Positions 1 to 64,000 of a stretch of DNA of 64,000 nucleotides are shown piece by piece (position 1 is the first letter of the stretch; every line of letters starts with the position of its first letter). The DNA is from Branchiostoma lanceolatum (lineage: Eukaryota > Chordata > Leptocardii > Amphioxiformes > Branchiostomatidae). The notes below the pieces were generated by a model. It had not been told where the DNA came from and made no database searches. It saw only the letters and a program-made list of their open reading frames with translations. The stretch lies in contig NC_089724.1 in the NCBI RefSeq assembly GCF_035083965.1, positions 32,430,352-32,494,351 of the forward strand. Direction: 5' to 3'. Made by a program: the position numbers and the translations under genes.

Positions 1-226
1 ACGGAGAGTTTTTGTCCTCGTCGCCTTCTAATGCATGCTTATCGAAGCTTTTCAGACAGTGTTCTGAATACGTTAGTCTATCAAGTTTGCATTTCTAGCG
101 GTATTACTGATGTTGCATCTAGCACATATCCCTAAATACCCCGTTTTCGAAAAATCCCGAATTTAAGTACCCCACGAATTTATGTTACCCAACGTTAGTA
201 CTTAAGCCATGCTGATAGTCAGTTGA
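1..226. repeat. TAACGTT-element, right end copy
   Basis: About 95% identical over some 200 bp to 17405-17603 (shared cttttcagacagtgttctg, acccaacgtta). Its left part lies outside the window. Confidence 0.75.
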
Positions 227-2014
227 GATGTTGTGTACTTCATAACATGGCTATGAATGGTATGCTCAAGTTGTTTACAATATGTACATGTCTATGTCAC
301 TGCCTGGTTGGTAGTTGATGGAATCGCTCTGGCTCGCTTTACGAATATGGCACTTCTTCAGTCTTTGGCTAGCACAAAGCGTAAGGCGATCTCACCGGCT
401 GCCATTTTAATGAAGAAAGGTGGGATCCGGTCCAAAAGCATCAGAGAGATTGAGACCCTGAAGCACTTTCCCACTCCTTTAGCTTTGGGCATTTTGCTTT
501 TAAATTGGACCGACAAAGGCTTGTCTCTTTGATAAATGAAAGTGGTAGATCCCTGACAATATGGCTTTCAAGGAGGGAATATAGTTATGATTTCTGAGAA
601 ACATTTTGATGAGATGCCGGTAGGTACATGCTATATTAGATGCCATGTAGATTCAGTAGCCAGCAGTATATTTTTTACTGGACCGCCAGAGAGGATTGGT
701 CTGGTAGATGAAATTCATGGAGAAAATCTATTTTCTTATTACTAGTTAATACATTCGTTTTTATTGTACCTAACTTCTTCACTTCCTATAAACAATTGTG
801 AGTTTCTTTAGGTTGATATGCGTGTCCGCAGTTATTTGAGTGGCAGCAAGTGATTGGGAAGATAACTGGAGAGGTCATACTTGAAAGAATGGCAGAAGGT
901 ACACGCCAGAGGTGGTAGAGCAAGTCATTAATCAGACATAGACGGGCCCAGGTAATGGGAGAGGCTACTGATTTACAGGGAGATATTGTTTTTGGTCTGT
1001 CTGTTTGTCTGTGTTTTCGAAGTTATATAATTTCAATGTACTAATCACGTTCTCTGTAGAGTGACAGGAAGTGATCAGTGGGTAGATGTAATGTTAACTG
1101 AGATTTTATTTGCATAATCAATTAACTAAAATTAAACTAAACAAAAGAGAAGGCGTGAGATCTTCAAACTCTTGTTTTTGTATGGTCCTCTTGATGCAGT
1201 TTCTGCACATCCCACATCCGCCACCCTGGTCACTATTAGTCATTATTGATTAGATCAAGATGTTATTGATTAAATCAAGATATGGGATACCATGTCTATT
1301 CTTAGGTCTCGCCATCGGCAACCATATGCATGTCACGAACAGGGTTGGTTTGCTCAAGCTGAGGTATATTTCTGTTCTGCTGTGAAAAAACAAGGATCTG
1401 CACATTGTAAGTCAAATTTAGTGTCTCTGCCGATACTTTTCCCGAAAGAAGAAATAAAAAAGGACGACAAAGTAGGATTTCGGATGATTTCGGATTAAGA
1501 TTTGATATGTACAGATGGCTACTGGTTGTTGTAATGATATAATGTTATGCCGTGTATCAAAGAAGGAATGCATATGGGTGAAGCTTTATTTACGTGTTTT
1601 TCGCGTCATGTGCCTAGTCTGTGTGAGCTTTGGGACGCATTTGCGTATGAAGCCCAGATGAGTCAAACAAAATGGCCACGTGAATGGGTCACATTCTCAG
1701 TTTTGAATCTTTCGATACAAGATAACTTTATTGAAATTAGTCAGTGTTGCCACTGAATTAAAGACCAATACACAATGATTAAGAATTCATTAAAAATGTT
1801 TGCTGTGAGAAAAGGATGCTCACTGTTTTGTTCCCATTTGCAAATTGTGATTTAAAAGTGAATTGTGAAGAAAATATATCAGACTCTAAAAAGCTATGGG
1901 GTACTATGATTGGGGAAATCTTACCAAAGACAAACAGTGTAGTTACCAAGACACTGACCTGGGCAGGGGAACAGCTCTGTAGTCTAACTGACATATTAAA
2001 GGGCTTCAATGAGT
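227..2014. other. No gene recognised
   Basis: Short open frames only, none with recognisable motifs or splice-supported neighbours. Confidence 0.4.
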
Positions 2015-2245
2015 TCTTAGGCTCTCATTGGTCGAACTTCTAATTGTGATGGACAGTCAGGTTCAGTCTATTAGGGCTTGGATTTTCTATCAGTTCTCAC
2101 CACACAATGACATCGTATCTTTGCTCCTTTAATGTCGATATGTAATGGTATAGTGTTATTGAAACTTACTATGTGTAGGAATGACTAGAAATTGGACTTT
2201 TTTTTCAAGTTTCAAGCCTCATGAAATGCTCTGGATGCCTTAAAC
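2015..2245. repeat. Copy of the right half of the TTAA-flanked MITE
   Basis: High similarity to 18345-18571 (gacagtcagg, tctatcagttctcaccacac, ctctggatgcctt). Confidence 0.75.
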
Positions 2246-3660
2246 TGAACTGAAGGGACCACCCTAAAGATTAATAAACAAACAAAAAATAAATATATAA
2301 AAAAAAACGCCATTCTAGGCAACAAATTGACTGATTGACAAATTGACACAAATTGGTTTGCGCCACTTTGCGAATGCCAGGTATAATTTGGCGCAGTCAA
2401 GCAAGGGAGTCAAGTGAGATACCTGCTTTACCTACCCATGTTGAGACAGATCAGCTAACTCTACCTTAAACTTTTACATCTTTAGCAAGCTAAGCTGATC
2501 TTTGCTAGCCTATTTAGCTATTCTCTGACACGGATCTCATAATTAGCAGCAAAGTTGGGTATACATTTAACTTAAAAACGAGTATTGTAAGGTAATGTAC
2601 TGATACTTATTTGCATGTATTATTGTTGTAATGTTTTATTGAGATATAGAAAAAACTTTTCACTGAGGTTTTGTAGTCAGTCGGTGTGTTTGTCTGTTTG
2701 TTTGTTTATGAGTTGTGGCATGTGTGCGCAGTTCCACAATCAGCATTTGAATGCTAAGGTGCATCGGGGACATTAACAGGAAGTCATGGGTCAAAGGTTT
2801 CACAAAGGTCCCAGAAAGGTGATAGGAAATGGCGTTGGCCAAATTATAGAGTTTTTCCCACTGCCTGGCTGGAAACAGAACCAAGCCAGGTCCAGGATAA
2901 AGGCGCCTCAATGTTTTTTACTCAATTGATTACTAAGATAAAGCAAGAAATCACCGAAGACTCTAGATACCGGTACTCAGAGGTTTGAGGTCTCCGAACT
3001 CTTTTCCCCAACTGTCACATACACATACATGTATCTCCCAGGGCACATTCAACACCTGCCACATCCACCAGTCCTTAAGGTCACCCTAGCGTGACCTTAT
3101 TACAGTAAAACTAATGATGTCTCTGGGCACAGACCATTAGTGGCGATACTTGTCAGCACTCGACTACACTCAACCCACATAGTACTATTTTAGTAGGCAG
3201 GGAGTCTGAACAGATAAAGATAAGTACAATGTTGTGTATTCTCTTAACCAACCAACCCTAGCAAAAAAAAGAGTTCAATGACCTCCTACCGTCGTGAAAT
3301 ATGTAGAGGTTGGGAATTGATATTTCTTGCTTTGTCTCATTACTGGTAATCGATAGAGAAATCACGATAATATAGGCTGCTTTGAACTTTGGCCTATAAC
3401 CCAACTGTTAATATAAGTGCTTGTATGTCTTCATTTTACAGTGTATCCCACAATTTCCTTACTAAAATACAAGAACCAAACCTGCAACCTTTCTGAAACC
3501 TTCCTGACAACTGTAACATACCTTCCTGCTAGTGTCGCCAAGGTGCCTGGCATTCAAATGCTGATTTGCGGAAGTATGGACACACACCACTGTCACAAAC
3601 AAAAAAAGACACCAAGTTACTACAAAACCTTCTTTTCTTCCAAAGGTAACCAGAGGATCC
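2246..3660. other. No gene recognised
   Basis: Non-coding by eye; short incidental frames. Confidence 0.4.
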
Positions 3661-3670
3661 AAGCCTTTCC

Positions 3671-3870
3671 TAGCCTCCATTGCAGGCCTTCTGGGCGGAG
3701 CCGGTGTATTTTTTGAGGGAGTGCTGATTAGCAATGTTCAACTTATCAGTGTCAGGTTCTTTTGCTAGAGAAACGTAAAAGACCCTGGCCCTGATAGGGT
3801 GAAAATCGCGAAACAGCGGTCCCCCCAAAAAATACACCAGCTCCGCCCAGAAAGCCTACAAAGGAGGCTA
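3671..3870. mobile_element. TAGCCTCC foldback element, diverged
   Basis: Ends TAGCCTCCATTGCAGGC and GCCTACAAAGGAGGCTA are inverted, with ctgggcggag and ctccgcccag next. A 9-bp AGCCTTTCC/AGCCTTTCT repeat lies nearby on both sides, offset by 5 bp on the right. Confidence 0.7.
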
Positions 3871-4189
3871 TAGCTAGCCTTTCTAGGGTTTCATGTGCTG
3901 GCAAGGGACTAAAACTCTTGATCTAATATCTTTCCAACATGTTGTCATTTCTGTTGTGCCGCTGTGCCTTAGGCAATTCTTTGCACAGTTATATCAATAT
4001 ATTGTGCCTGTAAAATGTGTATCTGTATAATCAAAATATGATGTTGCAGAATACCAGTGTCTTGATGCATTTCAATTCTACATTTGTACATACAACTGTA
4101 TTAAATTTTGTTGGATCACTTTGGACCAAATCTTTAAAAAAAGAAGATAATTCCTGCCAACCGCAATTCTTTCAGGACTGTAATCTGAA

Positions 4190-4345
4190 ACACAACATTG
4201 ATTTTCTTAGGGGGAGGGACCACTAAATGGACATACCAATATCACATACCAGGGGGCCCAAAATCGACCTTGACCTTTGTCTTCCCAAGATCTACCTACA
4301 TACCAAATGTCATCGTAATCCATCAAAATCTGGAAACACAAACAC
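4190..4345 (+). repeat. CCAGGGGGCCCAAAATC dispersed repeat
   Basis: ccagggggcccaaaatcgac, cctacataccaaat and aatccatcaaaatct, then CA-rich words. Further copies: 11310-11445, 29495-29580, 35185-35310, 45945-46110, 58255-58340 and 60770-60845. Confidence 0.65.
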
Positions 4346-5036
4346 ACAGACAGACTGGCCAAAAAGTATTTTTCATGTGGGTAATAACAACGTTCTTTAT
4401 TCACAACCAGGGGGTGACATAACAGCCGACATTTTGGTGACCGTCTGTTACCATCTTCAGGGCAATGCTGATCAGTGTTAGGGCCAATCAATGCTAGGGG
4501 CAATAAAATTTGATAACATCATCTCCATAGTCCAAAACATCATATTCAGACTTTTTTATTTCATAGATCTACCCAGCTATCAATATTCAGTACATATACA
4601 GTTATTTCTTAATCTAAAAAAACAAACAATTATGGAAAGTCAAAATGCCAATTTAGCCTGGAAGGAAGCCTTAACATTTCATTGACCCTAATATGTGCCT
4701 AAAATATAAGCCCTTTTCTGCATTTTACATTTAAGTGCTTGTGACGCCGATTAACAGAATTTCCTGATTATACATGTCCAGTCTCAATATGTAACAATGA
4801 ACATAGACCTTCGTTTGAAATTTTACTGAACATTGAATCTTACAGAAATTAAATCATCAAATCATCTTCCAGCTCTTGATGACGTCACACTGAACACGGT
4901 TCCAAACCTGGCATCGCGGCTTGTGAAAAAAAGTTACAGAAGATAAAGAAGAAAAGTCCCGTCTATGATGTAAAAACAGAAAGTTCTTCTTGGTGATTTC
5001 TTGGTGAAAGTTCTTCTTGGTGATTTCAAACTGGTC

Positions 5037-5088
5037 TCATCTTTGGATAGTCTTGAGTTGGTCTTGCAGCGTGTCTGTGACCTCCACA
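5037..5088 (-). CDS. BORCS7: BORCS7 exon 5, terminal
   Basis: 52 nt after a tgttttcctcag acceptor, ending in TGA. It encodes the C-terminal VEVTDTLQDQLKTIQR. A direct duplication of about 25 bp (gatttcttggtgaaagttcttc) lies just beyond the stop, in the presumed 3' UTR (4985-5030). Confidence 0.88.
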
Positions 5089-8000
5089 CTGAGGAAAACA
5101 CAGGAGCAAAAAAATAAAGTTTTGATTAATATCTCATGTGTCCATTGTGGTATTACCAGTATTTTGTGGTAGGAGGGGAAAGGGGTTTTTGCACTGTGTT
5201 GTAAATTTGTCGAGTACAGTCGTCAGACATATTTGCATTTGAGTTTTGAATTCACGGTGATGAGGTCACTGCGAACACTTAAAAAATGAAACCACTGAAA
5301 ATGTTTTCATGTCTATCATGGCCTTATCAGTATGAGACTATTACAGAGACTATTAAACTAGCCTCCTTTGAAATGTGTCGTCAAATAGCTGAGTTTTATT
5401 TCTGGAATTTCTAGGTAGACATTATGTCCTAGGATAAGGCACTTAACATGACTTTCATCACCCAGGTGTAAAGATGAGTACATGACTTAGGTTGGGGAGG
5501 TAAAAGAGAGTGGAAGGAGAGGGACGGACTCCACCTTGCAATACCGTGCCTTTACACAGTGGATAAAACCCGTGGCCACTGTCCCTTCGGCCTCAGAAAA
5601 GGTTACTGGACCATTACTTTTTTCACCTTAGCAGGCTCTACGACTCGGGCATTATTTTCTTATGGCATATCAGTTCTAATTGTGCTCAATTTCTTCTGCC
5701 TGGCCTCTGGTTTCCACCAAGGAATGTTACAAGAAAAAAAACGTCATAGGAAAAAAAGGTCGTTCCGATGGAACTCGAGAAAAAAAAGACAAAAAAACAA
5801 CACATTTTCCTGGCGGTGTGAGTCAACACAAACAATACAAACAATTATGTGCCCCAGAAGAAATTCTACTAATGTTGGAAAGTGTGACAAACAGAACACC
5901 TGACACGCACAATACATGACCAACATATGTCTGAATACATGTGTCTCATCATGTGTCTCCTTTTGACTCCTTCCGTAGCATTTACTGTAAGGGAAATACA
6001 ACTTTCTACATGAATCATGCAAACAAGGTTCTCATAAGCATAATTAGTATCCATGTGTATTCATCTTTCCTAAAGGACCTAAACCTCCAATATGGCAACC
6101 GTACCGTAAGGTTCCGGGTCGGAGTTCAATTGTGACCAGGGGTTGGGTCATGACCCGGTAATCTGCCGGAAGTGCGTGGTCGTCACCCTGATTTCTGCCC
6201 GAGATTGCTTGGTGATGGTTTTAGCTGTGCATGAATATTTTGAATCTTCTGAAAAGCCCGTGAGTTGTAGTATTTTTGGGCGCGGTGCAGTTGGTTCGCT
6301 ATCGAAGCCTTTTTTGTATTAGTCCGCGGCAACGGTGATGCGGTTTTCTCGCCTGATGACCCAAATAGCATCGTTTTTAATGCATTTTCACCGAATTTGC
6401 GTCATCGGAGATTGCGAAAAAGTTATCACATGACTTTTTTTATTTTTTTCATTTTTCAGAGACACCATTTACTAAGCTTTCTCAGCATATATGCCGTGAC
6501 CCCAGGAAAACTCGTTTTTTCCGAGCAGGTTCGATCAAAAAAGGGTAAAAAAATGATAATTTTCGGGTGCCAAATTTACATTTTACTATGGTTTCTACCC
6601 AAAATAAAGGGACAACGGACAATACCGATAAATACATCGGAAAACAGCAGAAAACCGCTTTTCGACCTTGTGATTACATTTTCCGTCCTACTTTTCTCGG
6701 CGGCATTGTAGCCCGTCGACCTGAGGGTGTCGGCCTACATACGAAATTGCAAAAAAACTCTGGTCCGAGACCTTAAAAGGACGGCAGCGGCTACGTTGAT
6801 GACGTCATAGATGACGTTATTTCAACGCATTCGAAAGCTTTTATCAAAATCTGTATGTTTGTTTGAAAAAAACCCGAACTTTGCCCTTTTTTCTCTTTTA
6901 AATTCGATATATCCATGGACAGGTGCTTAGCGCCCCCCTCCCCCATGTGCCCCCCCCCCCCCCCCAACCTCCACTACGGCCATCTTTAATCACTTCTGGC
7001 CGCCAAACCGTTTTTAAAAGGAATTCACTGACTACGTCATTTGATGGAAGCCCATGTCTCAACTTGACCTTCGGTATGATTTTTGCAATGCCCCGCCTTC
7101 ATGATGACTTAAATGGGTGAATTAAGCTAAAATCTAAGTGCTTTAAGCCTTCTTAAGGCGAAACTTGGTTTTCTGACTTTTGGTTCATCGCTCCTTAACG
7201 TCGCGATCTTTTCTTCTTTTGATGGTGTGAAGTGACAGCCTACTAGGCGCGCTACACATCTCGGCCGCACTTATTTAAACTGCCCGCTTCTAGCTCTGAT
7301 GATATGCTCCAGGTTGCGCTTTGGACTGTGTCAGAATGCATTCTTTTACACATTTGGGGAGCATTGTGCTGCTTAAGGGGCCTTTACGGCGAAGTAGTGA
7401 AGAGTGTGATGTCGGACGCGTTTGATTCGGAATGTGCGACCTGTGGTCTACCAGTCTATACCAAAATTTGACATATTCTTCGTTTCAGTTAAAAGCTACG
7501 AACTTAAAACACGACCCCCTGCTGTTTTCCTCGAGAACCATGACGTCACTGCGTGACGTCACCGACGCCAACTCTTAAAGAGGCTTTTCTGCCAATATGC
7601 AGCACCGAAACGACGGAAAGTCCGCATAATTCCCAAGCCAAGGGCATGAGCAGGCTATCCATCCCGTTTTACCTGTTTTTTGAAAAGCGATGTCCTGAAA
7701 AATGATGTTTTTATCAATTACCCTACTGTAACGTTGTTAAGGCCTGTACGTTGGCAAGATAGCAGATAAGCCAAATTTGGATATATGGTAGATATAACTT
7801 TTCTGAAAATTTTGAACAAATTTTAAGAAATAACATGTTTCTTAAGGTTCCGGGTCGGAGTTCAATTGTGACCGGGGGTTGGGTCATGACCCGGTAATCT
7901 GCCGGAAGTGCGTGGTCGTCACCCTGATTTCTGCCCGAGATTGCTTGGTGATGGTTTTAGCTGTGCATGAATATTTTGAATCTTCTGAAAAGCCCGTGAG

Positions 8001-11000
8001 TTGTAGTATTTTTGGGCGCGGTGCAGTTGGTTCGCTATCGAAGCCTTTTTTGTATTAGTCCGCGGCAACGGTGATGCGGTTTTCTCGCCTGATGACCCAA
8101 ATAGCATCGTTTTTAATGCATTTTCACCGAATTTGCGTCATCGGAGATTGCGAAAAAGTTATCACATGACTTTTTTTATTTTTTTCATTTTTCAGAGACA
8201 CCATTTACTAAGCTTTCTCAGCATATATGCCGTGACCCCAGGAAAACTCGTTTTTTCCGAGCAGGTTCGATCAAAAAAGGGTAAAAAAATGATAATTTTC
8301 GGGTGCCAAATTTACATTTTACTATGGTTTCTACCCAAAATAAAGGGACAACGGACAATACCGATAAATACATCGGAAAACAGCAGAAAACCGCTTTTCG
8401 ACCTTGTGATTACATTTTCCGTCCTACTTTTCTCGGCGGCATTGTAGCCCGTCGACCTGAGGGTGTCGGCCTACATACGAAATCGCAAAAAAACTCCGGT
8501 CCGAGACCGTAAGGGAAATATAATTTTCTGCATTAACTATGCAAATGAGGTCGTCATTAGCATAATTAACATCCAGGTGTATTCACATTTCCTTAAGGTA
8601 CCTAAAACGTAAATATGACATCCATAGCATGTCTTGTAAGGGCATGTTCAGCCATAAATTATGCAAATGAGTTCCTCATTAGCATAATTTACTTCAAGGT
8701 TTATTCACCTTTCCTAAAGATACATGTGTACCTACACCTCCAATATGACATCCATAGCATTTACTGCAAGGAAATACAAATTTCTACATAAATTATGTAA
8801 ATAAGGTAATTATTAGCATAATCTACACCTAGGTGTATTCACCTTTCCGTAAGGTACTAGTACTTACACCTCCAATATGACATCCGTAGCATGTACTATA
8901 AGCATAAGGAAAGTATAATAACTTTCTGCAATACCAGTATTAGAGCTACCACCCTACATCTACTTGATTCTTGACAGAAGAAGAAGAAAGAAGAGTTGTA
9001 AGATTGTACGTGTGTATGATTTATTCTTAACTAATGTAACTTGTATTTTTAACTAATGTATTGTATTTTATCATGTACTTTTGCAGCAAGGCTGGCCCCT
9101 TGTAATAGCAGTAGCTAGTCGGGCAGCCTTGGCTGCGGTACATTGTACGCAGCTGAACAAATAAATAAAAAGAAGAAGAAAATGCCAGCAAAAACAATAT
9201 ATTTCCTCCCTGTATAGGGAGAGAAATATTCTTGAGCTATTTGGCTAAATTTTGTGCTAGGTTTCCATATAATTGTGATTCATTGAAGATCACCACAAAG
9301 GTTATGCGTATAAACTGTTATTGTATACTAAGTAATATCTGTCGGGAGACTGCCCTTTCTCAAACGAAGCAATTTGTGACTACAGATCTGAAAGACTTTC
9401 TTTCAAATTTGATTGGAAGCGGTGGATCAGTCAATTCACGAATCAATTTGCTTCGGAAATAGAGGCATAAAGTGTTTACGTCAGTAAAAGCGTTTGTCGC
9501 AAATTTGTCAAAAGAAGTGCGATTCTCCCCAGTCGCTCTGTTTCCCGATTCGATCTTCCTGTTCAAAGAGAAGCGTTAAATCCCTGAGGGATGCATCAGT
9601 AACAAATTGCAAAGTACTGTAAATGCTGAAATTTTTGCTGCAGTTTAATGCTCAGTTTTCAAGGTAACCTCTTCACTGCAAACATAAAACCACCACAAAA
9701 AAGGTTGTTGTCTTTTACCTGCCTACCCTCTTGTTTCAATGGCAAACTTAAAACTATGGCTTACACTCCATTTTCACCCTACTGCGAAATTAAATCTCCA
9801 AACATAAAGGCGTTTACAGTATAAGAAAAACAGTAACTCAAGGCTAAAAATACTCACCAACAATCTGCAATTTAAAAGTTGAAATTGAATGTAGAAAGTG
9901 TAGAATCTTACTGTGCCCTAGTAGGAAAGGCACTTCACACCTATTTCCTCACTAGAATCAGGTGAAAATGAGCACCTAATAATAAGCTATCTAACTCTAA
10001 TAAGCTTTGGTAAGGGACGTCCTCTCGGATGGGATATAAAGCCAGCGGTCCTGTGTTTGAGGACAGACACACCGCGAACATGAAGAACCCACCACACTTA
10101 TCGAGATGAGTAGGGGGTTTATCACAGTGTGAGTGGATCAAACCTTACAGTCCTGTCTTACGCAGCTTGTAAGTTGTGCTTGCTGTACAAAACTGGTGTG
10201 TTATGCCTAAAGGTGGTTTACAGGTTATGCAAATTTTGCAGTAGTTTTATTTTTGCTTTTATCACAGTGACTTCTCCAACCCGAAACCATCACACTGCCA
10301 ATATGACGGTCGTGATTTCCATAGTACTACTGTAGAATTGTTCCCACCACGAACTACAAACACCACAAAAACCTCCTTTCCTCTTCTACCTCTGAAAATA
10401 TACAATGAATTTACTCTGGACATGGGTGAAATTGAGCCCTACCAAGCAAAGCTCTTTATGAAATTATGGCTATACTGTATAATTTTTGGTTATTACAGGC
10501 AAGCTGTCCTAATTTTTGGCAATTTGTAGGGAAAGTCTTTCATTCCCGTAATTTGTGTCAAGTCAGCCAAATTTTGTATAACTTGCCACCTGAATTAAGC
10601 GTAATTTGTAGGCGGTCCCACCAAATTAACCATTAAGACAGTGTTGTCAGTTATGGGTGCAGTGTGGCAGGAAATTTACTTCTTGTGTGCGGAAATTTAC
10701 TTCTTGGGACGGAAACAAAATTCACCCCTTCCATCCATTAAATCTATAAAAATGTATTTTCTGAGGTTAGACTGATTCAACAATGAAAATTCACAATTTA
10801 GGCTTCCCAATTCCAATCTTTTTGATTTTGCCTTTTCATTCGCAACACCCCAACCATATATTATGATCGAAGGCGTGCGATAAATAAACATCGCGGCACT
10901 CAGCACCAGCATATTGAGAGATGTGGTCAGAACAGAGATTATCGAAGCATGCTTACTGTGTGGTGCTTACACTGTACAATGTAAACTAATATGCTACTGA

Positions 11001-14000
11001 GGCACCCCAACCAATCCATCTCTTTGAAACTCAGATTCGAATCAGCCATGACTTGACAAATCGCTCTCTAAGTTGCCTTAGCGACTACATTGGGCAAAAT
11101 AAACTCGTGGGAAGGTGTCAGCTTTAGAGGATGTTTACAGATTGACAATTTTGGTACTTTGGAAATGATACAAGCCAACCTTTCAAAAAAGTAGTTTCTA
11201 CTACTTTTCTTCAAAGGTTTCATGGCGGCTTGTATCGATTCCAAAGTGCCCAAACTTTGTAATCTACCACTATCTACCAAGACATCAAAACAGGAAGTTT
11301 TGCTGCAGTACCATAATATGCCACCAGGGGGCCCAAAATCTAATCATTTTCAGGTCTCATCAAGACTTACCCACATACCAAATATCAATACAATCCATTC
11401 AGATCTTCTACATGTACGCACATACATACACACATACATACAAACACAACCCTAAACAAATCACAATGCAGGTGCCATAACAACATGGTGGGACATCATT
11501 GATTAAACACATAGAAGACTGTCGTACCTTCTCTCTATGGCATCTGCCCTGTGGAGAAAGAAACAGAAAAATGTTATGGCTACTACAGCCAGTTTCTAAT
11601 AGCAATGGAAGACAAAATTATCACTTTTGCCAAGAAGGTTATGTTTTCGGTGGCAAATAAAGGGACAACAGACGATACCGATAAATACATAGGAAAGCAG
11701 CAAAAAAACACTTTTTGCCAATATGATTACATTTTCCGTCCTACTTTTCTTGGCGGAATTGTAGCCCCTTGGCCTGAGGGTGTCGGCCTACATACGAAAT
11801 CATAAAAAACTCCGGTCCGAGACCTGGAGACAAAGTTAGCAGAGCCAGCATTATGTAGTCACAGTCAGCTGCAGTCTGCCTCATGACTCAGGAGACTCCC
11901 TTGCCCAGTGTATGGGAAACCTCTCTGCGTTCTTGATGCAAACCCAGATCTAAAATTATAATGACTTTAATATTGACATGAGTGTTAGTTACTGTTTTAT
12001 CGAATACTTGTTGGTTGTAATACCATGTTTTATCGCTTCAATTCTACTTACATGCTTAGTTATGGTATTCAGGTTTGAAAATGTAACGTTAGAAATCTTG
12101 TTTTTTTCGCCCGCCTTGTTGTTTTTTTCGCCCCGCGCACTAAATTTGGAGTCTGCAGAGGATATCATCCATAAAATTTACTTGCTGTGGCCTAATTGTT
12201 AGTTGTTGGATGGGGTAAAATCTCAAAACAAGCCTTTTTATGGCATCTTTTCTACCACAGCACATTTTCTGAACTGTTAAAAATTCAGACATGAAAATAC
12301 AGTTCAGAATTGAAATAAACAACAATGTAATTTCTCGAATAAAGTACACACCCCAATTAAAGTGCGCACCCCCGATTTGTGGGAAGTTGCAGACAAATCT
12401 GCTGGGTTGAAACGTAAAATGAGAAAACTCAAATAAAGTACGCATCCCTTCACAGATCTTTAACAAATTTTAAACTATTTGATATTGTTATTTTAAAGTA
12501 CTCATTATCAAAATATTACATTGTCTGCTTGCCTGCATGGATCTTCCGATGCTGTCCCAAATTACATGTGCCAGTGTTCCACTGGGTTCCTGGCTGACTT
12601 GAGGTCCGCTATTCCCATTTGTCCAGGCAATAACCTCAAATAAAGTACGCAACTTTGGCAATGACTTGTGATGCCTTTTGGATTTCGAAAAGTTTAAAAT
12701 GTGCGTACTTTATGCGAGAAAATACGGTATATGTATTACTTAAGAATATTACTTACTGGAATTGTAGATGTGCTGCTATCATGCTCATTTTCTTCAAATT
12801 CTGAAAAGAAGCAGAAAAACATATATCAAATGCACAAAAATTGTACAAAATTCAGGTATAGGTAACATGACATGACGAGATATTGTACGCTACAAATTAT
12901 TGTCCACTTTGGGTCATGTCCACATGTCGAGGTGCATTATGCTAAAGCCAGTTCTCATGAGCAATAAAGAACGACATAACTTATCAAGTATGATCCTTAG
13001 TCATGACGTCGACTATCCCTTATACAAAACAATGAGATAGATTTACATCAAGAGACATAACAGAATAAACTCCTGAACCAGAAACAGCAAAACTAGCAAG
13101 TTACCTGGAAGCGTCATGCATTGCGTATTTCATATGTAATTTGACATTGTGTACTTCATCGTGTTTTTCTAACTCACACGATAGTTAGTATCTTTTAAAA
13201 GTAGCTGACGTTAAACCTTTTTTTTTGATATTCAAACTGTCTATGGTGATTCAAGATTTGAAACTCTTCCTAGTTGTAGGAAGGATATTGGTACAACCCA
13301 GCGACCCCCTGCACTGATGCTACATTTTTGTAGGTCAAAACAATATTATATAATCAAGCGCTTATCACATGAACTTCACGTGCCACTCATGTAGGTGAAA
13401 TTCACTGCACAGCGTTATTTTCTTCAGTCGCGTCAAGCAAACCACGGGACAACATAGTGACTTTAGTATCATTTGTCTGTAGACTACTTTGAACAGTTTA
13501 TGTGCATTTTTTCTGATATGATCTATGTTCTTTGATTAGAGTGCTAGAAGAAGAAAGGCTCGCTCGAGTGGACGATAATGGGTAACCCTGGCACAATTCA
13601 TAGACCTTAGAATAAATGCATCGTAAGACAGCGTAAAACAGGCAGAGAAACATTTACAGACCAGAGCTGATATTTCTTCCCATGGGTTAAACATTTGGCT
13701 CATCTACGTGCAGTTTTAAGATAAATGACGTTTTGAATTAATTCGACGATAATTGGTAATGTTACGTTACAGGTAGGGATGGGTACCGGTACAGAAAATT
13801 CAGGTGCAGGTCCGCTCCAGGTCCAGGTCTGGACCTGACTAGTTTAGTATTTCAGCAGTACTATATGTTTGGAGAGCGAGACACAAGTACAGGTCCCTGC
13901 GAGTCCTACAAATTACCTTCAAATTGTATATTATAATGATATGATTATGCACAAGCAACTAATATGCAGAAAGGAAACAGACGTGTAATAAAACATGCAT

Positions 14001-17000
14001 CTTTAGATTCCAAGGTAACTTTTGTGTCATTCAGAGCAAACTTGCCATGTCCATCTGGGGGTACAATGAAGTTGACAACTTGACATTATGATCAACTACT
14101 AATCCTACTTTAGAGGCTTAACTGTTTGAAGGGAAATATTGGTAAACTATCTAATTTTTGGCTTGTTTGGGTGTAATTTTTATTTCAGGTGTAAATTTAC
14201 GTAACTGCAAGTGTCGGCAAGTGTCAGATCACTAACGCATTTAGTCTTTAACGATATGACTTTAGGTTCACACTTTTCCAACTACACTCGCCTGGCCGTC
14301 TGTTGACACATTGATATCCTTTTAGTGTTTCTAGAAATGATTCACAGCTAACGTCTTCGAAAGAGAGTAACCACGGCTGCATAAATCTGCTCTGTTTTGT
14401 TATTTTTTTAGACCAGTAACATTATTTATACTAGGGGTGGGTACCGTGTATTGGTACAAAAATTGTATTTTCTGCTGGTAAAAAAACGGTCTGGAAAAAA
14501 TCAGTCGACCGGAATTGGACCGATTAGAAAATTCATGGTACCAGGCTACCAGCACATAATAATGTTACCGGTCTAAGAAAATGAAAAACAGCAAATTTTC
14601 TTTCAAAGACATTAGCTGTGATTCATATCTAGAAACACTTAAAGGATGAGTCAACAGACGGCGAAGCGAGTAACCGTTATAGTTAGTATTGAGACAAAGT
14701 GAGAACTGACTTGAGGTTACTGTAGTGATCCGACACATGCATATACTGGTACACTTGCACTCATGTAAATTTACACCCGTAGTAAAGACACCCAAGCAAA
14801 CCACAAACCAGTTAACCGATATTTGTTTCCTTCTTCTGTGCCCATAGCCAACATATTTTAATTACATTTTTTTCATGAGAAACTAACAAGTGCTTAGTAC
14901 CGGTAGGATTCTTTGTTGATCATAATGTCTAGTTGTCATCTACATTGTACCCCAAGAAGGACAAGTTTGGTCTGAATCTCTTTTGTGAGATAAAAGTTCC
15001 CTAATGGAATAAAAAGTTACACGTTTTGTTACATCTTTGTTTCCTTTCTGCACATTAGTGAGCACTGAAAATAATTATATAATTCTACTATACAATTTGA
15101 ACATAATATGTAGAACTCACAGAGATCTGTAATTGTGTCTTGCTCTCCAAAATATGATGTACTGCTGCACTACTATAATCAGGTCCAGGTCCAGACCTGA
15201 ATTTTCTGTACAGGTACCCAACCTATTATATATACATGTACCACTTGCTGATAGCCTGTACTGTGAATTTTCTTATCGGTCCAATGACCAGTCTACTGAT
15301 TGTTGCCATACGACCGCCATCTTATGGCCTTCAGAAAGATCTGAGATTGGCCGGGGGCCGGGCGCATGCATGGTCAGCTATTTATACCTGCCAAACAGGA
15401 CGGCACGGCATGTACACTAATCTTTCTTCTGTGGGCCAAACATAGAAAATGCTGAACGGTTGCAAAATATTACAATGTAGATTGATATTTAACAATGCAA
15501 ACGATGTGCTAAAACAATATACAGTTTTCCTTTAAAAGTTTATGTTTTGTAATGAACATGAATCGTTACAAACGTATCGCTTGTACCAAAGTACAACACT
15601 GGGATATGTCGCAATGCATGACTGTTATGATCTATTATACCGCAGCAGGGGCATGGTATGGTAGTTTGGTTGGTTCGTATACTGCACTTCCCAAAAGCCG
15701 TTCCACATGTATATATTTGGGCATTTCCGCCGGCATCCGTGCTTGTATGCCCTGTCAGATCTTCATAAATGGCCATATTACATATATTACCACAAAATTA
15801 CACAAAAAGGAACTGATTTTGTTAAGAAAATGGACAAAAAGGTTACCAAAGTATGGTGCCGTGTAGTGAGATTGAAACGTTAGGTATCTTTAAAAATCAC
15901 ATCAGGACAACCAAGTCCCAGTAGCTCAGTTGGTAAGGACGTAGAGAATGTACGCTTGGTGGGGACTAGAAGGTCCCCGGTTCGAACCCGGGAACATTAA
16001 ACCTTTTCTTTTTCTTTTTTTTTTATTTACTTTTTATATAAGGAGGAAATATATTGGTTTTGCTGGCGTGTTCTTCATCTTTTGCATAATTTATGCAAAT
16101 TGTATTTCCCTAGAGATGCTAGAGATGTCATATTTGATCTGTAGGTGCCTTTAGGAAAGGTGAATGCACCACATACATTATGCTAATGAGTACCTCATTG
16201 GCATATTTCATGCAGAAACTTTCATTTCATTTCTTCCAAATGCGCCCCAGTCAGCTTTTTAAAAAGATTTCTTGAAGCTGATTTTGAAAACAGTTTATTT
16301 CATACCAAACTTCACAAAACTGAATAAAACTTTAACACTGCACTTTAACTAGGGTCTTACAGCAACTTAATTCTTTTTACAAACTATGGTTCAACCGTTT
16401 CATCCCCACCACAATGAGGTCGTATGGCCAGCTTTTTTTAGAAGCTTTCTTGTTTCCGGACCGTTTTTTTCTGGACCGGTCCTAACGGTACCCACCCCTA
16501 GTTACAGGTAACGTTGGGTAACATAAATTCGGGATTTTTCCGATAATGGTTGACTGAAATCAATCTAGCAGAACAATAAACCATCCCTTTTTTCTATCAT
16601 TCTGTCAGTATCATGTACTATCTTTGCACTAGTCATATATATGGTAGATTTTGTCTCTAGTTGTGCTGACACCATAATATTTCAACTTGAAACTACCGTC
16701 CGCCGCACGCACAATGACGGTGCTGTCGGACAGGTGTGAACATTAATTCGGGAGAGAAGATTCGTCTTGAATATCTTACCGATAATTACATTTTATACAG
16801 CAGCTATTCGTTCCATCCTTGGCTTGAGGAGAGTGCTATGGATATAGACGTGTCCAAGTAAAAAAAATACACGAAAAAACGGCCGTACCGCACACATCAG
16901 GCCTCCGGGAACAACCCGTGTGTTGAGTCGGTAGAACGCTACTCAAAGTTCACCCCCACCGTCATGGAAATTTGTACATTATTCATTGGGGCGTTAGCTG

Positions 17001-20000
17001 GATGCCGTAGAAATGGTAATACTATTATGTCCATGTGTTTCTGCTTGTGCTAAGAGCAAACTTTGAGGAAAATATCGCCATCAGCCCACTATCACACACA
17101 ACATTTAGACAAAAAAGTGTTCCTCGCCAACGTTTGTCGTCTGCCGAATAGCAGGATTCTGAGTAACAAATATGGCGGCGGGAAAATTCACCGTAGTGCC
17201 GTAGCCATTGGTTGTAGCAACAAAGAGGCGTTTTGATGATTAATCACACTTAGAGTCCAGTTGTAGGTTAGCAAAAGAGATTCTAATAAGTTGTATTGTA
17301 AATAATTGTGTTGAGCAGGAAGCGGATGTGACATTTGTCTATAAACCAGCGAACAACTATGTAGTATAATTCTCCCACGAAGCCCTCAGACTGTGACAAT
17401 AAGGGACGGAGAGTTTTTGACGTAGCTAACTTCGAATGCATGGTTATCGAAGCTTTTCAGACAGTGTTCTGAATACGTTAGTCTGTCAAGTTTGCATTTC
17501 TAGCGGTATTACTGATGTTGCATCTAGCACATATCCCTAAATACCCCGTTTTCGAAAAATCCCGAATTTAAGTACCCCGCGAATTTATGTTACCCAACGT
17601 TACTTGTACAGGTACAAGGTTTTAGGTATGTAGGCCTAGACCTGCACCTTTACCAGGTACTATGCCTAAACAAGCTTGGTCAATGATACTAATAGTATTA
17701 GTAATGTTATTGTAGCCATCTTTTCTTGGTTATAAATTGTCATGAGGATATACTTTTTTGAATGAACTGCAAAATTATCAAAATTGTCATCTTTGATACG
17801 GTATTTACTTTTTAAAATCATCTTTGTTCTATAAAAGTGGTGACCACTAGTGCTTAAGTTTAGTTTGTTCAGGTACAATACACCAGATGTTCAGGTCCAG
17901 ATCTGTACCAACAAACTGTTGTTGATAAACTTTACAGCTACTACTTGTACTAGGCCTACTTATAAGGTACAGGTACATGAATTAGGTACACAACCCTATG
18001 GCTAAGTATATGATTTTTCCATCAATTTTCTGATAGGAGTACTATTTTCCATTGATGACTCCAGTGTTAAAGGCACCCAGAGCATTTTATGAGACTTGAA
18101 AACGGGAAATATTCTAGTTCTGTAATCTTTATGAAATTGACATTTAATGCCACTGTTAACCACATTTGCGTTCAGATTTCTTATCAAAAGTGCGCAAAAC
18201 CGGCACAAAAATAATCTATATGGTGATCTTTTAGTTTCACCCGCCTACTGTAAATACTGTAGATACCATAGCCCCGCCCACCTCCGTCAAAACGTAGAAA
18301 TGCAAAATCAAAACATAGAAATGCAAATATTTGACGGACATACAGTCACTCTCTCATTGGCCGAACCGCTAATTGTGGTGGACAGTCAGGGTCAGTCTAT
18401 TAGGGCTTAGATTTTCTATCAGTTCTCACCACACAACGACATCGTGTCTTTGCTCATTTAATTTCGATATGTTATGGTATAGTGTTATTGAAACTTACTA
18501 TGCATAAGAATGACTACACATTTGAGTTTTTTTATTAAAGTTTCAAGCCTCATAAAGTGCTCTGGATGCCTTTAACACATGACGATCTTGCCTGGTCTGA
18601 GTTCTCAAGTGATTTTTCCTGACTGGCAAAGTTCGCAGCAGCCTGTGTCAAAACCTGTGAGAAAGAAACAGATGCATTAGGCTTGTCACCATGACAACAA
18701 GTATTTTCCTTATCAGAAATGAATCAGAATTACACTGGGTCAGCCAAGCTCTTGCAGCTGGTAACGTCTGACCCACAATAATACAGATAATCAAACGTAT
18801 AACTTGAACACAGAACCTTCAATAAATGGAAAACAATAGTCATACTGATTACGATATTACTGTAAATGCATTTAAGGCCACACCAATTTAATCTGTTGCT
18901 TCTTGCATTTTTTGCAGAAAAAAATTGGAGCGACAGGGCGAAAAAAAATGAAAAAAAATGTTTTTGGCAAATAGTCTGGGGTGAAGATAAGGGTTTACAT
19001 AACATGCAAAATAAGAGGATTACTAGTATTCAAGTTTCAGCTTTGTATGGCTCATTTTATGCAAATGCACCCTTTTCTTTGATCTAGTACTATAATTTAA
19101 GCAACAAAATTACCTTTCGCCATGTAATACATATGGATTGATATTGAGAAATAGATAAATGAAAAATTAAAACTTATGATCAATGTGACCACACTTTTCA
19201 GGTATGTGCAGGCCTTTATAATCTATTTGGTGGCTATTGAGTTTTACAACTGAACAAATAGTAAAATTGGGAGTTAAAATTTGTGAATGGGAATAGTGAC
19301 CCAATCTTTCTTTTTTTTCAAAATGTGTCAAACAGGACAGGCTATTCTGAGAAGCAACAAACTAAAACCAGAGGAGCTCTGGTTAGACCTCAAGCAAAAC
19401 ATTAGCACTGCTGCAGCTAAGGTGCTCGGGCACAAACGAAAGAAGAAGATAAAGGACTTCCTTTCAGAAGAAACCCTAGGTGTTGTGGAGGCAAAGAGAA
19501 AAGCCAGACTGGAAAGAAATCTCACGGAATGCAGACGGCTTAACTCTGAATGCAAACGCAACAAGCTACTCCGTAAGGCTTGACAACCTGGAGGAGGATG
19601 CAGAGACAGCTGCCCGCAAAGGTGATCAGGGCTCCCTGTACAGGACCCTTTATAAGGACCCTCTCAGAGAAATCAACACCACCTACTGCTTCTGCGAAAG
19701 CCATGGATGGAACCACCCAGACATCCCAGATATACAGCTGGCGCAGTGGAGGGACCACTTTTAGAGTCTGCTTAAGGTAGCAGCACACAGTATTTCGCCA
19801 CGACCCCCGGAGTCTGTGACGTAGCGGTAAAAAAATAGTGCGCCCTAAACCCTGAACCGTGTGTAAAAATGTTGACGTGAATGCCAGCGAGGCACGAACT
19901 TTACTGTATGGCAGTATGATAAGTGGGCTTTAAGATCGTACGAATGAGATTGTGAAGTTTTCCCGTATAAATGCGCGTGACCTTTGCGGCTGCCCGCCTA

Positions 20001-22955
20001 GGTGAATCGACTGCAGTTCCGTATGATCCCGCATGACCCCATATAAAAGTGGCCGTGAAATTGTTATGAAACCATAACTTTTTTTTTTTTCAGTTGTTTT
20101 GTAGATCGTACCCTTGACCCTACTATCCACGTCGATGTAGGTCACTTTGTGGTCCTTAACTATAGAAACCCCCATAGGCCGAAAACTGTGTTCTGCTACC
20201 TTCAACCGTCCAGCACCACCCCCTTCTCCCCAGCTGGAAGCGCTAGCTGACACGGCCATGGAGCATGACTCTGTCCCCCGATGCTAGAGGAAGTGGTCAT
20301 GGCTATACAGAAGCTTAAACCTGGCCGGGCCGCAGGGGCCAACGGCATTATCCCACAACTGCTGCTACACAGCAGACCAACAGTCGCAGGCCAGCTGCAA
20401 CAGCTGTTTGCTGCCATCTGGAGGAACGAGACCGATTGGCTGTTAGGAGTCATCCTCCCCTTCTGGAAGAAGGGACCCAAGGATGTGTGCAGCAACTAGA
20501 GAGGGATGACCCTGCTGACTGTTCCAGGGAAGATGTCTGCCAATGTCATCCTTGCGAGACTGCGTCCACTTCTCATCCGCAAGCAGAGAAAGGAGCAGAG
20601 CGGCTTCACACCAGGCCGCTCCACAGTGGACAGAATCCTGACCCTTCGACTGCTTGCTGAAAAAAGGTGGGAGTTCAGGAAACCACTCTACGCTGCCTAC
20701 GTGGATCTGAGACAGGCTTCAAAGCCCTCAGACTGTGTCAATAAGGGAAAGTTTTTGACGTCGCCATCTTCTACTGCATGGTTATCAAAGCTTTTCAGCC
20801 AGTGTTCTGAATACGTTAGTCTGTCAGGTTTGCGTTGCTGGGGCTATAACTGATGTTGCATCTAGCAAATATCCCTAAATACACCGTTTTTAAAAATCCC
20901 TAGTTTATATTACCCCGTGAGTTTATGTGAACTAACGTTATGCGGCCTTAAATATTGTGTAACAAATCAGTTGCGTTGTGTGGCGCAAATTTTAGAGCGC
21001 GCGCCTGTCAAACAATGGGACCCGGGATCTAATCCCGGGTTGTGCCCAGATACATGTCCGAACTTGCGCCCCGACATTGTGCCCTTGGGAAAGGCACTTT
21101 ACACGACTTTCCTCACTTCACTCAGGTGTAAATGAGTACCTAGCTCATCTAGGGTTAGGGACGTCCCTCGGATAGGATGTTAAATGGAGGTCCCGTGTTT
21201 GGGGAGAGCCACACCCTGCGCACGTAAAAGAACCCACCACACCTTTCGAAAAAGAGTAGGGGCATGCCCCGGTGTGCGATGGTCCAAATCCTTCTGTCTG
21301 GAGTTGGTGATTCACTACAAATCACTACCATTTTGGGAATGTTGACCATTGCCGAAGGTTAAAAAATCTTGTTTTTGATTCAAAATCAGACGAAAATCAA
21401 TGTGCACGCTGATGTCATCCATAAAATAATACTTGCTACATGGCCTTACGGCATCTATGATGTTTTTGTGATAGAACCAATAGAAGTTTATGACATATTT
21501 TCCCATTTTCGGTATGTTGACCATTGCTGGAGGGTAAAAAAAATAATTTTTTTTTGTGTTGAAATCAGACGAAAATCAATGTGCGCGGCCGCGCGCTGAT
21601 GTCACCCATAAAATCTACTTGCTGTGGCCTAATCTCCATCAACAATAATCTGTCGGGTTACATAAATCCACCACTTTGAAAAACAGTGAGTTTGAGAGAT
21701 CTCTAGATCAGCAACGTGGCGTTGCGGTGGCGCAGTTGCAGGGTGTTTGGCCCCAGAACCCAATCCAGGGTTCCCTGATTTGTCCCATTGACGTTGTGCC
21801 CTTGGAAAAGGCACTTAACACGACTTTCCTCACTTCACTCAGGTGAAAATGAGTACCTAGCTTCGGTTAGGGACGTCCCTCGGATAGGACGCTAAATGGA
21901 GGTCCAGTGTTTGAGGAGAACAACACCTTGAGCACATAAAAGAACCCACCACACTTATCGAAAAGAGTAGAGGTCCTTCCCGGAGTGAGTGGATCCGGAT
22001 CTGTCCGGATATGCAGCTTGTACTCTTCAGTACTAGTACAAACCTGGTGTGTTATGCCTTGACGTGGTTTACCAGGTATGCAATACAAACAAACAAATAC
22101 AAACAAGGATCCCCCAGATATGCACAGTTTAGATATACAGGAGTGCATCATACTGGGGACGTTGGGTTGCAGATCTGTTTGGACGTTACTTTTTTCAGGG
22201 TGGAGGGTGGATGGGTGGATGTCACCCTGCTGGTGGAATCATGTTACATTAGAGGATGATTGATAATAATACAGCATAGAATAATCATAGGAATCAATAA
22301 CAAACCAATCAGCCAACAGCGGCTTCCTGACATATTTTTTGCTGGAGCTGCGATGATCCTAGCTATAGGGGGTCCGGGGGCATGCTCCCCAGAGAAAATG
22401 TTGAAATCTTGACCCGCTGAAACATTATTTCCTGCGTATAAACGAGGAATTACTTAATAACGCTTAACGTTGAATTCAGGATGACAAATAACGCGCTTAC
22501 ATAGAATTGAAACGACCAGTAACGCTTCAAAATTAATATATCGATAACGTTTAACGTTAAATCAGAGTGATCCGGCTACGATTAACGGCGAATTAGAATA
22601 GTGCATAACGCTTAACGGAAAAGGGCATGCAGGCCCTCAATCCTGTCAACAGTCTCAGAATTTTGCACACTCAACACAATTTTCTACCTTTGACAGTATT
22701 ATCCTGTCAACAGTGCAAATTTTTCTACTGCTGACAGGATCATCCTGTGAAATATAAAGAGCCACTTCAGGTTTCCATGCTTCTCCTTCCCGGAAAATCA
22801 CCCCTTTTTGAGCAAAACGGTAAATATATATCTCTCACCTCACATGACCTTGACCCCCTTAGAAGCTGCCGACACAGTGACCCTGTATCATTTATGTTTC
22901 CTACAATTTTGTCCGATATTTTTGTTTTCGGGTCCAACTTCGGACTGGAAGTCAT
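5037..22955 (-). CDS. BORCS7: BORCS7, BORC complex subunit 7 (five exons)
   Basis: Joined minus-strand exons are 22955-22839, 18654-18592, 12800-12757, 11548-11528 and 5088-5037. They total 297 nt and encode 98 residues (human protein about 106). All junctions keep frame. Residues LLRGSRSCEVLTQAAANF and KKMSMIAAHLQFQADAIER match the conserved BORCS7 core (GSRSSELLGQAARN, KMAIITTHLQYQQEAIQ), and the end TDTLQDQLKTIQR matches the family's LQDQL tail. In known animals this small helical protein is part of BORC, which recruits Arl8 to lysosomes and couples them to kinesin. Acceptors follow strong pyrimidine tracts. The second intron uses a GC donor at 18591-18590, and exon 4 is a 21-nt microexon. 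The introns hold nearly all the transposons between 5 and 22 kb. The start is the first ATG of the exon that carries the conserved N-terminal region. It is head to head with TEN1. Identity comes from recalled family sequence, without a database search. Confidence 0.9.
6110..6772. mobile_element. 663-bp GGTTCC/GAGACC repeat, copy 1
   Basis: Starts GGTTCCGGGTCGGAGTT and ends AACTCTGGTCCGAGACC, an imperfect inverted pair. It differs from the copy at 7846-8508 at only a few positions. Open frames inside are repeat-borne and match nothing recognised. Confidence 0.75.
6773..7845. other. 1,073-bp segment between the 663-bp repeats
   Basis: No coding frame recognised. It contains a poly-C tract (6950-6966) and several CRE-like TGACGTCA cores (6797-6822, 7541-7562). 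Confidence 0.4.
7846..8508. mobile_element. 663-bp GGTTCC/GAGACC repeat, copy 2
   Basis: Same length and orientation as 6110-6772 (more than 99% identical by eye). GTAA lies on the outer side of each copy (6106-6109 and 8509-8512); TTAA lies on the inner side of each. Confidence 0.75.
8509..8895 (+). repeat. Tandem ~120-bp repeat with ATGCAAAT/ATTAGCAT
   Basis: About three units of gtaagggaaatataa, attatgcaaatgag, attagcataattt, gtgtattcacctttcc and caatatgacatcc. One more unit at 5975-6105 lies on the other side of the 6110-8508 insertion. Confidence 0.7.
9905..10135. repeat. SINE body fragment
   Basis: Shares gtgccctagtaggaaaggcac, cacctatttcctcac, gggacgtcctctcgga and acccaccacacttatcga blocks with the two better SINE copies near 21 and 22 kb. 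Confidence 0.6.
11528..11548 (-). CDS. BORCS7: BORCS7 exon 4, 21-nt microexon
   Basis: A 21-nt exon between a strong tttctttctccacag acceptor and a gtacga donor. It completes the Gln codon and adds ADAIER plus two bases of Ser, continuing the helix seen in BORCS7. Confidence 0.87.
11651..11822. repeat. GGTTCC/GAGACC element, 3' fragment
   Basis: Matches the last 170 bp of the 663-bp repeats (gcaaataaagggacaac, tcctacttttct, ccggtccgagacc) with moderate divergence. Confidence 0.7.
11824..12200. repeat. Dispersed repeat ending in GATRTCATCCATAAAAT
   Basis: Some 350 bp similar to 38232-38590 (cccagtgtatgggaaacct, gtgttagttactgtttta, gcgcactaaatttggagtct). Confidence 0.7.
12328..12727. mobile_element. 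MITE with AATAAAGTRCGCAC ends
   Basis: Left TTTCTCGAATAAAGTACACA and right GTGCGTACTTTATGCGAGAA are inverted. Two further aaataaagtacgca words lie inside. In BORCS7 intron 3 to 4. Confidence 0.6.
12757..12800 (-). CDS. BORCS7: BORCS7 exon 3
   Basis: 44 nt between a gcttcttttcag acceptor and a gtaagt donor. It encodes NLKKMSMIAAHLQF plus two bases of a split Gln codon. Another open frame (EFEENEHDSSTSTIP) exists but does not join to the neighbours or match the family. Confidence 0.88.
12801..13765. other. BORCS7 intron 2, nothing recognised
   Basis: No repeat partner seen elsewhere in the window apart from short words. Confidence 0.4.
15915..15992 (+). repeat. tRNA-derived SINE head
   Basis: An A-box-like TAGCTCAGTTGG and a B-box GGTTCGAACCC lie at tRNA-like spacing, followed by a T-rich tract. 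The rest does not fold as a complete tRNA by eye, so SINE origin is preferred. It lies inside the hAT-like palindrome. Confidence 0.5.
16055..16215 (-). repeat. ATGCAAAT-type dispersed repeat, minus orientation
   Basis: Contains ttgcataatttatgcaaat, tatttccct, gtcatatttga and aggaaaggtgaatgca, the complements of the tandem units at 8509-8890. Confidence 0.55.
16508..17603. mobile_element. TAACGTT-terminated DNA element, near full length
   Basis: Ends are GTAACGTTGGGTAAC and the exact complement GTTACCCAACGTTAC, with subterminal ATAAATTCGGGATTTTT also inverted. 1,096 bp, no transposase frame. The right-hand 200 bp recur at 1-226 and, diverged, at 20722-20941. Confidence 0.7.
18071..18571. mobile_element. 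TTAA-flanked MITE (piggyBac-type target)
   Basis: Ends AGGCACCCAGAGCATTTTAT and its near complement ATAAAGTGCTCTGGATGCCT are flanked by TTAA on both sides (18067-18070, 18572-18575). 501 bp, non-coding. It sits 20 bp from BORCS7 exon 2. The right half recurs at 2015-2245. Confidence 0.75.
18592..18654 (-). CDS. BORCS7: BORCS7 exon 2 with GC donor
   Basis: 63 nt, 21 codons (VLTQAAANF to ENSDQ), after a ctttctcacag acceptor. Reading past the exon reaches a stop only inside a MITE. Alignment to the family requires splicing at CAG followed by gcaaga, a GC-AG intron. The TTAA-flanked MITE at 18071-18571 begins 20 bp below the exon edge. Confidence 0.88.
18876..19366. mobile_element. GGCCAC MITE, one end lost at the non-LTR element
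   Basis: Begins GGCCACACCAATTTAATC after TAA and matches the reverse complement of 51365-51857 along most of its length. It ends near 19366 in GAGAAGCAACAAACTA and runs into the retroelement. Confidence 0.65.
19340..20722 (+). pseudogene. Decayed non-LTR retrotransposon (RT region)
   Basis: Fragment one (19360-19770) encodes the pre-RT region (LWLDLKQNISTAAAKVLG, frameshift near 19570, then YRTLYKDPLREINT). Fragment two (20203-20722) encodes RT palm sequence: AIQKLKPGRAAGANGIIPQLL, LLGVILPFWKKG, then SGFTPGRSTVDRILTLRLL and LYAAYVDLRQA. A TAG at 20497-20499 replaces the Tyr usual in SNYRG. The catalytic YADD box is absent: the copy stops at 20722 where a TAACGTT-type element joins. A MITE at 19774-20202 splits the two parts. 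It lies in BORCS7 intron 1, antisense to that gene. Confidence 0.8.
19774..20202. mobile_element. MITE inserted in the non-LTR element
   Basis: Terminal inverted repeats AAGGTAGCAGCACACAG and its near complement CTGTGTTCTGCTACCTT bound 429 bp without coding capacity. Removing it restores continuity of the retroelement. Flanks TTAA and TTCA may be a mutated 4-bp duplication. Confidence 0.65.
20722..20941. repeat. TAACGTT-element, right end copy, diverged
   Basis: Matches 17384-17603 (ccctcagactgtg, cagtgttctgaatacgttag) with many substitutions. It abuts the truncated non-LTR RT frame. Confidence 0.7.
20965..21290 (+). repeat. tRNA-derived SINE
   Basis: A tRNA-like head (tgtggcgcaaattttagagc, ggatctaatccc) leads to aaggcactttacacgac, ctcaggtgtaaatgagtacc and acccaccacacctttcga. 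Confidence 0.65.
21320..21640. repeat. Two copies of the GATGTCATCCATAAAAT repeat end
   Basis: 21330-21450 and 21500-21635 each contain gttgaccattgc, aatcagacgaaaatcaatgtg, gatgtcatccataaaat and a tggcct end. Others lie at 46180-46320, 61485-61510 and 63590-63682. Confidence 0.6.
21718..22010 (+). repeat. tRNA-derived SINE
   Basis: Head gttgcggtggcgcagttgc, then aaggcacttaacacgac, gaaaatgagtacctagc, agggacgtccctcgga and cacacttatcgaaaag. Closely related to 20965-21290. Confidence 0.7.
22440..22638. repeat. Degenerate taacgcttaacg array ending in CATGCAGGCCCT
   Basis: Repeated words taacgcttaacg, taacgtttaacg and aacgcttaacggaa lead into gggcatgcaggccct, the terminus of the element at 23728-23939. 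The other end is not clear. Confidence 0.55.
22640..22750. repeat. CCTGTCAACAG hairpin repeats, diverged
   Basis: Several copies of atcctgtcaacagt and complement ctgctgacaggat, like those at 46995-47160. Confidence 0.55.
22839..22955 (-). CDS. BORCS7: BORCS7 exon 1 (coding start)
   Basis: 117 nt, 39 codons, ending GAG before a gtgaga donor (22838-22833). It encodes the N-terminal KISDKIVGNIN and LCRQLLRGSRSCE segments. The GSRS motif sits exactly at the exon end, as expected from alignment with vertebrate BORCS7. Confidence 0.9.
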
Positions 22956-23404
22956 CTTGGGTCATTGGCCACAACAACGTCAGCTGTAAATCGGCCCAGT
23001 CGTTACTGTCGTAAACTAGTCTTTAAGTTAATGTTTAAAATGCTAACTTATAGTTCGCCAAAAACGTATCAAGATTTCCACAACTGCAATACATTTATGT
23101 ATTACAGGCGCATAAAAAGCAGAATTTTTGGTCGATATTATCTTTTAACGTTAAATTGATGGTACGTTTGCGGCAATTTAGGGACTAGCCATTATTGGAT
23201 GGATTTACCACCACCACTTGTCATATACATGTATTTGATCCGTTTGTCAAAATCCTATGTACACCTGTAAGTTTTTAAAATATTTTTTCAAAATACTGTG
23301 AACAAGAAACGGTGATTTCCTTTAAAATTATGGTATCACCAACGCTTACAAAGAGCCGCTGCTGCAATTGAGTCCATTGCTGCACAGTCCCAAAAACCTA
23401 CAAG
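22956..23404. promoter_or_regulatory. Divergent intergenic region between BORCS7 and TEN1
   Basis: 449 bp separate the two start codons of genes on opposite strands, so both promoters must lie here or in 5' UTRs. No TATA box is evident. The TEN1 start codon sits in a CAAGATGGCG context, typical of TATA-less housekeeping promoters. The sharing of regulation is inferred from the spacing only. Confidence 0.5.
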
Positions 23405-24580
23405 ATGGCGCGAAATTTGCCTGACAATGGTCAAGTTGTCCGGATCTGTGAGATTTTCCAAAGAGGATCCGAGGAGTTGGACGGTCAAGCCGTGCGTGTG
23501 ATGGGGAAGTAAGCCAGGCTTTAGATAATTGCAATAAATCTGAGCAATTACGCAGAGGGAATTTCAGGTTTAACTTTCATTTTGTACGACCCCTTTTTCA
23601 AGGGGAGGGGGGCTTTTGGAAAGATTGGCCTATAAGACTTATAATAGCCTGGAATACAAACCTATTGGGGAGACTATTAAAACAGTTACAATAAATGCCA
23701 GTATTACAATGCATGTTGCCCTATGGGAGGGCCTGCATGGGGGGGTCCCGACAACGCTCTACGCTAAATTCGAAGGGCCGGCTACGTAATACGCTAAATT
23801 CAGAAAGCCTCCCAACGCTCTACGCTAAATTCAGAAAAGCCTCCCTACGCTCTACGTTAAATTATGGAGTGGTCGGCAACGCTCTACGTAAAATTGAAAT
23901 GCCCGATTACGCTCTACGTAAAAGGGGCATGCAGGCCCTCCTATGGGGAAGTGAAGAAAAAGAAGGTGTCATTATCTCAGGAATCAAAACAACAGACGGA
24001 ACCCCCTTAATTTGTCACGCCTTCGGCGCTCGTCATAGTGAATATTTCATCTCAATTATCTCGCCCACCCCCCCCCCCCTCCATACAAAATTTCGTGCCG
24101 CCGCCTCTGTATTGGATACAAAGTTAGGGGCTTTAAACTAAATCATGTGTCTGACTGTCAACGCTCTACACCAAATTAAGTAAGGCAGTGGCAGTAAATT
24201 TACATTAAATTATATATTTAGGATTGCAGGCCGTTTTTTTACTTAAAGAGTCCATGAATTTTGTATGTATCTTATTTTCTCTTGCCAGATTGGAGACCCA
24301 TGACATTGTTGTCTGCACTGCCGAGTTGTCCAATGTGGAGCGGACCCAGAACAGCAGCCCACACCAGCAACTGACTGTCAACACGAGGCTCATCGAACCA
24401 TTTCAAGCAAGACTCGGTTCAATCTTCCAGATGATCGGAGAGACTGAGTTCACAACACGTGGTCCTCTTCTGCATGCGCGACTCGTCAAATGTGTGGACG
24501 GGATAGACACTGCAGTGTACTATAAAGTCTTAGATATGCAAAGACAATATTTTAAGCAAAGACTGGTCCTCCATGTCTGA
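23405..24580 (+). CDS. TEN1: TEN1, CST telomere-maintenance complex subunit (two exons)
   Basis: Exons 23405-23508 and 24289-24580 join in frame (34 codons plus 2 nt, then 97 codons and TGA) to give 131 residues; human TEN1 has about 123. Exon 1 encodes LPDNGQVVRICEIF and ends in VRVMG, matching the family's N-terminal LP-G-V and RTFGRL pattern. Exon 2 carries DIVVCTAELS, NTRLIEPFQARLGSIF and ARLVKCVDGID, matching LVCTKLVEPFHAQVGSLY and ARVLTCVEGM. TEN1 is a single OB-fold protein that stabilises the CTC1-STN1-TEN1 complex for telomere C-strand fill-in. Donor is gtaagc, acceptor ttctcttgccag. The start context CAAGATGGCG resembles the YY1/TISU-type initiator of short 5' UTRs. The 780-bp intron holds a 212-bp MITE with an 8-bp target duplication. 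A SINE begins within about 40 bp of the stop. Confidence 0.9.
23728..23939. mobile_element. 212-bp MITE filled with a degenerate ~25-bp repeat
   Basis: Ends AGGGCCTGCATG and its complement CATGCAGGCCCT are flanked by the exact 8-bp repeat CCTATGGG (23720-23727, 23940-23947). The interior is some seven variants of acgctctacgctaaatt. It lies in the TEN1 intron. Confidence 0.8.
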
Positions 24581-24621
24581 AGTGACATCAAGATCTGGTG
24601 TGAAAACAGTGGAGCAAGAGA

Positions 24622-24865
24622 TGTCCCTGTAGGTCAACTGGTATCAGCCTTACAGTTGATCTGGTTCCAATTAGTTGCTAATTAAAGACCCCAGTTCAAT
24701 CCTGGGTCAGGACATCTCGGTTGGGGCTACACCGTCTTTCAGAATGGACGTAAAATGGGGGTCCCGTGTTCGTAGAGGTTCCTTAAGCATTTTAAAGGGG
24801 AAGTGCTGGAAACCCCTACCTGTAAAAAATATAACCTGCTACAGAAACAGCAAGGAAACTTGGCA
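24622..24865 (+). repeat. tRNA-derived SINE (TCCCTGTAGGTCAACTGG type) after TEN1
   Basis: A-box-like taggtcaactggtatcag and B-box-like gttcaatcctgggtc, then aggacatctcggttggggc and ggggtcccgtgttc. Related copies are at 34120 and (minus) 41690. Confidence 0.65.
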
Positions 24866-25429
24866 CTAGGTAATAATGTGAAACTGTGCGTGATGTAAGC
24901 CATACTCACAGATACCAAAGTTACAAACTTACAAGCAATTAGATGAAGTGTGTATGGACGTAACCCTACACAAATACTATCTAGTGCATCTGGGCACCCA
25001 CAGTAACAATGAGGTACACTGCTCCAATTTTGGGTGCACAAGCAAACCCCAGCTAATAATGGTTTCAGTCTAAACCAAAGTACTGTACTTGTATACTGAC
25101 TACACTGTATATGCATAACTTTGTTTAGTCAGGTATGGTATAAAGATATTTTGTAAAAAGAAAAACTGTGATTGAATCATATATTTTTATTGTTCTGTCG
25201 ACATTGAGGAGCTTGCCCTAGAGAGGAATGACTTATGTTCCTGCTGGTGTCTTCATAAATTTTGTTCTATGAAGTTCAAGAAATAGATTAGCAATATAGC
25301 AGTCACAAACTATTTTAGGAAGTACATTTTTTAAGAATTTGAATGTATTTTGTAACAATACATTTCTCAATTTTCTTCATATTGTTTCAATCAATGCTTT
25401 TATCCAGAGTAGACTAGATAGGTTATTAC

Positions 25430-25835
25430 CTTCGCCGAGAAGGTTATGCAGAGGGTAGCGTTTGTCTGTTTGTCTGTTTGTAGTGGCACAGGATAACTCA
25501 AGAATGCCTTGATGGATTGTCTTGATATTTGGTATGTTGGTAGGTTTTGATGAGACCTAAAAACGATGAGATTTTGGGCCCCCTAGCGGCTTCTTACGGT
25601 ACTGCAGCGGAACTTCCTGTTTTGATATCTCGTGTTCTGGACATGCTATGGAACTTATTTTTGAGTGGTAGATAGATCTTTGGACAGAGAGTAAGTGGTG
25701 TGGGTTTGGGCCCCCTAGCGGCTTTTTTGGAACTGCAGGAGCAGGTTTTGCGTCTGACTTTGAAAGGGAATAACTCAAGAAGGGCTTGATGGATGGTAAT
25801 GATTTTTGGTAGGTAGATGGCTTGAGTGATGATGT
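25430..25835 (-). repeat. CCAGGGGGCCCAAAATC dispersed repeat, two minus units
   Basis: Starts ccttcgccgagaaggttatg; gggccccctagcggcttctt appears twice about 130 bp apart, with atggattgtcttgatatttgg words. Confidence 0.6.
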
Positions 25836-25854
25836 ACATGATGAGACACTTCTT

Positions 25855-26275
25855 ATTCAAATCAGGATCTAATTTGCATAATTAATGAGGAAAGTTTATA
25901 CATCCGCCAAATTCCATGATAGGACTCTGAAACATGTGACATATGTAACTGAGGAAGAGAAAAATATTAATTGATATGAACTATGCAAATGAAGACCTCA
26001 TTTGCATAATTAATGAGAAAATACTATAACATGATGGCCTTGATGGATGGTCATGATTTTTGGTATGTGGATAGCTTTTGTGATGCTTAGTATGATTGGA
26101 CGATAATTATGCAAATCAGATTCTAATTTGCATAATTAATGAGGCAACTTTAAAAATCCGCTTTGTTCCATGATATGACAATTCAAATTGTAACTGAGGA
26201 AGAGAGGACTGTTGATAGATAGAAAATATGCAAATGTGGGCCTTATTTGCATACTTAATGAGTAACCTCTATTAT
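25855..26275. repeat. Tandem ~240-bp repeat with ATGCAAAT and TTTGCATAATTAATGAG
   Basis: Near-copies start at about 25855 and 26110 (taatttgcataattaatgag, aactgaggaagagag, atgcaaatg). Each has an octamer-type ATGCAAAT and its complement. Confidence 0.6.
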
Positions 26276-26564
26276 TCCACACTGGCAAAAGACGGCAATT
26301 TCACACATTTAATCCTTTTTTGTGGCATCGGGACGTTATGTGAATGTGAACATCGTTGAATCAAATTATGCTTATAAGGGCCTCATTTGCATAATTGATG
26401 ATAAATTTGTTCAGCTCATACTTTGGACATGTTATATTTTAAGACAATGAACTGGTATGATTTATGATTGATGAGAAACACTCCTAATACGTCAGTCATA
26501 AAGGTTAAAATCATTTGGCGAAGGTATGAGGTCGTGGAACTCTAGTTACCTTTGCCAAGAAAGT

Positions 26565-26830
26565 TATGCTTGTGTGTGTGTGTGTATGTGTGTGTGCAAG
26601 TGTGTGTGTGTGTATGTGTGTGTGCGCATATGAGTGTGTTTCGTATGTTTGTGTGTGTGTGAGTGTGTGTATGTGTGTGCGCGCGTGTATGAGTGTGTAC
26701 GGGTTGTCGGACGTATCGGCACCAGGACGGATAGGACGGTTCGGCACCTTGGTCATTTCTATCAAGGATGTACTGATTCATCGTGTGTGTGTGTGTGTAT
26801 GTATGTTTGTGTGTGTGTGTGTGTTGAGTG
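26565..26830 (+). repeat. GT-rich microsatellites
   Basis: Interrupted (GT)n tracts at 26570-26700 and 26780-26825. Confidence 0.9.
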
Positions 26831-26884
26831 TTCAGAAACCATGGACGGGTTGCTTGCTTGAGTGGCCCAATTGGACATTTTTGG

Positions 26885-26994
26885 TATTCTCCAAGCAGAG
26901 GCTTCGATCGAGAGGGGTAGTTTTGTCCGGGATTTTAACGGTAAAATCCCGGACAAAACTACCCCTCTCGATCGAAGCCTCTGCTTGGAGAATA
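26885..26994. mobile_element. Perfect 110-bp hairpin element, CTCTCCAAGCAGAG family
   Basis: Arms of about 53 bp are exact complements around a 4-nt centre near 26939. Ends are TATTCTCCAAGCAGAG and complement. The flanks are an exact 9-bp repeat CATTTTTGG (26876-26884, 26995-27003). Confidence 0.85.
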
Positions 26995-27258
26995 CATTTT
27001 TGGAAAGTCAGAAACATGAACTGAACAACTTTAGTCATAGATGAAAGGCCTGCTGTAGCACCTAAATGTTTATGAATCAAAAGCATTTAGCCTAACAATT
27101 CTTTGTATAGAACTGCAAATATCTGCTGTGAAGCTTTATTCTGATGCAGATCAAAATCTGTCAATCACTGATACAACAAGAGAGATCTGTCCATAACTAA
27201 TATCCTCATTTCTGTGCGATGACAGCTGGCCTGATTGAATATTTTTGATGGTGTGCAG

Positions 27259-27721
27259 TAGTGCTGCGTACCGGTTCTGTGTACCAGTACTGTACCGTAA
27301 AAAATTATTCGGTACAGGTCCAAAATACTGGATCATGAAGTACCGGTATTGTACCCATATGAATTTACACGAAGTATTTGCTTATTTTGTGACTGACCTC
27401 ATGCAACACCAAACGTGACCAAAGTGATACCTTGGAACAGAGTAACTAATATGCAACAGGTCATTCAGGCAGGCCGGGAGTTTTGATAGCATTTGGCATT
27501 TTAGGCCAAGGGAGTTTGGTGGTAGGAAACTTGTTATGTTTTTTGAATAAAGATACATGTACTGACAAGTTGAAAACAGTTTATGTTTTTGTCATTGAAG
27601 AAGTTCAGAAAAACACATGTTAATTTTTCAAATTATTCGGGTACAGGTACAGGTACGGACCTGTACCTAAACCCCTGTACCGGTACCTGTACCTGATGTT
27701 ACATCTAGGTACGCAGCACTA
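27259..27721. mobile_element. hAT-type MITE with 8-bp target duplication
   Basis: Ends TAGTGCTGCGTACC and its complement GGTACGCAGCACTA are flanked by the exact repeat GTGTGCAG (27251-27258, 27722-27729). 463 bp. Subterminal regions are rich in GGTACAGGTAC-type inverted words. Confidence 0.85.
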
Positions 27722-27734
27722 GTGTGCAGGATGA

Positions 27735-28885
27735 TTGATCCTTCTTGCGATAGTAATACACATTCTCCTGGATCAAAAGCGTCGCCTAGCAATGTTTACT
27801 AGATCTGCAGTAGTTTGCAGTCAAGCGTCATTCCATCGGAAAACGTTATGCTTTGGCCGCACGATGCTTTCTAAACTCACGTTTACTGTGCATGATAACG
27901 TTACATGTTTGTTTGTCCAAGCGTCTGCGTTAATCTACATAGTTTTCAGCACCAAGGACATGCCGCCTGAGCATTCTGAATGGAAGTTGTAAGACTGAAA
28001 CTCGCAAGTCATGACTCAAAAGGGCCGCCAGGCAATACTCATTAGAACGAATTTTTTCTACTGCCAAAGAAGGAACATTTTCATGGATCAAAAACGTCGC
28101 CTGGAAATCCTTACTAGAACTGCAATATTCGCCATTGTTAAAAAGTGTTATGATATTCAAATACAGCGTCTAAACATAACGTTATACTTTACCGACATTA
28201 TATGAACTTCTTGCCATATTTGATGAATGGCAGTAGTCTAAATCTCATTACGTCCCAGGTCGTGTCACGGGAGTCCGTACCTTTTGAATCGGTTTACTTG
28301 TTTCCCTTTCCGACGGCACTTTTGTTTCACGTACGTGTTAAAAAAGATATGAAAAAAAAGAAATTGCAGATACTGGGGAAAAAGTAAACGATTTCTTAAT
28401 TTTGGCACCATGAGGAGGTGTGCTTGTATTTCTGACACGTGTACACGTGTGGTGTTCAGCATCAAGGACATTTAGTTGTGAGTTCAGCACCAAGGATAGG
28501 TACATGTGTGTCTTACAGATATGTAGGCCAGGGCCAAGAATAGATATGTTCATGTGCGGCGCGTTTTCGGCGCGTTTGTGTGTCTAACTGGCTCTTTGTG
28601 TTTAGCGTCAAGGACTGATACGTTCGTGTGTGTGTTAGTATGTGTATGTCTGTGTATTTGTATTGAGTTTGTGTATGTACTTATTTAGCGTTCAGCACCA
28701 GGGATTAATCATAATGGCTTGCTTGGGTGTGAACAACTGACCGGTCTGACTGTGTGTCTTCTGCTATAGAACCTTTATGCTCATAGATTAAAAGCGACGC
28801 CTGGAAAGCCTTACTAGAGAAGTAGACACGTACGTTTCTACTTTCAAAGACGCTTCATCCTCATGGATCAAAAGCGTCCTCTGGC
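27735..28885. repeat. Degenerate tandem array of two word types
   Basis: Words of the type catggatcaaaagcgtcgcc followed by ccttactagaactgca recur at about 27770, 28085, 28780 and 28863. Words of the type cagcaccaaggaca recur at about 27950, 28460, 28485, 28605 and 28690. Confidence 0.55.
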
Positions 28886-28892
28886 AATTATA

Positions 28893-29480
28893 ATGAGAAC
28901 TCGCCGTGGTCAAGTCGGCCCATTGCCGTGGTCAAGTCGGCCCATCGGCCAATCAACATGATTTGATAGAGACCGCGTCTTTTTGTCAGACAACGTGTTG
29001 GTCTATAAAACGGGCGGTTGCCAACCTTGTCCAGTTGGTATCCAGTTTATACCCAAGGACGACAGTCATGGTTTGACCGGATTGACCGACCGTATGTACC
29101 GATTGCTATAGTGTAAATAGTGTATTAAAGTTTACGTCTTCTGTAAAACGTTGTTGACTTAGGAGTTAGTTACAGTGCCAGTTCTGTTCGTTATAACTTA
29201 TACTTGTGGAGAAAAAACACACACTTGGATTAAGTTGAATTAACCGCTGATTAAAGGTATCATTTGTTTGAAAATTCTTATCGTGTGTGTGCGTCTTTGT
29301 GCCTGAATTACTGTCAAATACAAATTACTGTCTCCGGAGTTGGACCGAGCTGACCAGGGCGATGGGCCGAGCTGACCAGGGCGATGGGGCGATGGGCCGA
29401 GTTGACCAGGGCGATGGGCCGAGTTGACCAGGTATTATAATAAAATGGGCCGAGTTGACTGGGCCGAGTTGGTAATGGTC
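28893..29480. repeat. Element with GGCCGAGTTGACCAGG arrays at both sides
   Basis: Two copies of ggtcaagtcggcccat at the left are the complement of at least six gggccgagttgacc words at 29340-29470. A TATA-like TCTATAAAA lies at 29002-29010. Confidence 0.5.
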
Positions 29481-29579
29481 GTCCGACATTCCCCCAAATC
29501 TAATCGTTTTTAGGTCTCATCCACACCTACCCACATACCAAATATCAATACAATCCATCAAATCCATCAAAGAGGTAGC

Positions 29580-31318
29580 CGTAGAGGTAGATTGAGTTTG
29601 TTGCGAAGATCGTAAGAGGTATAAAACAGAAACTTCGGTAGGAAGGCATCAAGTTTAAGATACTGGCGAGCGTCTTTCATTTTTCGCCACATATGTATCA
29701 GTTTTGTATCAGTTTTGCAGTACCCAGAGGACGTAATCCATATGATAAAATCAGTACGGCCTAACATAACGGGAGTCGCCCAAACATAGGACGTTTTTTT
29801 ACGCGCTCGAACTCATGGCGCTCCATTGCTGGTTGCCAGAGAATGGTCATGTTTTAATGAATGAATTTTGAACACATTCATCTAAAGAACATACATGGAC
29901 AAGAAATGTATTCATACTGTTCATGGGCCCTTCACGCTCCGAGTTACAAGCGGCAAACGCTGTGAGACGTTTTCACGAATGTACCTTCTGATTTAGTGCT
30001 ACGCCAGATAGTGTGCCTAACTTAGTACGCTTTGGTAATTTTGCTCTCTTCGGAAGTTGGTGATGAAGTTAGGGAAATGTAAATAAGGCTTGAAGTCTGC
30101 TATATTCTAGCTTTCTTTTGACCGGAAAATTTTGACTGTGTGCACTTCTAACGTCATGTGAGAAGGGCTATATCTAGCGCATCCCAGCTCATGTTTTGGC
30201 GGGAAATAGGCTACTACGCACTTTGCGCGCGGCCCGACGTACGTCATGTATGCGACCAGACTTACAAAATCATTACGAAAAAACGACACCGCTTACATCA
30301 ACAATACTCCGTCTACTTATTGGGAAATATCTTCGCCATATCTGTATTCAGTTTCCTTTTCATAGACGGTACCAATCACATGTTAGAGCGTTACAAAGCT
30401 GTGCGTTGAATCGCCGTCCGCCACCATCGCGGCCCCAAAAAATGGCGGGAAAACAACGTTGCCCGACGGCAGCGATGTTTACGTTGTTTTCCTTGGTCGG
30501 TTTTCTTCTCAACAAACACTTAAAGACCCAATTTTTGTGTGCTTTATGAAGTTATATTTCTTATGTGTATGATAGTTGTATATCTGCTTGGCACAGGTCG
30601 TATATTTAGGTGTCGGGCCGTCTAGCTACGCGGGGACCCTCTACTCAGCATTGCCATCATTATTGTAAAAAAACTATTCTCGACAAAACAAGAAATGAAT
30701 ATGTACACATATGTTTTGAATGCAAATAAAAATTATGTGCATGGACTAGGTTTATTTATCTTCCTTATGAGCATAGTCAGTGGACACAAACACGGCGTAC
30801 TTATGCATAACAAGATCACTAAAAAATCCGTCCTAAGTTAGGGCGCGTCATAAGTTAGGGCAACCCCCGTTACGTATACTAGTACATGATGTACAAAAAA
30901 TTCCCACCCATTAACGAGTGGAATCTTCGGTCTACCCCGTTGCTTTAGTGAAACCGTCTGCAAGCAGAGCATTGTGGGATACAAAATGGAAGCCTAAAGC
31001 CGATAGAATTGCAAATTCAGATGCAATCCTGCATTCTTCGGATCGTTTTAGCTTTTAAAGAGACATATTTGGTATTTTGAACATTCTGTATCCCCTCTCG
31101 TTAATTACTCTACATATGGTGTGATTTTTATCCTTCAAAAATAAGGAAAATGCTCCACAATTAGCTCGAAATATCCTTCTCATAACGAACCTAGAAAAGC
31201 GTTTCGAGAGAGAGAAGTGTACTATTTTGTTGGCCGCACATAATTTTTAGCCACAAACGCTACAAATTCTAGTTATACGTCTCGATTATTGTAGCTCTAG
31301 ACGTGAGAAAACGCCAGT
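29580..31318. other. UVSSA upstream region
   Basis: Contains two TTTGGCGGGAAA/ATGGCGGGAAAA E2F-like sites (30193-30208, 30441-30455) and the ZNF143-like motif. A minus open frame at 29570-29765 (MWRKMKDARQYLKLD) is not recognised. Confidence 0.3.
30969..30979 (-). promoter_or_regulatory. ZNF143/SBS-like motif upstream of UVSSA
   Basis: Reading minus, TCCCACAATGC matches the core of the ZNF143 (Staf) site, common in housekeeping promoters. It lies about 340 bp upstream of the UVSSA start codon. Motif match by eye only. Confidence 0.3.
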
Positions 31319-34300
31319 ATGGACCTGACCGTCTGTCAACAGCTGGAAAAGTTAGTAGAAGATCTGACTACCAGCGGGCAGCATCAGCTGGACAAGGCCA
31401 CCGTCAAGACACTGAAAAAGATATGCAAGTAAGTCTAGGCAACCTTACAGGGGCGTATTGTAGAATTTGTTTGCGGGGGGGGGGGGACAAATGCCGGCCA
31501 ATGGTCTCTTATCGCGGTCTTCATTTTCAGGGCCGTATTCTTGGAAGAAGATAAACACGCCCTGTAGCACTTCATGAGGGTCTGCATGGCATGCTCTTTT
31601 CAGTAAGGTGTAGGCAGGCCCTTTTGATTTCGCGTAATTTGTAGGGAAGATATTTTCTTCTACGTAGTTCGTAGGGAGGAGGTGAAAATTTCCCGTAAGT
31701 CATAGCCAATTTGACTATCCTCCATTTTTGTACGCGGCCCGTCTTGGAGAGCTTGCTTTTGGGTCAACTTTTGGGTCAACTCGATAAATTTCATCTTTGT
31801 TGGGATCTGTTACGTCCCGTAGCAACCGCTCCATTGGCGCTAGTGCAGCGCCATTGAAAGTTTAAGACTTCATCTCTTCAGTCCCTTAGCGATTTGGTCA
31901 TGAAAGTTAACTTTACATCTAGATGTACAGAACAAAGTGGAAACAACGACTCAAATGCGCTTGGTTTGATTTGATGACATTTACATCAGACCAGGGGTGT
32001 TAACAATCCACAACTTGGCCGTCATTGGCTAATTGTCGGTGACATTCGGTGACCTGCTAGCAGCCATATGATTGGACCTCGCTAGAAAATTACTGCCCAA
32101 AGTTAAGAGTACACAGGGGGGGTGTCAAAAACTAAAAATATTCAGAATTTGAAAAATGTACATTCAGATTCACTTTTGTAACTAACGTTAATTTGTTACT
32201 TCTTTGCAACACATTTTATCACAAAATTCCATCATTAACGGGGGGAATCCATAGTCTGGTAAAGTCCATATTCTGGTAAGGTTTTAAAAATCAATGTTGC
32301 AGAGATATGCATGGGTAGCTGCACATGACAAATTCACCTAGTTATGGGCCAAACCTCCATGTAAATAACCACTAAGCTGGAGTATGTGTTGAAGTTGGTA
32401 AGCCCCAACGGATGAAGATTTTAAAAATTGCACAAGTTTGACGCCTTCCATGCAGGTTCATGAATGAACGAATTGAGCACATGGCCTTCGAAACTCATTA
32501 ATTGTTCATCGTAGAATACATGTGAAAAGATACCACAACATATCGGAAGAGTATTTATTAGACTTCCTCTAAAAACAAACCTACATCCCGTCTTTGCCTT
32601 TAAAGTTGGATAATCAGAGTTGAAATGACGCCGCAGTGTTCATCCTGTCGCTCCGCCATCTTTGCAACGTATGAAGGCAGCCAAAAGATGCACTACACGA
32701 TTAAGTTAGTCAACCCGCTGTTAGAGCAATATTTGGATCCTCCCCGGTAATAAACGACGAAAAAGCAAAACGTGCAAATCTGGCTTATTTGCATATTATT
32801 TATGGTCCCCTCCAGGAATAGTATGCAAATAAGTCAGCCGATGCTAAGAGTTACCCAAATCGACTGTTGCGGTCAGAGATCGAGCATCACAGGAAAATCA
32901 CCACAAGTTGACAAACTTCAGAACGTCACGCGTTTGATCACGTGTTCGGTGGTTCGTCTGAATGTTGGACAAAATGGCAAACAAGTCAAGCGGCGGTGGG
33001 AATTGCGTATATAATATTTTTTCCAAGACGTTCGCACGACACTACAAAGTTTCATTCATACGTGACGCATATCGTTGTGCAGTGTAATAAGGTAGATTCA
33101 AGATATGATGTCGAAAAATAACCAAAAACAGTGAATTTTGATTTATATTCCCATTACAATACACCCCTTTAAGGTGGCAATATGGTTCTTTAATTGTGAT
33201 GTTTTATTTCAGCATGGAATTAAGTATCTTACTATATATTATTAATATAATTTGCTTGTTTATGTCATACAAATTATGTGTCTATTATAAGTTTAAACCG
33301 TGTACCGAACGTACCGCTTGTGGTAAACTATAAGATTGCGATGGGCACAACAACATTGATATTAGAGTACTGTATTCACAAACCTTTGTATTTACAATGT
33401 TTATAGTGTGAACGTTTTATTAAAACACTTTATGGAGAAATCAATGCTATTCCATAGCTTTTTGTCCGTCAAGGTCTTTAAAACATTCCCGCGATAGACA
33501 GCAAAATCCGATGTCACCACACACTTGAAAATGAGGCGGTCATCATGGGCAGGGATTGTGCTCTGTCTGGTCCCAATTTGCCGGTCGCGGTCGCGTTGGA
33601 CGTGTGGTCGCCTTGGACAGGCCGCTTAATGCTTGTTCCTATGGGGAAAATTTTAGGGACCAAGAAAAAGCGGTCGCCATGGCTAGGTGGTCGCGTTGAA
33701 GAGGTGGTCGGTCGCCTAGGCAGGTTTGACTGTAGTCATTTTCACAGAGTCGAGTGAGGATATTCGTGTAAACTGCCTTACCCAAGGTAACATATGGGGC
33801 CTGCTAGGGATTTAAACCCATATCCTTTCAATTCTAGATCTACTTGTACTTCAACAACCCTAACCACAAGACCACTTATATCAGTACTTAAAAATCTGTC
33901 CACATTTCTGAGACATTGTCAATGCTTGCCACCCACAGGACATCAGATGAGTATGTGAAGCACACGTATCACCTGCTGAACATGCAGCTGCAGAAGGACC
34001 ACGCTGAGATCAGGCTTTCAGCGTTCCAGACAATGGATGAACTCTTCCAGAGGTCCCACGCCTTCAGGGAACTGCTCATAGCAGAATTTCAAGTACGTTT
34101 GTACAGTATAGATTGTTAGGGATGTCCCTACAGCTCAACTGGTAGCAGGCTCACAGTTGAGTTCCTGGTTCCAATTACAGTGTAGTTGCTAACTGGGAGA
34201 CTCTGGTTCAAATCCTGGGTCAGGACATCTTGGTTGGGGTTGCACCTGTCTTTTGGACGGGACATAAAAAGGGGGTCCCATGGTCAAAGAAGGCTGGCGA

Positions 34301-37300
34301 CTAGTGCTGCGTACCTAAACGTAACATCAGGTACAGGTACCGGTACAGAGGTTTAAGTACAGGTCCGGACCTGTACCTGTACCTAAGGACACTATATAAT
34401 GTCCTTGCTGTACCTGAACAATTTAAAATATCAACTTGTGTTTTTCTGAACTTCTTCAATAATGACAGAAACATAAAGAAACTGTTTTCAACTTGTCAGT
34501 ATCTTTATTCAAAGAACATAACTAGGTTTCCTACCGCCAAACTTCCTTGGCCTTGCTATCAAAACACCCGGCCTGCCTGAATGATCTGTTGCATATTAGT
34601 TATGCTGTTCCAAGGTGTCACTTTGGTCATGTTTGGTGTTGCATGAGGTCAGGAGATCAGTCACAAAATAAGCACATACTTCAGGTGTAACTTTATGTCG
34701 GTACAGTACCATTTCATGATCTTGGTATTTTGGACCTGTACCTAATCAATTTTTACGGTACAGTACCGGTACTGTATCAGCACTAGTACTACTATACTAG
34801 CAACCCCTCCCTGTTAAATTGCTATATAACCTGCTACGGAAAAGTAACAGCAAGGGAACTTGATTCAGACTTTGAAAGATAATTACTGAAGAAGGGGTTG
34901 AGGGATCGTCATGATTTTCACTATGTAGATAGCTTGTACTAACACTAGTACTAGTACTAACAAAAAATACGTTCATTCTGACCCACGTGCTTAGTGGCAC
35001 AATGAACATATTATCTGTTAGCACTAGTGGAGCAAGGTATCTACATATCAAATCTGTAACAAAATCAGCCCTTACACTTCCAAAAAAACTACTGGGGGGG
35101 GGATTAAACCAACAGTCCAACACCACTTACAATCACAACCACAGCATATACAGAACATGGAGTTTCCCTGCATTGTACTGTAGAAAGCTGATAGGGGACC
35201 CATTATCGACCTTGAGCTTCTTTTTCCGGAGCCCTACCCACCTACCAAATATCATTAGGATCCATCCACAGCTTCTGGAGTTATGCTGTCCACAGACATA
35301 CACACAAACGACACCTTAACATTTAAAGTGCATAAGACACCAAAATACAACATTTTCTTATTTAAGTTATTATCTGAAATACATGTAGGAATAGCATCAT
35401 TCAATGAATATAAATGTTTAAAGCAAATACACACCCTTCTGATGTTATTTAACATTGAACCATCAGAAACCATACTTCCATGGATCCAGCTCTTTATTCT
35501 TATCTGATCTTCTCACCAGTTAATTACATTAATCAGTGACTTGCCCACTCATGACGTCATAATGAACACGGCAGCCAGTTCGGAACCTTACACCAAGGAG
35601 GTTTGCTTACACCACGGCACGGCTTGTGAAAAACATTATTTGATGAGCAATCAGTGTTTGATTATCGTGAAAACATTCAATTAAAGGACACAACAATATT
35701 TATTTTGTTGATGAAGGTTAGACATCCAGGTAATAAGATACGCCAAAAATAATTACTCAAGCAACTGGATAAGATTTTGAAACAGTCAGACGTTTCAGAC
35801 AGTATCCACTGTCTTTCGTCAGCGACTAACGATAGGCTCCCCTTCTTAGACACCAAAACCATCATAGAGAAGGATGGCAACCTTCAGTTCGAAGTGTACA
35901 GGAAACCGACCCACACTGATCAATATCTGGCCTTTGATTCCCATCACCCTTTGGAACACAAACTAGCAGTGATTAAAACTCTCTTCCATCGAGCAGACAA
36001 TGTCATTACCTCAGGCGAAGCAAAAACAGAAGAACAAAGACATCTCCGTGTGGCTCTAGCCAAGTGTGGCTACCAAAATTGGACCTTCAACAAGGCCCTC
36101 AAACCTTCTGACCAGTCTAAGAAAACACTCAAGTGCAGACCATTGACCAACAGAAACAAGGTCAACATTACCATTCCCTACGTCCAAGGAGTATCGGAAA
36201 AACTCAGACGTATTTTCCAAAACTTCAACATTGCCACTAACTTCAAACCTCACTCAACTCTCAGGCAGAAACTAGTCCATCCAAAAGACAGGCCTGAAAA
36301 AGGCATCAAAGCCAATGTCATCTACAAACTGAAATGTGAGGAACCGAACTGCAATAACATGTACATTGGAGAGACAAGTCGACCACTAAAAGAAAGGTAC
36401 AAGGAACATTGCAGAAAGAGCGCTAACCGCTACTCCTCTGCCATTTACCACCATCTAAAACACAACCAGGGACACTCATTCAATTTCGAATCAACGGACA
36501 TCCTAGATCGTGAAGAACGCTGGTTCGAACGGGGAATTAGAGAAGCAATATATGAGAGGATGTACAACCCCGCCCTCAACAGGAAAGGCGGTCTACGCGT
36601 TCAACTTTCAGGCACCTGGGATAATGCACTGCCCACCACCCCCCACCCCCGGACAAGCAACATTTAGTTACTGTACTAGAACAACAGTAGCTAATTGAAC
36701 TATTGGCATAACTTTGTCTTGAATTAATCTTCTTTTTGAAGACTACTTCAAGACATCCTAAATTGTCTTTACCTCATTAACATATCCATTCAGAGTTTTG
36801 GTATAAAGCTGGTGTTCTCAGTCCTATCGTTAGTCGCTGACGAAAGACAGTGGATACTGTCTGAAACGTCTGACTGTTTCAAAATCTTATCCAGTTGCTT
36901 GAGTAATTATTTTTGGAATATTTATTTTGTTTGCTTCTAAAAATGATGTTCTTTCCGAGCCGCAATTCCAAAGTTCCAAATCGGCTGCCATGTTCATTGT
37001 GAAGTCATGAGTGGGCAGGGCACTGATTAATGTAATTACCTGGTGGGAAGAATTAACAGCTGGAGGTATGATGTTATGAAGGGTCGATGTTAAATAACAC
37101 CCGAAGTGTGAATATTTTGTGAAAATTTCTATGTTATTAAACAATAGTATTATGGTTTATGTAATTTCAGGAAATTCTTAATTTTGATGTTAACCTTCTT
37201 GGCAAAGGTGACAAATATCAAATATAGAAACAGAAGTTATGGCTGTTGTTAGGAAGGTATTGACATGTGTGCATGTAAAAGGACAAAGACATTTTCATCT

Positions 37301-40300
37301 GAGAGAGTTTAAAAACATCTTATTCCAGTGACTGTATGGCTTGATTTGATACCTTCAGGAATTCCTGGAGCTGACTGTGGAAAGCAACTACGACTTCCCA
37401 CTGCCACCTCCCAAGGGAGCGGCCGATAAGCTCAAAAAGCAGGCTCTTCAGGCCATCCAGCGTTGGCAGGAGCAGTTTGGCGAGGCCTACAAGAAACTGA
37501 CTCTAGGCTATAACTTCCTTAGGTACAACAGAAAGGTGAGAACTGCTCAACTCAGACCAGGCTTTAAGCTAGGATGCAGGGCATCCAAAAATTGGAGGAG
37601 GGGGCAGACCTCCACAATGGGCTCTATGGATTAACAATTACCCAGTAGCTTTGCATGTCAATCAATTTCATGCTGTCCAAGTGTTTGGTATGAGGAAAAA
37701 ACAACAGTGGGGGGGGGGAACACATGTACCTACCTAACCTACCTACCTAGTCCGTTGACCTCCGGGTCGTTGGGGGGACAAGGTGGCTATGAAAATGGAC
37801 ATCTGTCTCCAGGCTCGTCTGTTTCTTGCGGCAGTCAGCCTTTTGGCCAGGCTTGGGGACGTCCACTCTGCGATACACCTGTATGAAATTACCAGTGAAA
37901 TAGGGTGTCCTCTATCTGGTGTCCCCTGCAATCACGGGCTTGTTTTTGGTCTGTCTGCTAGAGACTTGTTCACCCTATATTGGTCAATGGACACATGTAA
38001 TATCAATCAACAACCATATCTGCGTAATTGATGAACTACAAAATCAGTAACATGTTAGAGCGCGTCACAAGTTAGGGCACCCCGTTAGTACCTAGAATGG
38101 GGCAATACAAATGTATGTTTCAAACGTCTGTCAGTTCCATTGCAACAAAATTCTAGATGCCGTAAAAAGGCATTTGCACATGTAGAAATGGTGATTTCTA
38201 GGAGGTTATATAACCTCCTTGGTGATTTCGAAGTCAGCAGAGACAGCATTATTTGGTCACAGTCAGTCTGCTGCATGATTCAGGGGACTCCAGTGCCCAG
38301 TGTATGGGAAACCTTGTCTCTGTGTTCTTGATGTGCTATGCAAACCCGGGTCTAAATTCATAATGATTTTAATGTTGACACCAGTGTTAGTTACTGTTTT
38401 ATTGAATACAGGGATAAAAGACTTGTTGGTTGTAATACCATGTTTTATTGCTTCAATTCTTCTTACATGCTTTATGGTATTCAAGTTAAAAAATGTGGAT
38501 ATCTTTTTTTGCCCGCCTTGTTTTTTTTTCCGCCCTTCGCGCACTAAATTTGGAGTCTGCAGAGGACGTCATCAAAATTATCAGAAATAAATAGTCATTT
38601 TACCTACATTTTGTGTGCATTTTCAGGTTGATTTTAACAACATTGCAGCCAGCAGTAATGTAGAGAGGACCAGACAAGAGCAGGAGCGGGCCAGGATACA
38701 GGCTATTAAACTACAGAGGGCCAAAAATGCACTCAAGGAAATGGAAGGTGAAATAAAAGGGATGTTTTCATTGTTTGTCTTGCATCCTTGGAATGTACAT
38801 ACATGTAGGAAATATACACTATATTTTTCAAACACTAGTTAATTCTCTCTCAAGTGCTGTACATCATTGCATTTAAGTTGGTGATTTTGATTTCGCGGTA
38901 GGGAGAAAATGGAGTAGTCATGATTGCTTTTCGTTCATGGTTCCAGGAACAAAGGTACAGTAGTTGGGCAGAAGGCAGAATGAGCATTATCAGTGTGAAA
39001 ACTGCAAACGTTAAACCACCGTGAACATAAATGTATTTAAAGTACATTGTACTATTCAACTTTGAGTGGCTAGATCTAAGTAACTGTTAACACTGGAATA
39101 GAAGTAAAGTACGGAAAATAGAGGTATCAATACATGTACCATAATATGAAGCTGCAATAGCGACCCTGCTTCTGGACGGGAGGTTGGGAGTTCAAATCCT
39201 GGCTATTGTCGCTCGCCTAATTGCAGTCCTTAGGATGGGACGTTGATTCATGGTCCAATGTTCATTGTGCTTGTCGAAAAAGGCTAGGATTTCCCCAGTA
39301 CAATGAACCTGTAATTGCCATGCATTTATCTGTATTCTGTCATGACCAGTGGATGAGTAGCTCTTCAGTGAGCTAAACTGGTCCGAGATCAGTTTCATTT
39401 TTTTTAAATAGCCTTAAAGTCACATTATTTTATCTATTTATACAAACGTGCATTATTTGTAACATCTGTTTTATTTGTCTATCTTTTTCAGAAACAAAGC
39501 CAGAGATAGATGAATGTTTGACTCAGGCAGAATCCTGCTTCCAGCTCCTAGTGCCTCGCAATGATGCCATGGATTTGAACATCACTCCACCCAAGAATGG
39601 GGACCAAGATACAAACAATACTCTACCCACTACTTCACATGGATGGAAGCAAAGTAGAAAAGAACAGCATGGAAAAGATATCAATAGTGACGTTTTTATG
39701 AAAAAGGAGCAAGCTAGAGTCCAGAAGCCGCTTATAGGGGAAGGTTCACTAATGTCAGGGGATAGAGAAAGGGTTAACGATGGAGATTCCCTGAAAGTCT
39801 CTACTGGGGATGGGCAGGAGGGAGACAGTGAGGAGGACAGTGATGATGATGAAGAGGATGTGGTGAGGCACCATGGACTTGGGTCCCACAAGTACAACAT
39901 CAGTATAGAGTTTAACCCAGGTGAGAGATTGGGGCATCATATGTATAAATGAGCTTTACATAATGTACACAGAAAATATTTCTCAATTCACAGATTCAAA
40001 ACAAGCTGTCCAAATCTACACCATTTCTTCATTACATCAAAACCTATCTGCCCCCAAAAAAACAAACTTCTGCATGTAAAAGAAATCAACACACTTATCG
40101 AGAGAAGTAGGGGTGACCTGATGTGCTTGGCTAAAAATGCGAGCCATAGCAAAGCCACATTGCACTACTAGTTACTGGAAAAGGCATCATAGTGTCTTCA
40201 CCTCAATTGAGGATGACAAAAGAATGATAGTATTCTTATCTTGATAATAGTGATGAGCATTCTACAGGAAAATTGATTTCCAGTCATGTGTTTAGTTAGT

Positions 40301-43300
40301 TTTGAGACCGATGGGTTTGATTATCTGTTTGTACATGTATCTCTTCAGATGATTCCGGGATTCGCGAGGACAGAGACAATGCCGACATCATGGACACTCT
40401 ACGAGACATGAACAAGTTGATAGTCGGCAGGTTTCAGCCAGCAGTGGGAAGGTGGCTTGAGGTGAGATCTCTAGATTTCCCCATTCTTAAGACTCTAATC
40501 AGTTCTAAGAGGAAATATTGACAAAATATGTTTGATTAGAAACCGAGGAGAAATAGATTTTCAGCAACTAGTCCTTTGCTGCAGAACTTGCCATGAAGGT
40601 CTGTATGGTGTAAAAGGAGAGAGAAATGGTTTGTTGGAAGTGATCACAATGAACAGAAAATTATAGTCTTGGTCATAATTTGTCTGACTCTTACCTCCTT
40701 ACTCATCATTTCAATGCATGATTTCTCAAGGATAAACAAATATTCAAACAAACAAACAAAGTTGGAATATTGAGTCCATTTGAGGATTGATTTCTGTGCC
40801 CCAGGTTTTTTCAAAAGCCGGCACAGAACAAAAGGAGATAAAGAGGGCCATCGACATCAAACAAGCTCTGACGGCTGCATCAGAGAAATGTGCCGAGTTG
40901 GGCATCCTCGCAGAACAGAAGACAAACAAACAGCAACAAAAGGAAGGAAGGAAGGGAGGTCAAGATGACAGCAGTGACGACGATTTTGTTGAAGTAGAGG
41001 AGAAGGAGGGATACGAACCCAGGATCCCCGATGCTCTTAGAGCAGAGTACGGTATGGACAGTTTGTAAACTACATGTATAAGGCAAATGTCAGTGATTTG
41101 TAATTGTGGATCAAAGTCGAACTGTAATTTCCAACCCAAAAATTTGACTTACAATGTATCCAAATTTTCGACTGACCAACTCCAGTCTTTGTCAAGGAAT
41201 GAGCAATCCACTGCTCCTGTCACGTCACGTTATGCAGATAGAACATGTGTCTTCGTGAGCAGTGGATCATAAGTTGCAGAAAGTTGGGGGTGGGGGGGCT
41301 ATAGACTTTCTGCAACTTATGATCCACTGCTCACCGAGATATGTGCTCAATGATTAGTAAAGACTGGAGTAATGTCTTAATCGCTCTATTCCTGTTTTTT
41401 CAGGGTTAGAACCAGCCAAGTCTGAAACAAAGACTAAGCCTAGTGCACTCAAACCTAGAACAGTGCCTGCACCTGCATCTACAGCTGCTGCATCTGCATC
41501 TGCCGCTACAACTTCGGGAACAAAACCTCCCACCAAAAAATCTTGGCATCCTTTCTTGAGTGGGGACAACAACCCTTCTGACCCAACCTCTTACAGCGCA
41601 GCACTGTCTACAGCTACACTCCAACCTAGCCAGGACAACAGGTCATTATTTGTTGTTGTTCACCTTTTAGTGCCTAGTGGCACATAGGGCAGCAAGTTTC
41701 CTTGCTGTTTCTGTTGCAGGGTATGTTACAGGGAGGGGTTGCTAGCCCTTCCCCTTTGATGAGGCACCTCCTCAAACATGGGACCTCCATTTTACGTTCC
41801 CTCCAAAGGACAGGTGCAGCCCCAACCGAGATGTCCTGTTATAATTTGAATGGATGTAGTTGACAGGGTAGAGATCCCAATCGGAGTCTCTGTGAACAGA
41901 GATTGTGATCAGGATTTATAAATCCTGAGTTTCAAGTCAATCCATTGATCTAAAGAGACATGAATTTAAGTTAAAAGTTATTTCAAAACAATTTTGCTGT
42001 CCGTGACGGACAAACATTTTGCTTGAGCTTTGAAATCAGTAACCACCTTTGATTTGAGACAAACATGAAAGAAAAGTATCGCTTCTATATGCAAAAGACT
42101 CCTGAAGTTTATACAAACATTGTGTGTTTCTGTCATCATTGAATACCACAGGTTACTTTGCCAAATTGTTCAGGTACAGATACAGGTCTGGTAAAGGTAC
42201 ATGTAGTTCCATAGCCTTTTTGAGGCCGTGGATGCAGTTTGTTGTTATTCACTGTGTCTAGGGCATGGTATCGGAAGGCAAAGCCTATCCCTCTGCTTTC
42301 ACCCTCTTTTACCTCCCCGACCGAGGTCACTCAGACACCCTTTGACGCCACTTGTATAAACCTCTGTACCTGATGTTATGTTTAGGTATGCAGCCCTAGC
42401 TGAGATGCTTCAGATGCCTCAGAGCCTGGTCTCCTGATCTGCAACTGTCTCTCATTTTATGCATTTTCTGTAAAAGTCTTTTGATATTATTTATTATTTG
42501 ACTCATCATTTTCAGGGGAGAAAAGAGGAAGGTAGGCTTTGATGCCCAACCCTCTACCTCAAGAGCTTCCCCCACAAAAAGGGAGCTGTTGGCTAAGGCT
42601 CCTGTGGTACCGTTTGGTATGGACCTGTACACATGGGGGGAAAAGGCAAGGAAGCCTACAATTGTGAGGTAAGGTGTGATCCAAGGTTGGGTATAAGCTT
42701 TTATGTCCTTCCTGGGCGATAATGCTGTAACATGTATATGTTAGATGTTTACATTTTTATCGTGGTTTGATGTTGCAGTTTTCATGGTGACCTCTTTATT
42801 CAACGTAAACTTAAAACACCACACAAATGCATGTCTTCTGCCTGCCTGCCACCTTGTTTTAACCACAAACACTCCATTTTCTCCTTACCGCAACATGAAA
42901 TTACAGTGAACTTAAATCATAAAATGCATTGATTTTACAGAAATCGTTCTGTAAAACAGCAAAAAAACATGTTTTCAGGTTACCTAGTTTGTTTGTTTGA
43001 GGCTTTATTCATTCATGAGAAACTCAAATCGGCCTGCTGGCTTCTTTTCATTGAGGTCATGGAAGAAGAGGTAAGGGTCAGATAAAATGTAACAAATTAC
43101 AGATTAGACACTTGAATCCGTACTAAATACGTAAACATATAGTCCTTATCCGAACACTATGTTATGTTATGTTATGTTATGTTATGTTATGTTATGTTAT
43201 GTTATAAGTTCATAAACAGTGTTGAATTCAAATGTCTTTATTGTTAATTTTAATAGGGACGAGTCCTTGCACAGGTTTTGGCGCCCGTCTGACGAAGGTG

Positions 43301-44917
43301 AAATCGAGGTGAATCGTTTGGATCCATCAAAAGAGCGAACCATCACGTTTGTCGGGGAGTTTGAGCCAGTCAAGTGGACATGTAAGGCCCCACTGTCCAA
43401 TGGCAAGCTCTGTCCTAGGATGGACAGATGTAAGGTATGTGTGCATTGTGGCTACATGTATTCCTGTCATAAGGTAAACTTTAAAGTTTTGTGCCACCTA
43501 TGACAGTAGAATACAATTCCTGATTATGTCAACCATAAAAAGAGTGGTTGGTTCCTGTATGATAGGGACACTGACAGGAAGTTAGGTCAAAGGTCCCAGA
43601 ATAGGTTACCTCTTTTCCTGTCTTCAATTTCCTGCTATGTGCATGTCTGTCATCTTATGAGAGCAAGTTGGAAAAATGCATTAGACAGAATCATCAAGAA
43701 ATTCTCAAAAACTAGCATTTCTTCAAAAATGAAATATTTCACGGACGTATGAGATGTTTGATTAATTGTTGAACCTTGTTGTAGTGCCCATTTCACGGTC
43801 CCATAATCCCGCGGGACGAGACAGGGAAACCAGCCAACCCGAAAGATGCGGAAAGGGAGGAGAGGAGGAGAATGGAACAGCAGCTAGCAGGTGAATTACA
43901 GATGCTCTTTCAGTGTGCTGAAGGTTAAATATAACAAATTTTATAACATCTGAATAACGATCGGCATTTTTATCACTGTAGTCAACAATTAGGTGCACAA
44001 AAGTGCAAAATTTTTATGCACCCAGTATTTTGAACCCTGAAACATATTTTTCAGTGTTATTCCTGTAGATATGGAACTAATTTTTAAAGAAATTTAAAAG
44101 AAATCAAATTTTGAAAAATTTCTTTCTTTTTTGTGATGTGCTATAAGAGATGAGAATGAAATATGAATGCGTTTAAAGAGAATGTATGTGATTGACGGAG
44201 AAAGTTTTCTTTTTGTCTCCCACAGATTAATAGTTCATATCTTTCTTACAGAAACTGAAGTTTCTGAGGATTGGAGAGACCCAGAGCTACAGCGAGATAT
44301 TGAGGCTGCCACTGGCATAGCTATGGGGACTATCAGCGGACGGGGGAAGGGCAAAGGCAAAGGGAAGGGCAAGAAACTTAGTAACCTCACTGACCTGAAG
44401 AAAGTCAAGAACACAACGAGGAGAAGACTGGAAAGGAAGGTGTTCAACAGGTCAGATAACTGACTTTTTGGGACTATTTTAAGACCCTCTGATGTTGGGA
44501 TTTTTGCAAAATGTATGTGTGATCTTCTTTCTTCTGTGATTTGTTAGTCTCTAGCTTGACTTGTCCCTGTGATGAAAGCGGTAAGTGATCACGCTGCTAT
44601 GCCATATGGATCAAATTCTGTGGATACGTGGATTGAGGTTCTATCCCAGTTCTTGATTTAGTTGGAGGCCTACATGCCCTTTTACGCAGTTTTGTACATG
44701 TGTTGGCTGTAGCTCATAGAGAGTTTGTTTGTATATGGGTAGCTAACCAACAAGAAAGAAAATGTTATCCATCTCAATGGATGTCAATGGATACCTAAGG
44801 TTTGTTGTTTTTATTTTCAGTGGTTCAGTCAAGAGGGTTGCAACCGAAATGAACAAGCTGGACCAGCGACGTTACAACGACAAGTTTGGCAACCAGTTCA
44901 ACTATGCTCTAAACTGA
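31319..44917 (+). CDS. UVSSA: UVSSA, UV-stimulated scaffold protein A (13 exons)
   Basis: Exons 31319-31428, 33939-34092, 37359-37535, 38627-38747, 39492-39920, 40349-40461, 40805-41051, 41404-41641, 42516-42668, 43257-43434, 43785-43890, 44252-44450 and 44821-44917 join in frame to 774 codons (773 residues; human 709). All introns are GT-AG. The N-terminal VHS-like part has LEKLVEDLTTSG, HAEIRLSAFQ and FGEAYKKLTLGYNFLR. HGLGSHKY follows an acidic stretch near residue 315. DDDFVEVEEKEGYEP (about 427-440) corresponds to the TFIIH p62-binding motif, with the lysine equivalent to the ubiquitinated human K414 at about 435. A zinc finger uses C623, C633, C641 and H644. The protein ends FGNQFNYALN like its orthologues. 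UVSSA bridges stalled RNA polymerase II, CSA/CSB, USP7 and TFIIH in transcription-coupled repair. A Lys-Gly run lies near residue 705. Confidence 0.97.
31600..31725. repeat. CGTAATTYGTAGGGA repeat, UVSSA intron 1
   Basis: aggcaggccc, cgcgtaatttgtagggaag and agtaggaggtgaaaatttcc-type words; similar to 47478-47620 and weakly to 10500-10620. Confidence 0.5.
33575..33735. repeat. Dispersed ggtcgc-rich repeat, UVSSA intron 1
   Basis: ggtcgccttggacaggccgc, ggtcgcgttgaagaggtggt and ggtcggtcgcctaggcagg form internal repeats. The open frame here is incidental. Confidence 0.35.
34120..34301 (+). repeat. tRNA-derived SINE split by a hAT MITE
   Basis: tccctacagctcaactggta and ggttcaaatcctgggtc give A and B boxes. 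It continues after the MITE at 34794 with agcaacccctccctg. Confidence 0.7.
34302..34785. mobile_element. hAT-type MITE, inverted copy inside a SINE
   Basis: Reverse-complement copy of 27259-27721 with TAGTGCTGCGTACC start. It interrupts a tRNA-derived SINE (34120-34301 and 34790-34870) within UVSSA intron 2. No clear target duplication remains. Confidence 0.75.
35595..35604. mobile_element. 10-bp half insertion AAGGAGGTTT
   Basis: Only one half-site is present, flanked by CCTTACACC and GCTTACACC (8 of 9 match). The opposite arm of the surrounding inverted repeat lacks this segment. Confidence 0.45.
35743..35836 (-). repeat. Penelope pLTR fragment, inverted, left arm
   Basis: 94 bp, the exact reverse complement of 36823-36916 (94/94 by eye). 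It bounds the 5'-truncated Penelope frame. On the minus strand it contains a hammerhead-like motif (35828-35783). Confidence 0.85.
35777..36667 (+). pseudogene. Penelope-like retroelement, 5'-truncated RT C-terminus plus GIY-YIG endonuclease
   Basis: One open frame of 296 codons, in UVSSA intron 2. The first part (LPFLDTKTIIE, YRKPTHTDQYLAF, HHPLEHKLAVIKTLFHRA) is the thumb/C-terminal region of Penelope-like reverse transcriptases, where LPFLD and YRKPTHT are hallmarks. The second part is a GIY-YIG endonuclease: VIYKLKC, a CxxC-like CEEPNC, NNMYIGETSRPLKERYKEH and a downstream ERGIREAIYE with the catalytic-type Glu. The RT palm with the active-site YADD-type motif is missing, so the copy cannot be autonomous. 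The frame begins inside the left 94-bp inverted repeat, which forms the truncation junction. The tail GGLRVQLSGTWDNAL resembles the usual element C-terminus. The intact frame suggests a young insertion. Confidence 0.85.
36823..36916 (+). repeat. Penelope pLTR fragment, right arm
   Basis: 94 bp downstream of the RT/GIY-YIG frame, in its orientation, identical to the left arm's complement. It ends in AGTTGCTTGAGTAATT followed by a T run. The same end recurs at about 63037-63058 (aagttgcttgagtaattt), so it is likely a family terminus. Confidence 0.85.
36831..36876 (+). ncRNA. Minimal type I hammerhead ribozyme-like motif
   Basis: Core box CTGACGA (36837-36843) is preceded by TAGTCG, which pairs with TGACTG (36871-36876) as stem I. 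AGACAGT and ACTGTCT form a 7-bp stem II closed by GGAT. GAAA (36863-36866) follows, then ACGT as a self-complementary stem III, and GTC with the cleavage position after 36870. Penelope pLTRs are known to carry minimal hammerheads active as dimers. One unpaired A at 36844 departs from the ideal core. Confidence 0.6.
38199..38220. mobile_element. 22-bp palindromic insertion with 9-bp duplication
   Basis: AGGAGGTTA followed directly by its complement TATAACCTCCTT. Flanked by the exact repeat GGTGATTTC (38190-38198, 38221-38229). In UVSSA intron 3. Confidence 0.75.
38232..38590. repeat. Dispersed repeat, second copy, UVSSA intron 3
   Basis: Same order of blocks as 11824-12200, with about 15% differences. 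It starts two bases after the duplication of the 22-bp palindrome. Confidence 0.7.
39155..39400 (+). repeat. tRNA-derived SINE-like repeat, UVSSA intron 4
   Basis: gttgggagttcaaatcctgg resembles a B box; the body does not match the other SINEs in the window. Confidence 0.4.
41180..41372. mobile_element. MITE with a long inner hairpin, UVSSA intron 7
   Basis: Outer ends ACTCCAGTCTTTG and AAAGACTGGAGT are inverted. Inside, gtgagcagtggatcataagt and its complement form a 30-bp stem around a G-rich loop. No clear target duplication. Confidence 0.6.
41690..41855 (-). repeat. tRNA-derived SINE body, minus, UVSSA intron 8
   Basis: Reverse complement of the 34120 family (caggacatctcggttggg, gctagcaacccctccctg). 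Confidence 0.6.
43154..43206 (+). repeat. (TTATG)n microsatellite
   Basis: About ten perfect ATGTT units, some 50 bp before UVSSA exon 10. Confidence 0.9.
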
Positions 44918-46179
44918 CTGCTGTAGCTACAGTGTTTTATATTCATGCAAACATGTCCTGGTAGAATTAACGAAAAATCACAATAATGAATGAAAATTCA
45001 CAAAAAAATTTTAAATAATTCATTGAGGTATGAGAGCTCCTTTATTGTTCTTCAGTGTGCTCGGTGGTAAAAATAGTACGCTTTAACAGCTATTCCATTT
45101 ATCTAATGTGTGTAGTTTACATCTTTACCAGTCTCCATCTATGTACGTGTACAAATGTATTTGTGATACTTAAGCCATTGATGTCTCAATATTGGGGAAA
45201 AGATGTGTAAAGTTAGCCTAGTTTTAGCAAATGCTATTCAATAATGTGGATGTAATTTATTAAGTAATAATCATTATGAATTGTGATTTTTCTTTGTCAT
45301 CCAAGTGAGGTGATACAATTTTTTATGTTTTTACATGTCAATATTAAGTACAAGGCTTTCACTGTACACTTCAAATAGGCATCTGGCCAGTGCTGGATAT
45401 GTACTACATGTGTACATAAACTTGTTTTATTTAGAAATGTAAAAAGTAACATATTGCTAGTTTGCTGGTTGTTTTATTTATTTGCATGGAATGCATGGAA
45501 TGATAAGACATCATGTCTTGTAGCAAATCTGTTTTATGATATTTATTTGGTATTTTCCGTCAATAATGTCATTAACAGAAACGTGTACAAAGTAACAACA
45601 TGAAAACCAGAAAAGCAATTTGCATTACAAGTATTAAAGTCCAATGATGGAAAATACTTGAATCTTAGAATCTTCTCATCAATTATGCAAATTAAGTCTT
45701 AATTTGCATGATCTGCATCTGGTTGTGTACATCTGTTGCATACAAAAAAATAGAAATCATGTGTTCCTTTGTTCAGTTATCTTCCTTTGAATATTTTGAC
45801 AAAATGACCCTGCATTGCCAGAGCAAGCTAAGGAGGGCAAACCTACAACACTTTTCCTTTTCAGTTACATCAAAAGCTACCTACCACCAAACAAAATCAA
45901 GACCATAGCATTTCCGGGACAAAAGATAGAAAATTCTGCTGCAGCACCAAGGTCACACACCAGGGGCCAAAATCGACTTTACTCAGGTCTTAATCATTGC
46001 AGTCCATCCTGAGGTTCTTCAGTTATGCTGACCACAAATATCCGGAAACACAAACTGACACACACGCAAATGCACATAATACATACATACACAGACACAC
46101 ACCTTGACCAAAAACAATACCTCCAATTTCCAAAGAGGTAACTACACTTGAGGCTAAATCACGGGTGTCCTACAAGTAC

Positions 46180-46320
46180 AACCAATACTAGTATTACTAC
46201 CATATTTTCTTGTCATGTTTACCATCTCTGGAGGGGAACAAAATTCATTTTTTTTCGAAATCAAACGGAAATCATTGCGCGCGTAGATGCCATCCATATA
46301 ATTTAATTGCTGTGGCCTTA
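46180..46320. repeat. GATGCCATCCATATAAT dispersed repeat end
   Basis: Shares aatcaaacggaaatcattgc, gcgcgtagatgccatcc and ttgctgtggcct with 21320-21640. Confidence 0.55.
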
Positions 46321-46605
46321 CAATGTTTTGATGCCGGAGTGTGTACAAGGGCTCAAGCGGGAGTGCCGGCGCTGTGTTGAAACACTCACGCCCTGATGGT
46401 TGAATCGATTTTAATCCCTGACCACGGAGGTTTAAAGCCTGAGCGATCCTTTCCAATCCAGCCACAGAAACGATACCGAGAGAACCGCCCTTCCTCCCAG
46501 AAGATCCCCGATCTCTGTAACATCTAAGTAAAGGGGTGTCTGTCGTAAATTTCCTGCCCTGCAAACAGTCTGCCATCCAGGCTAATCTCAACCAAGGACA
46601 ACTCT

Positions 46606-46782
46606 TAGCCTCGCTTGTAGGCCTTCTAGGGGCGGTACGTTGGTGTTTATTTCTATAGCTTATTGTTTGGGGGAGCGCTGATTCGCTATTGTCAACATAG
46701 AACCTGACCTGTTAAAAATCGCGAATCAGCGCTCCCCAAAAATTAGACGCCGTCGCCCCCAAAAAGCCTTCGAAGGAGGCTA
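46606..46782. mobile_element. TAGCCTCC foldback element, diverged
   Basis: Ends TAGCCTCGCTTGTAGGC and GCCTTCGAAGGAGGCTA are inverted; inner gggggagcgctgattcgc pairs with gcgaatcagcgctcccc. Confidence 0.7.
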
Positions 46783-46994
46783 AGAACAGCCCTGGAATTT
46801 GGTGGACATCTGGTGGCTGGTGTGGCCGAGTGGCTGACTGTTGACCGGGTCTGCGGAATATTTACTACTAGATACACCCTGTCGGGTCAGGGACGGACTT
46901 CCTGCCGTCAGGATGGTCTTTGCAGTAGCTTCTCTGATCACCTATGATGGGCTTTCCGACGCTGTGGCGCCCATTACGTATACGCTATGGAAGT

Positions 46995-47160
46995 AGCTAT
47001 TGACAGAATAATCCTGTCAACAGTAGAGAAAATGCACTGTTGACAGGATGATCCTGTCAGCAGTAGAAAAAATTGCATTGCTGACAGGATGATCCTGTCA
47101 ACAGCTGTAAATTTGTACTGTTGACAGGATGATTTTTCCACTGTTAACAGAACTTAACAA
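46995..47160. repeat. Tandem ~42-bp hairpins with CCTGTCAACAG stems
   Basis: Three consecutive units of ATCCTGTCARCAG, a 12-15 nt AT-rich spacer and the complement CTGYTGACAGGAT. In the middle unit the stem change is matched on both arms (CAGC with GCTG). Confidence 0.7.
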
Positions 47161-47477
47161 GATCATCCTCAAGCTTACGGCGGCTATGCCGATGACACTT
47201 AAAGGCGATATAAACTTGAGCGGTCCGGTCACGATTTAAGTCACACTGAGTCGATTATAGATGCATGGTAGATCATGGTAGCCTCCACCAGGCCCTCCTA
47301 CGGTCGTATGGATCGTAAAATTCGGCAGAAAAGGGAATGATTAGCCAGTAGAGTCAGTCCACGGTGAAGATCACATTTCACCCGCGTAGGAGCCTGCAAA
47401 TGAAACCCTGGCAAATATTCTTAGCCTAAATAGGAGAGGAGACTCTGGAGCTATTATAGGTTTGGATTCCAGGCTAA

Positions 47478-47620
47478 GTAGGCAGGCCCTTTTTATTTCG
47501 CGTAATTCGCAGGGAAGCTATTCACGTAATTCGTAGGGAGGAGGCGAAAATTTTCCGTAAGGTGTAACCAGTGCATTTCACGTAAATTGTAATCAAGCCG
47601 AAAACATTTCCGTAAAAATA
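47478..47620. repeat. CGTAATTCGTAGGGA repeat
   Basis: Similar to 31600-31725 (ggcaggcccttttt, cgcgtaattcgcagggaag, gtagggaggaggcgaaaatt). Confidence 0.5.
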
Positions 47621-47741
47621 CACCTAAGCCAACCCGTAGAGACTGGTGACCAGGCTAAACTTTGAAACTGGAACTATCGAACTACTAGTGTCGGACTACT
47701 AGTATCTTTTCTTGTTAGGGACACGCACACTTGATCAAACC

Positions 47742-47761
47742 AAGGAGGTTATAACCTCCTT
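47742..47761. mobile_element. 20-bp palindromic insertion with 9-bp duplication
   Basis: AAGGAGGTTA plus complement TAACCTCCTT. Flanks GATCAAACC and GATCAAACG (8 of 9 match). Confidence 0.7.
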
Positions 47762-47886
47762 GATCAAACGTTAGAATTCTTGTCCAGGCAATGTGCACAG
47801 CGGCGTCTCAACTGTAACTCATATCATTGTTATGGAAAGTTACCTTACATTAGTGCAAAGTCGGAGATGTGAAATGCCTGTAACGT

Positions 47887-48086
47887 TAGCGTCCTTCGCA
47901 GACTTCTAGGAGTGCTGGTATGTGTGTGCTTCGCGAATTTCAACTTGGGTCAGGTTCAAGATCGGGGGGCGCGGAAAGTATCTCCGCCAGCATTTAGAGA
48001 ACCTGGACCATGTTGAAAATCGTGACCCCCCCCCCCCCCCCCTAAAAATAAACGCCGGCGCTCCTAGAAGTCTGTGAAAGAGGCTA
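47887..48086. mobile_element. TAGCSTCC foldback element, diverged
   Basis: Ends TAGCGTCCTTCGCAGAC and GTCTGTGAAAGAGGCTA are inverted, then ttctaggag and ctcctagaa. It contains a poly-C tract (48007-48022). Confidence 0.6.
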
Positions 48087-48763
48087 AATTCACGGTCGTT
48101 GTCCTTGTCGTATGCTAATCACAGAATCTCCTTCTACCTAAGTATCTCTGCTAGGGAAGGTTTGCAGTCTGTTCTTCCTTGGTTTTATCTTAGGTCATCT
48201 AAGAGACTACCAGTTCCGTCAATGACTTCTAGTCCCCCCAACCGTCTAAAACTCTAATAAATGGAGAAAAGCCAAGCTGACTGCAAACTCTATCTGTTTC
48301 TAATAGGAAGGCTGATGGAAAGTAGACTTTTCCATTAACCCAAAGCGACCAAACGTTTATAAACTTGTCAAGCCAAGGAATCCTGCAAATGTCACTCTCC
48401 TTTTTACCGTTTTAAAAACAGCAGAACTTAAACTCTCCGAATATAAAGTTTGGAGCAATTGTAGATTGTAATTCATAAAGTGAATTTAGAAAATATTCTT
48501 TCTAAGAAGAAGTTAGCCAGGAATCAAATTATCAAAACCATACCATCGGGGGCTCCCCGATATCTCTACGGCGCTGGGAGGGATCCCCGCCCGCCCAGAC
48601 AGCTTAGTCCGCTCGGGGTGTGTTTACGGCCTTGGATTAAATTAGTTCGCGGCGGAACTCTCTATGGCAGCTTAAGTAGAAAGGCTGGGAAATTCTATAT
48701 GGCAGGCTGACAGAAACGGATCAAATATGAATAAAGCAGACTGTGCCCAGTAAAACACCCCCT

Positions 48764-49924
48764 ACCCTGGGAGTCCAGGCACCGTAATCGGATCCCCGCA
48801 CGCGCGCCCAAGCTTTCACGGCTCACCCTCCCGCTGCCCCCCGAAGACCGACCCCGCCCCACTCTCCGCTCAGACCCAAACTCCGCTATCCGATTACACC
48901 GCTATCCGATTACCGGCCTGGGGCAACGTCTCTTGCTGTCAGTTTCTAACACAGGATCTGTGCTAGAAAGTTCTTCGCGCTATTGGCCTGCCGGTAATCC
49001 CCGCACAGCGGGACGCCACGTGTTGATTGGGCGCATTTCTGTGGGCTTCTGTGGGCGAGGTCACTAATTCACAATAGAAGATAATGGCTGTGGCTGTTGT
49101 GTATGTTATAGCACAAATAAAGGAACAAAGAATGTTTGTGTATCATGTGAACTATACGAGGCCGGGGGGACTCACGTCACGCCCGTATTTACGCCATCGT
49201 CTCCCGTCCGAGCTTCCGGACATAACGAGCTCGCCAAAGGTACGTTTTAGCATTATAATTTAGCATTAATAATTCCTTTGATTTTAGCATTTCAGGACAT
49301 CAAAGTTTCGGACTACCATTGAGGGCAATCGTGTATACTTATTCTAGATTGGTATCAGTGATAGACATCGATAGAATAAGCTTGCAGGCGAAGGGAAATC
49401 TTTATTTTTGTATAGGTTTTATTTCAACATGTCAGAAATGTAATGAAATGCAATGTGAATATCAAACAGTGATGAAAGCTTTGGAGATCGCAGCGCCGCT
49501 TCTCTCGCCCACCCAGCGTATATTTACTTGACGCTGTTTGTCGGTTCCCGCCAAATTTCCACGGACGCCTGTTTTAGCGGAAGCGGAAATACAACACAAG
49601 CCCCTTGCGTAAGATGACGATCTGTGGTTCATGAATATTAAAACAGGCACGGGCTGATTCGCTGTCGCCGCAGGGTGGACGACCAATCCTGCCACCGTGC
49701 AAGCGGCTTCCAGCTGTGCGCGCGGCCATAAATCATAAGCACTTCTCCACCTCTGTGGACGGCCAAAGATACACGTGGCCCCAGGCTCCGTGATCGGATA
49801 GCGGAGCTTGGGTTTGCAGCGGAGAGTGGGGCGGGGTCGGTCTTCGGGGGGCAGCGGGAGGGTGAGCCGTGAAAGCTTGGGCGCGCGTGCGGGGATCCGA
49901 TTACGGTGCCTGGACTCCCAGGGT
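48764..49924. mobile_element. 1.16-kb element with ~150-bp GC-rich inverted ends
   Basis: 48764-48906 and 49790-49924 are near-exact complements (ACCCTGGGAGTCCAGGCACC end). The flanks are the 11-bp repeat AAACACCCCCT (48753-48763, 49925-49935). The 880-bp middle has no recognised frame. Confidence 0.75.
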
Positions 49925-50050
49925 AAACACCCCCTAGAGACTGGGACAAGAAGTTGTATTGGAGAGCAGTATTAGAATCCATATTTTAGATTAGAATTAG
50001 AAGCCCTGTCATTATAATTGAAAAGTATTGTACATGCGTTGGATGTAACC

Positions 50051-50084
50051 AAGGAGGTCATATAGACGTCTTTATAACCTCCTT
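50051..50084. mobile_element. 34-bp palindromic insertion
   Basis: Ends AAGGAGGTCATATA and TATAACCTCCTT. Flanks GATGTAACC and GATGTAGCA (7 of 9 match). Confidence 0.6.
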
Positions 50085-50331
50085 GATGTAGCATACGACA
50101 GGGTCGTACAAGCCATAAAAATGCCTGACGTAAGTCGCGCGGGGCGATACACACCCAGGGAAAAGGGCGACGTACGCCATTGCCGAACCTCCTTGGTCGA
50201 CTCGTACGTCCAGAAAATTTTCCCAGTGTGTGTATATCGGGTTGTGTAACTACTCTAGCCGAATTCTACAACCCCGCCCCCCCCCCCCCCCCACCTCAGG
50301 AAGGCCTGGTGGAGGCTACTTTATTACGACC

Positions 50332-50364
50332 AAGGAGGTTTAATCAAGCCTCCTTGCCCTCCTT
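50332..50364. mobile_element. 33-bp AAGGAGGTT insertion
   Basis: AAGGAGGTT at the left, two CCTCCTT copies at the right. Flanks ATTACGACC and GTTACGACT (7 of 9 match). Confidence 0.55.
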
Positions 50365-51364
50365 GTTACGACTCTGTACATAGCCAGTTAGGGCATGCAT
50401 GTACAATACAGGCTAGTCTGTATAACGCAAACTCCAGCTGTCCGGGGGTTTCTCTCCCCTCCCCGCTTGGGTTGGGAGCCGATTACAGGACGGCGAGCGG
50501 TCACAGGAGGCTTGATTGAATTCAGGCTAAATACAGGCTATCAATAGTTGTTTTTCGAATAAAGAAAAACACCGACAGATAATGAGCCAGATGTATTACA
50601 CAAAGCGCCGCTGGAAATCAATTCTTCGCACCTTACGCAAACTTCTCGCCTCGACGCCAAAGTACGTTTGTATTTAGAGGCTGGTCAATGCCGTTAGGGG
50701 AGTGTTGATGTCGTGCATATCACAAGTATCTTCACCCGGCCGCCTTTTGTAATGATGATGGTGGGGAGGGCATACCCGAAGGGCGCTGTCTTCTTCTTTC
50801 CTTAGAACATGACCCTCTTTCCTCAGCCAATCAGGAGCGTGTATTTCTTGTGATTATATCCACATAGTAAGGTCCCTTGGTACCAGGGGTGGACTAACCA
50901 ACGAATAAATTGACTAAAGTTGGAGACGCCCGCCCTCGGACTGCCAACAAAATCCGAGGGGGGTGCGGGGCTGTACCAAATCCACATAAACGAGCAATCC
51001 GCCCATCCTTTAACTATTACATAAAATATAATTTCACATCAAGCGGTGTTGTATCAGTGTCAAGTTCCGGCGGCGCCTTCTATCTTTTATCCGGCCTACT
51101 TCATATCAATTAACCGCTGATTGGAACTAGCCCCCATCATATTTTCTTTAAAAAACGCTTGTTATTGAAAATATCCGTATCACTATATATTAAAGCACCG
51201 GAAGAGTACTTCAATAAAATGGGTGTACATACATTAGCCTCTACCAGGCTCCATAATTTGCTGAAAAAAATGTAGAAATTGGCCAAATAGACCGTGGGTT
51301 GCGATTGCAAACTGTAGGGGCTATGCATTTACGACCGAAACATCTAGAACTTAGAAGACAGTGA

Positions 51365-51857
51365 GGCCACGCCAATTTGATTTGTTGCTTCTCGAAATAG
51401 CCTGTCCTGTTTTTCACATTTTGAAGAAAAAAAATGGGTCACTATTCCCATTCACAAATTTAACTCCCAATTTTACTATCTGTTCAGTTGTAAAACTCAA
51501 TAGCCACCAAAATAGATTATAAAGGCCTGCACACACCTAAAAAGTGTGATCACATTGATCATATGTTATAATTTTTCATTTATTAAAACTATTTCTCAAT
51601 GTCAATCCATCTATCACATGGCAAAATGTAATTTTGTTACTGATTTCATAGTGCTAGATCAAAGAAGGGGGCCATTGCATAAAATGAGCTATACAAAGCT
51701 GAAACTTGAATAATCCTCTTATTCTTTATGTTATGTAAACCCTTATCTTCACCCCAGACTATTTGCCAACAAATATGTTTTCATTTTTTTTTCGCCCTGT
51801 CGCTCCAATTTTTTTCTGCAAAAAATCCGAGAAGCAACAAATTAAATTGGAGTGGCC
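51365..51857. mobile_element. GGCCAC MITE with 3-bp flanking repeat
   Basis: Ends GGCCACGCCAATTTGATTTG and its complement CAAATTAAATTGGAGTGGCC are flanked by TGA on both sides. 493 bp, non-coding. A 3-bp duplication suggests a PIF/Harbinger type, tentatively. Confidence 0.65.
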
Positions 51858-52163
51858 TGATGTTCCCGTGTTGGTTTTCTATGGATTTTACACCCAGTGA
51901 AGCTCCTTGGTGAGAGAGAGCAAAGAGGAACGTTTAAAAGCTCGGCCGGCGTTGAATTGATTATTCACTAATTAAAAGCGTGACACATGCAGCGGTCATG
52001 ATGAGTTAGCCAGACGCGCCTTTCCGTTTTCCCCGGTTCAGGCTCAGGCGAACCCACAGACCGTCCTTTGGGTTCAAGTCGTGTTGACAGCTTTAACTTT
52101 GTGGGGACGTAATTTTGTATGTGTTCCGTTTACACAAATCATCTTGTTGACTCTTGAGAACAG

Positions 52164-52439
52164 TTGTTGTGGCGTGTCTCTTTCTCGAAGCTCACGCCCA
52201 GGCCTGGTGCAAGGGAGTTGGACATCCAATCTGTGGACATTGACCAAAAGGACTTCCGATGGTTGTTTTCGCGTCCCTCCTCCACCCCGGCGGCTTCAAA
52301 GCAAACCGGCCCCGCCACTGATATTCAAATGTTCATGATTGAAGACACAGACACACCAAGCGGCCAGACACATGGGCCATCACTCCTATCTGGTCAGGCG
52401 CATCACACAGGGCATATGTTTCTTGTTCTGCTCTTGTGA
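52164..52439 (+). other. Open frame upstream of the zinc-finger start
   Basis: A 91-codon open frame has protein-like composition (DIQSVDIDQKDFRWLFSRP, then DIQMFMIEDTDTPS). It is in the same frame as the zinc-finger CDS but separated by TGA (52437) and TAA (52455). It may be 5' UTR or an alternative N-terminal exon. No family recognised. Confidence 0.3.
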
Positions 52440-52478
52440 CCTCAGCTCAGAACATAACGCGTCGCTTGGCCAACCAAG

Positions 52479-55400
52479 ATGGAAGTGTCCGCTCTCGCTC
52501 CGCATCTTCCGTACTCCGTCTTCCGTCCCCATCCTCTCAACAGACCGTCCGTCCTCACGAGCTGTCCGCCGGCTCCTTACGGCCTGCCCTGGCCCTACCC
52601 ACCGACGTGTATCCACCCAGGACTGTCCCCTCTGGTCAAGCCCAGTGAACTTCCCGTCTTCTACCCCAGGATTGACTTCGGTCTCCCCACCTCCAGCGGG
52701 AAGCAGTCTCCGCTGACGGCCGACAGTCATCCTGTCCAGCCCAGGGACTCGTCCTCTGGACCCATCCCGGGGCTCCTCCCAACGGCAAGGGACCGACGCG
52801 TCCAGAACAGTCCCTCGGGGTCCGACAGGACGTCCCCGCGGGTACCGTCCACCTCGCCATCGCTGGAGAAGACTGCGAGCGACCGAGCCGAGTTCCGGCT
52901 GACCAAGGACAAGTCCGTGTCCGGAGAAGTGGACATCAGCAGCTGCAAAAGGAAGAGACCAGAGAAGAAGTTCCCGTGTCCTTTCTGTAAGGTGTGCTGT
53001 GCCAACAACGGACAGCTGAAAGGGCACTTACGGGTCCATACTGGTAAGTTATATACTGTATATTATATACTGTATCTTTTACGTGCGACCCGCTACATAA
53101 AATCATCACTAAAAGATCCTAAAAAAGCATTTGTTCTAGTAAAAAAAAACAATTCAACAACTCTTTGGCCATCTTCTATGCTTTCCCTCAAATATGCTGG
53201 GACCAGTTGTAAATTTACGGTACGGAAAGAAAATTTGATAATATTTTATCATAAATTTTTTACATTGCGGGAAGAAAGAATTCGTTGTGCCGATCCAGTA
53301 CAGAGACTCAAACAGTTGTCGCAAAAAGCCCCCACCCCCAAGTGTATCAAGCCTTCAGGAAACGTGTGTATCAGTCTCCCCGTGTCAAAGATACTTTGTG
53401 GAAACGCCGTAGAGTCCACACAAAAATGACTTCGCAAGTTGGCGCGATGTACACTTTGCACGAGGGAATGCGTCAGAACACATACTATGCATCTTGAACT
53501 AAACATGCCACCATTGGAAATCAATGTGTCGAATAATTTTTGTTGTACCTTACGACTTTTGCCGGAGTTTTACAATGTTTGCATTTGATAACGGAAATGG
53601 TGCGTGGCTGTCATATAATAATAATGATAATGATAATAATAGTCTTTATTGCATATTCCTGCCCAGATGGGCTAAATGTAGCCTCCGTTGCAGACTCTGA
53701 AGCGGCTTTTTGGGGGGCTAAATAATACACTTTTTGCAGCCACCCCGTAACTATCAGCCATCCTGTAACCATCAGCCGGCTGATGGTTACAGGATGGCTG
53801 ATAGTTACGGGGTGGCTGCAAAAAGTGTATTATTTAGCCCCCCAAAAAGCCGCTTCAGAGTCTGCAACGGAGGCTAGGCTAAATGCACAAATGACCATAT
53901 GTGGTCTATAAGAAGCGAACTGTAAAACATGAATTGATAGAAAACTACATTCTAACTTTGAAAAGTAAAGATTGAAACAAAACTGTGGACTATTGTTAAA
54001 CTAATGTTGATCACCTAATAGCTTCTTCTCTCTTTTTGAAACACTTGAAAACATAGCTACATACTTTGTCCATTATATATTCGTTCTCACATGACGAAAG
54101 TATCCTGCTTTGACATTTTTGTACATGTCTCAAATTCTTTTGTCTTAAACAGCGATTGGCGCTCATCTTCATATAAGGAACAATCGAGTAAAAAGTGTGT
54201 CTCATTTTCAACATATAGGTGGTCACAGAATTCGCATGTTCATAGTGAAGTTTTCCACGGCCACTTTGAAAACAAGACGAACACACTCCAACAAATCTTG
54301 ATCATTTCTTGATATGGTATCTACTGGTGTTTTCAGTTCAGAATGTCCTGAAGAGAAAAAAAGGAGAGCACTGAACGGATATCACGGGAAGTCACAAATA
54401 TGAGCACCCTCAATGCATCAATGTCTAACATTGGCGTTAACAGATCCAATTGTGCCCTTGACGGTCACACAGTGTTCAGAAAATTAAACGCTTGGCGCGA
54501 AACATCCGCAGACGACTGGTGTACGATTCGTCTGTATGGACGATTCCTCAGAAGAAGAGAGTAACATGCACATCGTCAAGCCCACCTTTCTCAAAGTTCG
54601 TTCGTCCTACAGATAAAGTAGTCAGTTGAACTTAAATGAGACGGCAAAGCGGCTTGATCGAATGACGGGACAGTATCTTATCTGCGAGGGGCTTGAGGTT
54701 TGAGTTTGGGGACGTGTTCAAGTCGGTCACGTCGCGTGCTTAGCGCCACGATCCCAGTAATTGCTTCACCATGGAAGGGCGAAGACACAAGTCGAGCTTG
54801 GCATAAGTCTCCATCACGTTAAAAAGGGCAAACTTTTCCATCTTATTTATAGTGTGTCAACTGCTCTTTGTACGTATGTTGGGCGCGTGTACATGTGGTA
54901 CAAGCACAGTTTCCACACGCAAAATTAAAGACACTGTCACAGTGCCGTGCGAGTTTAGAAAAGAACATATCCTCTGTCCTGGCACGGTGGATAGATTCTC
55001 TTCCAGCTTGTTCGAATTTCCCTTTTGACGTCTTTTCCTTAAATCATACCGTCTCCCAATCCTTTGACAACCCTCACGTACACACTAGATAAGGTCCGGG
55101 CAATCATTCGTCTGGAGTTGATAAGATGATAATGAAGAGAAATTGATGGTACCAGGAATGCCAAAAAAACAGCAATTGAGCTGCCTTGATGGAAAGAAAG
55201 ATAAGAAGTACAGTTGGACGGAAATGTTCGCGTGAAATATTGGGACGGACCCGTGACTATTGTTGTAGGTCGAAGGAACAAGTGTTCTGAATTCTCCGCA
55301 TCGCCACATCGCCACCCTGAGTGCACCGGGTCGGCAAAGCCTAGCATCCAAACCTATTTGATAGCTGCCGAGTCTCCAAATTTGACTTAGCACGCTATAG

Positions 55401-58367
55401 TAGAAGAACTTTATTGCGCGACAATTGTATCTGGTACAATGTATGGCAACGTACGCACATGAAAGTCGAACTATTGCTAATAGTTAACAAATGACTGTAC
55501 AAAGAACTAGTCTAAGCTATGACTAACACAGGTTTGAATACCAGGCACTAGCACTGGAAAACTCAACACTAAAAAACTGTCAGACTTTAGTATTTTAGTT
55601 TTTTGAAACTGCCACACTAAACATCGTAGACCCGCTCCACGCTTGTTCTGTAGTACTAGACATCGTAGTCTACTTCTTTTATAGACTACAGCTTTGTTCT
55701 GAGTGTGTCTACTAGTACTACACTCTTTTGTAGTAGACTTCACTTCATCATAGTTCGCTTTACACTCAAAAAGCTGTAGTACTAGTATACGAGAGAAGCA
55801 GACTACGATGTCTCGTACAACAGTTTCCACAAACAAGTGTAAAGTCTGCTAACGCCTTGTTTCTTGGTGCGTGTAGAGTACTCTCCAAGCAGAGCATGGG
55901 TTTCGGCTGGTTTTTGCCAACCCAATTTTGGCTATACAAAAAAAAGATGACAAAGTAGAAAGCCCGACAAAAACACCTAAAAACACGTCAAAAACTAGCC
56001 GAAACCCATGCTCTGCTTGGAGAGCAATGTAGTGTTGTTCAGTGCTACCCTGGTAACCAAGCCTATGATAAGTCTTGTGCAGAATCTTTATCTACGATGG
56101 CTTGTGCGACGGTTTAAAAAAAGTGTAAAGCAACTCAGAACACTCGAGCACGACAGACAAACTATCGTTTGTAACTTTGTTAATAAGTTCCTAACATCTA
56201 CAACTCGACTGTTAATGGCTTTTCCGGCTTACTAAAATATACCGCTTGAAGCCTCGACTATCGGAACCGTCGGGGGTTTGAGGAAGTTTGACAGGGGCTA
56301 TAGGGCTGGATATGGGCTACCCTCTTACTGTCTTTCATTAAAAAAGATTTGGGTTTCCGTGACCCAAGATAATCTGTTTTGGTCGGAACGCTGGGAATGA
56401 CGGTGGGAGGCCGGCGGAGTTGTCCCAGATAGAGATAGTTACGTGAGGGGGAGCACTCCATCGAGGCTAGCCGGGCCAGGCTTGAGGCGACCAGGGAGTG
56501 ACCTCGAGGGCACCCGCCCTAGATCAGGTCGGGTTTTATTGACGACTTTAGGTAATCTAACTTTTCAACAAATCCACGGGGGAGTCGAGTTCTAAATTGT
56601 CTGCTAGAGAGTCGCGGGAATGAAGAGCAAGCTGCTGGACGAGACCGAGAGAGGCACGGTATCTATACCAAGTGTTGACGTGCCCTACCGTTCACCCGTA
56701 GCGGGGAGGGAGGGAGAGAGGGGCGGGAGGGCTAGACTTACCTGGTGACTCCGGAGTCAGCTCGGCAAAAGTGCCAGCCACGGGCTCGGTGATTGACAGG
56801 TGGGTTGGCAGATTCAGGGCGCGAGCTCAAGAACAGAAGCTTCCGACTTTATTTGCGATGGAGGGGAGATGAGTTTGGCCAGAAAACCTTCTTATCTGGG
56901 ACTGCTTTGCGGATTAGACACAATTTCAAGTGCATATCTCTAATGGCATCTTGTGTGGCGTGAATGTTGACATACTGTGCCTTTGACCAAGGGCGGCTAT
57001 GATTGAAAAGCCCTTTTGCCAGTTGGATACGGGCTTTGCCACCGTTAGATTTGCTTGGAGATTATATAGGGTATGAAAGTGTGGTCAGTAGCTGAGGGGG
57101 CGGGGGCGGACAGAGGGCGGGCCTCTCTCTCACGGTCTCACGCCACCGGTGACCTTTGGGGGTCCACGGTTCACCGCTTATAGGGCTATAAAGTTAACAA
57201 CGTTATATCCCGAAGGACGCACGTCTGCCTTTTGTAAACTGCACTGAAAGATAAAACTGAAGAATGCACGGAAAAAATACCAAAGGTGTTGATAGTGCAC
57301 TGTAGCTTGGGTGCCAGCCTTTTTAGCTTACGAACGCTACCCAAGCTCCGCTCCTCGCTTGGGTAGCGTACGTAAGCTAAAATTGTAAAAAGGCTGGCAC
57401 CCAGGCTAAGTGCACTGGACTAGTTTTGTATAATCTCCAAATACCGTGAACAGTTGGTCTGCACGTTCTTGTCTTTTATCCTTAAATACACTTACAGCAT
57501 CCCCCCTACCATTACTCATCAGTTGAACGGCTCCGTGGCAGTTACAGCCCAGATGGAACTTCAAATAAACAGAGAAGAAAGCTACCACATACAGCGACAG
57601 ACAGGCAGATCAAAACAACAACAAAACAACAACAACAAACAAAACGGCAGAAAAACGAGTTGAGAGCGCCGTTGATCTTCTGAATGACCTTTAGTGAAAA
57701 GTTCTTCAGTTAGAAGTGTGGTTACTAAATTATCTTTCCTTAGAGAAGTTACTAAATGATCAACCAATGGCTTCTGGTATTAATGTTGTATAAGATCAAT
57801 GATGTCAAATGTCAAACTTTCTTGAGATGTCTGCTCAAATTAATTCCTCTGTTCCTGAAAATAGCCCGATTTATCACATTCCCTACTGCGAGAAAACAAC
57901 GTGATTTGCAAGAGATCTATAAAAGTGATCCGGAGCAGGTGTGTGGAAGATTGTAGCTCGGGATGTTTCCGACGCAGCACGCTGTGCCTGGGCGGACACC
58001 CGCAGCTGTAAGTTATCCTCTCTCAACCTAATTGAGCCAATCTGGGCCGGCGGGCTGTCCACGTCTCGTGTGCCGAAGGAGCTTCGGAAGCCCATCCTTC
58101 ATCTACCTGTTTTGTCCCGAGCTTTATCCTCTTTCAAAACTTATAACAAAAATGCCCATGCAGTTCCAAAACAAGCTGCCAGGAAGGAAGTTTAAACTTA
58201 CTAGTATCTGATTTCTGCCCGTGCACATTTGGTTATGCGAAAGATACAAAAACTGCAGAACCATAACAAGCCGCTGGGAGGCCCAAAATCATCCCATCAA
58301 GACAATCCATCAAGGCCTTCTTGAATTACCGTGTTCACACACACACACGCACGCACACACACAGTAG

Positions 58368-58398
<31 letters not shown>

Positions 58399-58847
58399 AC
58401 ACACGCACACACATACATACACATACATGCACACACACATACATACACAGTAACACACATACACGCACGCGCGCGCGCGTAAATATTCTAACGAGACAGT
58501 AAATGGAAGTGTTTTTGTTAATTTATTTTAATTCAATTTGTTAATGTTTCTGTCTTCTTCAACCAGGCGAGCGGCCGTACCCTTGTGACCACCCCGGCTG
58601 CGGACGCGCCTTCGCCCGGAACGAAGAGCTGACCAGACACCGCCGGATTCACACCGGAGTCCGCCCCTACCCCTGCACGGACTGCGGCAAGGCCTTCAGC
58701 CGAAAGGACCACCTCACCAAGCACGCCAAGACGCACCTGAAAGGCACCGAGAGGAAGGCGCTGCTGCGGCCGGTCTGTAAGGCCAGTCGATCCGCCGACG
58801 CAGTTACACGACACCCGTGGCCGACGCACGCAGCACAGAGAAACTGA
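52479..58847 (+). CDS. C2H2 zinc-finger transcription factor, Sp/KLF/EGR-type (two exons)
   Basis: Exon 52479-53043 (188 codons plus 1 nt, donor gtaagt) joins exon 58567-58847 (acceptor ttcttcaaccag) for 281 residues. The N-terminal 150 residues are Ser/Pro-rich and lack a recognised domain. A basic KRKRPEKK follows, then three C2H2 fingers. Finger 1 is C167/C170/H183/H187 with QLKGHLRVH. Finger 2 is C195-X4-C200/H213/H217 with [11 protein letters not shown]. Finger 3 is C225-X2-C228/H241/H245 with [17 protein letters not shown] and TGVRPY linkers join them. Fingers 2 and 3 resemble Sp/KLF and EGR proteins; the QLKGH first finger recalls insect Huckebein, which I suggest but cannot confirm. 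The exon junction falls inside the first linker, as in many zinc-finger genes. The ATG follows an in-frame TAA at 52455; an upstream 5' exon is possible because an acceptor-like tract ends at 52450. Confidence 0.85.
53679..53876. mobile_element. Perfect 198-bp hairpin element, TAGCCTCC family
   Basis: Two 99-bp arms are exact complements with no loop. It starts TAGCCTCCGTTGCAGAC and is flanked by the exact 9-bp repeat GGCTAAATG (53670-53678, 53877-53885). It lies in the zinc-finger gene's intron. Confidence 0.88.
55879..56026. mobile_element. CTCTCCAAGCAGAG foldback element, copy 2
   Basis: Outer arms TACTCTCCAAGCAGAGCAT and complement extend to about 40 bp. The middle (gacaaagtagaaagcccgac, cctaaaaacacgtcaaaaac) is shared with 59679-59861. 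Flanks TGTAGAG and TGTAGTG may be a mutated duplication. Confidence 0.75.
57303..57408. mobile_element. 106-bp foldback element with 9-bp target duplication
   Basis: Ends TAGCTTGGGTGCCAGCC and complement GGCTGGCACCCAGGCTA. Inner arms CGCTACCCAAGC and GCTTGGGTAGCG close on a 10-nt loop. Flanks are the exact repeat AGTGCACTG (57294-57302, 57409-57417). Confidence 0.8.
58320..58485 (+). repeat. AC/GC microsatellite
   Basis: Interrupted (CA)n and (CG)n tract with alternating purine-pyrimidine order (Z-DNA-prone), 80 bp before the last zinc-finger exon's acceptor. Confidence 0.9.
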
Positions 58848-59670
58848 TATTTGACACTGCCGTGGTGAAAGACATTGTAAAGTTTATGTCAAATTTCTAT
58901 ATCTGATATTCTGAATCTGAACCAAGTACATCAAAATTGTTTAGCAATTGTAAAGATAGGATAAAAGAATGAGCTACCCCGTAATGCCACGTTGGCGGGA
59001 AAGAAAACTAAAATTGAATACTAGTATCAAGAAATATACACAAATTATGCTCATGACTATTTTTTTAATCATTTTGTGTGTTTTTGTCTTTTATGTCATA
59101 CCAAACTGCCCGGCCGAGCCCCGGGTTGAAAATGTGACCCTAACATAACTTGTTATGGCCATACGATTTTGAGGAAGTACTAGTATCTGCATCACATGAC
59201 GACCAGAGATGGCGTTGGAATTTTAGACAATTTGTAATATTTTGTGAAATAGAATAAAAATCCATTGTACGGGAGTGTAAGTACATTAATGTAGATAAAA
59301 GAAAATTTATTTATGATCAATGAGCGTTACACATTGATGACTTTGCGTCTGTCTTTTCAGTGCCCCTTATATGACCCCACCCCCTCAAGAGTGCTTCCAG
59401 TACACTACATGTACCATACGCTTACCTTTGAAAATTAGCAAGAAACCAAATCACTCTAGACATGAATAAAGTCCAGCCTGACTAAATCGCGCTCCTAGCG
59501 GCCAACAGGTCGCCCTCTAGATATTTAGAAATAAGCATTCTAAAAATACAGTGAGCAATGTTTGAAATGTACTTTTGATGCCAGGAATCGGTTATTCTTG
59601 CAATTACTACAAATGTCAAATGGGTTATTCACTTGTGAAGTTGCAGATAAAATCGGCCCCTGCACTTCTA
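58848..59670. other. 3' flank of the zinc-finger gene
   Basis: AT-rich, with AATAAA at 59253-59258 as a possible polyadenylation signal. Confidence 0.35.
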
Positions 59671-59678
59671 CAAACCTC

Positions 59679-59861
59679 TACTCTCCAAGCAGAGGAGTGG
59701 GTCCGGCAGGTTTTTGACGTGTTTTTAGGCGTTTTTGTCGGGCTTTCTACTTTGTCATGGTATATTTCAATCTTAGATAGAAAGATACCATGACAAAGCC
59801 CGACAAAACGCCTAAAAACACGTCAAAAACCTACCGGACCCACTCCTCTGCTTGGAGAGTA
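59679..59861. mobile_element. CTCTCCAAGCAGAG foldback element, copy 3
   Basis: Arms of about 80 bp are nearly perfect complements; a four-base block (tact/agta region) is missing on one arm. Flanks are ACAAACCTC and ACAAACGTC, a 9-bp repeat with one mismatch. Confidence 0.8.
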
Positions 59862-61091
59862 CAAACGTCACCATAGGGTCCAAACCTCTACCAGTATAAT
59901 ACTCTCGGCACCATACCACTTCAAAATCACGACCATACTGTGTCTACAACACGGGATATCAAAACCAGAAGTTCCACTGAGGTACTGTAGAACGCCGATG
60001 GTAATAAAATTCATGTAACGAAAAGCACATCGGCGGAATATAAGTTTAGATATTGTACCATGACTAATCAACTTCAGTATGACCAAGTCCTTGGTATGAC
60101 ACATGATGATAGGAGGAACCCTATGTATAAACACACGTTAGGGCACGCGAGCAAATTCGTCCTACGTCATCGTACGATTTTTATGTTGTAGGATTTTCAA
60201 GCAGGCCCCGGGCAGAACGAACCGCCGACAAGGATCTAAGACAGTAATTTCGGTAACAAGACTGCACTGAATTGTGTACGACACATGCACAATTACATGT
60301 AGCCCAAGAATGCCCTCAATCTTGCTATCGTGCGACAGTCGTACAACGAACGTGACCGCTCCCTATCATCTCAGCAGTTGGTCTAAACAGACCCGCTGGC
60401 GGCGTTCGGAGATAGCTGCCAATATTAGTACCTTCCATTCGTATCCAAACTAGAACCTTATGTACCTAATTGTGGACTGTCTTACAAATTGTTCCGCTAA
60501 CTACTAGTGTGACACACAAAATACCAAACTTACAGAGAACATAATTCATCGTTCGAAGGGTTCTAAATATACCCCTTAGTCTTAATAAAAGAGGTAGCCT
60601 GGACCATAGACATATGGCGAGGAGTAAGTCGCACCCATAGGTTTGGATCCAGTGCCAATGATTGCCCAAATGCGAATGCTTGAACCAAGCAAATGTTAGC
60701 AGCGTGATATAAAACCGAAAGCCCTGCTGCAGTATCTTTGGAAGCAGATAGGAATCCCAAAATCTAAACATTTCTTGATTTTGGTAAAATGTTGTAAATA
60801 TCCATCCACAACTTATGGAGGTATGCTCTTCACGAACACACAGCCTAGCCCCGAAAATATAACCTTGGCGAATGTAATACGATACTACAGGTATATTCTT
60901 TTTTGCATTGTGACGTTAGTATCTCAGTGTAAACTTTAAGAAACGTACCATCTTCGAAAACATGCAGCGAATCGGTTATTGTAATATTTGTGCATGCAGT
61001 ATAAAAGTTGAACCTCGCACACCCGTCATGATTTTGTCACTGATGAATGTATAGACAAGGGCTTTCACATGAAGTCTCTCACTTATGTCGC

Positions 61092-61132
61092 TGGATTGAT
61101 TGGTTGATTGATTGATTGATTGATTGATTGTA
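61092..61132 (+). repeat. (GATT)n microsatellite
   Basis: About nine gatt units. Confidence 0.9.
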
Positions 61133-61159
61133 ACAAATCAACATGAAAACGCCCGTTAG

Positions 61160-61340
61160 ACCAATTAATCCTGACTGTCCCTCACAATTAGCGGTTCGAC
61201 CAATGATAGTATAACAATTATCGGTTTGACCAATGATAGTATGGCAATTATCGGTTCCACCAATGAGAAAGTGGCTTCATGTCCATAAAATATTCTAATT
61301 TCTATGTTTTTAGTGTGTATTTCTACGCTTTGATCGGTTT
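61160..61340 (-). repeat. Inverted copy of the TTAA-MITE middle part
   Basis: Contains cacaattagcggttcgacca, the complement of 18350-18376, followed by two further diverged repeats of caattatcggtttgacca. It also has ttctatgttttt and atttctacgcttt, as in 18290-18320. Confidence 0.5.
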
Positions 61341-61789
61341 AGGATAGGTCTATTATCACAAGAAGCCGATTTGAGATTGGGTCCATCATGAACGCAAAAT
61401 TTAAGTTGACTTAGGTCGGCTTGGCTACAAATTTAGGCATCTTTTTTCTTATTCGCACTCTCGCATTTAATGATTTTGACTTTGCAGAGGATGTCATCCA
61501 TAGAATCTGCTAGCGGCGGTGGCGCGACTGGAGCCCACATACCGTCCCATGGGAATACCCTTGATGAGCCCTTGATGGCTTTAAAATTCTACACGGTGAT
61601 ACATAAAAGGATTTTACGAATTGAAATTAGTGATCGTGCTGTGAGCGAAGCGCAGACCGTGTGGGAAAGGTCAGGGTCAACAGGGTTCAGAATCGTCAGA
61701 TGTCCAAGTTTGTCTGCGACGCTCGGTCAGAACAAGGAGGGAGAACCGCATTGGTCGGGAGAGGGTCTGCGTGCCCCTTTTCCGTGAGG

Positions 61790-61945
61790 AGTAGCGAGCT
61801 ATGTCACCGTTAATCGTAGCCGATTCGCTCTAATTCAACATGAGTGTTGTCGGCCTGTTCTGCCCTTCAATTATCTTCAATTTATCGTTAAGCGTTGCCG
61901 CGTTACACTGAATTTATCGTTAAGCGTTGCAAGGATCCCCCATGC
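61790..61945. repeat. Degenerate gttaagcgttg array
   Basis: atttatcgttaagcgttgc occurs twice, plus related gttaatcgtagcc words; the complement of the 22440-22638 type. Confidence 0.45.
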
Positions 61946-63589
61946 AGACTCTCTCAGAAATTTGGGAAATCCTTACCGCCCACAGGGCTGAAGGTTATGT
62001 ATACCGGCCTGCAAGTGATCTGTCTCACATCGCTCAACTCCAGCTCTCTTATCACAGAGCAGCACACGGGGAAAGCAAAAAAACCCAACACGCTAAAGTG
62101 TTTTTTGGCGACGCCTTAGGGGCGAGCCACGGTATAGTAGTGTGTGCAGTTTGCAAGAATTCTAGGAATTGTACAGGAATTTGTCTACAGGCATTGTAAG
62201 CCAATAAGTATGTTTGGAATGTTAGTGCGCAGTGCAAGGTAATGAAAGCGGGTCATGCAGCCCCCTGGGGCATTCATCCAAAAAACCTAGACAGGCAGCC
62301 ATGTATACATGACAACAGATCTACAGAAATGTTGTTCTTTTCTAAAACAGCGTGTGGCTGTTACAATGTTTTTAGATGTCTTGGTGCTGGTCCTCTAATG
62401 TCTTTCTTCTGGGAACGGGTCATAACTGCATCAAGTTTGTACTGATAAAGATTGTGCACGCTGCTTCAATTACCTTACTTACCAATGTCATTCTACAGGG
62501 GGGATGATGGTATTGGCGCAGGCGCCTAGACCCTACGGTGAGAGAGCTCAAGAATAAACAGGGTATTAAAAACATTGAAAGCCTTTCTTGGTGGGCTTTT
62601 TGGTGAACTCTTGGCAAGTCTGGGGTGGGTATGACAGTTCAGACTTCATAATTTTAGAATTTGTTGACGAAAACGACCTTTCTTCATCTTTTTGTCTTCT
62701 GGACCCCCGGGAGATAGTGTGATGGTCGCGAGCAGGCCCTTATAAGGGAAATGGACTGACTCAAGTGCTCTCGCTCGGGAGTGTTTCCCCGGAGACTAGC
62801 CGTATAGAAGTTCTCGTAATTCTGATAGATGACAGTCTACAGAACTGGTAAAAATTTGAGGGTAAGTTTTCTTGGTCAGGATCTTTGGTTCCTGAGATAA
62901 TGACACCTAATTTCTGTCAACTTCCCCATAGGGATGCATGTATTATTGGCCCAAATTGGAATGCCCTAATCCCCCCTACAAGTAGGGTAGTTAAAGGACA
63001 TTTTAAACTTAAAAGTTTAAAATTTCAAAATAGTATCAAGTTGCTTGAGTAATTTTTTTGGCGGCATTAAGGTTAACCCCATTCATGACATCACGGGCAT
63101 GTCTAAGCCATATGCCACACGCAGACAGAAAATACATGAAACCAAGGACAGAATCTGTAACAATGTCAAAACAGAAATCATTTTCAGATCGATCAATGAA
63201 AAATTTCACTGCCGCAAGGAAATTTATCAAGCCAGTTAGAAACTTTTAAGATTCACACAAGAGACAAGACTAAATAGCATTTACTACTAGTAGCAGATGA
63301 TTATCCTGCCACTATCCTGCTGATATTATCCTGTGCAATTCCTAGAATTGTCGGGATACTGGAGACACATTTTTACAAAGTAACATTTCTGTGAATTAAG
63401 ATTCCCATGGACATTCTGGCATCATTGGGACACAGAGTTTGGCATACTGGTTTATACATTCTTCATTTTTGTTCTTTCACATATTTTTCTTTGAAGTTGG
63501 AATTGACTTTGGCATTTTACGACATTAGTATCCATTTTTCGAAATATGCAGCTGCTTTGTAGCATTTACACTATATAATATTTTCAGAG
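61946..63589. other. No gene recognised
   Basis: An open frame at 61927-62199 has no known motif. 63037-63058 matches the Penelope pLTR end. Otherwise nothing. Confidence 0.35.
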
Positions 63590-63682
63590 TATGGCCGAAA
63601 ACCCTTTTTTTGTTTTGGAAACGGAAGAAGATTGATGCGCGCGTGGATGTCATCCATATAAGCAAATCAACATGGCCTAAGT
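63590..63682. repeat. GATGTCATCCATATAAG dispersed repeat end
   Basis: Same block order as 21320-21640 (gcgcgcgtggatgtcatcc, catggcctaa), diverged. Confidence 0.5.
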
Positions 63683-64000
63683 TATATGGAGACTATACAT
63701 TGTGGGACTGGCTTTCCATGTAGAGTTTGACTGACCCTAGCATGTGTTACACAAGCTCTCGCTCAAGGGCTGATTGAACCGTGGAAGGGCTGCCAGAAGC
63801 GTGGTCACGTCAGTCGAGACTGACCTCGCCAAGAACGAAAACGATGTCTTTAAAGACGGGATCCCACGCTGATCCCATCATCTGTCAGCGTTGGTATATA
63901 GCGGCCGTGCACCCTTAATTAAGCACATGCCTAGCACCTGTACCGCGCGGTGAGGTATCCACAGTTCAGACCTGCTGCAGTTTCCGCCCTGTGCGACCTG

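Follow-up and report, generated by a model that had tools for sequence, protein, structure and literature searches.

In Drosophila, excision of the P element leaves breaks with 17-nt 3' tails of the terminal inverted repeat (TIR) beside 8-bp target duplications, and the repair junctions recovered from such breaks have been tabulated; 68 junctions were sequenced, and the rows shown in Table 1 of that report total 66 (PMC2895639). Fourteen AT joins and five TA joins gave perfect palindromes of residual TIR between intact 8-bp duplications, three (CAT)G joins were lopsided, others hold insertions with nearby templates, and 20 of the 66 were long-microhomology joins with little of the repeat left or with flank lost (PMC2895639). 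The 17-nt stagger is one of the traits by which P is described as differing from other characterised cut-and-paste transposons, and P elements favour nearby targets, at about 50-150 kb (PMC7776569). Galileo, which belongs to the P superfamily, makes mostly 7-bp duplications within a range of 7-8 bp, with the consensus GTATTAC (PMC4168063). In S2 cells, larger flanking deletions are reported to accompany excision by zebrafish THAP9 (PMC10983969). As to natural P-type excision scars, no survey was seen among the literature matches listed.

Here we describe seven short sites in a stretch of 64 kb (the window, i.e. the whole of the DNA that was analysed), in which no parent element was detected, and compare them with these systems. 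The seven sites and one possible half-site are as follows.

Site A, 38191-38228: target duplication GTGATTT on both sides of CTAGGAGGTTATATAACCTCCTTG (38198-38221), with 12+12 nt of TIR.
Site B, 47734-47769: target duplication ATCAAAC on both sides of CAAGGAGGTTATAACCTCCTTG (47741-47762), with 11+11 nt.
Site C, 50043-50092: target duplication ATGTAAC/ATGTAGC (6/7) around an insert at 50050-50085 with 18+18 nt of TIR, an imperfect palindrome with the centre GACGTC.
Site D, 50324-50372: target duplication TTACGAC around an insert at 50331-50365, parsed here as about 10 nt of filler plus a duplicated CCTCCTTG end.
Site E, 35587-35612, plus strand: target duplication CTTACAC around the insert CAAGGAGGTTTG (35594-35605), lopsided, with 10 nt of TIR at one end and 2-3 nt at the other.
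Site F, 34377-34414: target duplication CTGTACC around the insert TAAGGACACTATATAATGTCCTTG (34384-34407), with 12+12 nt of the TIR variant CAAGGACATTAT.
Site G, 60077-60100: target duplication GTATGAC around the insert CAAGTCCTTG (60084-60093), lopsided (4+6 nt), with an insert of only 10 bp the shortest of the seven.
Possible half-site H, 50185-50195, minus strand: CAAGGAGGTTC, with the second target duplication absent; not counted as a site.

Site F came from a scan, made without a preset motif, for palindromes flanked by duplications; site G came from one for 7-bp direct repeats whose inner ends are complementary. The search for the seven sites demanded intact duplications, so that footprints with flank deletions would have escaped it and the spectrum of repair seen here is biased accordingly. 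CAAGGAGG, at 569 and 61733, stands without a duplication and was taken as chance.

A sequence-only reading of the same DNA had described a 22-bp palindrome with a perfect 9-bp target duplication at 38190-38229. The sequence there is GGTGATTTC + TAGGAGGTTATATAACCTCCTT + GGTGATTTC; the palindrome is real and its flanks are equal at 9/9 positions, but the perfect arms AGGAGGTTAT/ATAACCTCCT are 10+10 bp, one base longer than had been given. The four further sites of that reading are likewise present, at 47733, 50042, 50323 and 35586, but their 9-bp flanks agree at only 8/9, 7/9, 7/9 and 8/9 positions, and the site at 35586 is non-palindromic, with a single half-site. Site A is the only one of these five to reach 9/9. 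When the boundary is shifted one base outward, a 7-bp duplication appears that is exact (7/7) at sites A, B, D and E and reads 6/7 at site C; sites F and G, which lay outside the earlier reading, show it at 7/7 each. The common register of the seven sites has CAAGGA...TCCTTG ends, some of them mutated or shortened. Pooled over the seven sites, 48 of 49 flank positions are equal at a duplication length of 7, whereas all other lengths from 4 to 12 match at 18-26%, and length 9 from the CAAGGA boundary at 13/63. At 38190 a G stands 5' of the left copy and a C 3' of the right copy; the match of 9/9 arises there because the two extra bases are the element's terminal C and G, by coincidence equal to the flanks. 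A 9-bp target duplication is in the length range typical of Mutator-like elements. For the short sites the 9-bp register was rejected because of the pooled 7-bp match and because site A alone reads 9/9, and with it falls the proposed link to a Mutator-like transposase.

Twelve of the 14 ends read CA, the exceptions being the left ends of A (CT) and F (TA); in E and G one end is shortened. Point differences aside, one sequence, CAAGGAGGTTATAWAGAC, supplies the arms of A, B and C, each of which is a prefix of it; the variant repeat of site F, taken from its right end CAAGGACATTAT, is unlike CAAGGAGGTTAT at two positions. Four joins are symmetric (A, B, C and F, with 11-18 nt per side), two are lopsided (E and G) and one holds filler (D). 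In A, B and F, all symmetric, the centre of the join falls in the TATA/ATAT of CAAGGAGGTTATAWAGAC, as read from the sequence. In the six filler-free sites the retained TIR does not exceed 18 nt per side; at site D the retained length hinges on the parsing. Hairpin folding was obtained for sites A, B, C and F (z -4.4 to -5.9), as it would be for any palindrome, and tells nothing about origin.

The motif AAGGAGGTTA with at most one mismatch occurs 18 times in the window, against a shuffle mean of 4.6, and none of 100 shuffles reaches 18; several of the 18 matches have no relation to the seven sites. Palindromes with an exact duplication of at least 7 bp number seven, where 200 Markov shuffles average 0.07 and reach 2 at most, and comprise sites A, B, D and F, two long hairpins and one CA/CG microsatellite. 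Under a looser palindrome rule 15 rows were obtained against a mean of 3.5 and a maximum of 11 in 40 shuffles, so that the strict rule of at least 7 bp matters.

Before the direct-repeat, 256-end, 6-mer ranking and motif-control counts, low-complexity 7-mers were removed. Across the 256 four-base ends X...X' (8-60 bp apart, exact non-simple 7-bp duplication) CAAG accounts for three of five matches. For the 58 CAAG...CTTG pairs 8-60 bp apart about 0.004 exact 7-bp duplications are expected, and three were seen (B, D and G). With one mismatch allowed, CAAGGA gives six matches (A, B, D, E, F and G), against a maximum of two for 59 permutations. Among random 6-mers, 2/500 reach at least six (TTACAT 17, GCCAGG 6); four matches are shown for each, and seven of these eight fall within tandem repeats near 43.2 and 29.4 kb. 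When 4029 6-mers were ranked by downstream recurrence of the preceding 7-mer, CAAGGA reached 8/49, a count in which a palindrome can score twice since both strands were searched; the ten 6-mers that rank above it by fraction have at most five matches each. Short pairs (8-60 bp, each end with at most one mismatch) carry a duplication of at least 6/7 in 5/86 cases, where by our own arithmetic of 22/16384 per pair about 0.1 is expected. Longer pairs (61-10,000 bp, n=13,709) are near chance, with 7/7 in two (0.8 expected) and 6/7 in 25 (17.6 expected).

CAAGGA-type palindrome patterns were not found in viral contigs. In genome contigs the palindrome was met at two bacterial places, each time followed by a T run in a terminator-like arrangement and with flanks that match at 1/7; the palindrome alone thus brings no duplication with it.

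A dispersed repeat with TAGTGCTGCGTACC ends is present in the window in copies at 27259-27721 and at about 34300-34707, of which one has 8-bp GTGTGCAG flanks and the other hosts site F. The sibling copy provides the unoccupied counterpart of the site.

27540-27725, minus strand: empty paralog of the host repeat of site F, with a single CTGTACC (27640-27646) and without the palindrome.

The sibling reads ...GTACCTGTAC CTGTACC CGAA... and aligns on both sides of site F, where the sequence is ...GGACCTGTAC CTGTACC (24 bp) CTGTACC TGAA...; compared with the sibling, F holds an insertion that amounts to 31 bp net, made up of 24 bp and a 7-bp duplication. The alignment score is 286 with the insert and one copy of the duplication removed, versus 272 with both kept; the comparison was clear at site F only, the paired scores being 142.4 versus 139.8 at site E and 130.0 versus 127.8 at site A. 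The empty site belongs to a paralog within the window and is no allele of F; its target lies inside a GTACCTGTACCTG-rich stretch. A third relative of the host repeat (42121-42420) is too scrambled for such a comparison. The earlier picture of insertions with target duplications, reduced to the terminal repeat and empty inside, is supported by the sites and, for F, by this paralogous empty site.

We are confident that some DNA transposon, in the broad sense, left the sites as footprints of its excision, and they are probably the fossil footprints of a transposon that is P-type by mechanism. Their source would be a cut-and-paste element with the TIR CAAGGAGGTTATAWAGAC... and a sister type CAAGGACATTAT..., working like a P element; the ends of the parent would be CAAGGAGGTTATA or CAAGGACATTATA. 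Insertion of this transposon would have made the 7-bp duplication, and its transposase would later have cut it out with a long stagger within the TIR, so that each broken end kept a 3' tail of about 17-18 nt of TIR. As both tails would be of the same sequence with the self-complementary TATA/ATAT, they could anneal with each other, and sealing of the annealed tails would give a short palindrome flanked by two intact duplications; other breaks would have been trimmed unevenly (E and G) or repaired with filler (D). Such annealing may explain the joins centred at TATA/ATAT, and four symmetric joins among seven are unexpected from random trimming but expected if identical 3' tails anneal. The proposed tail length derives from the single site with 18+18 nt (C), which exceeds the 17 nt of Drosophila by one unless two bases were added.

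A TIR that starts with CA is a defining feature of the P superfamily. The Drosophila and zebrafish elements both have such a TIR (PMC2895639, PMC10983969). The duplication length (7 bp, where the superfamily has 7-8 bp), the CA terminus (12/14 ends) and the style of the junctions of the present sites fit this superfamily, and the junctions may reflect a cleavage inside the TIR with a stagger of 17 nt. Both copies of the duplication are kept, which is partly built in by the design of the search; the residual TIR of the filler-free sites goes no further than about the 17 nt of the tail, site C with 18 nt being one over; and the joins form a spectrum of symmetric, lopsided and filler types in which long-microhomology joins were not seen. 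In the Drosophila junctions, as here, duplications are intact in most rows with at most 17 nt of TIR per end between them, and 2-nt AT/TA palindromic joins, lopsided joins (as in E) and templated insertions (as D may be) occur (PMC2895639). Drosophila P is unlike the present element in its 8-bp duplication and CATGATGAAATAACATA ends, and its junctions come from excision provoked experimentally in spn-A mutants at a single locus, whereas the present sites are natural and dispersed (PMC2895639). The long-microhomology class of Drosophila P has no clear counterpart among sites that were found by their intact duplications.

Galileo shares the 7-bp duplication, and its consensus GTATTAC is near the GTATGAC of site G (PMC4168063). 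Six of the seven duplications end in AC, each turned the favourable way (post hoc p ~2e-5, both orientations allowed for), and the Galileo consensus likewise ends in AC (PMC4168063). The long, internally repetitive TIRs of Galileo (PMC3573991) form a body that is absent here. In the zebrafish Pdre2/THAP9 element, which shows P-like excision to be active outside insects, the TIR also starts with CA; it differs in its 8-bp duplication, its CATACCTGTCAAC ends and the flanking deletions seen in S2 cells (PMC10983969).

Neither a parent element nor a P-type transposase was found in the window. Exact CAAGG...CCTTG pairs up to 6 kb apart gave none with a duplication of at least 6/7 besides B, C and D, a test that itself misses A, E, F and G; a relaxed search of the window (at most one mismatch at either end, distances up to 10 kb) gave two pairs with 7/7, neither of which continues into matching TIRs. 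A longer parent within the window was rejected, as neither search yielded a convincing candidate. Low-complexity open reading frames (one residue at 25% or more) were dropped, leaving 155 of at least 75 aa, and in the 150 of these that were scanned no Pfam match to a P transposase or THAP domain was obtained at E 0.01; a P transposase fragment was rejected for the window on this basis. Literature matches to the end sequences included no transposon paper among those listed, so that no named family was matched.

The scan returned 15 families; RAG2_PHD (E 0.0022) and RVT_1 (E 0.009) are among them, each as one weak match. The reading frame at 35753-36664, which adjoins site E, has a weak GIY-YIG match of 20 bits, below the Pfam cut-off of 22.6, and may belong to a Penelope-like retroelement. 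Frames at 24209-24577 and elsewhere resemble exons of Ten1 (CST complex), UVSSA and C2H2 zinc-finger genes and are of animal type. Two frames of 146 aa with identical translations (6271-6711 and 8007-8447) are probably a recent local duplication.

That the footprints were left by a DNA transposon outside the P superfamily which also leaves its TIR behind, e.g. one of an undescribed superfamily with a 7-bp duplication, is the strongest alternative, though we give it a rather small chance. All of the footprint evidence, namely the 7-bp register, the motif controls and the empty paralog, serves it equally, and with no transposase of the P kind found in the window it is the length of the duplication, the CA terminus and the style of the junctions that carry the P label. 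A long stagger, on the other hand, sets P apart in the description of the review (PMC7776569), and 7-bp duplications that mostly end in AC agree with Galileo (PMC4168063).

The sequence-only reading had taken the sites for bare terminal repeats, far shorter than the usual MITE, and units of 20-36 bp moved as such by a transposase acting in trans would account for exact or near-exact duplications at every site and for the similar sizes of B, A and F (22, 24 and 24 bp). If one mobile unit had been copied, the inserts should resemble each other, yet all seven differ in sequence and E and G are without one full end, so that independently repaired breaks fit instead. Many near-identical short two-ended copies, as expected of a MITE, were not seen; the window holds seven unlike inserts in 64 kb, with varying arm lengths, two lopsided sites and one with filler. 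The end sequence needed by Drosophila P elements is moreover cited as 138 and 216 bp in a paper that gives less than 100 bp for the ends of P-related MITEs (PMC1562414). We consider mobility of such bare units unlikely.

Slightly less probable again is the derivation of the sites from longer inverted-repeat elements whose interiors were lost through failed gap repair or palindrome-centred replication deletion. Long perfect palindromes able to erode do occur in the window (53679-53876 and 26884-26995). Many sizes would then be expected, yet pairs with the present ends more than 60 bp apart are near chance for duplications, and the long hairpins differ in their termini and in having 9-bp duplications. 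Three such hairpins (26885-26994, 53679-53876 and 57303-57408; 106-198 bp) have exact 9-bp duplications, CATTTTTGG, GGCTAAATG and AGTGCACTG, and the ends TATTCTCC, TAGCCTCC and TAGCTTGG, which are unlike those of the short sites. We take these three to be Mutator-like from their duplication length. The 9-bp duplications noted before for longer hairpin families thus hold at three places, but the length is not one they have in common with the short sites; both kinds are inverted repeats with flanking duplications, and they differ in termini, size and duplication length. A link of the short sites to the TATTCTCC/TAGCCTCC hairpins was rejected because both ends and duplication length differ.

Two further inverted-repeat structures are present in the window. 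Three tandem hairpins ATCCTGTCAACAG...CTGTTGACAGGAT lie at 46997-47133, with a similar unit at about 22640-22741; their core CCTGTCAAC is also found inside the zebrafish Pdre2 TIR CATACCTGTCAAC, possibly by chance (PMC10983969). At 23728-23939, 212 bp with inverted repeats at the two ends are flanked by the exact 8-bp repeat CCTATGGG.

An accidental pairing of palindromes with direct repeats, or a hairpin with a regulatory or terminator role, could draw on the abundance of short direct repeats in the 64 kb (907 non-simple ones of 7 bp, spaced by 8-60 bp), on the terminator-like T runs at the two bacterial palindromes and on the hairpin folding of A, B, C and F. Both readings are contradicted by the insertion of F relative to its sibling and by the pooled 7-bp register; the shuffles, the motif controls and bacterial flanks matching at 1/7 only also speak against them, and their probability is negligible.

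If the sites are P-type excision footprints, their density deserves attention. Three of the seven (B, C and D) lie within 2.7 kb (47741-50365), and the preference of P elements for nearby targets could make scars cluster (PMC7776569). It is conceivable, though we hold it only tentatively, that the genome is a dense archive of P-type scars, which may exceed the elements manyfold in number and record, locus by locus, the repair of germline double-strand breaks with defined ends in the course of evolution; in the extreme form, excision may be so efficient that scars are the main genomic product of the element. For annotation the sites are a warning that palindromes of 20-40 bp with perfect flanking duplications can be footprints and not minimal transposons, and that counts of surviving copies can understate past transposon activity. 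P-element excision is used in the laboratory as a read-out of end-joining repair (PMC2895639). Many natural scars from one transposon with known ends would extend this read-out to wild germlines, with break ends, microhomology and filler readable from each scar, and the DNA of the window may thus preserve a record of chromosome-break repair.
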